From Branchiostoma lanceolatum (Eukaryota; Chordata; Leptocardii; Amphioxiformes; Branchiostomatidae): 64,000 nucleotides of DNA. Shown here piece after piece: positions 1-64,000 of the stretch. The position numbers and the translations under genes were made by a program. Each line of letters opens with the position of its first letter. Positions within the stretch are counted from its first letter, which is position 1. Below the pieces are notes generated by a model. The model ran no database searches, had not been told where the DNA came from, and was given only the letters and a program-made list of their open reading frames with translations. The stretch lies in the NCBI RefSeq assembly GCF_035083965.1, contig NC_089735.1, positions 11,332,501-11,396,500 on the forward strand, read 5' to 3'.

Positions 1-1500
1 ACATGTGCATGTTGTGACCTACAGTTCATTGGGACACGCTATTGTGTCACAGTCTGCTAAGTTACAATGGTATCTGTTTCATGAGCACGGTATTCTGTAT
101 ATTTTCTGTCGTGGTATTACAAACTTACCCCTGGTTGTGTCTGGAAATGAACGGTGTAGTATCGCCTATGTAGGACTGCCTATGGATAAATCGGAGGTCG
201 GGAACTCGATTCCTAAGTGATGAAAGAAGTAAAGTCTCTTCTTTGGTATATGTTATATTCTTGTATAAAAAAGAATCTTAAGGTTAAGTCTGACTTACGA
301 CTCTTTCATCTTTACCATATATGAAAGTTTCGGTGATGATATGATTCACGATTGAACAAAAATACATCCTTATGCTGCCAAATGCTGTATAAGATATCAT
401 TTTTTTGTATCCGAAGAGAGCTCCTATCACTGAAAGTGGTACAGTCCCAGGAAAGGGAAGTTTTGGCTTTTGTTTTGAAACAGAATGAAATTCTATACGT
501 GACCTACAGTTCATTGGGACACGCTATTCAAGTCACAGATTTTGTCTATTTTCTGTTTACCTTAGAATAAAGGTTTTGTCTATGATCGTATGATGAGACC
601 GACTAAATTGAAATTTCAACATTAGAATAAAAAGAAATAGTTCTTATAATACCGACAAATGCTGCATATGATAATATCTTCCGTATCCCACGAGAGCCCC
701 CGTTACGGATAATGGTACAGTCCCAGAAAAGGGAAGTTTTGGCTGTTGTTTTGAAACCGAATGAAATTCTATACATTTTACTGTTAGCGTTGAATATCAC
801 ATTAAATTTGTTATCGGTAAAACAGCATTGCATATCTAGGGTCCATAATATACCGAATGCCGTATGCAAAGAACATCGCTTTTTTCTAGGTTCCTAACAA
901 AGAACGAACATTAGGCAATAGGCATGAAAATTACTGAATTCAATTGAATTCAAAGTTTTACTGGTTGTGTAAGAATTATCGGATGCCATATTCTACACCT
1001 GGAGTACATTGTAAAACTACGCTAAAAATGACATTGAATAATGTATATGAGTGAACCTTTTTTTGGTCGATATTCAATAGCTCCCTGTACAGTGCAGGTG
1101 CAACTCACCTCAGTATTATTTTCGCCAATCCACTTGCCCTCTGCTATAGGTACAACACTGTTATTTCACCTGATACGCAGATCATAGATAGCTCAATTGT
1201 GAAACGTGTGTGAAGTTCTTATCTTACGTACAATATGCAACAGGCTGGACAGGAATGTTCTTCCACTTGCAATACCTTACGAGCTCGGGAGAATGTAGAC
1301 GCATTCTATAATGTTTGTCGGCTTTTCAATGGGGTTTCCCCAACGTGTGACCATCTCGTGATGTGGTAATGTATCGTTTCAAAACAACCGGCTCAATAGG
1401 TATTCTTTTCACTGGGTTGAAATTCAAGCGTCGTTGCTTTGTTGGATAAAGAAACACAAAGTCATGGTCCTCTTTCATTTATCTTTTATATATTCATTAT
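1..1500. repeat. Degenerate direct repeats, no gene seen
   Basis: AT-rich sequence with no convincing coding region. A stretch starting with GTGACCTACAGTTCATTGGG occurs near 16 and again near 501. A longer block (about 436-500) containing GGTACAGTCCCAGGAAAGGG recurs with a few changes at about 712-776. The same sentence-like order of motifs suggests an old local tandem duplication. From about 900 to 1500 I see nothing beyond unique AT-rich DNA. Confidence 0.55.
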
Positions 1501-1583
1501 TATTCTTAGTTTGTAAGGCCCACCTTGGAAAGTCTGTCCACGGTATACGTCATTAATCAGTTTGGCCCCCATGCCGATGGCCT

Positions 1584-1759
1584 TGGGGGGGGGGGGGGTG
1601 GCTCTGTGGGCTCACAGTTGTGGTCAAATTCAAAAGGAAAAACGTTGTTGTGGAAACCCAAGAAGGAAGGAAGCCAACCGATCAAGGACTGTTCAAGTGC
1701 GGCTTTCGACCTGTACTGTAAACTTCGAGTCTATTACATTGCAAGGAGGGACGGACGGA

Positions 1760-1835
<76 letters not shown>

Positions 1836-1874
1836 CGCACACACACACACACACACATACATACATGCACACGC

Positions 1875-1927
<53 letters not shown>

Positions 1928-1935
1928 GAGAGACA
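1584..1935. repeat. Compound microsatellite: poly-G, (AC)n then (AG)n
   Basis: A run of G at about 1586-1597 is followed by a long (AC)n tract from about 1762 to 1860 with a few CACG and CATA variants, passing directly into (AG)n from about 1880 to 1933. Apparent reading frames across it are Thr-His or Arg-Glu dipeptide artefacts and are not genes. Confidence 0.95.
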
Positions 1936-3162
1936 TATCAGACGAAAAACAAAAACACAGTACAAAACATCAGGGTATATCATAACCAAGCAATTTTTGT
2001 TCGTCAACAATATGGGCAACGAATGTTCTATTGTTGTAACATGACAAAAGCGATGGATATGCACTTAAAAGTGTACTCAAACAAAATAACAGCAAGACGA
2101 AATGATTACGAGGATTCCAGGCTTCACATATGATTAAAACTTGTTTCACTGCATGATAATATTTCTTTGTATAATGAATTCCTATCAAATATCTTATACA
2201 TTATGGTAAAGTTACTACAGCTTGCTACTAAATGGGTTCTAATATGTGACATGTACACACGTCAATCAACTTGAAGCCAGCACTTCGGTATCATCCAACG
2301 ACCTACATTTTCTAGTCGTACAAAATATCAATACTACATGTATTCTCGCTACGGTGCATTAAGAATAGTCATATTGACAACAATGCGCACATCAATGGCT
2401 CAAAAATACACATTCAATAAGAGCTGTACTAATCACTTCCTTGGAGCTTGCTCCGTTGAGCTAGCTCCATTTGCAAACCTTTTGTAAAGCCTTCATAACA
2501 TATGTACAAATGTGTGGTCACTACCAACTGATTACAAATACACGCGCTATATTTTAGGGTTTTTTTTTCACTGCATGCCATGTGAAAATCCAGCCTATGA
2601 TTTGACAATGTACAGTAATTAGATTCGTTTTGAAAGCTCACTATAGCGTTATATGTCTAGGAGACAAATTCATGTGCTACATATGGATCGTCTGGAAACT
2701 GCGCAGTAATTTGCCGGTTGATAGGATTTCTCTGACTTTACTTTCCATGGATTCCGCATCAATTTCCCCCTCCCTTTTATAACCCGAACAACAAAATGTC
2801 TATAACCGGCTAACGGTTGGCAGTTCTCTGTTCGCTCGGCACTTGTGATCATCACCCCTATGGAAGCATAGCCCCGACGTCTGGGTTTCATGGGATCATA
2901 TTTACAAAGCGCTGCTACAGCACTCTAAAAGCTAACTTAGCAGTGAACGTTTTCTTCCATGTTTACTTTGAAATTTGTACATGTTGGGAAATATAGAATT
3001 TGAAAATGTCAGTTGATTTATGGTTTGAGTAAATTTCGCGCTTAAGAATATCCCTTAATTTTGAAATTCTTTGAGACACTTGTCGAATGTCAGAGATTGC
3101 TATAAACGAACTAGGCGTAAGGGGCAGTTCAATAAATCACAGCCATGCTAACATTGGTCGAT
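1936..3162. other. Intergenic, nothing recognised
   Basis: No coding region, RNA gene or clear repeat could be supported here. It is the 3' flank of the minus-strand kinase gene that follows. Confidence 0.5.
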
Positions 3163-4350
3163 TTATCCGAAAAAATATCCAAAGCCCAGTCCCAATATTG
3201 CCCCACCAACTGCTCCCATTGCCCCTCCACATGAAAAACCAGCAATGGCACCTACACATACAGCACCTACCACTATAACGGGTTGAGGTTTTCTCACAGT
3301 TGCCTGACTGGGACGGGGCCTGTTAGAGCCTGGACTGGGCCGGGGCCTATTAGAGCCTGGACTGGGACGGGTCCTGTTTGAGACTGGACTGGGCATGGGC
3401 TGGGGCCGGCACCTGTAAGTTATCTGAGGGTCCTGGGCCATGTAATGTATCGGACTGTTTTGGGTGCCGTTCTGTGGCACTAAATGCTGGATACTTCTAA
3501 TCTTATCAAGAACATCGCGCGCTGGGGGCCTGACATGATGATCTTTACTTAGCATCAACAAACACAAATCCTTAAAGGGATGCTCATCTAGTCCTCGAAG
3601 AATTTCCTCTTTCAGGGAAAAGTTCTCGGTTTGGTTTTGCGCAATGCCAATAGGGACCACGTCGTACCTTCCGCGCACGAAAGCAACAACCTTTGGCTTT
3701 GATTCAGACGATCGCGATGGTATCTTTGTCCGCACAAACATAGATACGAAGATGACTCCCATTGAGAATACATCACACCTGCACGTGTAAGGGTTATGCA
3801 ATAGTATCTCAGGGGGCATGAAGAATTTTGTGCCATTGTAAGTTAACATATAATAGTTATCGGCAGAAAGAACAAAACTTTCCTCGCCCTGCCCACAGAT
3901 TTTAGCCAACCCGAAGTCACCCACTTTGACCACAGGGGTTTGTTCGCTGCCAGATATGAGAATGTTATCTGGTTTTAGATCTCTGTGTACGATATTGTTG
4001 TCATGTAGAAAGCTTACCCCGTCCGCTATTTCTGCCATTAAACGCAACTCTACCTTGTCATCCCAGCTTTGCCTGAGCAACAGGTCATTCAGTGTTCCCT
4101 GTTCGCAATACTCAAGCACAAGGTGAAGCTTGTTGTTCTCATAACAGTGATGTAAGAATGGAAGGATATGTTCATGGGGCCTTTGTGCCAATTGTAATAA
4201 AGGCTTAAGCTCCCTGTTTGCAGCTCTTACTTCTGTATCGTCTTGAAGTGTTAGTATCTTCAACGCAAAGGTGCGTCCCATGGTGTCTTTGGCCCTGTAG
4301 ACTTCTCCAAACGCCCCCTTTCCCAGCATGCTGCCGACTTTGTACTGCAT
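3163..4350 (-). CDS. PDIK1L/STK35-like serine/threonine kinase with glycine-rich hydrophobic C-terminus
   Basis: A 395-residue protein kinase domain protein. Visible: glycine loop GKGAFGEV (10-17), catalytic Lys31 in FALKIL, alpha-C Glu47, HRDLKPDN with catalytic Asp124, DFG at 145-147, a long activation segment, and PPE in place of APE. All key residues are present, so it should be active. The long segment between DFG and PPE resembles PDIK1L/STK35-type kinases; NEK-like is an alternative. After the kinase domain there are 9-residue Pro/Ser/Arg repeats (RPRPSPGSN type), then a Gly/Ala-rich hydrophobic stretch (about 355-395) with GxxxG spacing that could insert in a membrane. The Met lies right at the domain edge, and a splice-acceptor-like tract (TTCCTTGCTTTCAG) lies just upstream with an open frame into it, so a short 5' exon is likely and the true N-terminus may be longer. 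Confidence 0.85.
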   Translation of the reverse strand: MQYKVGSMLGKGAFGEVYRAKDTMGRTFALKILTLQDDTEVRAANRELKPLLQLAQRPHEHILPFLHHCYENNKLHLVLEYCEQGTLNDLLLRQSWDDKVELRLMAEIADGVSFLHDNNIVHRDLKPDNILISGSEQTPVVKVGDFGLAKICGQGEESFVLSADNYYMLTYNGTKFFMPPEILLHNPYTCRCDVFSMGVIFVSMFVRTKIPSRSSESKPKVVAFVRGRYDVVPIGIAQNQTENFSLKEEILRGLDEHPFKDLCLLMLSKDHHVRPPARDVLDKIRSIQHLVPQNGTQNSPIHYMAQDPQITYRCRPQPMPSPVSNRTRPSPGSNRPRPSPGSNRPRPSQATVRKPQPVIVVGAVCVGAIAGFSCGGAMGAVGGAILGLGFGYFFG

Positions 4351-7300
4351 CGCTAAGGTACTGAAAGCAAGGAATGTGAGTTAGTAGTTCATTATTTTCA
4401 CAAGATACAAACAAATGGGTGTTATCTGCTGTCTCCCCCCTGTATGTCTTTAGCGTATATCATCATTGGAAAGTATTGCCCAGTCGATCAGCAAATAATT
4501 GACGTAAGTCATGTACTAATCTCAGAACTCTAGTTTTTGTCTGAGTGGCAGTTTCAGGGTAAAGTCCTGTCGTATTTGGTCGGAAGTGAAAGCAAAAATA
4601 TCTTCCGTGTATAACTACACCATATACTTCCTCCACAAGGTCAACAAAACAGTCAGTCTCATGCTGGTCCCATTAGAACTGCTCCCTACGTTTATATAAT
4701 CGACAGGGTTGGGATTCTTACCTCCTGCCTATGTTGTTGGACAAACAGCGACACTACGGTGAGAATCCAGTCGGTGTGCAAAATGGCGTCGTACGGTCGA
4801 GTTTGAATACTTGAACTCCCGACTTCAGGCTTCACCCACCGAAATTATTCGTAATTGGTGGACCGTGGCTAACTCTAACCCCCGTCGTAGTGGAAGTCTT
4901 TCCTCTGAAAATAAGCAAGAAATTTATGACCTGCCTTCAAAGTTTCCTAACTAACCGAACAAAGGGAGACACTGTGTGTGCATTCAGTCTACCTGCAACA
5001 GACGGTACAACTCAACGTCGGCTTTTTAGCTTCACCCACCAAACCCAGTCATTATGTGCACTCAAACCTAGGCGTATGTGATCTTATATCGTAGGGAACG
5101 TCTTCTCTACGAAGAAAGGTAACGAGGGAATACCGGTTTGAAGTCATACCTGTTATTCCAAAGCGGCACTGCCAGGTGTCCGTGCATTCAGCGTGTGCCC
5201 ACCTGCCGTCGACACTACTTCTGCTTTTAGGCTCCTCCCATGGAAACTGTTCATTGTATCTGAACAGACTTTGTTGGCTTCTGGCCAGAAACGCTCCGGT
5301 GACAAAGCGAAGCTAGCGGCTCAATGTAAACATGAAGCATGAATGGCAGAGCGCAGGTGTCAATGCTGCTCCTATGCTGGACTTGCATGTACACATATAT
5401 AGATATATATATATACATACATACAGCATCATCACAAACAGTACGTGACATTGATGTAGGGGCGCTAAGTCTTATAAAGTGTGTGGAACGAAACCTTCAT
5501 CTTCTTTTAAGCTGTGAGTTGTTCTGTATGTTCAGGTGTCAGTAACTGCGGCCATGCTTCCCCTACCGGCATACTTCCACCAATGTACTCCTGTTACGGC
5601 CCTTCACATAGGCACTTAGAAATAATAATAATAGTCTTTATTGCATATTCCTGCCTAGATGGGCTAAATGCACATATGACCACACGTGGTCTATAAGAAG
5701 CATAATGCAAAACATTAATTGGTAAGCAGCTACATTCTAACATTGAAAAACTAAAAGATAGATATATAATACCTCACTTTGTGGAAATACAAGAAAATCT
5801 GGTCCGCTTTTTAAAACGACATTAGCTACATGTAAGTGCTGGGCCTTACAATCCTACTGAAAGCTATTTTCCACTATAAGTCATGACTCATTACAATCTT
5901 GTTCAAAACACTGTGAGACATCATAACAGAACCTTCCGCTGCAATCCCAATCCAAAAATACTAGGAGGCCCATAATAAGACTAATATTTTGTTTCGATTC
6001 ATCTACACCTAAGCACATATTAAATTTCCCGGCCGATGGCCGATGGATAGAATTTCATAACATATTCATCAATATCTTCTGCTGTTAAAACAAAACCACA
6101 AACAAAGCCATAAACACTGAGGAGAACATAATCTTCGTGACAATTTAAAAGAATATCACAAGAAGACAAGAGTTAGTATTGAGTACTCGTACTAAACCTC
6201 GGCGGAAGTTCCCGATAGCTTCAAGGACATCAAAGACGTTGGGGTCCTGTTATCGGCAAATGAAAGTAATCTCGAACCAGTTTAGCTCAAATGAACTCAA
6301 TGAACAGATGAGCTAGTCTTCCACTGGTCGTGACAGAGAGGACAGGCGCTATGTACAGTATTTTAAAGGTTCATTGCCCTAGCTCTTTCCGACAGAGAGC
6401 GGTGAGCGACACAGCCGGGATCGAACCCGGGGCTTCTAGTTCCACAGGTAAGATCGCTAACCACTGGACTACGCACGCTACATGGGACGTCATGGTTCAG
6501 GCTAATTCACTTCGTCTTACTGAAATAGAACACCCCCGATGGGAAACCCAAAGCACATTTCACCCCCCCCCCCACACACACACACTACAGCAGTAGCCCC
6601 TGTGGTCCAACAGCTCTCTAACAGAGGCTTCTTGAACCTCTCCAATAACTCATTTACATAGCAATCCAGGTAAATTGTTTAAATAAGACTTCTTCACAAA
6701 AAGGTAAAACCGACTATGTTAATTACTGCAGCAGGAAGATTAAAGGGAATCAGGTTAACGTCTACCGGCCAAATAGATAATTGTTTTCACTCAAGTGGAC
6801 GTTTTTTAGCCTCAGGTTGCATCAATATCAACGGTTGCTAAGCAGGATGCTGGCTCTTTTTTACTCTAACAGACCTCCCCAGCTAGAAAAGCCTCGAGCA
6901 CATGTCAATCACTGTCACCAAAGAGTCTGAACCGTTACCTAACAGGTACATTTTCTAATGGGACAACGGCTCTAGAAATATGAGAAGACAAGAAAGGGTG
7001 TTTCTGGGTATATCATAATGAGCATCTCTTTACTGGAGGCGCAGTGGACTTCAAGAGATTGAATCGAAAGCAAGCAAGAAGGCTCAAGACTTGTTGTTGG
7101 ACAGATTTTCAACGTTTGACAGCAAACTGTTGGTGAGTCAAATGTTTTCTTTTTGGTTAGAATGGTGGGAACCGGACAAGTGTTACATGTAGGATTACAT
7201 TAAATCACTTGTGAAGATGCATTGATTCGCGGCAAGTCTGATTATTATACGGTTTCCGAATAATATCTAGGAACAATGTACATTTGGTATATTTTGTCTG

Positions 7301-7531
7301 CTTCTCTAATAATGTACGCACTACATGTATGTCGGAATGGCATCTTATGAAAGCTGCTTTCCAAACTTTTCAAAGGATAGATTTGGTGGCTATAATCCGA
7401 GTGAAATACCAGCACTACTTCGCCTATGAAAATGCTGTTGATGAGACTCGACAGTTTTTTCTTGGCGCACAACGTGGCAGCCGATTAAAGTCGGTGTCAA
7501 GCTAGCGTATCACACAGTAGGAAAATACATG
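4351..7531. other. Intergenic region upstream of the kinase
   Basis: No gene supported. It contains a short (TA)n/(CATA)n patch near 5396-5425, a repeat tail with ATTGCATATTCCTGCC near 5640 (related to motifs near 17965 and 31030), and a tRNA-like SINE head listed separately. A C-run followed by CACACACA lies at about 6562-6588. Confidence 0.5.
6394..6482 (-). mobile_element. tRNA-derived SINE head (minus strand)
   Basis: On the minus strand an A-box-like stretch (TAGTCCAGTGGTTAGCG) is followed about 35 bases later by a strong B box (GGTTCGATCCC). The surrounding bases do not pair into a full acceptor stem, so this looks like the promoter head of a SINE rather than a working tRNA gene. The body would extend to lower coordinates. 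Confidence 0.55.
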
Positions 7532-8428
7532 TACAGTAGAATCCGCTTAACTGGACACCCCATTTGCCAGCGCATTTGGTGCAATTATCCGGCTGGTGCA
7601 ATTATGCGAAATTGCCCAGCTGGACCGGTAGTACACTGTATCATACAGGAAGTGAATAGTTTATAAACCTCGATGTGCTGTATGAACTTGTTAGTACGCA
7701 TTTAGATGTTAGAAAGCTTTCGTTATACAGGTACAGTGCGGTAAAACCGTAGATTCTACCTCTTGTTAGGGCCACGTTTATGTATGAAAACAGTAAATTT
7801 CAAATTCTCAGGAAAGACGTCTCAGGACACAGTGAGTGAAATCAGTAAGCGCCAGCAGCAGTATGTGAATATAGCGCTGTCGCGAACCTGAAACCGCCGA
7901 CAACACCCCACGTCATCCTTAACGCGAAATCAAATTCCCGCAAACTTAAATACATTCACAGTAATAAGACAGTGTACAGGTAGAGACCAATTTTTATTGA
8001 ATACAGCATGCTATCTGCCAAAACGCAATACCGCCTTTGGCAGGCGTGCGTCTCTTTATGCCGACGACACGCCCTGTGACCCGCCCAGAACTTCCCATAG
8101 GATCGCTATCAACGTGATTGTCAATGGAGACCACCTTCCTTTGTAAGTGAAAACAATTTTAGACATATTGGCGGTATTGTGCCGCTACATAGGCACTTAT
8201 CGGCTCATTTGTACCGCGTTGCCGATTTTAGCGCACCTTTTAAGTTAACTTGTCGAGGATTTTTGAAACATTTTGGTGCAGTTATCCGGCATTGGCGACC
8301 ATGCGTGGTGCAGATATGCGGAATCACTAACAATGCAGTGAAAGGGAACCGGTTTGGGATTTGGGGATTCGGTGCAGTTAAATGGAATGTGCGTTTATCC
8401 GAGGTGCAATTAAGTGGTTTCTACTGTA
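7532..8428. mobile_element. Pogo/Tc1-mariner-like MITE, ~893 bp
   Basis: The left end reads TA then CAGTAGAATCCGCTTAACTG; the right end in reverse complement reads TA then CAGTAGAAACCACTTAATTG. The two TIR tips match with only a few changes, and TA flanks both sides (7532-7533 and 8427-8428), the duplication expected for Tc1/mariner. The tip resembles pogo-type TIRs (CAGTATAATTCGC as I recall). No transposase frame is present, so it is non-autonomous. Subterminal GGTGCAATTATCCGG-like motifs recur near both ends. Confidence 0.7.
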
Positions 8429-9098
8429 CTAGCTCGCCTGCGACGGCTCAAAAGACATTTTCGGTCGGAATCCAGACGGTATCCTTCCGACCACTGCGAG
8501 ATTTGTAGGGATCGTTTTATGTTCGCAGGGCGAGCCCCGTCCAATGTAAGCGGTTAAATTTTCTAGCCCGGAGTCCAGTCTTTTTAGCTTTAGTCCGCTA
8601 TACAAGCTCCGCTCCGGGGGGCTAAGATTTTCAGGCGAGAAATACGCTCCACTCTCTGGTGAAGTTGAAGGTTGGCCAACTTCTGGCGATCAACAAATTC
8701 GGCTGAAATTCGATGACAGTTTGACGGTTCACTGTCCTGACTAGTGGAAGAGCTGCTAGAAGTGTGATATAGTGAAGCTTGGGTTATTTTAGCCGTCTTT
8801 ATTGTCTCTTTACTGAAAATCACGTATCAAAGATGAAATCTTGTCTGTATCTAGAATTCTGGTTCTGGATCTAGCCAGTTTGTAGCTTCTTTTGTTGGTA
8901 CATTTTACACGTGCGACAAAAATAGAAGATAAAACGTCGTATTTTACTCAGCCTCTATATATAAACGTCTGTTTCAAGGTAGGATACAAAGGAACAATAA
9001 AAGAAAGCGGGGCCAACCTTCATGTTTCTCTCATCATCAGTAATCCCCTCGTATTCTATATGACATTTGTATCAGATGAGTTGTTAAAGAAGAAAAAA
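8429..9098. other. Intergenic, nothing recognised
   Basis: Unique-looking sequence between the MITE and the duplicated block. A short purine-rich patch occurs near 9085-9115. No gene supported. Confidence 0.4.
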
Positions 9099-9973
9099 CG
9101 AAGACGAAGAAAACGCCGTCCATTTATCAAGTTAACCACCCGCCTGGGCCTTTGCGCAGTAGGGCGACCCCTGCCGACTTTAGATAAGTAACTTTGATTA
9201 ACAACAAGCGTTTTTCGTCATACCAATTAGGATCAATTTTATTGAGTGGATAAGCGCACAAAAATATCCTCTTTAATGATGAACGAATGAGCAGAGATCA
9301 GATAATTTGTGATACAGCGGTAGTCGCGGACCCCCTCTCTGCGGACATGTGAGCGTTTCGCTCTCGGCAGTGGTAGAAAATAGCGGCTGCCATAGATGCT
9401 TCGGAGCTGTTGGAACTATCCCTTTGAAATGAAAGAGCGTTACATCTTGACAAAGGAGATTGGATGCGCCTGGCATGCACGTAGGAGAATCGCCTAGGCG
9501 ACAAATTCGTCCATATGAAGGTCGTCTGCATAAATCTATAGATCTGTAGTAAGGATCATCTGTGCCCATATTCAGGAACGTCTGGCCGGTTAACTTCACT
9601 GTCAGCGAACTTCAGCCGAATCTACGCCGGAAGGTCGCCTAATTGTAAAATTGTCAGAGAGTCCAGCGGATTTTTCACTTGAACATTTATCCCATCATAT
9701 TGGACAAGAGGGACCTGCGAACGTCGGCCGATCCCGCCTATAGAATCGTGCAGTGATCGAGAATACGCCGGCCGTATTCTTGCCAAAAATGTCCTTTTAG
9801 TGTTCGCAGACTCGGCAAAACCTCTTTCAAGCCTAGCGCAAGATTTGTGGGCTATCAATCCATCTCGATCTGGTATAGTCCGTTCAATGGTTCGTCCTTA
9901 CCGTTTCAGCTGCTAGTGGAAACCGTTTCAACTCGAAGTGTCTCCCTGGGATAAAAGGAACAACAGTACCAAG
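9099..9973. repeat. Duplicated block, copy A: immediate 5' flank of the GPCR
   Basis: This ~875-bp block matches 14431-15690 at high identity with small indels. Homology begins near GACGAAGACGAAGAAAACGC and ends two bases before the receptor ATG at 9975, so it is the promoter/5'UTR side of that gene or a mobile block that abuts it. Partly open minus-strand frames exist in both copies but contain stops in copy A, so I do not call a gene. Confidence 0.8.
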
Positions 9974-9974
9974 C

Positions 9975-12900
9975 ATGGCGAGTGAACCGAGCCCGAACAT
10001 CTCAAATATTTCAGACTTTAGCGACCATAACTACACCTGGAATGGAGAGCGATTCATCTACGACAAATACAGACAGGGCGCGGCTGTTCTCGTGATCTTC
10101 GTGCTGGCGTATCTGTCCATCTTCCTGCTCTGCGTGGTGGGGAATATTCTGGTCATCGTGGTGGTGGTCCTCAACAGGAACCTACGGACAGTGACGAACG
10201 TCTTCATTGCCAATCTGGCCGTGGCCGATCTCATGGTCGGCGTCTTTTGCTTACCGTTCAACCTGGCGGACAGCATCATGACAAGTAAGCTGTTTGTTTG
10301 TTTGTTTGTTTGTTTGTTTGTTTTTTTGGCATAACTGGTAGATAATTTCAAAGCAGCAGTTTTGTACGTTAGGTACTAGTTGTGTAAGTCCGGACTGTAA
10401 GGTTTGATCCACTCAAATAGGGAACGATCCCTACTCTTCTTGATACATGAAAGCGGGGTGGGTTCCTAAACGCAAACGTTCCTTTGCGTCCCATCCGAAA
10501 GAACGCCCCTAGCCATAAGTACATATATTCTCCTGAGTCGAGAGAGGAAATAGCTGTTAAGATAAATTTGGTTGTTCGGTGTTATACAGCTATATTCTTC
10601 AGTAATGCTTACGATTTTGGGGTACATGTCTGTTCTCAACTTAAGTATAAGAGAGGGAGAGGAAGGGTCCAGACTACACTAGATTGGTTCGGGCCCTTCG
10701 GCAATAGGTACCTTCTATGGCGGAGCAGTCATAATTTTTTTGTGCCATTAATCAGACGATCTTTACCATGTATACAAATGGCCAAATATATACATATAAA
10801 TCGTAGACAATGTAGCGTTAAGTCTGCATGGTGATAGATGCATATACTTTGTACCTTGAATTCTTGCCTGTGTTTGCGTCAATAAAGTCAAGACGTCTAA
10901 GGTATAGATGTGAGTACATAAAATCTTCCGTCTTGATGTTCCCAGGTTGGCCGTTTGGTGACGTCATGTGCAAGACGTTTCTGACGGTGCAAGTTCTGTC
11001 TGTGTCTGCCTCTGTCTTCACGCTGATCGCCATCGCTGTGGACAGGTAAAGACTCCCACTGGACCCGCGGCACGCTGACGGCGTCGCTGCGTCCTAAACT
11101 GGATTTGTGTTACCCTTGGCTTTATAACGGGAATATCATTCAAAACGTACAAGTTTGACCAAAAAGACAACAAAACACACAAAGCTTAAAAACATTAGGT
11201 TTTTTGTCGATGAAATTCGTTGAGTGCATTGTCAATTTGATCGGCTGCAGCGACGCCGCCAGCGTGCCGCGGGTCAGGTGAGAGGGGGGCTTAAGACGTC
11301 ACACAAGTTATACACCATAATGTCCATAAGGAAAGCGGGCGACCTCAGACTGAGAAAGAAGCATAACGCTTTTATGGCGTTAGCTAGTAGTGCAATGCGG
11401 CACGCGTATTTGGCCAAGCACGCCCCTACTTTTCTCGATAAGTGTTTTGGGTTATTCTACACGCAGGGGTTTGACGCATGAGGCTTGAGCCTGATGCTCC
11501 CTCATACACCAACAAGATGACAAGATAACAAACAATAGTGGAAACAGATGCTTCATTTGTACAGGACTGAGAACATTTGACAACTGATCATTAACTAAGA
11601 ATCATTGATATCACTGATAGGTCATTGCGACATTATCTGAAGACCCTGAAGGTCATTGAAAGATAATTGAAATGTCATTGAGATCATTGACTGACTATTA
11701 AGAGATCTGTCTTTTTTTGGATGCTCAAATGACGTGAAATCAATTTGATAGCAGGGTAGCTCGGGATATACAATTAGAATGATATCTCATATTTCCCCCA
11801 TTATGAAGAGTGTTTTCTTGAGTTTTGTTTTGGCAAATGTCGCTAGACATCTTATATTTTGAAGACACCGTATTCAAAGTTATCAGTACTCTGAAAATCG
11901 ATGTACATGCGCAATTTCCTCATTCTATCCAGTCGTATCCAGTTGCTTGAGCAACTGTTCATTGCGTGTCTTATTACTTGGATGTATAACCTTCATCACC
12001 GATAAATTGTACCCTCCAGATATTACGCAGTAGTCCGCCCCACCAGTTCGGGCGTCACCATGACAGCGATGAGGTACATCCTGGTCGGCGTGTGGGTCGC
12101 GGCGGCGGGTACATGCGTGCCGCAGGGCCTCGTGTTAACGAGCACAACCTACCAAGGTCCAGTCTACACCTTTCACTACACGGAGTCTTTATTTTCGGCG
12201 TGTCCGTTGTGTTTGTTATGCCGGTGTGTGTCTGTAGAGTGACAGGAAGTGAGTGAGTGAGTGAGTGAGTGAGTGAGTGAGTGAGTGAGTGAGTGAGTGA
12301 GTGAATAAATGAATGTATAAATGAATGAGAGTGAGTGAGTGCGTGAGTGAACGAGCGAGTGAGTGAGTGAATGAATGAATGAATAAGAGTGAGTGAGTGA
12401 GTGAGTGAGTGCGTGAGTGAGTGAGTGAGTGAGTGAGTGAGTGAGTGAGTGAGTGAGTGAGCGAGCGAGCGAGCGAGCGAGCGAGTGAGTGAGTGAGTGG
12501 AAAGATGACCGCAAATGTCAGACTTGCCGAAGTGAAAGGAAATAGAGTTCAGAGGTGGTAGAACTAAGTCATATAATCAAACATGATAGTCCAGGTCATG
12601 GGTTCAGTGGAAGAGACTAATGATTAAGGGGATGTATTTTTTTGTCTGTCTGATTGTCTTGTTTTCGCAGTTTGATGGGGGGTTAATAAATGTTCCTCTG
12701 TCTGCAGGCGTCTACACGTCAGACGGCAAAGTGATGACAACTTGTGAGGAGGTTTGGCCAGGACAGTACTACCACGCTGGCTACGCGCTGTGCCTATTTG
12801 CCATGAGCTACCTCATTCCCTTGTCCATCATTGCTGTGTTGTACATGAGAATAAGCATGAGGCTCTGGTACAGGCCCAAGCCTGGGACAAGCCAAAACAG

Positions 12901-13261
12901 AACGCTAGCTGTGATCAGTAAGGAACCCTTCGTGTCGTACAACTCCCGGTCGGATAGTGTCACCATCCACATACCGAATGCCCCTCAAGTTGTTCACTCA
13001 CAAAAGATGCTGCACGTCATCAGGATATTGTTGATAGTAGTGGTCGTTTTTGCGATATCCTGGCTACCCTTACACATCTTAACGATTGTTTCCATCTTTG
13101 CTAACTTGACAGACGACACGGTCGTCATCCTGTACCACTACGTGTTCCCGCTTGTACACTGTATTGCCTTCACCAACTGCGGCATCAACCCGATCATATA
13201 TGGTTATTATAATAATAACCTGCGAAAGGGATTTTATCAGCTTTTCAGAAAATCATCGTGA
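9975..13261 (+). CDS. Neuropeptide FF receptor-like class A GPCR (4 exons)
   Basis: Exons: 9975-10284, 10946-11045, 12020-12156, 12708-13261; total 1101 nt, 366 residues, phases 1, 2, 1. N-terminal NIS/NYT glycosylation sites, no signal peptide. TM1 about 36-66 with Asn57; TM2 with LAVAD (Asp85); WPFG plus conserved Cys112 at TM3; DRY at 136-138; ECL2 CEEVWPG with the partner Cys195; TM6 SWLPLH; TM7 NPIIY. The TVTN, LAVADL, WPFG and C-x-E-x-WP signatures match NPFF/PrRP-type peptide receptors of the plasma membrane, normally coupled to G proteins. The C-tail is short (FRKSS) with no palmitoylation Cys. The exon 3 donor is the least certain: AAG|GTCCAG is weak but is the one that keeps TM4 and the right phase. 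AATAAA lies at 13597. Confidence 0.85.
10289..10326. repeat. (TTTG)n microsatellite in GPCR intron 1
   Basis: About eight TTTG units start a few bases after the exon 1 donor (GTAAGC at 10285). Confidence 0.9.
11330..11510. repeat. SINE-body-like repeat in GPCR intron 2
   Basis: Phrases such as AGTGCAATGCGGC, CCCCTACTTTTCTCGATAAG and ATGAGGCTTGAGCC recur in altered form at about 50120-50260, showing an interspersed repeat. Confidence 0.55.
11575..11700. repeat. Degenerate GATCATTGA repeats in GPCR intron 2
   Basis: A run of GATCATTAAC, GGTCATTGCGA, GGTCATTGAAAG, GATAATTGAAATG, GAGATCATTGA units, about 10-15 bp each. A similar array lies at 39490-39720 in the retinol dehydrogenase gene. Confidence 0.6.
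12247..12500. repeat. (GTGA)n array in GPCR intron 3
   Basis: About 250 bp of GTGA units with GCGA and ATGA variants. Each GTGAGT in the array equals the intronic part of a strong 5' splice site. It begins just after exon 3 reads into a TGA stop. Confidence 0.9.
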
Positions 13262-13596
13262 ATCAAATCTGTAGAAACGTTTGCAAGAAAGTAAATATTA
13301 TATTATAGCTTGTATATACAGTATATGAATATAGTATATGTGCATGTATGCACCCTTCCTTTTTTCTAAACCATGCAATGTAATCTGTCTATAACTTTCA
13401 GTTCTATGACGTATTGTTGATCCTGGTACCTGTTATAGTGTACTCAGTATTTTAAAACAAAATTATGTCAGACAATAGGGCGACATACGCTCTTAAATTT
13501 CAAAGTTAACGACAGTTCAGTTGACATTTTATTACATTCCAACAATAGAACGAGTTGAGTTTAGAAGAGAAAATGAACATACACTTGTGCTAGCTC

Positions 13597-13602
13597 AATA
13601 AA
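13597..13602 (+). terminator. Polyadenylation signal AATAAA, GPCR
   Basis: AATAAA 336 bp after the receptor stop. A second AATAAA lies near 13691. Confidence 0.5.
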
Positions 13603-13741
13603 GATAAACTAAAATAAGTGTTGAATGTCTGAATTACTGTTCAGCCTGTAGACACTAGCAGCAGAAATGTGTTTGAACACTACCCTACGCAATAAAGTCA
13701 GTGAGCAAGCTACACTTTTATGAAAGTTTCAAAATACGGAC

Positions 13742-14065
13742 ATGGCTATTGACAGAATGTTCCTGTCAATCCCGGCCAGGGTTTCTTTTTTAACATCAAT
13801 TTGCTTATCATTCAAATCAATTATTCCTGCTCATGGATTCGTTAATACATTTTTTTTACCATTTTACAGGATTATCTTCAGGGTTAGAGTTGATAGAATC
13901 ATGAGGTGTTATCTACAAGGTATAACCTGTCAATAGTACCAAAAAAAGCTTATTGACAAGAATATCCTATCAAAATTGCCGAAAAATCTTATTGTCAGGA
14001 TAATGCTTTCAATAGTCTTAAGAATTTTGCTATTGACACGAACAAGCCTGTCAAAATTGTGCCAT
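13742..14065. repeat. Repeated imperfect hairpins TTGACAG...CTGTCAA
   Basis: ATTGACAG-7-CTGTCAAT occurs at about 13748; related TATTGACA...CCTRTCAA units follow at about 13950, 13990 (altered) and 14033. They look like a dispersed inverted-repeat unit. The rest of 13270-14370 has no gene. Confidence 0.45.
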
Positions 14066-14375
14066 TTTATTGACTGAAATATACTGTGAAAGGTGGAAAA
14101 CATTCTTACTAAATCTATTCGGCCTTCGAACAATGCTAGAACGCTTCAGGGTGACGCACAGAAACTTGAGTTGGCTTGTTACAAACCTTGGCCTGGAACA
14201 GCCCAAGGCACCCTATGGTATCTAATCAAATGGCTGCCTTTGTGGCCTTGAGAACACTTCTACAGGACACCGTTTGCTCTTAGGCGATGCTGATTTAGTT
14301 ATACGGATGACATTCGCGCGTGTATCAATTTTCACCCCCCCCCCAAAAAAAAATAAAACGTTTTCAACCATACTG

Positions 14376-14425
14376 TAAATCGTAAAAAGCAGCTGCAAAA
14401 TGAGAAAATACATGCTGTAAATTGA
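14376..14425. repeat. 50-bp direct repeat, left copy
   Basis: This 50-bp stretch ending CATGCTGTAAATTGA recurs at 15699-15748 with one change. The pair bounds the inserted duplicate of the GPCR 5' flank. Confidence 0.85.
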
Positions 14426-15698
14426 CGCAGACGAAGACGAAGAAAACGCCGTCCATTTATCAAGTTAACCACCCTCCTGGGCCTTTGCGCAGTAGGGCGA
14501 CCCCTGCCGACTTTAGATAAGTAACTTTGATTAACAACAGACGTATTTCGTCATACCAATTAGGTTCGATATTATCCAGTGGGTCAGCGCACAAAAATGT
14601 CCTCTTTGATGATAAACGAATGAGCAGAGATCAGATAATTTGTGATTCAGTCGCGGACCCCCTCTCTGCGTCGGACATGTGAGAGTTTCGCCCTCGGCAG
14701 TAGAAAATCGCGGCTGCCATAGATGCTTCGGAGCTGTTGAAACTATACCTTTGAAGTGAAAGAGCGTTGCATCTTGACACAGGAGATGCGCCTGGTATGC
14801 ACGTAGGAAAATCGCCTGCGCGACAAATTTGTCCATTTGAAGGCCGTCTGCATAAATCTGTAGGATCTTCTGTGCCCATATTAAGGAACGTCTGGCCGGT
14901 TAACTTCACTGTCAGCGAACTTCGGCAGAATCTTGTGGTAATCGCCGGATAGTTGCCTGATTGTAAAATTTCCAGAGATTCCAGCGAATTTTTCAATTCA
15001 AAATTTATCCCATCAAATTGGACAAGAGGGACCTGCGAACGTCGGCCGATCCCGCATGAGAGAACAAACGCCGGCTGTTTTCTTGCCGAAAATGTCCCTT
15101 TAGAGCTCGCAGACTCGTCGGCCAAACCGCTTTCCTGTTGTGTAAGACCTATTTCAGCCATAGCACATGTAAGTAGGAGCAATCAATTCATCTCGACCTT
15201 GTGTAGTCCCTTCAATGATCTTCAATGTTTCGTCCTTACCATTTCAGCTGCTAGTGAAAACCGTTTCACCTTGAACCTTGAACGAGGACATCAATGATGT
15301 CATCTCGGGAGACAATGAGTCCTTCTGCTCCACTCAGTCCGGTCTTCCATTAGCGATCTCAGCTCTGTTGTAGGAATGTCACTGAGCCCAGCATCCCTTT
15401 TTAGGTTGTCTATGAGGGTTGTGCGTCTCCTGCCCCTTTTCCTCCTTCCCTCTGTTGGCTCCCAGAGGATAAGCTGGCTGGCTGCCAGCTCGGTATGCCG
15501 GACGCAGTGTCCAGCCAGTGCCATCCTTCGGTGCCTTATCTTCTGGGAGAGTCTGAGAAGATCGCCGTAGAGTACGGAGTTTGTCATACGGTCCTCCCAG
15601 GTGACATTCAGCACTTTTCGGAGCATCCGGGTGTACATCCCGTTTCAACTCAAAGTGTTTCCCTGGGATAAGGTCAACAACTGTACCAATCTACACAA
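14426..15698. repeat. Duplicated block, copy B (second copy of GPCR 5' flank)
   Basis: Matches 9099-9973 across its length, interrupted at about 15262-15637 by a LINE fragment. Homology stops at CTGTACCAA, at the place where copy A meets the receptor start codon, so no receptor exon was copied. A 183-codon minus-strand frame (14631-15182) is open here but broken in copy A; I recognise no domain in it. Confidence 0.8.
15262..15637 (-). mobile_element. 5'-truncated non-LTR retrotransposon tail
   Basis: The minus strand encodes about 110 residues with the usual end of a LINE reverse-transcriptase ORF: RRMALAGHCVRH, LILWEPTEG, RRRTTLIDNLKRDAGL and SLMEDRTEW. It ends in a short tail containing two TTCAAGG units. 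CCGTTTCA flanks both sides of the insert, a target-site duplication that is single in the uninterrupted copy A. The 5' end is truncated, so it is dead. Confidence 0.8.
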
Positions 15699-15748
15699 TA
15701 AATCGTAAAAAGCAGCTGCAAAATGAGAAAATACATGCTGTAAACTGA
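15699..15748. repeat. 50-bp direct repeat, right copy
   Basis: Near-identical partner of 14376-14425. Confidence 0.85.
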
Positions 15749-15831
15749 TAGAAATATTTCAGAAAATGGATATCAATATCATAGATAGTCAATTTCGAAG
15801 TCAAAGAAGAACAAAACAACAAAAGTTCGGA

Positions 15832-16735
15832 GACCTCATACCTCCATGAGATATTTCAATTATTCAAATAAATCTGTGCATGGTCATGACTTATGTAGAC
15901 CTTTAACTATTAGTAACTTACACACGCCACAAGTATGAAATTCCCATTATTTGCCACTGAGATGAATTATGGCACTTTCGCACTTTCAAATTAGGCCCGT
16001 ATTTGCATAATTCTTATCGGTTCATGTTCCATCTGAAGTGAATGATATGTAACACGTATCAAAGTCCTCTATGGAAAACAAAACACGGGAATTATAGAAT
16101 TTCTTCATCAATTAAGTCAAGCAAATTAAGTCCTAGTTTACATAATTTGCATCTAATTGTGTACATCTCTGTCTAAGCTACCAGTTTGCCAAATATCATG
16201 GAAATGTGTTGTTCATATGTCCAGTTATCCTCTTTGAAATATCTTAACAAAAACACCCTTGCAGTTCCAGAACAATAGGCTAGGAGGACCAAAATTACAC
16301 AACTTCTTCTTGGCATCAAAAGCTACCTGTCACCAAAAAAAACCCTAGCATGTCCGGGACAAAATATGAAAAAAAAAGGAATTTCTGCTGCACAGGCATA
16401 CATATATTGGTACGAGTATCGTAGTCTACCATACAGGTTAGGCTTCTTCTCACTTCTTGGCAACGGTGAATATGTAGGATTGTATGGTTCTAGCTCTAGT
16501 CGGTTCATCAAAACACACGAGGAACATAATTTCTTAAGTGCGACTCATGTATCTCAAGTGACGGAACCTACTTCTTTATAACTAGATAGGATATTTCTAT
16601 CAGTATTTGGATGGAAAAGATGATTAACTGAAAAATAATCTATGCAAACTAGGACCATATTTGCATAATCAGTAAGAAACATTAACAATACATCATTCCG
16701 CGAAGGTATGAGGTCGCGGACCTCTAGTTGCGTTA
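15832..16735. mobile_element. Probable ~0.9-kb element with GACCTCATACC inverted ends
   Basis: Left end carries GGAGACCTCATACCTCC; the right end in reverse complement carries CCGCGACCTCATACCTTCG. Internal text near 16120-16290 (GTGTACATCTCTGTCTAAGC, CCTTGCAGTTCCAG) recurs at 20635-20760, supporting a repeat family. No protein. Confidence 0.4.
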
Positions 16736-16894
16736 AAACGCTGTTCTAGAACTGGGGAAAAAGAAGCGTCTGTTCCAGAACTTTAACCAGCCTAACAACG
16801 GTGTTCGACCAGACTTGTTTACTGTCACAACTAATCCGAGCGGCAGTCACAGACTTAAAGTCCTCCGGTCGTTTGGTTCTGACTTGAGACAATC

Positions 16895-19800
16895 ATGTCG
16901 AGACGGCGCACTAGTAGCCGAAGAAGACGCCGGCGGTCCCGAGCTGTCATGTTTCCTTCATCTGACGGCGACGACACCTCACAAGCTGGACGCCGGTGGT
17001 TTTTCAAAGAAATTTTCGTTACGGGACTACTGCTTGTGGCTGTGACGGCGGTAGGTACTCTTGTAGCCCACATCTTAGCTAATAACATGTGCTGTAAATG
17101 CGAAATGTGGTATTTAAAGTTGTAACGAGTATAAAATTATGTTAGCCACACAAGACCACATCACAGCAACTAAACGTTTTATGTATAAGTGTTATTTTTG
17201 CTTTTCCTCTGGGAGGGGATTTCGGACTCATTTTCGCACTAGGTATTTGTTATATATCTATTCATTTACTATTCATACGTTTTAGCGTCTTGTCAAATAG
17301 TTTATTTTTCATAATATACAAGTGGTGGCGATAATATACGTTGTGTACAACTTGAGTCCGCCGTCACTTTTCCATTTTTTTTTGCATTATTTGATTGGTT
17401 TCTTTGAATAAAAAAGAAGGAGTGTAAAAATCTAATAAGTGAGCGAGACCGTGACTACACGGGGTGGAAAAATATGCTAAATAATGTATAGACCTTTAGA
17501 AAGACTAGAAGCAATGCAATTAAATCATTTATGAAGGTTTGACATCCAGGTAAACAATATCTCAAGACAAATCAGTCTCTACAACTGGATAAGATGTGCA
17601 GATTACGTAAGGACGATTTGAGTGACCTCCATCACTCTTCCTCGAGTGACATCCATCCCTATTCTTCAGCTAGCTGATGCTTAGCACGAGGCAATGCTAA
17701 TGCTGAAACATACCTGTCAAGAAACAATTCCATCGGTAGACACAGTTTGAAAACATGCCATGTTAACAGACAAAAAGACAACTACTTTCCTCTTAACATC
17801 ACAAAACCTACACATTATAGAAAAAGTGGGATCATTCGCCTTCCACTGTCTCGGAAAAAGAAGTCAAACCCAAATAAGATAGAATTTAGTGTTAGTATTT
17901 AGACTAGAAAAGTCACATGCTGTATTGTTATATATTGTCTGTCCGTCCTTTCATGTTACACGTACTTGCAATTAGCCTACGGGCAAGAACTTGCAATAAA
18001 CTTATTATTATTACGTTGATAAAGGTTAGACATCCAGGTAATAAGATACACCAAATGGCAGTTACTCAAGCAACTGGATAAAATTTTTGACCATCAAAAC
18101 ATAACAAAACTTAATGGTAAATATATGGCTTGATGTTGTATTGATTTTATTTCAGGTTGTTGCCATGACTCCCCATGCCGGTATTGACGAGGCTACTGCA
18201 GACGTGATGCACTCCACACATTCCGGAGAAACCACTCTGCTCCGCCTGAAGCCTGGATCTGAAGAGGACGTGACACACTCCACACATTCCGGAGAAACCA
18301 CTCTGCTCCGCCTGAAGCCCGCATCTACTGAAGACGTGATGCCCTCCGCACATTCCGGAGAAACCACTCTGCTCCGCCTGAGGCCTGGATCTGCAGAGGA
18401 CGTGACACACTCCACACATTCCGGAGAAACCACTCTGCTCCGCCTGAAGCCTGGATCTGAAGAGGACGTGATGCACTCCACACATTCCGGAGAAACCACT
18501 CTGCTCCGCCTGAAGCCTGGATCTGAAGAGGACGTGACACACTCCACACATTCCGGAGAAACCACTCTGCTCCGCCTGAAGCCTGGATCTGAAGAGGACG
18601 TAATGCACTCCACACATTATGGAGAAACCACTCTGCTCCGCCTGAAACCTCGATCTGAAGAGGACGTGACACACTCCACACATTCCGGAGAAACCACTCT
18701 GCTCCGCCTGAAGCCTGGATCTGAAGAGGACGTGACACACTCCACACATTCCGGAGAAACCACTCTGCTCCGCCTGAAGCCTGGATCTGAAGAGGACGTG
18801 ATGCACTCCGCACATTCCGGAGAAACCACTCTGCTCCGCCTGAAGCCTGGATCTGCAGAGGACGTGACACACTCCGCACATTCCGGAGAAACCACTCTGC
18901 TCCGCCTGAAGCCTGGATCTGAAGAGGACGTGATGCACTCCACACATTCCGGAGAAACCACTCTGCTCCGCCTGAAGCCTGGATCTGAAGAGGACGTGAT
19001 GCACTCCGCACATTCCGGAGAAACCACTCTGCTCCGTGTGAACCACACAGGTGCTGAACACGGCACTACAGATGCTCACAGCGGACCTAACGGCTTGAAT
19101 ATAACCCGTCTGAAAGACCAGTTGAAGAATGAGATGCCACGCGTTGCCGAAAAGATTCTCAACAATCCGTCAATTTTCGAAAGTTGGAAAAAATGCCTAG
19201 AAGAGCACAGTCTTATGGATCAGAGGCGCCGGTACACTCACATGACTGCGTTCCCGCCTGCTTTCGAAGACAATGACGACTTGGATATGATGTTGTTTGG
19301 AAACCGCTTCCAACACGTGGAGCAGGTTCGCCACATCGATAACACGACTGCAGTACCAGCAGATCTCGCCTGTCTGCGACATGGATTTGACGACTTGGAT
19401 GTGAAAACCGTCCACAACCCCTTCAAGAACGTGTGCATTCAGCGCCGAAGCATTGACAAGTCGACGACGCCACGTTTTGAAGCCTTGAAAAGGTATTGCG
19501 TAGAGAAGCTTTCCCTGAACGACAAGGTGCGCAACTCCACCCACCTGCCTACGCCCCTGCCAGATCTCGCCGATTTAGATGTTTATGGCAACTTCGGCTT
19601 CATTGGCTCCTACTTCTCTGACGGTGAGTTCGGTGCTTTCAACGGCTTGGATTTGACAACGGGATACAACTTCTCTTATGAGAACGTCAAGTTTCATTCT
19701 CGTCTGGCAAGACGTCTCCAGGAGACGAGGAAGACCAATGTCGAAAGACGGAAGACGTACGGATCGACCAGTGTCTTAAAGATGAAGTTCACCGCCACAC

Positions 19801-20158
19801 TCACCCACGCAAGGCTGTACCGAGTTCCGAATACAGCTATGTGGATGGCTTCAAGAACTCCGACATGATACCCGTGAATAATAAGACCCTCTCGGTGACC
19901 GACACCATTTCTGTCTCTAAACTGATCCAACCAAGTTCCTACTTTGACATGACTGACGGCGACTGCCTTGACAACAAGGATGCGGTGCTACTGAAGAACT
20001 CCACCGTTCCGAATATTTCCCTCAACTCGGTTAACGTTACGAAGAACCACGACGAGAGCTGCCGTGTACATGAGCTACTGATGCGGAGCAAAACCACTGT
20101 AGCGGTCGTGGTTGGTACCTTGGTAGTGACCTCGGTTATCTATGACTGCATGGCGTGA
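16895..20158 (+). CDS. Unrecognised membrane protein with thirteen 22-residue repeats (frameshifted)
   Basis: Exon 1 is 16895-17050 (52 codons, donor GCG|GTAGGT, phase 0). Exon 2 begins at 18156 after TTTATTTCAG, also phase 0. The N-terminus is Arg-rich (MSRRRTSSRRRRRRSR), then a hydrophobic segment (about 40-56) that would act as a type II signal anchor. Next come 13 near-identical 66-bp repeats (about 18205-19065) encoding HSTHSGETTLLRLKPGSE-type units. After them is a non-repeated region rich in Asp/Phe with several Cys and N-glycosylation sites. The frame used up to about 19690 runs into Arg-rich text and stops at 19868, while the -1 frame is open from about 19679 to 20158 and encodes acidic, Cys-containing sequence ending in a C-terminal hydrophobic segment. 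So one frameshift (true mutation or sequence error) lies near 19690-19715; no fitting intron is seen. AATAAA at 20318. I recognise no family. Confidence 0.7.
17530..18090. repeat. Interspersed repeats in intron of the repeat-protein gene
   Basis: Two copies of an ACATCCAGGTAATAAGATAC ... CAACTGGATAAAATT unit lie near 17535-17600 and 18020-18090. Inverted copies occur near 11930-12000, 38215-38265 and 51970-52045. A tail-like motif (ATTAGCCTACGGGC ... TTGCAATAAACTTATT) at about 17972-18012 is found inverted at about 31021-31060. Confidence 0.6.
18205..19065 (+). repeat. 66-bp coding minisatellite, 13 copies
   Basis: Units start at 18211, 18277 and so on to 19003, all exactly 66 bp. Most differ at only a few sites (ACA/GCA, GAA/GCA, ATG/ACA), so homogenisation is recent. 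Unit 7 has TAT for TCC (HSTHYG). Confidence 0.95.
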
Positions 20159-21566
20159 ACTCTGTTTTACTTGCAGAGTAATTTGTGTTGTTGAAATTAG
20201 TTCGTGCATCATCATCCTTCAAAGCAACATCCATTTTACAGTCATGAAAAACATTTTTGATTTATGTTGTTATTAACTTGACTCCAATGCTGTTTAGCAC
20301 GTGCACGTCCAAATTTGAATAAATTCGTTGATTTGACTTTGGATGACTGAGTTTGCATATACTGTATTTCCATCATGGATATTTTCCGGAAAACCACCGT
20401 ACGAAAGGGAAACGTCATGAATTTGACATTACAATTTGACAATAACTTTTTTTCATGTTTCCACTGACATTACAAACATAATACACATGAGTAAGGCCGA
20501 GTAGAGTTCATTCAGCCAGATATGAATCAGATTCGAACCCAACAGGTGCCAACTGTCATAGCATGCCTACAATGGACATATAGATTTTCCTCATTACTTT
20601 TGCAAATCAAGTCCCAATTTGCATTAATTGCAATTCATTGTGTACATCTCCGTCTAAGCTACCTGCATAGTAAAATACATGAAAAGCTGATGCTCCTTTC
20701 TTAGTTATTCTCCTTGGAATATTTTGACAAATACGCCATTGCAGTTCCAGTGACACATACCAGGGGGCCCATAATCGACCTTGACCTTCCTCCTCCCAAC
20801 ACCTACCCACATACTAAATATTATTACAATCCATCTAGACGTTCTTCAGTTATGCTGACTTTAAGCATCCGGACGCACAAACATGCACGCACGCAAACAC
20901 ACATGCAAGCACACACAATACAATATCTCCATGAAAAAGTATTTTTTCATGGAGATAAAAGTGAAGACTCTATATTTCGATACGTGCACGTAGATTGTAT
21001 AATGAAGGCAACGTTTTTTTTGCCAACCTTTTTTTTTCACATGCTCGCATCAGTTTTGGGTCTCCAGACCGGTCATCCATATAATGAAATCAATATGGCC
21101 TCAAATAGAAAACAGACGTAAAATATATTCACGTTTACCATGATTTACCACTGGTATCAGTCATTCAAGTATTTTATTGGATTCTGAGTATGTATGCTCT
21201 TATTGCCAATCTGAGTAGCATTTTTTTCCTGGCATTAATGTTGTGTAAGACTTGCAAATGTGTACCAAAATATATCAAGGATTACTTTATGCCATGAATA
21301 GATATTACCTGATATAGATTATTGACTTGATGTAAACCATTCACAGAATAGTCCATATATATATAGATAGAGTTAGCGTATCAGCCACATTTTGTATGTT
21401 AAAAGAAACCTTTTAGAGGGTAACCATTACCGGTAGTGGCCCTCAAAATTAAAAAAAAATGAAACGTGCAAAAACAACAATTTGAAACGACCTTAAATGG
21501 TTTAAAGCGGCCAGCGCAAGGCGGAAAAAGTGAAAAATTGTCACAATTCAGTAATAGACAATTCAT
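20159..21566. other. Intergenic with one dispersed repeat
   Basis: No gene. The stretch at about 20600-20770 matches 16130-16290. A CACGCACGCA/CACACA patch lies near 20880-20920. Confidence 0.5.
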
Positions 21567-23801
21567 CTAGGTAAGGTTGGCGTAATTAGTAAAATTAACA
21601 GTCCTTTTCCTGACGACAATGTACGACATGAGCACAACGACTACCCCAACGCCAATAAGAACACCGATCACGATCGCGATAGTGTTGCTGCCCTTATTTG
21701 CGTCTTCAGGGCATTCTTGAGCCGACGAAAACAGTCCGGACTTGACTCCAAACGGCTGAAGCTGAACTTGGCGTGCGAGGATGGACACGTCCTTGGTAAC
21801 GGTGATGTTGACATCGGCGGTACACTTGTAGGACTTGTCGCCGTCTGCGGAGAAGAAGTTCATCGTGTTGTTTGATATATGTCTGCGGGCGTTGGGGCTC
21901 TTAGTCCCGGGAAAAATGGACGGCAGCTCGGTGTATAAAATGTCGAGACTGGCTACACGGAACTGATTATTTTCTTTTACGAAGTCAAACGTCACGCTAA
22001 AGATGTCATAGAACGTCAAAGTCATATTTGAATGGTCAGAGTCACAGAATCCAGCAGCGTTTGCAGTTATTGGTAAGTTGAAAATGCTTGTGCCAGTTTC
22101 GCTGTCAGTTTTTGTGTAGATGATTTTGAACTGAAGGCCCATGTCAGCCAGCAGGCAGACATGACCTTTTGTGTCCTTGACCTTGTAATGGCCTTGAGGT
22201 GGTTCTGGAGGGGGTGTAAGAGGTTTGGGGGTCGTCATGATTGTCGTGGAGTTCTTGGCCGGGACTGTAGTCGTGCTAGGCGGTTGGTCGGTGGTCACAT
22301 TGCCAATGGGGAGGGAAGTGGCGGTAGTACTGGTAGGGGGGATGGTAGTCCCGTTGCCAATAGGGATTTCTGTAGGTGGGATGGTAGTCCCGTTGCCAAT
22401 AGGAATGTCTGTAGGTGGGATGGTAGTCCCGTTGCCTATAGGGATTTCTGTAGGTGGGATGGTAGTCCCGTTGCCAATAGGGATTTCTGTAGGCGGGATG
22501 GTAGTCCCATTGACAATAGGGATTTCTGTAGGTGGGATGGTAGTCCCATTGCCAATGGGGATTTCTGTAGGTGGGATGGTAGTCCCGTTGCCAATAGGGA
22601 TTTCTGTAGGTGGGATGGTAGTCCCGTTGCCAATAGGGATTTCTGTAGGTGGGATGGTAGTCCCGTTGCCTATAGGGATTTCTGTAGGTGGGATGGTAGT
22701 CCCGTTGCCAATAGGAATTTCTGTAGGCGGGATGGTAGTCCCGTTGCCAATAGGGATTGCTGTCGGTGAGATGGTAGTCCCGTTGGCTAGAGGGATTTCT
22801 GTAGGTGGGATGGTAGTCCCGTTGCCAATAGGGATTTCTGTAGGTGGGATGGTAGTCCCGTTGCCAATAGGGATTTCTGTAGGTGGGATGGTAGTCCCGT
22901 TGCCAATAGGGAGTTCTGTAGGTGGAATGGTAGTCCCGTTGCCAATAGGGATTGCTGTAGGTGGGATGGTAGTCCCGTTGCCAATAGGGATTGCTGTAGG
23001 TGGGATGGTAGTCCCGTTGCCAATAGGGATTTCTGTAGGTGGGATGGTAGTCCCGTTGCCTACAGGGATTTCTGTAGGTGGGATTGTGGTGATGTTACCT
23101 GGAGTTGTGACCGGATACGGCTTGGTAGTCTTGCGAGGAGAGGGCGTTGTTATGGAGTCGCTACATGCCGTTGACTCCGAGAAGTTCCCACTGGTTGGAA
23201 CGTGGAACGGTTGGACTTGGATGGTGTGAATAGCCAGGGTAGACACTGGTCTGTCAGGGTCAATAAAAGTCAACACCTGCTCTCTGTCGCACGTGTACGA
23301 ATGAGGAAAGTAGAAACTGGACGACGTCAGAAAGTCTTGAAGACCAGACAAGACAGACGATACCTTCTCATTCGCGTTCTTCGCTTCTGGAAACATGTCT
23401 GGTTGTAAGGTGTAGTATATGGAAGCACTTGCGAGCCAAAACGTGTCTCTGGTTCGGACAAATGCGAAGTCCAATCCAAACGTAGCATCTGGGTCAATGG
23501 CGTCATCTGCGTTGAACCTCAGATCTATGTGAGCATTGTAGTCGTTATCCACGTGTGAACAGTGTCCGCTGGCGGTGCTATCTGCTGGAAGAGCGAAGGA
23601 CGCAGTGGCCGTGGTGTTGTCGGTCTTCGTGTAACCCACGTAAAACATGGCGGCGATATTCAGCAGCAAACATTCGTCATTGTAGACATCCTTCAGCACA
23701 AAGTGCCCAGCAGGTGGCGGAGGAATACTGCCGTGTGAACTGACCTGTACCCCAACTGTTAGGGCCAGCAGGACAACCACGTTATGGAACACTTTCACCA
23801 T
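21567..23801 (-). CDS. LAMP-like lysosomal membrane glycoprotein with mucin repeat (LAMP-like 1)
   Basis: Single-exon frame of 744 residues from the Met at 23801, chosen because a clean signal peptide (MVKVFHNVVVLLALTVGV) follows; an in-frame Met 18 codons upstream adds unlikely sequence. Domain order: LAMP-type luminal domain (about 30-215, paired Cys, ending QPFHVPTSGNF), a spacer of about 19 repeats of 13 residues (IPIGNGTTIPPTE; each has one NGT glycosylation sequon plus Thr/Pro for O-glycans), a second LAMP domain (about 530-690, PPQGHYKVKDTKG to QPFGVKSGLFSS), one TM helix (about 704-728) and a short tail ending NYANLT. YANL fits the YxxPhi lysosomal sorting signal. Architecture matches LAMP1/2-type proteins of late endosome/lysosome membrane. 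First of four minus-strand paralogues. Confidence 0.85.
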   Translation of the reverse strand: MVKVFHNVVVLLALTVGVQVSSHGSIPPPPAGHFVLKDVYNDECLLLNIAAMFYVGYTKTDNTTATASFALPADSTASGHCSHVDNDYNAHIDLRFNADDAIDPDATFGLDFAFVRTRDTFWLASASIYYTLQPDMFPEAKNANEKVSSVLSGLQDFLTSSSFYFPHSYTCDREQVLTFIDPDRPVSTLAIHTIQVQPFHVPTSGNFSESTACSDSITTPSPRKTTKPYPVTTPGNITTIPPTEIPVGNGTTIPPTEIPIGNGTTIPPTAIPIGNGTTIPPTAIPIGNGTTIPPTELPIGNGTTIPPTEIPIGNGTTIPPTEIPIGNGTTIPPTEIPLANGTTISPTAIPIGNGTTIPPTEIPIGNGTTIPPTEIPIGNGTTIPPTEIPIGNGTTIPPTEIPIGNGTTIPPTEIPIGNGTTIPPTEIPIVNGTTIPPTEIPIGNGTTIPPTEIPIGNGTTIPPTDIPIGNGTTIPPTEIPIGNGTTIPPTSTTATSLPIGNVTTDQPPSTTTVPAKNSTTIMTTPKPLTPPPEPPQGHYKVKDTKGHVCLLADMGLQFKIIYTKTDSETGTSIFNLPITANAAGFCDSDHSNMTLTFYDIFSVTFDFVKENNQFRVASLDILYTELPSIFPGTKSPNARRHISNNTMNFFSADGDKSYKCTADVNITVTKDVSILARQVQLQPFGVKSGLFSSAQECPEDANKGSNTIAIVIGVLIGVGVVVVLMSYIVVRKRTVNFTNYANLT
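22340..23090 (-). repeat. 39-bp coding minisatellite, about 19 copies
   Basis: Period 39 bp, encoding IPIGNGTTIPPTE with variants IPVG, LPIG, IPLA, IPIV and final-residue changes E/A/D/S. It forms the hinge between the two LAMP domains. All other frames across it are shadows. Confidence 0.95.
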
Positions 23802-24229
23802 TTTGTAATCAAGAGAATGTACATGTGGTGGTTCGAAGTCGGCAAGAGGGGGCAATAAGACTTTTCTAGGTCACCTGGAATGACTGTTTACTTGACTTAA
23901 GGGGAAGGATCAATGATATCAGAATCAGGGGCAAATCGGACTTTCTTCCCAGTATGGTTCAATTGGAAAATTCTACCTGCCTTTAGGGGTACGATGACCT
24001 AGCTGACGTTGCATCTTTTGAAAAAAAAGGTCTCATTTCCCCGGTTAAGTTTGTATTGGAAGTATGGACTCAATGAGCATTGGTTTTTCCCTAAAAGCAG
24101 CCGAACTATGAACTCATGAGTGGGACGAGGCCTGTCAACGTGACACCGCGTGTCATAGTACAGTCACGCGGACGGAGGGGTGAGGGACAGCGCAACGACC
24201 GTCTTCTCGTTTTGGTTGATCTTTTTTGG

Positions 24230-24587
24230 TAGCCTCTACCAGGCTAGCCTCCGATGCAGACTGCTTCCGGCTGTTTTCTTTTTCAAGTTACAGCTTTTAT
24301 ACTATTACATTTTCCTTTTTGTTGGCGCCGAGTGGACGCAGACTCCTTCCCGGCCAGCAATAAGAAAAAAATGTTATAGTATAAAAACTGTAACTTGAAA
24401 AAGAAAACAGCCGGAAGGAGTCTGCATCGGAGGCTATACCGGGCTCCATAGGTCGCTGGAAAAATAGTAGAAATTGGCCAAATAGACGGATAATATGCTA
24501 GAGGAGTCCGCTAAAGGAGTTACAGTTTGCGACCTATTTTTCTATCGACCTATTTTTCTATCGACCTTTGGAGCCTGGTAGAGGCTA
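24230..24587. mobile_element. Outer hAT-like MITE (TIR TAGCCTCTACCAGGC)
   Basis: Left end TAGCCTCTACCAGGC; right end in reverse complement TAGCCTCTACCAGGCTCC. It is flanked by CTTTTTTGG (24221-24229) and CTTTTTCGG (24588-24596), an 8-9 bp duplication with one change. A second element is inserted 15 bp inside its left end. No protein. Confidence 0.7.
24245..24436. mobile_element. Inner foldback MITE nested in the outer one
   Basis: 192 bp with long inverted arms (about 75 bp) starting TAGCCTCCGATGCAGACT. Flanked by TACCAGGC (24237-24244) and TACCGGGC (24437-24444), an 8-bp duplication with one change. Removing it restores the outer element's TIR. Confidence 0.75.
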
Positions 24588-24729
24588 CTTTTTCGGTGCC
24601 TTTGTCTAAAGATGTCTACCTCTCTTAAAAGTCACCACATCTCCTAATGAAATCACGTTGTTAATGAATCATAGTTACCCCGCTTATCGAATTGGAAAAT
24701 AGACTAATATGCATCATTGATTCTTCGCT

Positions 24730-25093
24730 AGCTCTACCAGCTACTGAACTGTAAGCGTGCGTACATGTAAGTAGGGCGAAACGTGATTGTCGTCGATGAA
24801 CGCACGAGGCACTGAAACGTGACAACCACACGCACAACTGACTCTTTCTAACCCTAAAACTCTAGCCTTTAACACATATGTATGTACACCTTACTGACAG
24901 TATACGATAAAAGCTCTACCAGCTACTGAACTGTAAGCGTGCGTACATGTAAGTAGGGCGAAACGTGATTGTCGTCGATGAACGCACGAGGCACTGAAAC
25001 GTGACAACCACACGCACTACTGACTCTTTCTAACCCTAAAACTCTAGCCTTTAACACATATATATGTACGGCCTACCGACAGTATGCGATAAT
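24730..25093. repeat. 182-bp tandem duplication
   Basis: AGCTCTACCAGCTACTGAAC starts at 24730 and again at 24912. The two units are nearly identical up to CAGTATRCGATAA. The rest of 23856-26133 has no supported gene. Confidence 0.9.
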
Positions 25094-26133
25094 AAATGTA
25101 TCATTCTGTAGAGCTCAAATGGCTGCTTCAACGATATAGAACACTTAACTACAAAAACATTTCTGGCTTGAAGTATCATGGATTTACTTGAGTTTCTTGT
25201 GGTTAAAGAGAGGCATCCATTCAATGAGAAAATGGTCAGTAAACTACTTATACATACGGTACAAACTGAAAAATGAGTCGCCACGTTTTTCGTCGGGAGA
25301 ACAATAGGTTTGGACTTTGACCCGTCAACGACCTCTGGTGGATGACGTGCAGGGCCTTCAAACAGGGCTACGTGTTCTAAGGGGTGTAGAGAATGACTGA
25401 CAGGTGTCAGAAATGATTGACATGTAAAAAACTACACGTACACTGAAAGTGAATAAAAAAAGTCACGAGAGGAAGTTCATTTTTGCAATGCTAATTTACA
25501 TGCGCCGAGCTGTCACAGAAAAGGCTGTGTCAAAGATCGCATCAGTGTTTCGTGTGATATTTTTGACCAACTTAACATATACTTTTTGACTTGCAGAAGG
25601 ACATGCGATGCGCATTAATTCAGAAAAAAACAAAGTAAAACGTTTTAAACCTTTCGTCAAACATAATCAACTCAGACCTGGGTATTGATGAATATTTAAC
25701 TGCACAGAAATGGATGACGTATTTTAAGCACGCGCCCCCATCGTGTTCAACTCGTTCTGGGACTTGTAGAAAAAAATGTTGACGACTACTTTTAGGGTTA
25801 CAATCCACCTGACGACGAGATTTTCGTCTACTGATTGGCATAACCATATACTGTATAAACAATTACTGGCTAAACAGTATCAGTAGTGCTGAATTGGCTA
25901 TTTTAGAATATCTTCCAATGTTCTAAATATATCTGCGACGAGATCTGATTAAAGTTGCTTACACTCATGATTTTACAGATAATGTCAAAATGCATTTCTA
26001 TTCCATGGAATAGGTTCTCAAATACAATTTGTTGGTACAACATTTTGTGCTGATTAGGGTAGTAAATTTAAAGGTTTTGGTTGTTGCTACATTTTGTAAC
26101 ACAGTATACCAGAGTACATCAAGCGTGTATACC

Positions 26134-26895
26134 TTAATCACTGTTCAGACTGTGGTAGTCTTGACGCTTTCTTTCGCTGAAAACAACGTACGCAAAAACT
26201 CCACCAAGCAGCGCTAAGCCGGCAATGACACCAATCACAATTGCTGCAATGTTGAAACTGCTCTTGTTACCCGTGTCCTGAGAGCAGACTTGAGCTGACG
26301 AAAACTTGCCCGACTTGACTCCAAACGGCTGAAGCTGAACTTGACGTGCGATGATGGACACGTCCTTGGTGACGGTGATGTTGACATCGGTGTTACACAT
26401 GTAGGACTTGTCGGCGTCTGCGGAGAAGATGTTCATCGTGTCGTTTGAAACATGTCTGCGGGCGTCGGGGCTCTTAGTCCCGGGAAAGATGGACGGCAGC
26501 TCGGTGTATGAGATCTCGATGGTGGACACGTGGAAGCGACTGACGCTACCCCCTTTCACTGATTTAACGAAGTCGAATGTCACGTTAAAGGTGTCATCGT
26601 GAAACATCAGCGTCAAACTGGAGTCGTTCGAACCACAGAACCCTGTTGTGTTGACACTTTGTGGTAGACTGAACACACCGGTGCCAAATTTCCCGTCATT
26701 TTTTGTGTACAGGATTCTGAACTGCAGGCCCATTTCGGCAATCAGACAAATTTGACCCGTGGTGTTGTCTTTCACTTCAAAGTGGCCTTGTGATGGTGAC
26801 GAGCCGACATTTCCTCGGTGGGAAGTGGCTTCAATGCAGAAGACAAACACGAAAAGCGCAGATGCTGTCAACCAGGACATTTTGGCGCATGACAC
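26134..26895 (-). CDS. LAMP-like protein with one luminal domain (LAMP-like 2)
   Basis: 253 residues in one exon. Signal peptide about 1-24 (KMSWLTASALFVFVF), one LAMP-type domain (about 35-205: SQGHFEVKDNTTGQ, ELPSIFPGTKSPDARRHVS, QVQLQPFGVKSGKFSS), several N-glycosylation sites, a TM helix (about 216-240), and a tail ERKRQDYHSLNSD with YHSL as YxxPhi signal. The domain is closest to the membrane-proximal domain of the neighbours. A single-domain layout is like CD68 or DC-LAMP in outline; orthology is not claimed. The start context (M-S-C-A-K-M-S) resembles M-C-A-K-M-S in the next two genes. Confidence 0.85.
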   Translation of the reverse strand: MSCAKMSWLTASALFVFVFCIEATSHRGNVGSSPSQGHFEVKDNTTGQICLIAEMGLQFRILYTKNDGKFGTGVFSLPQSVNTTGFCGSNDSSLTLMFHDDTFNVTFDFVKSVKGGSVSRFHVSTIEISYTELPSIFPGTKSPDARRHVSNDTMNIFSADADKSYMCNTDVNITVTKDVSIIARQVQLQPFGVKSGKFSSAQVCSQDTGNKSSFNIAAIVIGVIAGLALLGGVFAYVVFSERKRQDYHSLNSD

Positions 26896-27878
26896 GACAG
26901 CCTAATTCCGAAATGTCCGTCGATTTGAACCTGCAAGTAGACACTGAACCCAAGGGGGGCGCGAAGTTATGTTTGCCTACAGAATGGACCATGAACTTTG
27001 AGCAGATCTACCAGCAAAAACAGGTTCATATGTCTGGCCTCCACCTTTATAGATTTACCTATCATCGTCAGGTTGCCTGGCGGCTATGCCAACAAGGGAT
27101 CTTTGCTGAAGATGACCTTGCCAGCCTACGTGCCCTTGTGAGGGTCATGACTTCTTCGTCTAGCGCTTATGACATACCAAAGTTAGGGAGAAGATTTGTG
27201 AGGATAGTTTGAGAAGGTGCCAAGGTTAGAAGAAGTATTGAAAACACCCAAGACCAGATATAAGTTGCAGCATTGTTGTTAGTTTTTAATCAAAGACTGT
27301 GTCTTTGTACAGTGCAGAAAATAAGTCCATCATCTTGTCAACAAGTACAACACCTTTACATCCTTTATCTTTAGGTTTGAGACCATAGGATGGGAGCCGA
27401 ATGCATGGCTAACGTAGTCACATTATCTTACACAATCCTTATATCGCTTATCTTCACTAATAGGATTATAAAATGCACTTTAGACCCATATGCGCAGAAG
27501 GCATCGAGCATCTACGAATGCTGTAAACATATTATTAATAGCTGAATGTAAACATTAGTACGTGACATTCAGCTGCTTACAAAGAAATATGTGACAAAAA
27601 TTACATCTAGATCTGTTCATCAACATCTAGTGTGTAGTAGATCCCTACAAAGTCATTTCTATCTTAAGGTACAAGATACAAGTTCTCAATAGACAACAGC
27701 CAAAACAGTTCCTACTTCGGAATTAAGTTGTTAAAATAAGAAAGAAGCTGAGATTTTCTTACATGCGATGCACAATTTCTATGCGATGCAAGCAACGCCA
27801 ACTGAGAAAACAACAACATTATCAACAATAATAACATCCACGATGTGGACAAGATGAACTTTTACTAGTCGCAAAGCT
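26896..27878. repeat. 3' flank of LAMP-like 3, duplicated downstream
   Basis: From about 27195 (TTTGAGAAGGTGCCAAGGTT) onward this non-coding stretch matches 30805-31670 in the same order, up to the stop of each gene. It shows that LAMP-like 3 and 4 were duplicated together with their 3' flanks. Confidence 0.75.
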
Positions 27879-30008
27879 TTAATTCAGGGCTGTGAACTTT
27901 TGTGGCTTCGCCTTCCTTTTGCTGACGACAATGTAAGCAACGAACACGACAACGACGACCACGGCAACAACAACGCCGATGATAACAGGTACCGTATTGG
28001 TGCCTGAGTCCTCCGAGCAATCTTCAGCTGACGAGAACTTGCCCGACTTGACCCCAAACGGCTGAAGCTGAACATTGCTGACCACGATGGACACGTCCTT
28101 GGTAACGGTGACGTCCACATCGGCGGTACACTTGTAGGACTTGTCGCCGTTTGCGGAGAACATGCTCATCGTGGTGTTTGAAACATGTCTGCGGCGGTCG
28201 GGGCTCTTAGTCCCGGGAAAAATGGAGGGCAGCTCGGTGTACGAGATCTCGATGGTAGACATGTTGAAGCGGCCGACGGTTTTTCCTTTCACGTCTTTGT
28301 CTTTGAGGAAGTCAAATGTCACACTGAAGGCGCCATCGTGAAAATTCAAGGTCAAACTTGAGTTGTCAGATGTACAGAAACCGGTTGCCTTGGCGGTTTT
28401 GGGTAAGTCAAATGTAGCAGTGTGTATCTTCTTGTCAGTCTTTGTGTAATTGACCTTGAACTGCAGGCTCATGTTGGCCAGGAGGCAGACGTGACCTTTT
28501 GTGTCTTTGACCTCGAAGTGACCTTGAGGTGGTTCTTTAGGAGGTCCGGTGGGCTTAGGAGTGGTCATTATGGTCGTAGCGTTCTCGATCGGGACCATGG
28601 TACTGGTCGTGTTTGATGGTTCAACGGTGGTCGCGTTACGAATGGGTACCACGGTAGTATCGTTGGAAGGAAGAATTGTTGTCACGTTGCCAATAGGAGC
28701 CATGGTGGCCGTAGTGGTGTTGACCGCAGGGATGGTGGTGGCGTTTTGAATGGGCATCATCGTCGATGGTAAGTCTTGGGCACACTCGGATGCCTCGCTG
28801 AAGTTCATACTCTTGACCGCGAAGGGTTGAACCTGGAGCTCGGAGACCATCAGACGGACCGTGCTGCCAACGTCGAAGAACTGCAGTGATTTGCACAAGT
28901 ACGACTTGCCGAGGTCCGTTTGGAACATAGACTCTTGCTGTACTTCATTCACTGCTGTCCCTGGAGATGTCGCGTTCGGGAAGTGCTTTGGGTCCCGTAC
29001 GTACCCGACCGAAGCACTGACGAGTTCGAAGCTGTTGTTCCCTTTCGTCTTGAAGGTTACTGTAAGGTTAAAGCCCTTGAAGAAAGAGAGCGCCATGGTC
29101 GCCTTGGAATCACCACAAGCACCCCCGACGGTGCTATTTCGAGGGAGAACGTAGGTGGCGTTACGTGTGGTGTTGTCTTTCAGCTCGTACTCGACATGGA
29201 ACTCCACACCTGCAGACAGCAGGAAACACGCGTTTCCTTTGGTATCATTGAGAGCGAAATGTCCGACAGGGATGAGGGGAGTTATTGGGGTGGTGTGGGG
29301 GACAGGTCCCGGTGTAGTCGTGATGTCGTCCGGGCATGTCTCAGGGGAAGAGAACTTTCCACTGCTGGGAACATTAAAGGGTTGGACTTGGACAGAATGG
29401 ATGGTCAAAGTAGACTTTGGCCTGTCTGGGTGACTGAAGGTGAACTCCAATGTCTGGGGTTTATCACAACGGTACGAATGGGGAGACAAGGCGTTCGACG
29501 ACGTGTAGAAATACTGCTCGTTAGATATTGTAGCACTCGCCGTGGTGTTTGCATCCTTCGCACCGGGAAACATGTCAGGCACGAGTTTGTAGTACAAGGT
29601 GGCACCCGACAGCGAGAAATGAGTTAAGATCACGTTTCTTTCAAATGTAAGTTCTAATCCGAACGTTCCATCCAAACCGAGATCATTAATGTCGCCGAAC
29701 GCGAGGTTCAGGTGGGCGTGTCTTTCGTCGGTGAGATGTGAACAGTCTCCGCTTACCGTACTGTTGGTGGGGAGGGCGAAGGACACGATGGCCGTGGTGT
29801 TGTCCGTCTTGGTGTAGCCCACGTTGAACATGGCGGCGATGTTTAGAAGCAGACAGGGTTCGGGCTTACCGATCAACGGCTTCTTGTTCAACACGAAGTG
29901 GCCTTCGGGAGGAGCGGGCTCGTCCGCCGTTAACCCGACCGAGGCCCGAACGGACGACGCGAACAGAACGACGAGGATTGTCGGAATAAGCGACATCTTT
30001 GCGCACAT
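27879..30008 (-). CDS. LAMP-like protein with three luminal domains (LAMP-like 3)
   Basis: 709 residues from the Met at 30008 (MCAKMSLIPTILVVLFASSV signal peptide); the frame is open 49 codons further upstream but that part looks non-coding. Three LAMP-type domains: about 30-240 (EGHFVLN to QPFNVPSSGKFSS), 246-411 (VGHFALNDTKG to QPFAVKSMNFSEASE), and 494-666 (QGHFEVKDTKG to QPFGVKSGKFSS), the last two separated by a Thr-rich NATT-containing spacer. TM about 670-693. The tail ends SKRKAKPQKFTALN, where Phe stands in the position of the sorting Tyr of its neighbours. Single exon. Likely a heavily glycosylated lysosomal or cell-surface membrane protein. Confidence 0.85.
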   Translation of the reverse strand: MCAKMSLIPTILVVLFASSVRASVGLTADEPAPPEGHFVLNKKPLIGKPEPCLLLNIAAMFNVGYTKTDNTTAIVSFALPTNSTVSGDCSHLTDERHAHLNLAFGDINDLGLDGTFGLELTFERNVILTHFSLSGATLYYKLVPDMFPGAKDANTTASATISNEQYFYTSSNALSPHSYRCDKPQTLEFTFSHPDRPKSTLTIHSVQVQPFNVPSSGKFSSPETCPDDITTTPGPVPHTTPITPLIPVGHFALNDTKGNACFLLSAGVEFHVEYELKDNTTRNATYVLPRNSTVGGACGDSKATMALSFFKGFNLTVTFKTKGNNSFELVSASVGYVRDPKHFPNATSPGTAVNEVQQESMFQTDLGKSYLCKSLQFFDVGSTVRLMVSELQVQPFAVKSMNFSEASECAQDLPSTMMPIQNATTIPAVNTTTATMAPIGNVTTILPSNDTTVVPIRNATTVEPSNTTSTMVPIENATTIMTTPKPTGPPKEPPQGHFEVKDTKGHVCLLANMSLQFKVNYTKTDKKIHTATFDLPKTAKATGFCTSDNSSLTLNFHDGAFSVTFDFLKDKDVKGKTVGRFNMSTIEISYTELPSIFPGTKSPDRRRHVSNTTMSMFSANGDKSYKCTADVDVTVTKDVSIVVSNVQLQPFGVKSGKFSSAEDCSEDSGTNTVPVIIGVVVAVVVVVVFVAYIVVSKRKAKPQKFTALN

Positions 30009-30424
30009 CGTGAACAGGTGTAGTGTTGGTGTGACTCGACTCTCACGTGGGAAGGGGTCAGTCATGGGGGCGTCATCGACATCCTGTTTACTCAAAGTTT
30101 CGGCGGTACTTTGATAAGAACAGGTTGTTTTGAAAGTTAACAAAACAAGTGTCAAACACCAAAAAATCCACGTCCGTAACCTCTAAGCTATCACAAAGAC
30201 CCTACTACTTACTGATATTAAATAATACCAATTATTCAAAAATTTTTAGCGTAAAGAATCTAGCAATCAAGAACTATATATGCCCATTCCTACCCACCTA
30301 TCACATGATGGTTAAGCCCAAACAAACGTCCCCCTCGAGGACAACGACCTTTGAACATTAAGTCATGGTTCACGTGATTCGTCACAGCCGCACCTTTCTC
30401 TGCGGTCATGACCTTTCCGTCTAG

Positions 30425-30780
30425 TTGTTAAAGGCAACCAAAGCAATATTAGGGCCAAAGAATGGAAATAAAAAAAAATGCTGAAATCTTTATGGTAGTG
30501 ACATTTACTAACATTGTTTAGCACATTTGCGTAATAACTTCATACTTTTAGGATTTTAAAACCGCGCAAAATAGTGCCGTACGATGATCCCCTTAGTTTC
30601 GCGAGCCTACAAAACTCCGGCCACGATTTTCAGCGAGTTCTCACATCACAACAACGTCGTCTTTTTGCATCATGGACGTTGTCATACATTGTAATAGTGT
30701 TGTTTGAACTAATCATGTATAGAAATGACTAAATATATTGACTTTCAAAATCCGATTTTTCGGACCCTTATATTGCCTGG
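30425..30780. repeat. Interspersed repeat R1, uninterrupted copy
   Basis: Shares long blocks with 46287-46865, for example ATGCTGAAATCTTTAT, ACGATGATCCCCTTAGTTTC and GTAGTGTTGTTTGAACT-like text. This copy lacks the MITE that interrupts the other. Confidence 0.8.
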
Positions 30781-30798
30781 GTTTCCTTTAAGAGGAGT

Positions 30799-31670
30799 CT
30801 CTGCGAGGACACTTTGAGAAGGTACTAAGGTTAGAAGAGGTAATGAAAACATCACGGACCAGATATCAACTTCATTGTTTGTTTTTAATCAAACACCGTG
30901 AATTCTCCTTTGCACAGTGTAAACTAATAGCAGAGCAAAGCCCATCAGCTTGACAATTATCTGTACATCCTCTATTTATAAGTTTGAGACAATAGAATGG
31001 AATGTAATTTCATGGATAATGATAAGTTTATTGCAAATTCATGCCCGTAGGCTAATTGCATGTTGACAGCAGTGTCGAAGTACAAATGTAAAGTAAAGCA
31101 AAAGGTATATATGTAATACAAGATCATACTACATGTATATTGCTATTCTACAGTAAGTTTCTATATCTACGGTACTAATGCGGGGTTTGCTAATGTTGAT
31201 ATGCTACCATACACAATATCAATTTTGCTTGTCTTCTCTAAGATCTCGATGTACTTTAGACCCAAATGTACAGAAAACATCGACCGTGTGTTAATGCAAT
31301 GTACATATACCTCAGTTTGAAGAGTTCTGAATGATAATTCTCAATACAAACATCAAGTGACATCGAGCAGAAATCACAGACATATTCTACTGATGAGCAA
31401 TATACGTCTTATAGCATCTCCAAATAAAACGTTACATTTCTATTTCTCAAATTAGATATAAGATATTTTGGTTATAGGTTGGGACAAAGTAAAAATGCTG
31501 AAAAAACTAGATCAAATGGATGATGTTCAACCACTTCTAAACAGTTTCTTACGTCTACGGTTTAAGCTGTTGTTGACATAGTTATATATAAGAAAGAATA
31601 TATTCGAAGCTAAGACTTTCTTACAGTGTTGCAAGACGTGGACAAGATGAAATTGTACCAGTCGCAAAGC
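30799..31670. repeat. Duplicated 3' flank of LAMP-like 4
   Basis: Counterpart of 27195-27878. It carries an extra insertion near 31010-31150 beginning with TTATTGCAAATTCATGCCCG, a repeat tail also seen near 17990. Confidence 0.7.
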
Positions 31671-32396
31671 CTAATTCATGGTTGTTAGGTTTTCGGCATT
31701 CTCCTTCCTTTTGCTGGCGACAATGGTGTCCGCAGTGGTGTTGAGTGCAGGAAAGGTTTTGGCGTCTTGAATGGGCATCTTTGACGATGGAGGGTCTTGG
31801 GGGCACTCGGAAGCCTCGCTGAAGTTCATACCCTTGACCTTGAAGGGTTGCACTTGGAGCTGGACGACTCCCAGCTTGACCGTACTGCCAATGTCGAAGA
31901 CTTGAAGTGACTTGCACAAGTACGACTTACCGAGGGCCGTTTTGAACGGAGACTGGCCGTCGGTCTTTTCTTCATTCGCCGCTGTACCGGGAGATGCCGC
32001 ATTCGGGAAGAGCTTTGGGTCCCGTACGTACCCGACCGAAGCACTGGCGATCGCAAATTTTCTGTCATTTCTATTCTCGAAGGATATGGTGAGGTTGAAG
32101 CCTTTGAAGAAGGAGAGCGCCATTGTTGCCTCATACTCACCGCAATCACCACTGACGGTGCTGTTTCGAGGGAGAACGTAGGTGGCGGTCCACGTGGTGT
32201 CATCTTTCAGCTCATACTCGACTTGGAACGTCACACCCACAGACAGCAGAAAGCACGGGTTTCCTTTAGTATCATTGAGGGTGAAGTTGCCTACAGGTGG
32301 AGCGGGTCCGTCCGCCGCGAACCCTACTGAGGCCCGAACGGACAACACGCACAGGACGGTGAAGATGGTTGGAATCAGCGACATCTTTGGGCACAT
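31671..32396 (-). CDS. LAMP-like 4: single domain, transmembrane segment deleted
   Basis: 241 residues from the Met at 32396 (MCPKMSLIPTIFTVLCVLSV signal peptide); the frame opens three codons earlier. One LAMP-type domain (about 32-205: VGNFTLNDTKG, VGYVRDPKLFPNA, QPFKVKGMNFSEASE) that matches domain 2 of LAMP-like 3. The spacer that follows (MPIQDAKTFPALNTT) then joins directly to SKRKENAENLTTMN, the equivalent of the cytoplasmic tail. The third domain and TM helix are missing through an in-frame deletion, apparently at a short ATGG/AATGG microhomology. The product should be secreted, or the gene is decaying, but the frame is intact. Confidence 0.8.
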   Translation of the reverse strand: MCPKMSLIPTIFTVLCVLSVRASVGFAADGPAPPVGNFTLNDTKGNPCFLLSVGVTFQVEYELKDDTTWTATYVLPRNSTVSGDCGEYEATMALSFFKGFNLTISFENRNDRKFAIASASVGYVRDPKLFPNAASPGTAANEEKTDGQSPFKTALGKSYLCKSLQVFDIGSTVKLGVVQLQVQPFKVKGMNFSEASECPQDPPSSKMPIQDAKTFPALNTTADTIVASKRKENAENLTTMN

Positions 32397-32897
32397 CGAG
32401 AACAAGTGATGTTTTCGTGTGGCTCAACTCTGGTGTGACAGGCAAGCTGGTCTGTTACGCCGAAGAGCGGTTATACAAGCTTTATAGATACAGATCACGA
32501 GAGGTGAGGTCGATGGGGGCGTCTTCGTCATGTCTGGTTACTTAAAGTTTCGGGGTTCTTCCATCAAAACAGATTGTTTTGAAGGGTAACAAAAGAAGTT
32601 ACTACATCCGAACATCCACAAAGATCCGTTTGCTGGTATGACATGATGACAACCATCAAAAGATTTATCCGAAAATTGCCTAGCAGGTAACTACTGCATG
32701 TCTACTCTACACATACCTACCTGTCGGATGGTGGTTAAGCCTTAACAAACGTCCATCCAGAGGACACGGACTTTTGATCATTTCACATTAGGCTTTAATT
32801 AACTAGGTCAACGCATGTCATACACAGTTGTTTTTGTTTGACCGCCGCAAGTCGCTATCGAGGAAAACAAGAAGGCGAACTAAATTTAGATAAGGTT

Positions 32898-33155
32898 ATG
32901 CGCTCGTTTTCATTTAAATGTAGTACATTTTGTAACTTCCGTTACCGTTTGAAGTAAGACGTTCTTGACATTAGGAGATGCCACATATAAGGTGCTAAAC
33001 TGTCGTTTTTATGACGATCGACTTAAAACTTTTGTGGCTTTTAAAAACTACAGTTTGGTACCTTATATGTGGCATATCTTAATGTCAGGAACGTCTTACT
33101 TCAAACGGTAACGTGAGTTACAAAATGTGTACATTTAAATGAGAACGAGCGTAAT
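32898..33155. mobile_element. Foldback element: ~105-bp inverted arms
   Basis: Left arm about 32898-33003, right arm about 33052-33155, about 90 percent identical in inverted order (ATTTAAATGTAGTACATTTT, GTTACCGTTTGAAGTAAGAC, GCCACATATAAGGT). Spacer about 48 bp. It would fold into a long hairpin. No protein. Confidence 0.85.
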
Positions 33156-33337
33156 GGCGGAGCATTAACTTCTGTTCATTTGAGAGGTGATGACACCTCC
33201 GGGCATTGTTAAAAATTATCTAGTGAGGATGGCCCTCCAGTACTTGGTGAAAATGAGTTCCAAACTATGTATCGTAAAAATATGTATCATATAGTTGAGA
33301 TATTATTGGGATACTATATTTGAAATAGCTCTATAAA

Positions 33338-34890
33338 GTACGAAAGTGAACTAAGAAAATGGAAAGAAGACTCAGTTCTGTGGCACTTATTAACTTCCCA
33401 TCGACACGCGTCCAACACGCATTTAAAAGTCATGCCAATCACGTGCAAAAGTCGTGGCACTCGCGATTTCATCTCGTGCAAAAGTCGTGCGATTCCAGAT
33501 TAAAACGCGTGCCATTCTCGTTTCAATCTTGTGTGTATGCATGTAACGTTGGGTAACATAAATTCGGGATTTTTCCGATAATGGTTGACTGAAATCAATC
33601 TAGCAGAACAATAAACCATCCTTTTTTTCTATCATTCTGTCAGTATCATGTACTATCTTTGCACTAATCATATATATGGTAGATTTTGTCTCTAATTGTG
33701 CTGACACCATAATATTTCAACTTGAAACTACCGTCCGCCACACGCACAATGACGGTGCTGTCGGACAGGGGTGAACATTAATTCGGGAGAGAAGATTCGT
33801 CTTGAATATCTTACCACTAATTACATGTTATACAGCAGCTATTCGTTCCATCCTTGGCTTGAGGAGAGTGCTATGGATATAGCCGTGTCCAAGTAAAAAA
33901 AAAAAATACACGAAAAAACGGCCGTACCGCACACATCAGGCCTCCGGGAACAACCCGTGTGTTGAGTCGGTAGAACGTTACTCAAAGTCGATCCCCACCG
34001 TCATGGGAATTTGTACATTATTCATCGGGGCGTTAGCTGGATGCCGTAGAAATGGTAATACTACTATGTCCATGTGTTTCTGCTTGTGCTAAGAGCAAAC
34101 TTTGAGGAAAATATCGCCATCAGTCCACTATCACACACAACATCTGGACAAAAAAGTGTTCCTCGCAAACGTTTGTCGTCTGCCGAATAGCAGGATTCTG
34201 GGTAACGAATATGGCGGCGGGAAAATTCACCGTAGTGCCGTAGCCATTGGTTGTAGCAACAAAGAGGCGTTTTGATGATTAATCACACTTAGAGTCTAGT
34301 AAATTAAAACTGTTGTAGGTTAGCAAAAGAGATTCTAATAAGTTGTATTGTAAATAATTGTGTTGAGCAGGAAGCGGATGTGACATTTGTCTTATAAACC
34401 AGCGTACAACTATGTGTAGTATAGCTCTCCCACGAAGCCCTCAGACTGTGACAATAAGGGACGGAGAGTTTTTGACGTAGCCAACTTCTAATGCATGGTT
34501 ATCGAAGCTTTTCAGACAGTGTTCTGAATACGTTAGTCTGTCAAGTTTGCATTTCTAGCGGTATTACTGATGTTGCATCTAGCACATATCCCTAAATACC
34601 CCTTTTTCGAAAAATCCCGAATTTAAGTACCCCGCGATTTTATGTTACCCAACGTTACACACGTTTTCATTATGCGTGCGAGCTCGTGTGCGAAGTTTTG
34701 GGCGGCGCTCACACGCGTGTGGCGGGCCTTTCAACTGTTCAAGACACGCCCATTGCCCGGCCTGCGGCCTTACTTATACATATTGTATGGACGTTCGAAA
34801 CTTAAGCCAGATTTATAATCAGAAAATCAAAACAGATAACGAAAGTGAACTAAGAAAATGGAAAGAAGACTCAGTTCTGTGGCACTTATT
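33338..34890. mobile_element. Complex insert: TIR element plus ~52-bp direct repeats
   Basis: TGTAACGTTGGGTAACATAA starts at 33542 and its inverse ends at 34659, marking a ~1.1-kb TIR element; AATTCGGGATTTTTC is also inverted just inside. Outside it, a ~52-bp stretch containing GAAAGAAGACTCAGTTCTGT is directly repeated at 33338-33390 and 34839-34890. The second copy lies in a short open frame I cannot identify. No target duplication adjacent to the TIRs was found. Confidence 0.55.
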
Positions 34891-35595
34891 GACAAATTCT
34901 GTACGTTAACCTATGAACCATATTAAACATCTACGGAACGTCCAAATTTCATTAGATAAGTGAGAGGCATTCTTCCGTTACATCTGCCCATTTCCCATGT
35001 ACTCCAGCAAACATGTTGGCAGACCAGAAAAGGTCCGTTCTAAGTTAAGAACATTGTTCCGACCCATTGCACCGTTAAGATTTCATGTTTAAACGTTTTT
35101 AAAACGAGTTGCTCCGGACATAAAGACGAACTGAGAAATGTTTGTTTTTTGTCACAAGGAATGCGAGCAGGTACATATATACAGCATATCAATTTTCATG
35201 ATAGTCAGGATTCAATATTTACAAGCATACTAAAAAGAATATGGAAACAATTATCAGATTTGTCTCTGCAAAATGGAACATATATAAGAAGAAAAGATAT
35301 ATCTATCTTACAAAACTTACGGTAAGAATTGATTATTTTAACTGTATATAGACAGGAATGCTAATAGTTTTTCGGTTGCTATTAATAAATAGTAATTTAA
35401 TCACTGAAATAAACGATCTTCTCTTGTCGTGCGAAGGACAGAACCAACTTACTCCATAGAACAGAACAAGCGCCACCTGTCACCGGAAGCATGTCTGATT
35501 TGAATGTTTGCCCAATATCTTTACAAAAGTAAGGAACCCGTTTGGTCGGACACGTACTCATCGGTAGCACCTACACGCGTGAGGAGGACGACAAC
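34891..35595. other. Intergenic, upstream of the furin-like gene
   Basis: No feature recognised. AT-rich; probably holds the promoter of the next gene. Confidence 0.4.
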
Positions 35596-37863
35596 ATGAA
35601 GCTTGCTTTAATCACAATTCTGGCTGGTATTTTCTTGCTGGCTCAAGCAAATGGTTTGTCCAAGTTGTTATTCTGTCTATGATCTATACGTGATGTAGCC
35701 GGAGGTTACAAGAGAAAGGCTGAATGTCGGTAAAATTGCATGTATGTCTTAAATTTGTGATGAGAGAACATATGTGCAAGGAATTTTCAATCGTGTATTC
35801 TGGTATTTGCATTGAACCTGGGCATATGATATTTGAAGTTTATGCAAGTTGAACTGTTTTTTGGCGCATAAATACATCATGATCAGCAGTATAATGTGAG
35901 AAAGGTATCAAAGGTATCAAGTCAAATTAAAAATAAATTTCAACATAGCTCAAACTTCTTTGCTACAATAATGCAAACTTCAAATCATTACGTCAGATAG
36001 TGATGGACAATTGTAATGACATAATGGCTTGATGGATAGTTTTCATTATATTTTGTTATTCTGTCAATGCATATATTCATATATCCATATTGCTGTTGTA
36101 CGTTTACACAGCTGACTGCCCCAACTGTAAAGTTGGCATGTGCCTAGAGGGAGTATATGGCTGCCTTCAATGCGAGACCGGATACTACACTTTCCACCAA
36201 GACGGGTAAGGGAAAATCTCACTAACATATTTGTATGAAACACAACTTACACTTTATATCAATTCTGGCAGTTTTCCCTGAACGGCAGCCACTAACGTCT
36301 GCACTCATATATTTATAGAAATCTGGTCTATACTTAGTTGAATCATCTTTGTAACTCAATTTTGAAGTGAGGCAAGATGATATAACAATTGATCGCTATA
36401 AATAGCTTGAAGACGAATGAAAATAGTTTTAAAACAATAACTACTAGTGGTTAGGATAGATTCATTCTCTGATACTAGAATTTTGAGGCTTGTAAAAATG
36501 TGAGCTTGCGCCTTTGAATATGGTCGCAAAATATGCCTGAAGTTTAACATTAGTATTAAAAACACATACCTATTTGTATCTACATGTATGGGCACTGCAT
36601 TTTAAGGCGCAGATTTTAACCCACTTTTACTGCTTGATGTTAAAAGGGTGTTCGTGTGCTTGGCCACCTGTCCAGCCGGGTACAGAGAGGACGACACCGT
36701 TGACCCCTACACAAATGAGGTCATCGGTCATTGCCAGCGTAAGTCACGTTACATCTTTCTAACGTATAATCAAGCCCCCTTCACACTTGTATGTAACCGT
36801 TATATACAAGTCCGCAAGAGTTGAGTAATAACATGATTTTGGTTTGGGTTACGTTTGCAGCCGAAGAAGTCATTTCTTAGGTTCGATAACTAGGCTGCAC
36901 AATGGTGGGTCAAAGTAGAAAACAACCTCTTCCCAGCAAACTTTACTAAAACTCCAAAAAGTGTGATAGAGCCTTTACCATTGTCGGTTACTGTTTGTTG
37001 CTACAAATCCCCAAGCAGATGTATGGTTCTGGCTCATTTTAGGTCTGTTTTTTGGGCGTTTAGTACTTTTTCTAGTATTTCACTTTTTAGAGGTTCGCCT
37101 CCTCCTATAAAAAAGTGCAGCACCAAATGTTTCAAAAACAGGAATAAAACACTGAGAATGATCCGGAGTCGCACATCTGCTTGGAAATTACATTATTCAG
37201 ATACCATTCACACCACAATTCTTCCTGGATTCCATATTACATTCAAAGAACTCAATATACAACCATATTGATTCACCATATGGGATAAACTTATATATAA
37301 TAATGGTTTATTGGTCAGAAATTACCCGTGCAATGGCAGCCAGTGCTGAATTGCTGCAGGGTTTACAATCACATAATACACAACAGATACATATTTGCTC
37401 CACACCTGCACTTTGTGAAACTGTGGCAAGGGTCTGGGCGGCTGCCATTCAGCGCCAGCAGGTGACCTCAATACGACCTTCCCGAACCGAAGTCGGGTAC
37501 CCATTCACACCTGGGTGTAGTGAGGACAGTCGTTTAAAGTGCCTTTCCCAAGGGCACAACATCGGGGCATAGCGGTGGTTTCGAACCCGGGACCTCTCGG
37601 TTCAGGGCGAAACACCCTACCGATTGCGCCACACGATGCCATTAAATATATAACTTCAGTCTGTTAAAGTCATATTCTGTTCTTTCTCACCCTCTTATAT
37701 TTACATGCATGTACTTATGGGGTGATGGTTTATATTTCGAGGGTTGGAGAGATAATATTGTAGTTTAATTGTTATATCTGAATGTGTAAACAGACCTCAG
37801 CTGACTTTGGTTCTTTCCTCAGTTTGCTATGACCACCACGTGGAGGCTGGGTTGTGCAACTGA
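35596..37863 (+). CDS. Small secreted furin-like cysteine-rich protein (4 exons)
   Basis: Exons 35596-35653, 36112-36205, 36647-36738, 37823-37863; phases 1, 2, 1; total 285 nt, 94 residues plus stop. A clear signal peptide (MKLALITILAGIFLLAQA) ends near exon 1. The mature ~75 residues hold ten Cys in a furin-like (FU) pattern: CPNC, MCLEG, GCLQCETGYY, VFVCLATCPAGYRED, GHCQLCYD, LCN. This spacing (C-C, G-C-x-x-C, V-C-x-x-x-CP-x-GY, C-x-x-C) is that of FU repeats in R-spondins and growth-factor receptors. With only one module and no other domain it cannot be assigned to R-spondin. Likely an extracellular ligand-binding or modulatory peptide; function unknown. All four introns fit GT-AG and phase, and AATAAA follows at 37946. 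Confidence 0.8.
37295..37645 (-). mobile_element. tRNA-derived SINE in intron 3 of the furin-like gene
   Basis: On the minus strand the head has GTGGCGCAATCGGTAGGG (A-box region) and GGGTTCGAAACC (B box), followed by the body motif TTGGGAAAGGCACTTTA. Related copies are at 43370 (+), 52990-53215 (-) and, more distantly, 55372 (+). Confidence 0.75.
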
Positions 37864-37945
37864 TCCATGCAGTCACAACTGGCAGAAGAACATGTCGGAG
37901 GAATGTTTCCGCTATGTGAAAGGTGCACAACAAACAAAGCAATGA

Positions 37946-37951
37946 AATAAA
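37946..37951 (+). terminator. Polyadenylation signal AATAAA, furin-like gene
   Basis: AATAAA 83 bp after the stop codon. Confidence 0.65.
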
Positions 37952-38549
37952 GCAGTCTTCATTGAAAGAGTGACTTCTTCATCTTTATTTTCACTTTTAG
38001 TTCATGCAGTTTCTCTTGAATCTATCAATTATATTGTTATAGTATATATATCCTAATGTAGAGATTGATATATGCAAATTGTGGTATAAAGTTGAATGTA
38101 GTGGATTTTAAATTATTTCCCAAATTGAATGTTCAATGTAGGTATGTAAAAATTGTATGTATCTTACTCACTGACGAAAGCTAGCGGATGCTGTCTGAAA
38201 CGTCTGACTGTTTCGAAATTTTATCCAGTTGCTTGAGTAACTATTTTGGGCGTATCTTACTCGTAAACCATTGTAATTTATATTTCATAATACATGACTG
38301 TAGAACAAAATTTAGGTCACAACATGTCTACAAACGTGTCTAGAGCAGTACTCTCTTTATCAAAATGGTGTTCTAAGAGGTAGTTACTTCTTGAGTTCCA
38401 TTGACAATCAGCTTACGATTGTTGTTTTACAAAATAGACAATTAAAATAAGGTTCAACAACTGACAAGTTATAGAGGGGCCTTAACCTTTGACCGAGCAC
38501 ATGCCCACTTGGACCTGTATGTGAACTAGCTTATTGGTCCCTTTCTCCT
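37952..38549. other. Convergent intergenic region
   Basis: Separates the plus-strand furin-like gene from the minus-strand retinol dehydrogenase. Holds an inverted copy (about 38190-38265) of the CAACTGGATAAAATTT repeat family. No gene. Confidence 0.5.
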
Positions 38550-41500
38550 TTAAGAAGTTAACCCGGTGAGCCTCTCGCTGACTTCCCAGAGCTTCTTGGC
38601 TGCTCCGTCGTCCATGCCGGGTTTGTAAGGATCTTGGATGCGACAGTCGCAGACGTACTGGCCAGAGACTTCAGCCATTTCTTTCGACACGGCACAGTAA
38701 ATAGAACACTGTGCTCCTTGGTATGGAGTCTGGGGGACAAACATTAACATTTAGGAATAGCTAGTTACCATAGTTAGTGTCCTGCTAAGAGCAATGGAGG
38801 ACAGGGAGGACTGGAGGAGGAGGGTGTTGTCCATCCGTGACACTCTCACGACAAGATGATGTTAGTGTCTTTCCCACACAGTTGTGCAAACATTACAGCA
38901 GGGGGCTAGTCCGCTGTTAGCTCTCTGTGTTCAAGTCCTACTCTTTCTCAAAAGTGCTGGGTACTATACACAGAGAAAGCAACATGTACCATTTTTCAAA
39001 GTCTTTAGTCGGGGATCAAAAGTGCAACTTACTGCATACAAGGCGAGCACTCTACAATGGTAAGATCAGAGAACAGCAAGTTACAAATTGGCTCCACTTC
39101 TGAGGTATTGCCAAGAAAGTTCAATGTAAGGTTATATGAATAAATGACTGAAGGACAAAGTCCCTCACATTTTGTTTATAGCTCAGTATGTATCATATGT
39201 GTTTCACTTCTAAAGGATCAAGCAAAGATACAAGTGTCCCATACATTAGGATCGCAACTTGTAACTATGATTTCTGAAAATGAGGTATACATTGATTACT
39301 AACCTTTAAAAATGGTTGAAGGATCCTCTCAAATAGAACTTTAACATACCAGGGGGTAGTGCGAAATAGTTCAGACCGGACGGTGCCAGGATGCAAAGCA
39401 TTCACCGTTACCCCTACATGAATACGTATCACACAAGGTCATCATATACAAAAAAAATCATACTATCACATTTAAAAGATATTCATATTTGAACCCGCAA
39501 GAGATCATTGGAGATGATTGAAAGACCATTGAGAGATCAATGGAGATCATTGAAAAATTTTGAAGATCATCGCATGAAAGACCTTTAGGTTGGAGATCTT
39601 TGCAATTGGAAGATCGTTGGCTAAGACATTGGAAACTACTGAAAGATCATTAAATAGTAATTGAAACATCATCAAGATATTTTTGGAAGACCTTGGAAAT
39701 CATTGATCGATGAGCACTGAAAACCTTTAGGATATCAGTAAAATACACATAATTTATACAATATACTCCAGAATTATGTTGATCTTTCAACTCAGATCTA
39801 TACACACAGTGCAAGAATGAAGGTGAAAACTGAACATTTAACACAACAACACTAAGTCTTGCTTCTGTGTAGCGTCCGAACACACCTGTTCCTGCCAGCC
39901 TCTTGTTAAGTTCACTGGTGAACAGGATGTTCATTAGCTTGCTGTCGCAGTAGGCCCTACCCTCGTTGTACCACTTCTCTGCACAGAGGTTGTCAAAGTC
40001 AACCCTTCCCCACAGATGGGCCATGGACGAAACGTTGACGATGCGACTGGGAGACGACTTCTTCAAAAGATCTGAGAGAAGAACACTTTTTTTTCACATA
40101 TCACTTTAAACTGAGTAAAAAGACTTGTTGTACACAACAACGTGATTTATTCAACCGCATTTTGGTGACCATCTGTCATCTTCCTCAGGGCTATTCTGAC
40201 TGGTTCACATTGCGCTGCAGCTGCTTATGCGTTCCAAAGAATCTTTATTCAGTGACTTACCAACTAGTGATGAAACTATTCACGAATCACTTAGCACAAA
40301 GAGTTCAACAAGGTTTGGTGTTGCGGACAAGGTTTGGTGTTGCGGACAAGGTTTGGTGTTGCGGACAAGGTTTGGTGTTACGGACAAAGTTTGGTGTAAT
40401 GGTACTAGTAGCATGCATGGACATCCGTTTCCCCGTCAATTTGGTTGATTTTCCCGGGGGTATGTTTATTAGATTTTGAAGATTTGTCCGGGGAGTATGT
40501 TTATTCTGGGGGGTACGTTTATTTGGGAAATGAGAGTAGTATATTTGTAATGATTCTACATTGAATGGTCAAACACCCTGAGCTGACTACGAGAGTGTGT
40601 CACAAAAGAAAAATGTAATGATTTCCTTATATTACCCAGTAGAAGATTGGTGAGAAGAAAATGACTGAAATGGTTGGTGGCAAATGTGAGTTCCAGTCCA
40701 TCTTCTGTCAGAGTCTTCTTGGATGGACCTGTGCAGGAGCAATGAAGCAATGAGAACATTAACATTACTACCTATCATCCTTTCTTTTACACAAGCAATA
40801 AGACTATGTAACATTAACGTTATTCATATAATCATAGCATTATCACTTAAAGTACTGATCTCAAGAAACATGAGCCAAAGATCATGCACACAAAATTTTT
40901 AAAACAATTTCCAGGAACACTTTCCATGAATGCTAGTTGAAATCATTATAACAATGCTAAAAAAACATGACCCATAGTTTATAATTTAACAATCACTTAT
41001 ACATTCTGTTGTGTTCTGTCGGGTGGCTTGTGGAATGGACAGAGCAAGCAGCACCAAAAAGTCACCAGGATGAGTTTTAAACTACTTTCTAATGCTCTAC
41101 TGATAGAAAATAATTGAAATGTATATACGTAGGGGAGTTGGAGAGACCACTTCGCACCAGTTGTGTGTCATTTCCCGTGGTGGAACACGTCGCCAATGAG
41201 AAACACAAGATAGACAGTGGGACAGTGTGATAGTGCTAGATCAGGACTCCGACTGGTTTTCAAGGGGTGTTAGGGAGGCAATCCAAATCCGCAGACAACG
41301 CAGTACCTTAAACCGGGACAGGGGGCGTCACTATCTCAAGCCTATGTATATAACTGTCTCTTATCACGTGATGATCAATATCAAGTCACGTGACAAGAGA
41401 AGAGATCTGACTGTATTAGGGTTGAAGAAGAGACAGAGTACTAGTGTTCGTCTCGAAAGCTTCCCAGAGCAAACTATATATGTTGTGTGTAAGGTTTACA

Positions 41501-43129
41501 TATTTGTCAAAACTGTATACCTGCTATGCCGGCATTGTTGATCAGTACGTCAAGTTGAGGTTCTCCATTGCAGATTTCCTCGGCAAAAGTCCTGACAGAT
41601 GCCAGCTTACTCATGTTAACCTCCTTCACAATCACATCAGTGTTTCCTGCAGGTTGACAAAGTTCATTCTTTGTACACAACGAGAGAGTTGATAACTTAC
41701 GTCAACATTTTGGTGACCACCTGTCACCTTCCTCAGGGCAATACTGACTGGTTCTACTTAGCACTGCAGCTAGGTGTCACTGCTACAGTGTGAAGAATGC
41801 AGTCCCAAACATGACTGAGTTGTTATCCCCTTCCTCACACATTGAGTTTATTACTCGCCTTTAAGGTTTAATCCAGCAACTCCAGTCATGCACTGCACAA
41901 TGATGAGGGAGGGATACAAACTTGCTCACCTTTAGCATTCTTCTGATAAAAGTATTCAGAGGAGTGTTTCCTGCGGAAAATGGGGGACTTATCTGCATAC
42001 AATGTTACCGTATACTGTTATACATTTAATGATACCTTTGCTGGAATACACAAAGCTTGATCAATATCAATAAAGACAAAACTTACGATCTGACTCAAAT
42101 GTAAAACTGGGCTTTGCTTGAGCTTTTGTAGAGTCCATTCAATTTGTTAATTTGAAAATAGTTTAGAATCCCCCATTTGGAATCTCACTTTTTAATTATA
42201 TAATCCATGTTTGCAAACTACAGTAGTTTGCTTGATGCTGCTTGTAACTTATCCTTCCCTCATCTTGCCCATAACTGTCACTTGATGTATGCTGTACCTA
42301 AATTTTTTGATTGCGTGCACCAGTGCACCTATTTCCAAAAATGAATTTTGAGCCCTCCAGTATCCCTTGGTACAACATGTAAGTTAAATTATTAGGTTAC
42401 CTGTGACTTTGATGATGTCATCTCTGGCTGCTTCAGCCTTGTTCTTGTTACGACACGCCAGGATAACCCGGGCATGGTGGCGAGCAAGTTCAAGGGCGGT
42501 GGCCTTACCAATACCTGAGGGTGAAAGAAATAATGACTGTCAGACACTTTTGATGGCAACAACTTTGGATGTACAGAATTGTTAATGCATTTAAATTAAC
42601 ACTGTTTTTATTTCGCGGTAGGGAGAAAATTGAGTGTTTGCGGTGGTTTTAAGTTCTCATTTGAAACGATAGTAGCGCTACAGTCGTGGGGTGGGCAAAA
42701 AGTTTTGCGGTGGTTTTAAGTTCGTGCTGAAGAGTTCACCGCGAAAAGGGTGAACATAAAACCACCGCGAACATTTTTGTATTATTTACAGTACAGTATT
42801 TCAGTCACATGCAGCTCGTATACTATGTTATAGTTTATAATCACTGATTTTTATGTGAAACCTGTACATTATTATTGCAAAGTCATTATGTGATACACTA
42901 GTTGTACAATTACAAACAAACAAAACAATAAAGTGGCTTCAAATACTAGGTAATCTAATCATTGCATTTATCAATGATTGAAAGACTCGCCTGTGTTAGC
43001 CCCGGTGATGATCACAGTTTTGCCCCTCATATCTGCTTGGCTCTGACAGTAGCCAAACCGGCCAGTCCACCATTTCTGCAGCACCACAAGTAAGACCACC
43101 ACCAGCAGCAGAACAACATACCATTCCAT
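38550..43129 (-). CDS. Retinol dehydrogenase 11-14-like short-chain dehydrogenase (7 exons)
   Basis: Exons in transcript order: 43129-42991, 42514-42401, 41646-41521, 40728-40636, 40071-39886, 39413-39304, 38729-38550; total 948 nt, 315 residues. An N-terminal hydrophobic anchor (about 4-17) suggests ER or mitochondrial membrane attachment. NADP(H)-binding TGANTGIG at 42-49, NNAG at 121-124, Ser172/Ser173 in IVNVSS, catalytic YCDSK (Tyr198, Lys202), then [10 protein letters not shown] and a C-terminal SERLTGL. This is the classical SDR catalytic set, and length and exon style match RDH11-14, which interconvert retinol/retinal and other lipid aldehydes. A TTTTTTTCAG acceptor just upstream of the ATG implies a non-coding first exon. 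Intron 1 has donor GCGAGT, not GT; the phase leaves no GT choice. Head-to-head with TTC12. Confidence 0.93.
39490..39720. repeat. Degenerate GATCATTGA repeats in the RDH intron
   Basis: About fifteen loose units such as GATCATTGGA, GACCATTGAGA, GATCATTGAAAA, GATCGTTGGC. Same flavour as 11575-11700. Confidence 0.65.
40150..40215 (+). repeat. Dispersed CCTTCCTCAGGGCAATACTG repeat family
   Basis: A ~65-bp unit (TTGGTGACCAYCTGTCA ... TTCCTCAGGGC ... CTGGTTC ... CTGCAGCT) occurs here and at about 41705-41770, 47972-48040 and 52910-52965, always plus strand. Confidence 0.7.
40309..40400. repeat. 19-bp minisatellite, about 5 copies
   Basis: AAGGTTTGGTGTTGCGGAC repeated head to tail, the last units slightly altered. 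Confidence 0.9.
42571..42797. mobile_element. MITE of the CTGTAAATGCA family (RDH intron 1)
   Basis: Contains TTTTTATTTCGCGG near one end and AAAACCACCGCGAACATTT near the other, the inverted subterminal text shared with 46433-46617 and 48205-48379. Its own tips are eroded. Confidence 0.6.
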
Positions 43130-43189
43130 TTCTACCTGAAAAAAGGACATTAATATTACATTAGAGATAGGTAAAGTATGTACTAGTAG

Positions 43190-43960
43190 CCATCCTCAAC
43201 TAAGGTTGCTTTTTCACGTTAGCTACTATTGATAGTGCAGTACTAGTGTGGCTTTGCAAATTGGCTCATCATCACACCTCCCTACTTGTAGCTCACCATC
43301 CAAAATGACGAATGCAATCCCTTAGGGCCTCATCATACATGTACTAGTCAGTCATGTCACAACATGTGGCATCATGTGGCGCAATCGGTAGGGTGTTCAG
43401 CCCAGAACCGAGAGGTCCTGGCCGGGTTCAAAACCACTGATCATGATATGCCCTGATGCTGTGCATTTGGGAAAGGCACTTTACATGACTTTCCTCACAT
43501 CACTTATAATATAGCTGTAATTTACAGTGTAAATGAGTACCTACCTTCGGTTAAGGACGTCCCTCGGATAGGACATTAAATGGAGGTCCCGTGTTTGAGA
43601 AAAGCCACACGTAAAAGAACCCACGTAAAAGAGCACGTATAAGAACCCACCTCACTTCTTGAAAAGAGTAGGGGTCTTTCCCTGTGTTAAAGTCTCAAAA
43701 CCTACAGACAGCAGTTATACGGCCCTTTATAATATATATAAATATGGCCGCAAATGGGGCAATTGTCGTAATTGAGGTCAACTAGGCCTGAGTTAGTGCG
43801 GAATTGGCAGCCGCTCCAGACCCTTGCAATCTAGCCCTGCCAATTGTAAACTTCTCGCAATTCAGCCCCCCATTTATAGCTGCGAAGAGAGAATAGTCGG
43901 CCCACCCAATAATTATAGTCATCCAAGCCGACCCTGGGATCGAACCAGATTGGAGTTGGA
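43190..43960. mobile_element. SINE-derived sequence upstream of RDH
   Basis: A plus-strand head at about 43372 (GTGGCGCAATCGGTAGGG, CCGGGTTCAAAACC) with the TTTGGGAAAGGCACTTTA body motif. Flanking text near 43290-43330 (CCATCCAAAATGACGAATGC) matches 50280-50310. A second head-like end (GATCGAACC) lies near 43940. Confidence 0.6.
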
Positions 43961-44159
43961 CTTTAATACTGTTAATTAATAATATAAGGTTAACAGTATG
44001 CCTGAAAGGAAATATGACAAGTTTCGTAGAGGTGCAACAGATTACACAAAAACTAATAGTCTAAGTTAATTGATTATTATAACAAGGAGGTTTTACAGAA
44101 GTCTATTTTGGGTCGATTTTCATCCGAAAAGGGATCTAAGAGGGTCTGCATGCCCTTTT

Positions 44160-45415
44160 TCGTGAAGCGTTAAGAGCGATTTTAATTCACCGTTAATCGT
44201 TACCGGCCGCCCTGAATTTACCGTTAAGCGTTATCGGTATATTAATCGTGAAGCGTTACTGGTCGTTCTAATTCCTCGTTAAGCGTTATTTGTCATCCTG
44301 AATTCAACGTTAAGCGTTATTGAGTAATTCCTCGTTACGCAGGAAAAAGCATTTCAGTGGGTCAAGATTTCAAAATTTTCTCCAAGGAGCACACGGCTCC
44401 GGCGAAAATATGTCGGTAGGGTGCCCCCCACAAAATTTCAAGCTGAAACACTTCTTTTTTTCACTCTACCAGCAAAGTTTTCTCCTCAAAATTCAGGAAA
44501 TTGAGCGTTTCGCGGTTCAAGATTTAAAAATTTTCCCCGGCTGCATGCCGGGCCTCCGTCGAAAAGAATTGTGAGGAGCGCGTCGACCCCCAAAACTCAA
44601 GTTGAAACTCGTCTGTATTTTTTCACAAACAGAGATATCATTAAACTTAACTTACATTACCAGTAATATTTGCCCATCGAAATGCAAGAAATAGCGTTTC
44701 TGGGTGTCAAGAATTTTCCCCGGGAGCATGTCGCAGCTCCGGTAGCCTGGATACCAGACCTTTCGCGCGATGCGATGATAAGCCTTTTTGGCCGGGGAAG
44801 ACCTGGTAGTAGGGATAGAGTTGGCACCCGGGCGCTTTGGCAGCCGAACCCTGATATCTATCGCCCCGCGCGAGAGATAATTAGTGGGCCGTGCGCTGTC
44901 TGTGGCGGCGGCGCGAGTTGCTTCCCCGGCCGAAGGATTAGCGCCAGGAGCGCGGTGGTCTGGCACCCAGGCTACAGCTCCGGCGAGGTCTGGAGTGCGT
45001 GACGCCCCTCAAAAATCAAGCTGAAACTCTTCTGTATTTTTTTTTTCAAATAGAGATGTCATTAAACTTAGCTTACTCTTCAGCAAAATCCCCCCCTCAG
45101 AATGCAGGAAATATCGTTTCAGAGGGTCAAGATGTCAAAATTTTTGTCGCGCCTTCGGCGCTCGTCATCGTGATCATGAAATTTCCTGTCGCCGCCAAAT
45201 TTCGGGTTCGGAGCAGGCGTGCGAGAATGGCATAGCGTAATAGGGCTAATAGGTCTCTTGCCACAAGATCAGGACGACTAGTGGCATAAAAACGTCGTCT
45301 TCAGGGGTATCTCATGTTCTAAAAATGCTGAATTTACCGTTAAGCGTTATCGGCCGGCCTGAATTTACCGTTAAGCGTTATCGGCTGGCCTAAATTTACC
45401 GTTAAGCGTTGCCAG
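44160..45415. repeat. Tandem-repeat block with CGTTAAGCGTTA arrays at both ends
   Basis: About 31-bp units built on ACCGTTAAGCGTTATCGGCC occur at 44160-44330 and again at 45335-45410. Between them are about four degenerate units of 150-190 bp, each starting with a CAGGAAAT ... GGTCAAGAT phrase (near 44340, 44494, 44685, 45104). The last gap is lengthened by the MITE at 44743. No coding potential recognised. Confidence 0.65.
44743..44974. mobile_element. MITE with 9-bp target duplication
   Basis: TIRs TAGCCTGGATACCAGACC and, inverted, TAGCCTGGGTGCCAGACC. Flanked on both sides by CAGCTCCGG (44734-44742 and 44975-44983). GC-rich interior without a gene. Confidence 0.8.
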
Positions 45416-45444
45416 GACCCCCCCATACAGACCCTCATCTAAAC

Positions 45445-45596
45445 TAGCCTCCTTCGCAGACTTCAAGAACGGCGGCATATACAGTATATTGGGGAGGGGG
45501 GGATGACACACACAAGGGAGTTATGTAGCCGAGGGAGTTGTGTAGCCGAGGGGTGACCGCCGTTGCCGCCGTTCTTCAAGTCTGCGAAGGAGGCTA
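45445..45596. mobile_element. 152-bp hAT-like MITE with perfect 8-bp target duplication
   Basis: TIRs of about 33 bp beginning TAGCCTCCTTCGCAGACTTC with one mismatch. ATCTAAAC flanks both ends (45437-45444, 45597-45604). The tip TAGCCT is shared with the elements at 24 kb and 44.7 kb. Confidence 0.9.
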
Positions 45597-45604
45597 ATCT
45601 AAAC

Positions 45605-46016
45605 AATACCTGACAGATTTTGTTTCAATGAGCAGCAAAAGATGAAGCCAACCTGAGCTAAGAAGAAGGTAACGTTACACAGGACACAATAGATATGCAG
45701 AGGCCACTTTCTTGTACTTTCTTCCACCTTGGTTCATAGACACCTCACCATCTCACTGGGTCAAAGTAGTCTTTGACAGGTCACAACCAATCGAACTGTG
45801 GGGGTGTTTACTGACGTACTAATTACCCTATTATTCATGCTTATCTATCTTTACCTTTTAATAAATAGCAATAAAAAAAATTGTATGCTACTTAGTAATT
45901 TTTCTGTTGAATGTACTGATTAAAAGATAGGGTTTGTTGGTAGTAGATATTACTACATCCCTAAAATCCAAGTGGTTAAGCCTATGCTGTGGTTGCCATG
46001 ACGTTACGCCCTAAAA
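45605..46016. promoter_or_regulatory. TTC12 5' flank
   Basis: Unique AT-rich DNA directly upstream of the TTC12 ATG, on the RDH-facing side. It must hold the TTC12 promoter if exon 1 is as modelled, but I see no firm TATA box or named site. Confidence 0.3.
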
Positions 46017-49000
46017 ATGGCGGACAAAAACACTTCGAAAGAAGAACTGGACAAGTTTCTTCAAAATGTGGACGATATCCGTAAGTTTTATACCTTCTAA
46101 GAATGTAGTTTGTAAGAGTACATGACGGAGCTCTGTTTTTATGATAATTAATTCGCGCACACAGACGTTGGATTGACGTTTCAAACTTCTTTTGTGATGC
46201 AATGTTGTATATTTGGGGGAGGGGGGCACCGTCGCTTGCGGAAGTTTCTAGACGTTTCACGGCCATGCAAGACGCTTCGACGTCATTTAAGGCAACCAAG
46301 GCAATATATCAGGGACCTAAGAATGAAAATTCAAACAAAAAATGCTGAAATCTTTATTGTTGTGACATTTGCTAAACAGTCCTACCTGACCGAAAATTCT
46401 ACTCTACTCTACTCTGTCTAGTGTCTAGCATACTGTAAATGCATTTAAGTTTGCGTGGTTTTTATTTCGCCCTAAGGCGAAATGGAGTGTTCGCGGTGGT
46501 TTTAAGTTTGCGGCAGTGCTATATAATCACATACTGCTACAGTATTGGACAAAAATGTTTGCGGGTGAAACGAAAACCGGGAACATAAAACCACCGCGAA
46601 CATTTCTGCATTTACAGTATTTGTGTAATAACTTCATACTTTGAGCATTCTAAAACCGTGCAAAAACATGCCATACGATGATCCCCTTAGTTTCACGAGC
46701 CTACAAAAACCCTGGCGACCATTTTCAGTGAGTTCTCACATTACAACAAAGTCATAATTTTGCATCATGGACGTCGTCACGTCGCTATAAATGTTGTGGT
46801 AGTGTTGTTTGAACTGATCATGTATAGAAATGACTGAATAAATTGACTTTCAAAAGCCGATTTTGCCTTTGAGATAGGACGCATGTACAGTAACACTACT
46901 TTCATCCTAGGCCTAATTCAGAACCCTGACAAGATCTATTTACATATTTGGCTTTGATTGTATCTACCAACTGCACACTTGATCATGACGGTGAATCGTC
47001 GAAGGTGATTAACGCCTTGGCCCGACAGAGTGTCTTTGCGAAAATTAATGTTATAATATGTAGAATCATGTCCCTATACCCTTGCGGTGCTTGGTTGAAA
47101 ATGAGCAGAACTCATTCCCCAACTCCATTCACCACATATAAAAATTCTACATCATAGCCTTTTCCGTAAGCCCGGGGTAACTGAATACACAAGTCGTGAT
47201 AATCATTGCGCTTTTAACATGAAAGCATCATCATGCATATGTTCATTATGTTCTCTTCTGTTACGAGGTTCCACGTCACTCTCATACTTACATAACTGTA
47301 ACATATTCGATACTGTTCATGCTTACATCCACTCTACAGGCAGATTCACTTAATGATAAATAACAACTTGTAATGTCTATTGTTATTTTCCTTTTATCCA
47401 TTTTGTATTTATGCATGTCATTATGTCTCTTTGTTGTATGTGTTGAGTAGAAGGCTTCAGATAAGCAATCGCTTCCTGCCTAAAACTCAGTAAACATATG
47501 CGAATAGAATAAAATAAAGCATCATCTTTCACCTCAAATTAGCTGTTGATTGCTTTTTACCTTTCTTATTCCCAGAGTCCATCATCAAGGGAATGGCATC
47601 TGGGGATGCGGAGGCCCAGCAGAAAGCTTGTAAAGCTGCAGATGAGAAACTGGGGAAGATTAGGAGAACGCCTGTGGACAACACTGGAGTTAACAAAACT
47701 GTCATCAATCAGAGGGCCTTCGACGAGCTGGCCAGGGGACAGCAACAGGTAGTGCACATCTGGAAATAGTCAAAGTATTTTTTTTGTTTCCACTGACTGA
47801 ATAATTTCATGAGGTTGGAGAATCACTGGATAACTAGGTTCTTTATTCACAACCAATGTATGTCAAGTACGTACAATGCCTAGAGTCCTCAACTTAATGA
47901 GGTTAAGCATGTAATAACAAAGAAGAAAATAAAGAAGAAGAAGAAGACCAGGACATACAATCACAGCTGTCATGACGTTTCGGTGACTGTCTATCACCTT
48001 CCTCAGGGCAATACTGGCTGCTACATGTACACTCACTGCAGACTAGGTTTTATTTTTGATAATGATTATTCTTGTATAAATGGCAATACTTTACGTTTGG
48101 ACCACATTTATTACAGTACTTTATGTTTGGGACCTACTCGTAGCCTGCAGTGTAGAAGAGTACCAGTCAGTATTTGTCACCAAAACGTTGGGTGGGTGTG
48201 TAAACTGTAAATGCAGAAATGTTCGCTGTGGTTTTACATTTGTAGCTTTCTGCCCACCTATGACTGTAGTGCTACTATGTTTCAAACGTGAACTTAAAAC
48301 CACAGAGAACACTCCATTTTCTCCCTACCTCGAAATAAAAACTATGCAAACTTAAGAAAAAAGTTAAATGCATTTACAGTATCTTCCACTTTCCACTGGC
48401 TTTTTATTTATCAGACCCGTGAACTTATGTTAGCATTTATCATTTAGTTGATAGAATTCTAAAATTATTTGATTCTAAGATTGTATTGAATTGTGATATT
48501 GATATGGTTGTTTTTAGTTGATGTTTTTATTCCTTTATTTCAGGGACCTCAAGCTGCTGGAGAAATGGGCCAAGGTATTATCAATGATGTATTATTGGTT
48601 ATCAATTATTCAGTCAGCAGAATATTATCTATGAATAAAAAATCAATTTATATTTATCAATAGATACATGTAGGTAATGAAACTGGAATTTAGAATATTT
48701 GTTACATAAAAGATATATACAAATGTAGCTAAGATTAATGAAATACTTGATTTTGAATGCTGATGAAAGAAGTACAAAATACATGTAATACTCATAATGA
48801 TAAACAGGAATGTGTGGTATATATGATTGTGAAACCTGCTGGGAGTACATGTATGTGTACACATGAAATTGGACTACGTTACAGGCATAAAAGATGATGA
48901 ATTAGACACACCCTAGAAACCCTACTTGAAGATCTGCCATGTGTGATACTTGGAAGTCATTTATTTTTGTGAGGACTTAATTTTGGGCTAGGAGGGGAAA

Positions 49001-49252
49001 TAATTTTTTTTTGCTGTATTTTAAGTTCACTGTTGAAACAATTCTGTTGTGAAGTAGAAATGCATTGGAAATGCATACTTGCTGTGTCATGAATTCGTCA
49101 CCGCAAATAAAACCATTGTAAACATTTAAAGATCTACAATGTGTTACTGACGGGAGAACTGGCGCATCCCCATCTTGTATGACAGCCAACGAAAGGGTAT
49201 GTCACCCCGTAAAAAGGGTGGTATAACCCCGTCTTAGCGAAAGCTCGTCGAC

Positions 49253-49335
<83 letters not shown>

Positions 49336-52300
49336 GTGTTGACCTACAGAAGCCTTCATGGACTTCATTGAGAAGGATGCAGCTGAGAGAGCAGCGAGGA
49401 AGAAGGAACAGAAGGACGAGGCCACGGCACTTAAGGAGGAGGGCAACAAGGCCTTCAAGGCTGGAGACTTCCAGACTGCCGTGGCCTTCTACACTCAAGG
49501 CTTGGAGAAACTGAAAGACTTCAAGGAACTGTGGACTAACAGGGCTCAGGTACTTTTACTTTTAGTCTAGATCTTCAGCACTTTATACCACTGTTAAAGA
49601 TCTGTACTAGCGGCAAAAATTTCCCTTTCTGTCTGTTGAAGAATCATTAATCTATGAAGCTTACAGGCCACATGTTGTCTTTTCACATCTCTAGTTGGAT
49701 CTTTGAATCATGTATGCGTTTAAGACAGAAAAAATGTTGATGTATGGTGCATAAGAGTTGTTGTTAGTGTTCAGATTTTTACTAAGTACGGTAGGGGCCT
49801 CTTCATTAGAACGCTTCAAAATGCAGTTAGAGTTAGTATGAGTATCTAGTTTTGATGCGACAAGTCGTTTAATATTGGTTGACAAACTCAGATGAATTAG
49901 ATTTAGCGGGTTGTTGAAATGATTTTTCTTCATTGCCCTGTTGTGTAATAGGCATTCATCAAACTAGGACAATACGATGAAGCTCTCTCAGACTGTGACT
50001 GGGCAATGAGGGTGAGTATTGTAATATTGATGATTGTTAGGTACTAAGTAAGGTAAAAAAGGTAAAGCAGTCATCCTCAATTGAGGTGAAGCATGATGCT
50101 TTTTCAAGTAGCTATAGTGGTAGTGCAATGCGGCTTCGCCACGGCTCGCGTTTTTGACCAAGCACACCGGGTCACCCCTACTCTTTTTGATAAGTGTATT
50201 GGGTTCTTTTACGTGCAGAGGTTTGATGCTTGAGGCTTATGCCCAAAGCTCCCTCATACACGAGGCCTCCGGCTTTACGTCACCATCCGAAATGATGAAT
50301 GCAATCCCTTACAACATGTCCGAGCTGGAGATAACCCTAGGATCGAACTCAGGCCCCAGGATCCACGGAATTTGATCCAGATGGCGAAGCGGCAGGGTTG
50401 CTTACTGCTTGTGCCATGGGGACATGCCTACTATTTGAACATAGCTTTATGTTATGTGGAAGTAATTTTTTTGTGTGCAAGCTCTTTTCTTTCTCATCTG
50501 CACCTGTGCACATTTATGAAATAATGTACATGTAAATGGACCCCTGTTTATGATCCAGGAACTTACATGTATGTGTCAAGAATGTCAGATATGCATGGCA
50601 GTTTCATTCAATTTGGCAAAATAATAACTCATATTCTTTATTGTCAATATGTAGTGTGATGACAAGTATGTGAAGGCTTACATACACAAAGGCAGGGCGC
50701 TGGTAGCCAAGAAAGAGTATGACAAGGTAGGATACATCCATGAATTGTATTATCACAGGATGTTGAAGGTTTCTTGTACATACAAACTATCAAGTTCTTA
50801 GTAATACATTTTTTACAGCAGTTACTACATACCTGGCAGTGCCAAAATTTTGTTACTCCTTCTGCTATATGCTACCTTGCTCAGGTTATAAATAATATAA
50901 TGGCTGGCATAATGATGATATCAATATCTGGCAAAGATCTTAGGATTTTTGGGAAAAGATCTGACAGGTCAACTTCAGTGTAAAGTTATTTTCTAAATTT
51001 TGAAAGACAGATGCTCTCAACTCATTACTGAATGTATGGCAAAGTTACATCAAGGAGGTTTTATCCTTGGTAACATTCTATGATTGCCATTTACATAAAA
51101 AGATCTGTGGCTGGATACCGGTATGTATTCATAGGCTCAAGGTTTCAAGGGACTGTTTTTACAAATCTAAAGTCAGTTAACTAATTATCTATATGCCATA
51201 TTTTCATAATGTTACATATTATTTTGCACTTCTTCATCCAGGCATTGGCAACTTACCAAGAGGCACTGAAGGTAGATCCAAAGCAAGAAAAAACTGTCAA
51301 TGGTGAGTATAAAATGGTGTACATTGTATTTAGTGATGAGAAATATCTTTTTAAAATCCAGACCTGCCATCATAATCATAGACTACAAGATGAGTGAAGT
51401 AAAGCAGTCTTTTGAAATACATGTACACAATTTTGTGAAATTGAATTGTATTATTAGCTGTAGTGTATACCACTACACTTATTTTGCATCTTAATATTCT
51501 TAAAAGATATGTACCTATAATCAATCTAATAAATAACTAAAGTGATAAATCACAGATGTCACAGAAACAAAATTTAACTTCAGTGGACAAGGAATTAATG
51601 ATTATGACAACAAGTCTTTTCTTCCCAGCTTACATCAGAGACTTGAAGACAGCTAAAGCAGTTGAGGAGGAAGAGGAGAAGGCTAAGGAACGGATTGAGA
51701 GTGGAGACCAGGAGGCAGAGGGCGTGGTGGAGCTTTTAAAGAGAATCAGACAGCCAAACAAGCCGGTGATTTTCTACACCGGAGGACTGAAACTGCTGAC
51801 GATGTTCCTTAAAGACTGCACTGAAGACAGTGAGCACATAAAGTTTTCTTGATTGGACCTTTGTTTATTCACGAAAAGCCCAAATTGGCTTGCAGGCCGC
51901 TTTTTGTTGAGATCATGGTCAGACAAAATATAACAAAGGTGCAGATTACATAAATCCATAAACATAAAGTGTAATTATAGAGTTGCTTTAGTAACTACTT
52001 TTAGCGTATCTTATTACCTGGATGTCTAAATTTCATCAACGTATAGTAAGAGTGGAATACTAAACATAAAACAGTGAAAGTTGGCATTCGAATTTGCTTA
52101 TTCCTGTAAATGTAATAGCTATTATCTTTAACGGATATAGGATCAAGCATGAACTCATGAGGATTGTACCTAGGCTTATTGTATTTCAATGAAACTGTGC
52201 TTGATGTAGTCTAATGCACATGGTTTGTGTGATTTTGTGTTGATTGTGCACATCATTTCTTCCACAGAACACACTGCCCAGACTCTGTTCCGCACATGCA

Positions 52301-52634
52301 GAGGATTCGAGTTGATTTCTGATGTTGCAGTCATATCAAGGTATGTAAGTTATATCAGTGTCAGATTGTAGTACTCCTATAGGCAATACTTGAAATTTGA
52401 CCACTGTGATGTAAGCTTTCATGGCTCCTGTAACTGTTTCAGAAATACTTTTTATGGAGGAAATATTTCAGGAAAGGCTTTACTACTACCCATGATTCAG
52501 TGGGGAAATTATTCAGACTTTTTCAACTAATAAACTGTAAAATTAATAGCAGAATTTGATTTAGTACACTGTTTTGAGTTGGTTAACAGTATTGTATTGT
52601 ACTCCAATAAGAGTGAAGTAAATCATTAGGCTTG

Positions 52635-52675
<41 letters not shown>

Positions 52676-54307
52676 CTGAACTGCAGTTTTGTCATGTTCT
52701 GCCAGAGGGGGTGCAGTCAGCTTTCTCTGATTGTCTTGTTCCAGATGTATGAATGCTCCTGCAAGTCTGACAAAAGAGGAAGTCGACATGTGTGAATCAT
52801 TGTTGAAGCTGTACAGAGAGGTCAACAAGAACAATGGTAAGACAAGACATATGTTTGATGTTTAATTAAGATATTATGTTAAACTGCTTAGTTTTCAGTC
52901 CCTCTGCTACATGTACCTTCCTCAGGGCAATACTAGCTGGTACTACTCCCCACTGCCGTCTGTTGATTGTTTTGGTTTGATTTTGATTTTATTAGAATTG
53001 CAACAGTGCAATACATGTGGGACGCAGGCAGCTATTGCTGTTGTCGTGACCCACACATGATAAACCCGTTTTTACACTTGGGTGAAGTGAGGAAAGTCAT
53101 GTAAAGTGCCTTTTCCCAAGGGCACAACATTCGTGGCATCGGGGAATTCAAACCCGGGACCGCTGGCTTCTGGGCCGAAAACCCTGCCGTTTTGCCACAC
53201 GACCCCACAGTACCCCATATTGTATGTAGAACCTGGTTGTGAATAGAGAATCTTGTCATCCAGTGATTTTCCAACCTGATTGAATTATTAACGATTGTCT
53301 CTGTCCCTTCACCACAGTGGTGAACCAGAAGCATGCCATATCGGTGCCGCGTATGCCAGACATCCTGACTAACCTACTGCACACCAGCCAGGACGAAGAC
53401 CTGTCCGACGCCTGCGTAGCGATCATCAACGAGCTGTCCCAGAACGCCGAGGGCAGGACGACAATCGTCAACAACTTTGATACCACAAGGTCTGCATACA
53501 ACTGTAAACATTGGGCAGTCAGAGATGGCAAACTTCAGCCCTTCTGACTAAACAAACAGATACTGCAGTAAAGAAACACACACACAAACACACACATATG
53601 CATATCAGTACACAATACTACACACATTAATGGCTCCAGGTTGTATTTTTATTTCATGCATAAGGCCACACCAATTTGATTTCTTGGTTAAAGGAATTTT
53701 TGAAAAAATGCTAGACTGGAAAATCAACATGAAAACAGAATCTCAGAGGAAAGTTTGTACTTTGGTGCACACAGTTTCAAGGAGTGAACATGGTCAGGTG
53801 CAAGTTTTCACCCCAGTTTTCTGTTTTAATGATGTCCTCATGCTAAAATAAATAAAAAAAATCCGTTAACCAAGAAGTTAAATTGGTGTGGCCTAAGCTG
53901 GCGTTGGAATTTTGTGTCTTTGTATATTTGTATGACTTTTTTGTACACATTTTATTCCCTTCCTTCTTTCTTATTATTTGCTTCATCTTTGTTTCTTCCA
54001 TTTTGGAGAGCCATGAAAACATGCTTCTTTGTTACTAAATTCTCTTTCTCACAGTGTCTTTCTTTCTGTCCTTCCTTGCCTCCTTTTCTCCCATTCATTT
54101 TCAGCAGCAAATAAAAAAAGCACGTCCTGCCATTTTCCAGGCTGATGCAGGGTTTGTTGAAGTTCATGAACATCGGCTCTTCCCGGTCGGCCGCCAACGC
54201 TGTGGGAACCCTCAACAACATGGCCATCGACAAAAAGTTAGTGCTGCACTACTCATTATTTGTTGTTTACCTTCGCCTAGAAGGTTATGTTTTTCACAGT
54301 ATGTAAT

Positions 54308-54354
<47 letters not shown>

Positions 54355-55151
54355 TATGTGTGTGAGGGAGAGACACAGAGAGAGAGAGAGATTGTCTTCA
54401 TATTTGGTAGGTGGGTAGGTCTTTGTGACACCTCAAAATGATTACAATTTGTTCTATTTTTAATGATAATTTACAAATTTGTACAACTGAACGGAGATAG
54501 AATAGCATGGATACCATAACTGGTTACTGTTTGGTGAACAAATCAGGCTAAATATTAAGTGTTTCTCTTTTACCAACAGGTTCTTGATGCAGTTCAGAGA
54601 CAGTTTTGAGGAATCTGTTCTGCCAGCCTTTGAGAACATCATGGTAGGTGGAGATCACAATGTGGATGAATAATTAACATTGACAGCAGCTGAACTTGAT
54701 TCAGTGTTGTGTCTGAAAATCTTGTCTTCCTATGGCCTACCAACCTGAGGAAAGTACAACCTATACTAGCGACCACCTTTGCATAATGACCACCTGGTCA
54801 TTGTGGCCACTTTTGACGGTCCCTTAGATTATCTTTCCCATCGACCTAAGATTCAGAGACTACTTCCAGACGCTTCGAATGACATCCATCACTCTTCTTC
54901 AGCATCACTAAAATGATTTGGCAGTACAAGTCAATACTAGTACACGGATGAAACAGTTACTGGAATAAACAGTTTTAAAATTTTGTTTCTTTTGTTTTCT
55001 TTTGTTTTGTTTGCAGAAAAGGTGTGCAGAGATTAGTTTGACCGTGGTGCCCAGCTGTGTGTCCATGGTCAGTAACATGGCGGTGGACCCAGTACTTAGG
55101 AGAATCATGTCTGCACGGGCACAACTCTGGGAGGCCTGTCTACAAGCCATG
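46017..55151 (+). CDS. TTC12: Tetratricopeptide repeat protein 12 (N-terminal 14 exons)
   Basis: Exons 46017-46080, 47576-47748, 48544-48574, 49350-49549, 49952-50011, 50655-50726, 51242-51302, 51629-51829, 52268-52340, 52745-52836, 53318-53489, 54141-54236, 54580-54643, 55017-55151; all phases agree and the sum is 1494 nt, 498 codons. N-terminus MADKNTSKEELDKFLQNVDD, then EAFMDFIEKDA and three TPRs in exons 4-7 (ALKEEGNKAFKAGDFQTAV, AFIKLGQYDEALSDC, KAYIHKGRALVAKKEYDK), followed by an armadillo-like helical region. Order and motifs match vertebrate TTC12 (about 700 residues), a cytoplasmic factor for axonemal dynein-arm assembly in motile cilia. The last ~200 residues are not found before 64000; the remaining exons lie beyond the window or were lost. 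The gene is partial here. AAAATGG is a good start context. Confidence 0.93.
46287..46865. repeat. Interspersed repeat R1, copy interrupted by a MITE (TTC12 intron 1)
   Basis: Matches 30425-30780 on both sides of the MITE at 46433-46617. A short (CTCTA)n patch lies near 46400. Confidence 0.8.
46433..46617. mobile_element. 185-bp Tc1/mariner-type MITE, CTGTAAATGCA TIRs
   Basis: Tips CTGTAAATGCA on both sides, flanked by TA (46431-46432, 46618-46619). The uninterrupted R1 copy at 30.5 kb gives the empty site (TTTAGCACATTTGCG). Confidence 0.85.
48205..48379. mobile_element. MITE, CTGTAAATGCA family (TTC12 intron 2)
   Basis: CTGTAAATGCAGAAATG at the left and TGCATTTACAG at the right, with the same AAAACCACAGAGAAC/TGGTTTTA subterminal text. 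A more eroded relative lies near 48985-49130. Confidence 0.8.
49252..49334. repeat. (GAT)n microsatellite next to TTC12 exon 4
   Basis: About 27 GAT units ending about 15 bp before the exon 4 acceptor (GACCTACAG at 49349). It leaves almost no polypyrimidine tract. Confidence 0.95.
50080..50430 (-). mobile_element. tRNA-derived SINE in TTC12 intron 5
   Basis: Minus-strand head near 50415 with A-box-like GGCACAAGCAGTAAGC and B-box GAGTTCGATCC. The body matches 11330-11510 in intron 2 of the GPCR gene. Confidence 0.65.
51051..51069. mobile_element. 19-bp palindromic micro-insertion (third member)
   Basis: CAAGGAGGTTTTATCCTTG, flanked by GTTACAT (51044-51050) and GTAACAT (51070-51076), a 7-bp duplication with one change. 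Shares its first 13 bases with the 36-bp element at 60955. Confidence 0.5.
52640..52676. repeat. (TG)n microsatellite in TTC12 intron 9
   Basis: About 18 TG units, roughly 70 bp before exon 10. Confidence 0.95.
52990..53215 (-). mobile_element. tRNA-derived SINE in TTC12 intron 10
   Basis: Minus-strand head near 53210 (GTCGTGTGGCAAAACGGCAG, CCCGGGTTTGAAT) and body motif TTGGGAAAAGGCACTTTAC. Same family as 37295-37645. Confidence 0.7.
54309..54392. repeat. (GT)n then (GA)n microsatellite in TTC12 intron 12
   Basis: GT run with TATG variants passing into AGAGAG. Confidence 0.95.
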
Positions 55152-55345
55152 GTAAGGAGAGGTGTCTTCTCTCAGCAACTTTAAGACACTCTTATCTTAG
55201 AAATATACATGGTCAGTAACATGGCGGTGGACCCAGTACTTAGGAGAATCATGTCTGCACGGGCACAACTCTGGGAAGCCTGTCTGCTAGCCATTGGTAA
55301 GGTGAGGTGTCTTCTCTCAGCAACTTTGAGAATCTTAAAAAATAT
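55065..55345. repeat. 144-bp tandem duplication of part of TTC12 exon 14 plus donor
   Basis: ATGGTCAGTAACATGGCGGT starts at 55065 inside exon 14 and again at 55209. The copy spans the last ~29 codons of the exon, its GTAAGG donor and the start of the intron, nearly unchanged. The copy lacks the exon's own acceptor; a TATCTTAG just before it would give the wrong phase and an early stop, so it is probably a non-functional exon fragment. Confidence 0.85.
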
Positions 55346-55371
55346 ACATTTGTACATGTACATACACCGGT

Positions 55372-55520
55372 GCAATGGCCTAGTTGATAGAGTGTTCGCC
55401 TTGTGCACGGTAGGTCATGAGTTCGAACCCCAGCCGGGTCATTCCAAAGACTTTAAAAATGGCACATACTGCTTTCTCTGCTTAGCACTCAGCATTTGGG
55501 AAAGAGTATCACGAAACTGT
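55372..55520 (+). mobile_element. tRNA-derived SINE, plus strand
   Basis: A-box GCAATGGCCTAGTTGATAG, B-box GAGTTCGAACCCC, then a body with CAGCATTTGGGAAAGAG. A tRNA fold with a closed acceptor stem is not seen. Confidence 0.7.
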
Positions 55521-56091
55521 TAAACACACACATCACTACCAGCGGATCAGCCCCTATAGAAATGGAGATGGGAGCCACCCCTATTAGTCCATGGGCCAGG
55601 TCCCTCAAAATAGCCATTTGGTACCAAACAGAGGGCCAAAGGGTGACTTACTTTTTTGAAAAGGTTAACTCCTCTACTTTATAATTATGCATGATAACAA
55701 TGTCAAATGTCCAGCTTTTTAGGAATTATCACGTGATATGGTGACGTCATTAAAATGGACCTCGATTTTTGGGACTTAATTCAGAGGACTGGGACAAAAT
55801 ATCAAACATCAATAATCTTCGGTGAAAATCGGTTTGTAGGCAAAAGATACCACAGGAATCACGAAATAGTATGTTTTTGGTTGATATCTTAACTCTATAA
55901 GAAGCTATGAGTCTTTGAAGTCCATTTTTTTGGGTAATTTTGTGTAAAAAAATGTATTGTTTACTTTCCAAAATCAGGCATTTATTTGGACCACCTATGG
56001 GGTCTTGTGTAATACATTATGTTGATAGGCCATATCATTTTCTGCATTTTGGGCTTTGAACCAACAAAATCGTCAAAAATATCAGGAGTTA

Positions 56092-56810
56092 GAGTCAATT
56101 CCACATTACCGAGAGGGTGTTTGTTGCCTTTTGTTCTAACATTTGCAAAACCTTTGTAACAATCTAAGGGAGATAAGTTACTGTTTAGAACAATTTCCAA
56201 CATTCATTTGATGTTTTAAATAGTTTCTGCTGTGTTCCAACATGTTAGACAAATTTCTAACATTGCACATGTTATTTGTATTATTTTCGAAACTGTAGGA
56301 AAAGAGGTTGATCATTTGTTCCTACATGTTCCAACATTATAACAACAAGGTATAACTGGGTCAGTGGGATGGGAACAGGGCAATTCACACATCCCTTCAA
56401 AGTATAGGGGATTAGGCCTGGGTGCCATGCATAGACACCTCAAGACAACAGTCTAGACGTGAAATCTAAAAATATACAGAGGCAGACAATAGAGTGTGAT
56501 TAGCACCTACTTTTATGGGGTCAATAACCCAAATCTACCATTTGAAAAATGATGCAAATTGTTCCAACATGTTCGAACAGTGAAACAATCACATAGATGT
56601 TTGAAAATTGTTCTAAATAAAGAGATATTTGTGCAATTACTTTCCAAATAGTTCCAACATATATAAATAAGTTCAAACATGTTCAAACTTTCATTCTTGA
56701 TTGCTTGAACAATTTAGAACTATTTTGACTGGAATAGTCTTTCATCTAAAATTGTTTGAACTCATTAGCAATATTACCTGAAAACCCTCTCGGTGACATG
56801 GAATTGACTC
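56092..56810. mobile_element. 719-bp MITE with GAGTCAATTCC TIRs
   Basis: Left GAGTCAATTCCACATTACCG, right inverted GAGTCAATTCCATGTCACCG, both running on through AGAGGG. TA on both sides suggests Tc1/mariner-type insertion. The interior is full of degenerate GTTCCAACATGTT motifs, itself a near-palindrome. No gene. Confidence 0.7.
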
Positions 56811-57327
56811 TATAAGGGTTTTAAGAATTACACCCAACGGCCATGGTATCGAATCGCCGCAAATATCGCAATGCATCATGGGTAATTTTAAGAGGGTCTG
56901 TCTGTAATTATACCTTGTAGCAAAGGACAAAATGTCGATTTTTTTTAAATTTTGGGTGGTGGTAAGGCCTTGGTCCAATTGTAGAAATATGGGTAAGTTT
57001 TGGGTTAACTGGTGGTCACCGGTTGCCATGGAAACGGTCACTTTTTAAAAGACGGCGGATTTCTATCCGCAAAGGCTCAATCTCGTCCAGAATAAACCAT
57101 CTTTAGCCTACAGAAACGCCACCTAAGGCCACAGCAAGTAAATTTTATGGATGACATCCTCCGCAGACTCCAAAATTAATGAGATAGGGCGAAAAAAACA
57201 AAAGGCGGGCCCCCCAAAAAAAGATTCCTATATTTTCACATTTTTAGATCATAAGTCTTGTTAAACAAGAATTGAGGCGACGAAATATGATATCATGACC
57301 AACAGGTCTTTTATTCCTGTATTCAAC

Positions 57328-57362
57328 CAATGAGGTTTCATATATGATATAAAACCTCCTTG
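57328..57362. mobile_element. 35-bp palindromic micro-insertion with 7-bp duplication
   Basis: A near-perfect palindrome with arms CAATGAGGTTTCAT and, inverted, CAAGGAGGTTTTAT. ATTCAAC directly flanks it on both sides (57321-57327 and 57363-57369). Confidence 0.8.
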
Positions 57363-57372
57363 ATTCAACAGT

Positions 57373-60300
57373 TACCTATTCTTTCCGCGCAGCGATTGAC
57401 TCATCCATATGAAGCTATGGGGTAGTGCCTGGAGTCGCGCGGCGATGTGATTCATGCCTATTTGTGACAAAAAGGGGGGCGGGTGGGCGGGAAGGTCTTG
57501 GTGTATTCACCGACCCTCGTCTTGCTCCGTATCATTACTCCCGTCACCCCTCCCCACCATCTCTTTCCTATCGTACCTATCGCCGGGTCACCAGGCTATG
57601 CGGATGAGTCTGTCGCTTCAGTGGAGTAAACAGTCAGTTTTCGCCTTATATAGATTGGGTATATGGATCAGCCAATCACAGCGCAGGAAAGATAGTTACC
57701 TATTCTTTCCGCGCAGCGATTGACTCATCCATATGAAGCTATGGGGTAGTGCCTTACGTCGCGCTCCTCCTTTTCCTTCACAACCTATTTTCCATTTGTT
57801 TTTTCCCCTTTCCTATTTTCTCTTTCTTCCCAATCTCATCTTTCCCAATCTCATCTTTCAATTACCTATTAACTATTCCTTCTCCCTTTTCCCTAACTTC
57901 ATTTCTTTATCTTCTTACTCAACATATGTCCCGGTCGTTATATTCAACCAACTACCAGAGTACATCTAGACACTTAAGACGCATGTGACAACATTCTTTA
58001 TTTCATCTCCCCAATCTCCCAGTCTGATATATATATATATAATCATTATCCGGCCCAATTTCATCTATCCTGAGAGTCAAACACTGACTCCACTGCAACA
58101 CTTTATTGTTCACACAATTTCACATGGTACAACACAATGTCTAATTCACATCATCACACGAGTAACCATCCTTGTGGCTTGGGTAACCTTTCTTGTGCAA
58201 GTATAAATGATTTTGTTTCAGATAAATCAACCATATGCATTTCTTATTTCAACATTGCCACCGTCTATTCATTCAATTACATATATGCACCACATACATA
58301 TACCAGATTCTCACATTCGTTATTCCGTTCCGTCCATTTCTTATTTCTTATTGAATCTTACGACAGTTACTCGTCCGTTATCTTCACCTTAACAGAGTAT
58401 TCACTTTTGTTCAAATCGGCTTTACAGTTACTTACAAAATGACCAAAACCATAGCATCTGAAGCATCTATCCAAAGGGCGGGCATTTTAAAAGTTGTTCC
58501 CTCAGACGGCGGGAACACGTTTGTGGAAAACGCCGGCTGTGGAATTCTGAAACGCCGGCTGTGGAAACGTTCTGCTATGACCCTCGCCCTTTGCTGTATC
58601 TACCGACTCCTCCATCATGGCGCTAGCTTTCCTTGGGTTGCATACGCTACCAATACTTCACTGAATTCGAAGTGATGCAATTCTGCCACATATGGCCTGT
58701 AATATTAAATGAAACGAAGTTTTAGAGGCGTGCCATTCACCCTCTTTTTCATCACCACGCTAACGACGTTTCATACCGTCCTGGTAAATTAATTACCATT
58801 ATACTAGATTACTACACCACAGGTGTGTCGCACATGTTCAAATCGGCGTTCTATGTTATTTGCATATCTATGGGCCATTCCCACTTTCATCGGCGTACTC
58901 CTGCCGTTTTGTCTGATACAATCATTACACGCCATGTCCACAAGCACGGGCCATTCCCGTGTGCTATATGTTTACTGTATCAAACCTGCACCTCTTGCAG
59001 GAAACAAACGTCCATTTATGATACCAATTCCTCGATTTACGACCGGGTCCACTACCTCTGGTCTTGACTGGCTTATCAACAATGCAGATTCAAAATTACA
59101 CACACACGAAGTACCAAATGTAACGCCAGAAATACCATTATAGTATTGTGTTGACAAGTAACCAATGCTAATCTGAATTACCGCCTTGACAACTATGATC
59201 CCGAGCGGGCGGCAGCCCTGTCCCTATTTGCTGCGGTCACCTCCGCCGCGTGGTGCGAGTGCCCCCGGCTGACCGACGCTTGGGGCTGAGTGTCCTCCGG
59301 CTTGCTGCGCCCGGCCGCACCTGGTCCCTGCATGTGTGCCCTGTGATGCTTGCGATGCTCGGATTCAGTTGCCAGCCGTTGTCTTGAGTCTGTTGTTTGC
59401 TTCCTCCAGCTTTGTCACCTCCCGGTCGACCTCCTGGTATAGTCCCTGTGACATTTAAGACAACAATACCAAAATTAGATATCCAGCGCTACTGAGGCCT
59501 ACTATCACTCATAACCACACATACTGCCCGAGCATGCCAGCTCGCCTGCGAGAAGAGCAGACCTCAGCATGACGAAAAGCAATGCACGTGCAAACGACAG
59601 ACAACTCTCACACACAATCCGTACATACCAACGCTTCCAATTCCATTATATCCAGAAAATTTGACCAGAAAACACCGTCAAATTTCAGAATCACAGCATA
59701 ATTCAACTTTCTATACTCCCTGAGACCGTAATGTCCTTCCTGAGACTTCACGCAGACACAGAGTTGGGCACAAAACGATCTGTCTTGCACGTGCTGTCCG
59801 CCCCTGGGAGCACCGGACGCTGGACCAGTCTCTGGGGATGAGTCTGCTGGTGCGGTGTTATATTGCCTTGACGAGCTGGCGGTAGCCCTATGCCCGCTTG
59901 CTGGTCACCGGCTCTCCACGTGGTACTCCCGGCTGACCACCGTCCTGTGACGGCGCTTGCACTTGGGGCTGCCCTCCAGCTTGCTGCACGGCCGCGACGA
60001 GCGCTGCTTCTGGTTGCGGTGCCGCTATTTCGCCGTCGGTATTCTGTTGTTATCTTCCCCCTCCAGCCTGGTCATGTCCGGGCGGGTTTTGTACCACCTG
60101 GGCTCCCCAAACCTGGTTCCCGGCGGGGGGTTGCCCTGCTCCCGGTATAGCCGGTACCTGTGACATCTACAATAATATCACAATTAGATATCCATCTCTA
60201 CTGAGGCGTGTTACCACTCATAATCACACATATTGCGCGAACACACCTCGCCTACGAGAAGAGCAGACCTCAGTATGACGAAGGCAATGCACGTGCAACG

Positions 60301-60615
60301 ACAGACAACTCACATACCAACGCACCCAATTTCATTATCTCTCAGAATTCCAACTCAAAACACCACCAAAGTTATCCCTTTTCCAAAATTATAGCAAAAT
60401 CCAACCTTCCCTACTCCCTGAAAAACTTCGCGTGGACACAAACTTCGGCAAAAAGCGGTCTGTCTTGCACGTTCTTCCTGGGCGGTCCGACGGAGCTCCT
60501 AACGCCGTACCAGGCTGTGCGGACGAGTCTGTCGCTTCAGTGGAGTAAACAGTCAGTTTTCGCCTTATATAGATTGGGTATATGGATCAGCCAATCACAG
60601 CGCAGGAAAGATAGT
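57373..60615. repeat. Tandem pair: 322-bp short unit and ~2.9-kb long unit
   Basis: TTACCTATTCTTTCCGCGCA starts at 57373 and again at 57695. A ~105-bp end block (CAGTCAGTTTTCGCCTTATA to GCGCAGGAAAGATAG) closes the first unit at 57694 and recurs at 60508-60615. The first unit therefore looks like an internally deleted form of the second. No coding function assigned. Confidence 0.7.
59190..60480. repeat. Two ~650-bp diverged tandem copies
   Basis: 59190-59810 and 59860-60480 share order and wording: CCCGGCTGACC, TTAGATATCCA, GAGAAGAGCAGACCTCAG, ATGACGAA, GCAATGCACGTGCAA, GATCTGTCTTGCACG-like end. On the minus strand each has an acceptor-like AG near a short charged frame (LYQEVDREVTKLEEANNRL and DMTRLEGEDNNR), perhaps a remnant exon pair. 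Too short and broken to call a gene. Confidence 0.6.
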
Positions 60616-60649
60616 AAACATGTCCTTGTAGATGTGTGTACATCTCAAT

Positions 60650-61060
60650 AGACAGTACAACAAATGCAGAAAAGAGCTTGTTGTACCATCATCTGAACCA
60701 ACTACAATGGGTATTCATATGCGATGAATCACCTTGTATATACAGTTCAATTAACTAGACCCCCCCCCCCATTATTTATATGTCCTTGCTAGAACAAATG
60801 CAGAAAACAGCTTGTTATCATACCATCATGGGCAGGAACCACACTGCGTATTCATATGCAACGAAACACCTTAGACTGTCAACATTAAACTGTTCTTGCG
60901 TAATTGTACACAACTCAATTAAGTAGAACAAACGCAGAAAACAGCTTGTCATACCAAGGAGGTTTTATATAGATATATAAAACCTCCTTGGTCATACCAT
61001 CATGGGCAGGAACTTCACTGGGTATTCATATGCAATGAAACACCTTAGACTATCAACGTT
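60650..61060. repeat. Three ~135-bp tandem copies
   Basis: Units with ACAAATGCAGAAAACAGCTTG ... CATACCATCATGGGCAGGAA-like text begin near 60655, 60790 and 60925. The third is interrupted by the 36-bp palindrome. Confidence 0.8.
60955..60990. mobile_element. 36-bp palindromic micro-insertion with 7-bp duplication and paralogous empty site
   Basis: Starts CAAGGAGGTTTTATAT and ends with its inverse, broken only at the centre. GTCATAC flanks both sides (60948-60954 and 60991-60997). The second tandem unit (near 60815) shows the same region without the insert. Confidence 0.85.
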
Positions 61061-61449
61061 TACGACACATTTGCCCATTTTTGGCATGTTGACCACCGTC
61101 GAAGGGCAATGAAAATTCTTGTTTTTTATTTCGAAATCAGGTGAAAATTAATGAGCGCGCTGATGTCATCCATAGAAATTACTTGCTGTGGCCTAACTAG
61201 AGGGACAACATTTGCGAGCAAATGCAGAATGTTAACCTTCACTTGGTGTTTACGTTTCGAACAAGGAAGGATAAGTTGTTTTATTTAGTTGGATAATTCA
61301 AAAAGGGACGAATGAATGCTCATAAATTTCTACCTGTAAGGGACGTTGATGAAGACGAACAACATGGTTGCATAATGTGCACAATCAATAAGGAAGATTT
61401 ATATTTCAATAAAATACTCACTTACATGACAAAAGGTCAGGCTCAAGAG

Positions 61450-64000
61450 CATGGTTCCTTAATATTCATGAACATTCATGAACATTCATAATTTTTCCTA
61501 AATATTCATGAACGTTCATGAAAATTTATGAAATTCATAAACGTTCATGAATGTTCATGAATTTTCATGAATTTTTATGAATTTTAATGAATTTTCATGA
61601 ACGTTCATGAATTGTCATGAATTTTCATAAATTTTCATGAACGTTCATGAATTTTCATGAATTTTCATGAACGTTCATGACTTTTCATGACTTTTCATGA
61701 ATTTTCATGAATTTTCATGAATTTTCCTGAACGTTCATTGAACTTTCATGAACGTTCATGAATTTTCATGAATTTTCATGAATTTTTATGAATTTTCATG
61801 AACGTTCATGACTTTTCATGAATTTTCATGAATTTTCCTGAACGGTCATTGAACTTTCATGAACGTTCATGAATTTTCATGAATTTTCATGAATTTTTAT
61901 GAATTTTCATGAACGTTCATGAATTTTCATGAATTGTCATGAATTTTCATGAACGTTCATGTACTTTCATGAATTTTCATGAATTTTCATGAATTTTCAA
62001 GAATTTTCATGAATTTTCATGAAATTTTCATGAATTTTCATGAACGTTCATGAATATTTATGAATTTTCATGAACGTTCATGAATGTTCATGAATTTTCA
62101 TGAATTTTTATGAATTTTCATGAATTTTCATGAACGTTCATGAATTTTCATGAATTTCATGAATTTTCATGAACGTTCATGAGAATTCATGAATTTTCAT
62201 GAATTTTCATCAATTTTCATGAATTTTTATGAATTTTCATTAACATTCATGAATTTTCTTGAATTTTCATGAATTTTCTTGAATTTTCATGAACGTTCAT
62301 GAATTTTCTTGAATTTTCATGAATTTTCATGAACGTTCATGAATTTTCATGAATTTTCATGAATTTTCATGAACGTTCATGAGAATTCATGAATTTTCAT
62401 GAATTTTCATGAATTTTCATGAATTTTCATGAATTTTTATGAATTTTCATGAACGTTCATGGATTTTCCTGAATTTTCCTGAATTTTCATGAACGTTCAT
62501 GAATTTTCATGAATTTTCATAAATTTTCATGAATTTTCATGAATTTTCATGAATTTTCATGAATATTTATGAATTTTCATGAACGTTCATGAATGTTCAT
62601 GAATTTTCATGAATTTTTATGAATTTTCATGAATTTTCATGAACGTTCATGAATTTTCATGAATTTTCATGAATTTTCATGAACGTTCATGAGAATTCAT
62701 GAATTTTCATGAATTTTTATGAATTTTCATGAACGTTCATGAATTTTCCTGAATTTTCATGAATTTTAATGAACGTTCATGAATTTTCATGAATTTTCAT
62801 GAATTTTCATGAATTTTCATGAACGTTCATGAATTTTCATGAATTTTCATGAATTTAAATGAATTTTCATGAATTTTCCTGAACGTTCATTGAACTTTCA
62901 TGAACGTTCATGAATTTTCATGAATTTTCATGAATTTTTATGAATTTTCATGAACGTTCATGACTTTTCATGAATTTTCATGAATTTTCCTGAACGTTCA
63001 TTGAACTTTCATGAACGTTCATGAATTTTCATGAATTTTCATGAATTTTTATGAATTTTCATGAACGTTCATGAATTTTCATGAATTGTCATGAATTTTC
63101 ATGAACGTTCATGTACTTTCATGAATTTTCATGAATTTTCATGAATTTTCATGAATTTTCATGAATTTTCATGAATTTTCATGAACGTTCATGAATTTTC
63201 ATGAATTTTCATGAATTTTCATGAATTTTCATGAATTTTCACGAAAATTCATAGATATTCATGAACGTTCATGAAAATTCATGAAAATTCATGAAAATTC
63301 ATGAAAATTAATGAAAATTCATGAACGTTCATGAATTTTCATGAATTTCCATGAACTTTCATGAACTTTCATGAATTTTTATGAATTTTCATGAATTTTC
63401 ATGAACGTTCATGACTTTTCATGAATTTTCATGAATTTTCATGAATTTTCATGAATTTTCATGAATTTTCATGAACGTTCATTGAACTTTCATGACATTC
63501 ATGAAAATTCATGAATTTTCATGAATTTTCATGAATTTTCATGAATTTTCAAGAATTTTCATGAATTTTCATGAAATTTTCATGAATTTTCATGAATTTT
63601 CATGAACGTTCATGAATTTTCATGAATTTCATGAATTTTCATGAACGTTCATGAGAATACATGAATTTTCATGAATTTTCATCAATTGTCATGAATTTTT
63701 ATGAATTTTCATTAACGTTCATGAATTTTCATGAATTTTCATGAAATTTTTATGAATTTTCATGGATTTTCATGAACGTTCATGAATTTTCATGAATTTC
63801 ATGAATTTTCATGAACGTTCATGAGAATACATGAATTTTCATGAATTTTCATCAATTTTCATGAATTTTTATGAATTTTCATTAACGTTCATGAATTTTC
63901 TTGAATTTTCATGAATTTTCTTGAATTTTCATGAACGTTCATGGATTTTCCTGAATTTTCCTGAATTTTCATGAACGTTCATGAATTTTCATGAATTTTC
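61450..64000. repeat. 10-bp-period palindromic satellite (TTCATGAATT/TTCATGAACG)
   Basis: About 255 units of ATGAATTTTC type, with ATGAACGTTC units every few steps, run to the window end. TTCATGAA (palindrome) sits at nearly every unit junction and GAACGTTC is a second palindrome. There is a higher-order pattern: a block with CCTGAACGTTCATTGAAC and CATGTACTTTC at about 61726-61975 recurs at about 62878-63125, 1152 bp later. No gene. Confidence 0.95.

Follow-up and report, generated by a model that had tools for sequence, protein, structure and literature searches.

Palindromes between 7-bp target duplications in an amphioxus genome: possible excision footprints of a P-superfamily-like DNA transposon

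The transposase of the Drosophila P element makes its second-strand cut in an unusual position, 17 nt inside each terminal repeat (PMC7776569, PMC10983969), so that after excision the target duplications enclose the two tips in head-to-head order, each retained over up to 17 nt. The same element prefers nearby targets, about 50-150 kb (PMC7776569). Excision junctions of P{wa}, obtained mostly from Rad51-deficient flies, run from one duplication through as much as 17 nt of one repeat, a stretch of filler or microhomology and as much as 17 nt of the other repeat to the second duplication, and include lopsided, trimmed forms (PMC2895639, PMC5466332). The filler reaches 15 bases in Table 1 of PMC2895639 and is longer in some mutants. 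Examples from that paper are 17 nt + AC + 16 nt (three isolates), 16 nt + GT + 17 nt (one isolate) and the lopsided junction CATGATGAAATAA(CAT)G (three isolates). We took 44 of the 66 isolates in its Table 1, omitting 22 whose join extends into a duplication or beyond it: the length between the duplications is 28-40 bp in 28 of the 44, 34-36 bp in six and 17-20 bp in four. The commonest length, 30 bp, arose by microhomology and is seen in 14 isolates; 32 and 35 bp come next with five each.

Other members of the P superfamily are described as having shorter duplications at palindromic targets: in 1360 (Hoppel) the duplication is 7 bp long at 274 of 279 sites and the target motif is GTTNAAC (PMC3276498), and Galileo has 7-bp duplications, rarely 8, with the motif GTANTAC (PMC4168063). 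The hAT element hobo, with 8-bp duplications at 1,196 of 1,198 sites, also prefers a target of the GT...AC type, GTNCGNAC (PMC3276498). Non-autonomous P-type elements are reported from Anopheles gambiae, where the MITEs have 114-198 bp in common with their masters, 8-bp duplications and a repeated middle (PMC1562414). An amphioxus MITE, LanceletTn-2, is named in PMC5802833 and is of interest here as a MITE from a possibly related host.

We analyzed a 64-kb stretch of Branchiostoma lanceolatum DNA (the window), in which a preliminary description had reported two palindromes, at 57328-57362 and 60955-60990, with perfect 7-bp flanks, ATTCAAC and GTCATAC. Both are present exactly as reported; the first (c1) reads CAATGAGGTTTCATATATGATATAAAACCTCCTTG over 35 bp and the second (c2) CAAGGAGGTTTTATATAGATATATAAAACCTCCTTG over 36 bp. 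Each had been described as two inverted tips, CAAGGAGGTTTTAT, joined head to head. Two inverted tips are indeed found, with arms that are longer than claimed, at 17 bp, and an exact CAAGGAGGTTTTAT is present in each arm of c2 but in the right arm only of c1, where its left-arm counterpart is CAATGAGGTTTCAT. The arms of c2 are perfect and enclose GA, giving a 17+2+17 layout. In c1 the layout is approximately 17+1+17, with a T at the center: the arms pair at 14 of 17 positions, with mismatches at positions 4, 12 and 17, and since the 17th base is unpaired a 17+2+16 split is equally possible. The duplication is exactly 7 bp in both cases, with at least four flank mismatches at lengths of 5, 6, 8 and 9 bp. 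The coordinates of these and related features are collected in the table.

Table. Features of the palindromes, of related tips and of the flank copies of c2 (window coordinates).
Feature	Start	End	Strand	Sequence and remarks	Basis
c1 left 7-bp duplication	57321	57327	+	ATTCAAC	direct sequence check
c1 left arm, 17 nt	57328	57344	+	CAATGAGGTTTCATATA; two differences from the c2 arm	
c1 center base	57345	57345	.	T, between the 17-nt arms; possibly end-joining filler	
c1 right arm, 17 nt	57346	57362	-	CAAGGAGGTTTTATATC on the minus strand; only the innermost base unlike the c2 arm	
c1 right 7-bp duplication	57363	57369	+	ATTCAAC	direct sequence check
c2 left 7-bp duplication	60948	60954	+	GTCATAC	direct sequence check
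c2 left arm, 17 nt	60955	60971	+	CAAGGAGGTTTTATATA	
c2 center bases	60972	60973	.	GA; possibly end-joining filler	
c2 right arm, 17 nt	60974	60990	-	exact inverse of the c2 left arm	
c2 right 7-bp duplication	60991	60997	+	GTCATAC	direct sequence check
Diverged copy of c2 flank without insert	60770	60890	+	site reads gcttgttATCATACcatcat	alignment
Second diverged copy of c2 flank without insert	60640	60745	+	site reads gcttGTTGTACcatcat	alignment
c3 left flank	51044	51050	+	GTTACAT	
c3, 19 bp	51051	51069	+	CAAGGAGGTTTTATCCTTG; 14 nt of the left arm fused to 5 nt of the right arm (CCTTG)	
c3 right flank	51070	51076	+	GTAACAT; 6/7 match with the left flank	
Lone tip	44083	44095	+	CAAGGAGGTTTTA; possible end of a longer element or one-sided remnant	

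To place these structures against chance expectation, we scanned the whole window for inverted arms with at most 3 mismatches in 13, a length of 26-60 and exact 7-bp flanks. Such structures were found at 13 places: c1, c2 and 11 within a TTCATGA satellite (61.5-63.8 kb). The same scan of 30 dinucleotide shuffles gave none in 28 of them and one in the other 2. The exact 8-bp tip occurs six times in the window, where 1.5 occurrences are expected, and at least six were reached in 0 of 100 shuffles; one of the six, at 1742, adjoins a CA-repeat and looks unrelated. The observation made on c1 and c2 is real and not a matter of chance. The satellite itself occupies 61460-64000 as a long array of TTCATGAA units and variants, is largely self-complementary and dominates palindrome scans of the window.

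Evidence for insertion comes from the surroundings of c2, which lies in a short repeat present in three diverged neighboring copies; the palindrome interrupts neither of the other two. Positions 60818-60886 and 60992-61060 are 91% identical, and the c2 site reads gcttGTCATAC-[36 bp]-GTCATACcatcat. Because two copies of the flank read through without the palindrome, a single 7-bp sequence was doubled around the c2 insert: an insertion event took place at c2. The preliminary claim of a mobile element with a 7-bp target duplication is thus upheld as regards insertion, which for c2 is supported by the two flank copies. The copy at 60770-60890 has three extra bases at the target (GTTATCATAC versus GTCATAC), which may be chance or a small scar. 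A repeat at 57694 was rejected as an empty site for c1; it matches the right flank only, from AGTTACC just past the duplication.

Two sites can be added to those reported before, an asymmetric third copy (c3) and the lone tip at 44083. The flanks of c3 are one base short of a perfect duplication, and their GTTAC and GTAAC are mutually inverse, which lengthens the c3 hairpin. Given a tip, the chance of finding CCTTG within 25 nt and then a 7-mer that matches the upstream flank is about 3e-5. We also ran a scan blind to the tip, for CA...TG ends with an inverted repeat of at least 5 and 7-bp flanks with at most one mismatch; it finds c2 and c3, and 20 Markov simulations average 0.35 such finds, with no more than 2 in any of them. 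Thus c3 counts solely through the tip that it shares, as the tip-blind scan would not single it out. A further 8-bp case appeared in that scan at 17633-17648.

The lone tip has no partner end with a matching 7-bp flank within 6 kb downstream, and no large element was found behind it by flank matching over these 6 kb or by eye over 43901-46900. The right end of c2 has a loose counterpart at 55445, where the flank is GTCATTC and the 8-bp tip carries three mismatches; we dismissed it as a chance match. At 44742-44975, downstream of the lone tip, inspection by eye shows a unit with inverted ends GTAGCCTGGATACCAGACC and GGTCTGGCACCCAGGCTAC and with AGCTCCG on both sides (a 7- or 8-bp duplication, depending on the choice of border), which is probably another transposon. 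A MITE-like unit is located at 45445-45596, with inverted ends GCCTCCTTCGCAGACTTCAAGAACGGCGGC (96.97% over 33 bp) that are 86 bp apart and ATCTAAAC on both sides; taking the element as TAGCC...GGCTA makes the duplication 8 bp long.

The target sites carry a signature of the kind seen in the P superfamily, in which duplications are 7 or 8 bp long and targets are palindromic. The duplication is 7 bp in c1 and c2, with a 6/7 match in c3, and the three sites agree with GTNNNAC, a core picked after seeing them, at 10 of 12 positions (p 2e-5 to 3e-5). Agreement with the 1360 motif GTTNAAC is 12-13/18 (p 3e-4), with GTANTAC 11-12/18 (p 1.3e-3) and with GTATTAC 11-12/21 (p 9e-3), while two longer motifs, which we assembled from the half-sites in PMC4168063 with a spacing of our own choice, gave p values of 3e-4 and 2.5e-5. 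As six related motifs were tried on three sites, the core was chosen post hoc and hobo also likes GT...AC, we regard the signature as supportive, not decisive. The likeness of c1-c3 to 1360 and Galileo consists of the 7-bp duplications and palindromic targets.

A correspondence in layout is found with the P{wa} junctions. In c1 and c2, as in those junctions, a duplication is followed by up to 17 nt of each repeat, head to head around a small microhomology or filler, and by the duplication again: 17 + GA + 17 in c2 and 17 + T + 17 in c1 match the 17-nt cut of P transposase. The 14+5 form of c3 likewise resembles the lopsided fly junction, and its length falls within the 17-20 bp of four of the isolates considered above. 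The tips start with CA, as they do in Drosophila P and in zebrafish Pdre2. The two systems also differ: fly P has 8-bp duplications and the tip CATGATGAAATAACATA, whereas c1 and c2 have 7 bp and CAAGGAGGTTTTATATA, and the fly junctions were recovered in experiments, whereas c1-c3 are seen in a genome sequence with their parent unseen.

We therefore favor, at about even confidence, the interpretation of c1, c2 and c3 as excision footprints of a P-superfamily-like DNA transposon with terminal inverted repeats starting CAAGGAGGTTTTATATA; what commends it over a very small MITE is the arm length, together with the lopsided c3 (14+5) and target sites of the P type. In this scheme the transposon would insert at GTNNNAC-like sites, duplicating 7 bp, and its transposase would later excise it. 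One strand would be cut at the element border and the second 17 nt into each inverted repeat, leaving a 17-nt 3' tail on each flank. Cellular end-joining would then fuse the tails, with a base or two added (c1, c2) or with most of one tail lost (c3), and the end product would be head-to-head tips between target duplications, with nothing mobile left. This account, the likeliest of those considered, is ordinary in mechanism: natural P-type excision scars outside flies. Of the origins proposed in the preliminary description, the remnant of a larger element with these tips comes nearest, except that the process would be excision followed by end-joining instead of internal deletion.

Several observations weigh against excision footprints. 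The 17-nt fit could be a coincidence, because there are only two full copies and the 17th base of c1 is unpaired. The cut at 17 nt is reported for Drosophila P, with its 8-bp duplications, and not for a 7-bp relative, and the commonest fly junction among the 44 isolates is 30 bp, not 35-36. The junctions differ (T in c1, GA in c2, another in c3), but the centers of c1 and c2 can still be brought into alignment by allowing small indels (ATATAtGATAT / ATATA-GATATAT), which is what descent from one ancestor would produce. Finally, three scars without a clear intact element in 64 kb make an odd ratio: excision would lead one to expect at least as many elements as scars, and if the ratio were typical there would be thousands of scars genome-wide, which would suit a multiplying MITE better. 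The preference of P for nearby targets, or a biased window, could account for this ratio.

No longer element with these tips was found within the 64-kb window, and no transposase was found with Pfam among the 19 window ORFs scanned (9 + 10 of the 47 listed). These ORFs gave a protein kinase, a rhodopsin-type GPCR and LAMP-like proteins, in keeping with animal DNA, together with some repeat-driven or weak matches. Several ORFs with LAMP-like luminal domains lie on the minus strand at 21567-32405, and this region includes a minisatellite with 78-bp spacing (22333-23090); another minisatellite, with 66-bp spacing (18193-19042), lies inside an ORF of 584 aa.

Searches outside the window were also made. 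Paired-tip patterns gave 0 matches in viral contigs and 0 in the prokaryote genomes searched, which is what one would expect of a repeat from an animal. For the 17-mer on its own there are 19 matches in viral contigs, which we rejected as relatives of the palindromes: none of the 19 has a matching 7-bp flank, only one has the inverse tip anywhere on its locus, and in all 19 the start of the tip lies about 30 nt or less from an ATG, which gives them the look of phage ribosome-binding regions. In the open-access literature, searches for the tip 14-mer, its inverse and an 11-mer returned no transposon paper by title, and neither did searches for the smallest or palindromic MITEs; among the matches listed for MITEs, footprints, Galileo and amphioxus elements, no description of the c1/c2 palindrome appeared.

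The strongest rival, which we consider possible though doubtful, is that of the preliminary description: a minimal MITE, here a 35-36 bp palindrome moved by a transposase from elsewhere, with c3 as a copy whose hairpin was later partly lost. Shared tips at three sites with 7-bp duplications, the flank copies of c2 that lack the insert, the alignable centers and the clustering of several copies in a window that yielded no longer element all suit it. MITEs are normally roughly 100 bp long or more, with room for transposase binding sites, whereas the present palindromes measure 35 and 36 bp, and the copies in 64 kb amount to two full ones and one partial. Transposition of Drosophila P needs internal binding sites, and c1 and c2 have none of this kind; moreover, with ends one or two bases apart there would be no DNA to loop between transposase subunits. 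The Anopheles gambiae P-MITEs are alike in non-autonomy, P-type ends and target duplications, but c1 and c2 are unlike them in being far shorter than the 114-198 bp common to those MITEs and their masters, in their 7-bp rather than 8-bp duplications and in having almost no middle (PMC1562414). A minimal MITE would also give no special reason for 17-nt arms or for the 14+5 form of c3. What survives of the preliminary proposal is insertion with a 7-bp duplication; the arm length, c3 and the target signature fit excision better.

A variant of this idea, which we consider unlikely, is that the palindrome itself is mobile: fused bare tips would still be recognised, excised and reinserted, so that old scars would be re-mobilised as an extremely small transposon. 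A length of 35-36 bp is, to our knowledge, well below any workable transposon size.

Somewhat more unlikely still is that the palindromes are what internal deletion or aborted gap repair left of a transposon from another superfamily, such as hAT, with no 17-nt staggered cut, which corresponds to the second alternative of the preliminary description. The tips of hAT elements often fit YARNG, a pattern that CAAGG matches, and targets of the GT...AC type are also preferred by hobo. However, hAT excision alters only a few bases at the duplications and leaves no 17-nt stretches of the two ends like those seen here. The 8-bp duplication of hAT elements is also absent: the 8-bp flanks mismatch at six positions in c1, seven in c2 and seven in c3, and the exact 7 bp of c1 and c2 contrast with the near-invariant 8 bp of hobo (PMC3276498).

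The reading of c1 and c2 as chance palindromes or as hairpins with a function, for instance in regulation, in either case flanked by repeats through accident, draws on the abundance of palindromic satellite in the window and on the strong fold of c2 as single-stranded DNA (-17.7 kcal/mol, z -9.15), and is highly improbable in view of the shuffles, the two diverged flank copies from which c2 is absent and the lack of any Rfam match across the window at gathering score.

If c1-c3 are P-type footprints, the unusual staggered cut of 17 nt that biochemical work established for Drosophila P could be read in another animal from fossil sequences, and in a branch of the superfamily with 7-bp duplications. 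Short palindromes with target duplications may then be misfiled as tiny MITEs, and genome-wide tables of such scars would reveal the cut length and the repair habits of transposases that have never been purified.

Follow-up and report, generated by a model that had tools for sequence, protein, structure and literature searches.

A 35-36-bp palindrome with 7-bp flanking duplications in Branchiostoma lanceolatum, likely a mobile element of little more than two inverted tips

A palindrome of 35-36 bp is present in two full copies in a stretch of 64,000 nucleotides of Branchiostoma lanceolatum DNA (hereafter the window, numbered from its first letter), and each copy lies between exact direct repeats of 7 bp. 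The element is real and unusually small, and it is likely mobile. We consider it probable that the palindrome represents a non-autonomous DNA transposon which retains only its two terminal inverted repeats and is moved in trans by a predicted hAT- or P-like transposase encoded elsewhere. The two copies, designated A and B, and their flanking repeats are as follows:

57321-57327, plus strand: left target duplication of copy A, ATTCAAC, an exact match to 57363-57369
57328-57362, no strand assigned: copy A, palindromic element of 35 bp whose outer 14-bp arms are mismatched at two positions
57363-57369, plus strand: right target duplication of copy A, ATTCAAC, 7 bp
60948-60954, plus strand: left target duplication of copy B, GTCATAC, 7 bp
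60955-60990, no strand assigned: copy B, element of 36 bp with perfect 17-bp arms and the centre GA
60991-60997, plus strand: right target duplication of copy B, GTCATAC, 7 bp

A preliminary description had reported two palindromes with perfect 7-bp flanks, and both its coordinates and its sequences were confirmed at the two sites. The tips of the palindrome carry CAAGGAGG, in the terminal form CAAGGAGGTTTTAT, with CAAGG as the outermost bases. In the arms of copy A the fourth pair from the end is mismatched while the first three pairs are perfect. When copy A was aligned with the reverse complement of copy B, 32 of the 36 alignment columns were identical. The centre of copy B is A/T-rich, the 20 bp from the GG of one arm to the CC of the other containing a single G. 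Folding of a single DNA strand together with its flanks gave a strong hairpin for copy B (z -9.15; none of 200 shuffles was as good) and a weaker one for copy A (z -2.39; 6 of 200 shuffles as good).

Palindromes were counted between positions 1 and 61450 as intervals of at most 80 bp in total, with outer arms of 14 bp that contained no more than two mismatches and in which the first three pairs were perfect. The minisatellite at 61451-64000 was excluded because it gives rise to trivial palindromes with direct repeats. This region (61450-64000) consists of units of about 10 bp, TTTTCATGAA-like as judged by eye, and contains long imperfect inverted arms. Forty-five intervals were obtained, three of which were of low complexity and were dropped; the remaining 42 represented 15 clusters. 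Direct repeats of at least 5 bp flanked only two of these 15 non-simple clusters in 1-61450, namely copies A and B, with 7 bp each. One hundred second-order Markov sequences of equal length, which unlike the palindrome set of the real window were kept without a complexity filter, contained 7.1 palindrome clusters on average (12 at most) and, across all 100 sequences together, two intervals with flanking repeats of at least 5 bp. A chance origin of palindrome and flanks was rejected on this comparison of two in 15 real clusters with two intervals in 100 simulations. Taken by themselves, exact 7-mer repeats were found at 8 of 61,390 positions at a spacing of 36 bp and at 100 of 61,390 positions at a spacing of 35 bp, the latter count probably being inflated by tandem repeats.

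The site occupied by copy B lies in a tandem unit for which the window also contains a sibling without the insertion:

60790-60886, plus strand: sibling tandem unit, a paralogous empty site for copy B, which aligns to 60924-60952 and 60992-61060

Segment 60924-60952 aligned to 60790-60818 at 93% and segment 60992-61060 to 60818-60886 at 91%. Since both flanking segments align to one continuous tandem unit, the sibling is uninterrupted at the position of copy B. The unit that contains copy B measures 137 bp and its sibling, which is a paralogue and not an allele, 97 bp. The net difference is 40 bp rather than 43 bp owing to a 3-bp discrepancy of the sibling at the junction. No empty relative of copy A was found within the window; the right duplication of this copy adjoins a 71-bp repeat (57370-57440) that occurs again at 57694-57764 with 96% identity. 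The claim made earlier, that the palindrome behaves as a mobile element with 7-bp target duplications, thus gains support from two insertions, from the different duplications that flank them and from the uninterrupted sibling unit of copy B.

How far the two copies can be regarded as independent depends on their surroundings. The immediate flanks of A and B are without clear similarity; in the four comparisons of the 160-bp flanks 95, 6, 5 and 63 of 200 shuffles scored as high. The neighbourhoods of the two sites are nevertheless not wholly unrelated, and this counts against the independence of the copies. A 33-bp segment at 57126-57158 recurs in inverted orientation at 61162-61194 (31 of 33 positions identical), about 170 bp outside each copy, the position expected had the whole region been duplicated in inverted orientation. 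Because this segment is common to both neighbourhoods, we considered whether one copy of the palindrome had arisen from the other through an inverted duplication. Such an origin is opposed by the different 7-bp repeats and by the dissimilar immediate flanks. Nor is there a clear resemblance in the sequence between the 33-bp segment and the copies (10 of 200 shuffles reached its score), and a further repeat shared by the two neighbourhoods, 57576-57696 and 60498-60615 (94%), is in direct orientation. In view of the dissimilar intervening sequence, the wrong orientation of the latter pair and the difference between the 7-bp repeats, the 33-bp segment was taken as a dispersed repeat. The repeats at 57370-57440, 57694-57764, 57576-57696 and 60498-60615 form a dispersed family of half-arms with a head-to-head form (57661-57734).

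In addition to the two full copies, the window contains a shorter version of the palindrome and a single tip:

51044-51050, plus strand: probable left duplication of the 19-bp copy, GTTACAT
51051-51069, no strand assigned: probable internally deleted copy of 19 bp, an exact 14-base tip followed by CCTTG
51070-51076, plus strand: probable right duplication of the 19-bp copy, GTAACAT, matching at 6 of 7 positions
44083-44095, plus strand: lone 13-base tip with no recognisable partner, a relic or the end of a longer relative

The sequence at 51051-51069 is probably a third insertion which has shrunk to 19 bp. A CCTTG end at a distance of 19-65 bp, combined with flanks that agree in 6 or all of their 7 bases, was found at 6 of 63,900 window positions; three of these belong to the palindrome family's own copies and the other three lie outside the family. 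That such a combination of end and flanks should fall by chance on 51051, where the tip is exact, is unlikely. The flanks of the 19-bp copy are complementary to each other (GTTAC/GTAAC), and because they can pair, the single difference between them might be a one-base change templated by a hairpin. Downstream of the tip at 44083, a search over 8 kb did not turn up a convincing partner with a matching flank, and the sequence that follows the tip is non-palindromic.

The preliminary description had left open whether the palindrome is a minimal MITE or the product of internal deletion of a larger element. The second possibility can be put in a form in which the 36-bp version never moved: an element of greater length bearing these tips would have inserted, duplicating 7 bp of the target, and its interior would afterwards have been lost at the site, either through slippage over the hairpin or through an abortive excision followed by gap repair. 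The 19-bp copy, which suggests internal loss, would agree with such a course of events, and the tip at 44083, which runs into non-palindromic sequence, might mark one end of a longer relative. Independent deletions would however not be expected to yield lengths of 35 and 36 bp and the agreement between the two copies noted above, and a longer element with two such tips was not found in the window. The nearly identical length and centre at two sites thus favour movement at 35-36 bp, an argument that is of moderate weight because the A/T-rich centre is low in information. We regard shrinkage in place as an improbable origin of copies A and B. The two alternatives in the preliminary description are separated only in part: movement at this size is favoured for the full copies, while shrinking too seems to have occurred, as suggested by the 19-bp copy.

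Two further explanations dispense with transposition altogether. Hairpin-prone sequence can be copied during repair, and the palindromes could be templated insertions produced by end joining of double-strand breaks with a fill-in of 7 bases and no transposase. The strong hairpin of copy B is in line with this idea. Repair would be expected to yield variable lengths, whereas the copies combine a common outer sequence with different flanks, have exact symmetric ends and show a 7-bp stagger twice; we consider templated insertion very unlikely. The palindromes could also be read as conserved hairpins with a regulatory role or as sites of protein binding, to which the perfect 17-bp arms of copy B would be suited, with the direct repeats being coincidental. 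This is scarcely credible, given that exact 7-bp repeats flank both copies and that the sibling unit is uninterrupted. A search of 40000-64000 against Rfam at gathering score gave no matches, which neither supports nor excludes a regulatory hairpin.

If the palindrome is a transposon moved in trans, its transposition may proceed as follows. Each arm of 14-17 bp would constitute a binding site for the predicted transposase, which, supplied from elsewhere, would bind the tips, excise the element and join it to the target. The cuts would be staggered by 7 bp at a dyad-symmetric target of the form NTNNNAN, and filling of the gaps by host repair would generate the 7-bp duplications, of which the repeats themselves are observed. 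The A/T-rich centre would act only as a hinge. The shortness of the element is a mechanical objection to its mobility. A duplex of 36 bp is too stiff for the usual joining of its own two ends, and for this reason a kinked or melted centre, or pairing between the ends of two copies, is proposed; extrusion of a cruciform might likewise bring the ends together. Once inserted, a copy may lose its middle in the manner suggested by the 19-bp copy. No autonomous element and no longer relative with the same tips was recognised in the 64-kb window. Nor, on non-systematic inspection, was a transposase found there. The number of full copies, two, is likewise a count for 64 kb only.

The proposed target is based on the duplications ATTCAAC, GTCATAC and GTTACAT, all three of which share T as the second and A as the sixth base, although the third site is only probable. 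Among random triples of 7-mers from the window this combination occurred at a frequency of 0.00057, and any invariant dyad pair at 0.0037; these values have to be read in the light of a motif that was noticed after the fact, in three sites of which one is only probable. In a comparison that was also made after the fact, the three sites scored 3, 5 and 3 of 6 against GTANTAC, the target of the Galileo transposon, and random triples reached their sum of 11 at a frequency of 0.0014. With the other flank of the 19-bp copy the sum rises to 12, for which the random frequency is 0.00026. The three targets are compatible with hAT- or P-like transposases.

In its anatomy the palindrome is a MITE, three of the five defining features having been tested and all three having been found. 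These are terminal inverted repeats (17 bp and perfect in copy B, with two mismatches in 14 bp in copy A), a constant duplication (7 bp and exact in both full copies, matching at 6 of 7 positions in the probable third one) and the absence of coding capacity at 35-36 bp. It shares with MITEs its non-coding nature, the terminal inverted repeats, the constant length of the duplication and an A/T-rich interior, but it differs from them in having a length of only 35-36 bp and nothing beyond two tips. The typical size of MITEs is about 80-600 bp. Mar and Vege measure 610 and 884 bp (PMC3517528).

Among the superfamilies that might supply the transposase, hAT elements resemble the palindrome in ends that start with CA, in short terminal repeats and in a target with T second from one end and A second from the other (three of three sites, one of them only probable). 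The end CAAGG fits the terminal motif rule YARNG of hAT elements. The hAT element Hermes has the target nTnnnnAn and terminal repeats of 17 bp (PMC10368747), and the ends of the hAT MITE Mar read CAG(G/A)GGTAGGC (PMC3517528). As a rule, however, hAT elements generate duplications of 8 bp (PMC3942097). This feature was tested and both full copies showed 7 bp instead, and therefore the palindrome was not filed under hAT. One source gives a command for extracting hAT families annotated with a 7-bp duplication, which is no proof that such entries exist (PMC4455052).

Duplications of 7 bp are made by Galileo, a member of the P superfamily, at the target GTANTAC (PMC4168063), which is also given as GTAGTAC (PMC2775673). 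Going by the description of duplication and target, Galileo (of the Galileo/1360 group) recalls the palindrome in the length of 7 bp and in a dyad-symmetric target with T as the second and A as the sixth base. The agreement of the three sites with GTANTAC is partial, and the P superfamily is a tentative assignment. Copies of Galileo, in contrast, measure hundreds of base pairs to kilobases and have terminal repeats of up to 1.2 kb. Within the same superfamily, the P elements and P-MITEs of Anopheles have a duplication of 8 bp (PMC1562414).

Dada elements produce duplications of 6-7 bp, and the family Dada-1_BF is present in Branchiostoma floridae (PMC3706591); duplication length and occurrence in B. 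floridae are the points of likeness to the palindrome. According to the same source, terminal inverted repeats were not found in Dada, and copies with clear ends lie in small RNA genes (PMC3706591). Dada was ruled out, since the palindrome is wholly an inverted repeat and no Rfam family reached the gathering score in 40000-64000. The duplication of Kolobok is the 4-bp TTAA, that of KolobokP is 3-5 bp long (PMC9587614). Tc1/mariner, piggyBac and Kolobok, with their TA or TTAA duplications, were ruled out by ATTCAAC and GTCATAC. Amphioxus also possesses the LanceleTn set of MITE families, whose likeness to the palindrome, judged by description, is that of a common host group. An insertion of LanceletTn-2 is mentioned in the literature (PMC5802833).

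A published description of the palindrome was not found among the matches listed, which comprised titles and the openings of abstracts, with Repbase and subscription journals outside the scope; this does not prove the palindrome to be unpublished. The first eight bases of the tip, combined with transposon terms, were absent from the papers among the matches listed. The one full-text match to four forms of the tip, in a paper on NirD and RelA of E. coli, was taken as unrelated. Searches of viral contigs and prokaryote genomes gave no matches to the palindrome. With a looser pattern three loci were obtained in viral contigs, two of them with identical surroundings; their loops are unlike the lancelet centre and they were set aside as unrelated hairpins. 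A protein search with the open frame that crosses copy B yielded no candidate at a threshold of three shared five-residue words and a suitable length. This result says little because only word-sharing proteins of fitting length are detectable in this way.

The finding bears on the minimum length of DNA transposons. We tentatively put forward the possibility that a 36-bp duplex of two bare tips moves as a unit in an animal by means of an A/T-rich hinge or an extruded cruciform, and that it marks the lower size limit of cut-and-paste transposons, served by a transposase that, with a stagger of 7 bp and the target NTNNNAN, would stand between the hAT and P types. Should the copies really be mobile at 35-36 bp, a spacer between transposon ends would be dispensable. 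To our knowledge, this is not what standard models of the paired-end complex lead one to expect. Were this correct, such elements would likely be missed by repeat annotation aimed at longer units, and they could seed hairpins across lancelet genomes. Lancelet genomes have been described as very polymorphic and as containing many kinds of transposable elements (PMC4284660).

Other inverted repeats are present in the window. A perfect hairpin of 34 bp at 20924-20957 has arms of 15 bp and a loop of 4 bases, and its direct repeats are no longer than 2 bp. It may represent a 30-bp element flanked by TA duplications, or a mere hairpin; no second copy of its tip occurs in the window. MITE-like inverted repeats with the tips GTGGTTTTA...TAAAACCAC are located at 42707-42768 and 48226-48305, in both cases without a flanking repeat of at least 5 bp, and a similar tip lies at 46585.

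The window's own proteins belong to an 18.5-Mb contig, likely a nuclear chromosome. The protein-coding content of the window includes a 587-codon open reading frame on the plus strand (18105-19868) with many HSGETTLLRLKPGSEEDV repeats. Its Pfam matches are weak; TOBE_2 passes the cut-off with no single stretch being significant. On the minus strand, 21567-32423 contains a cluster of LAMP-like genes. Two of its open reading frames were scanned against Pfam and both had Lamp2-like luminal domains, one of them also containing a long NGTTIPPTEIPIG tandem repeat. The LAMP-like protein encoded at 26134-26901 is closest to Branchiostoma proteins, among them a protein with the label B. floridae x B. 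japonicum at 74% identity. For the kinase at 3166-4380, the nearest seven relatives after itself are Branchiostoma proteins with identities of 40-48%.
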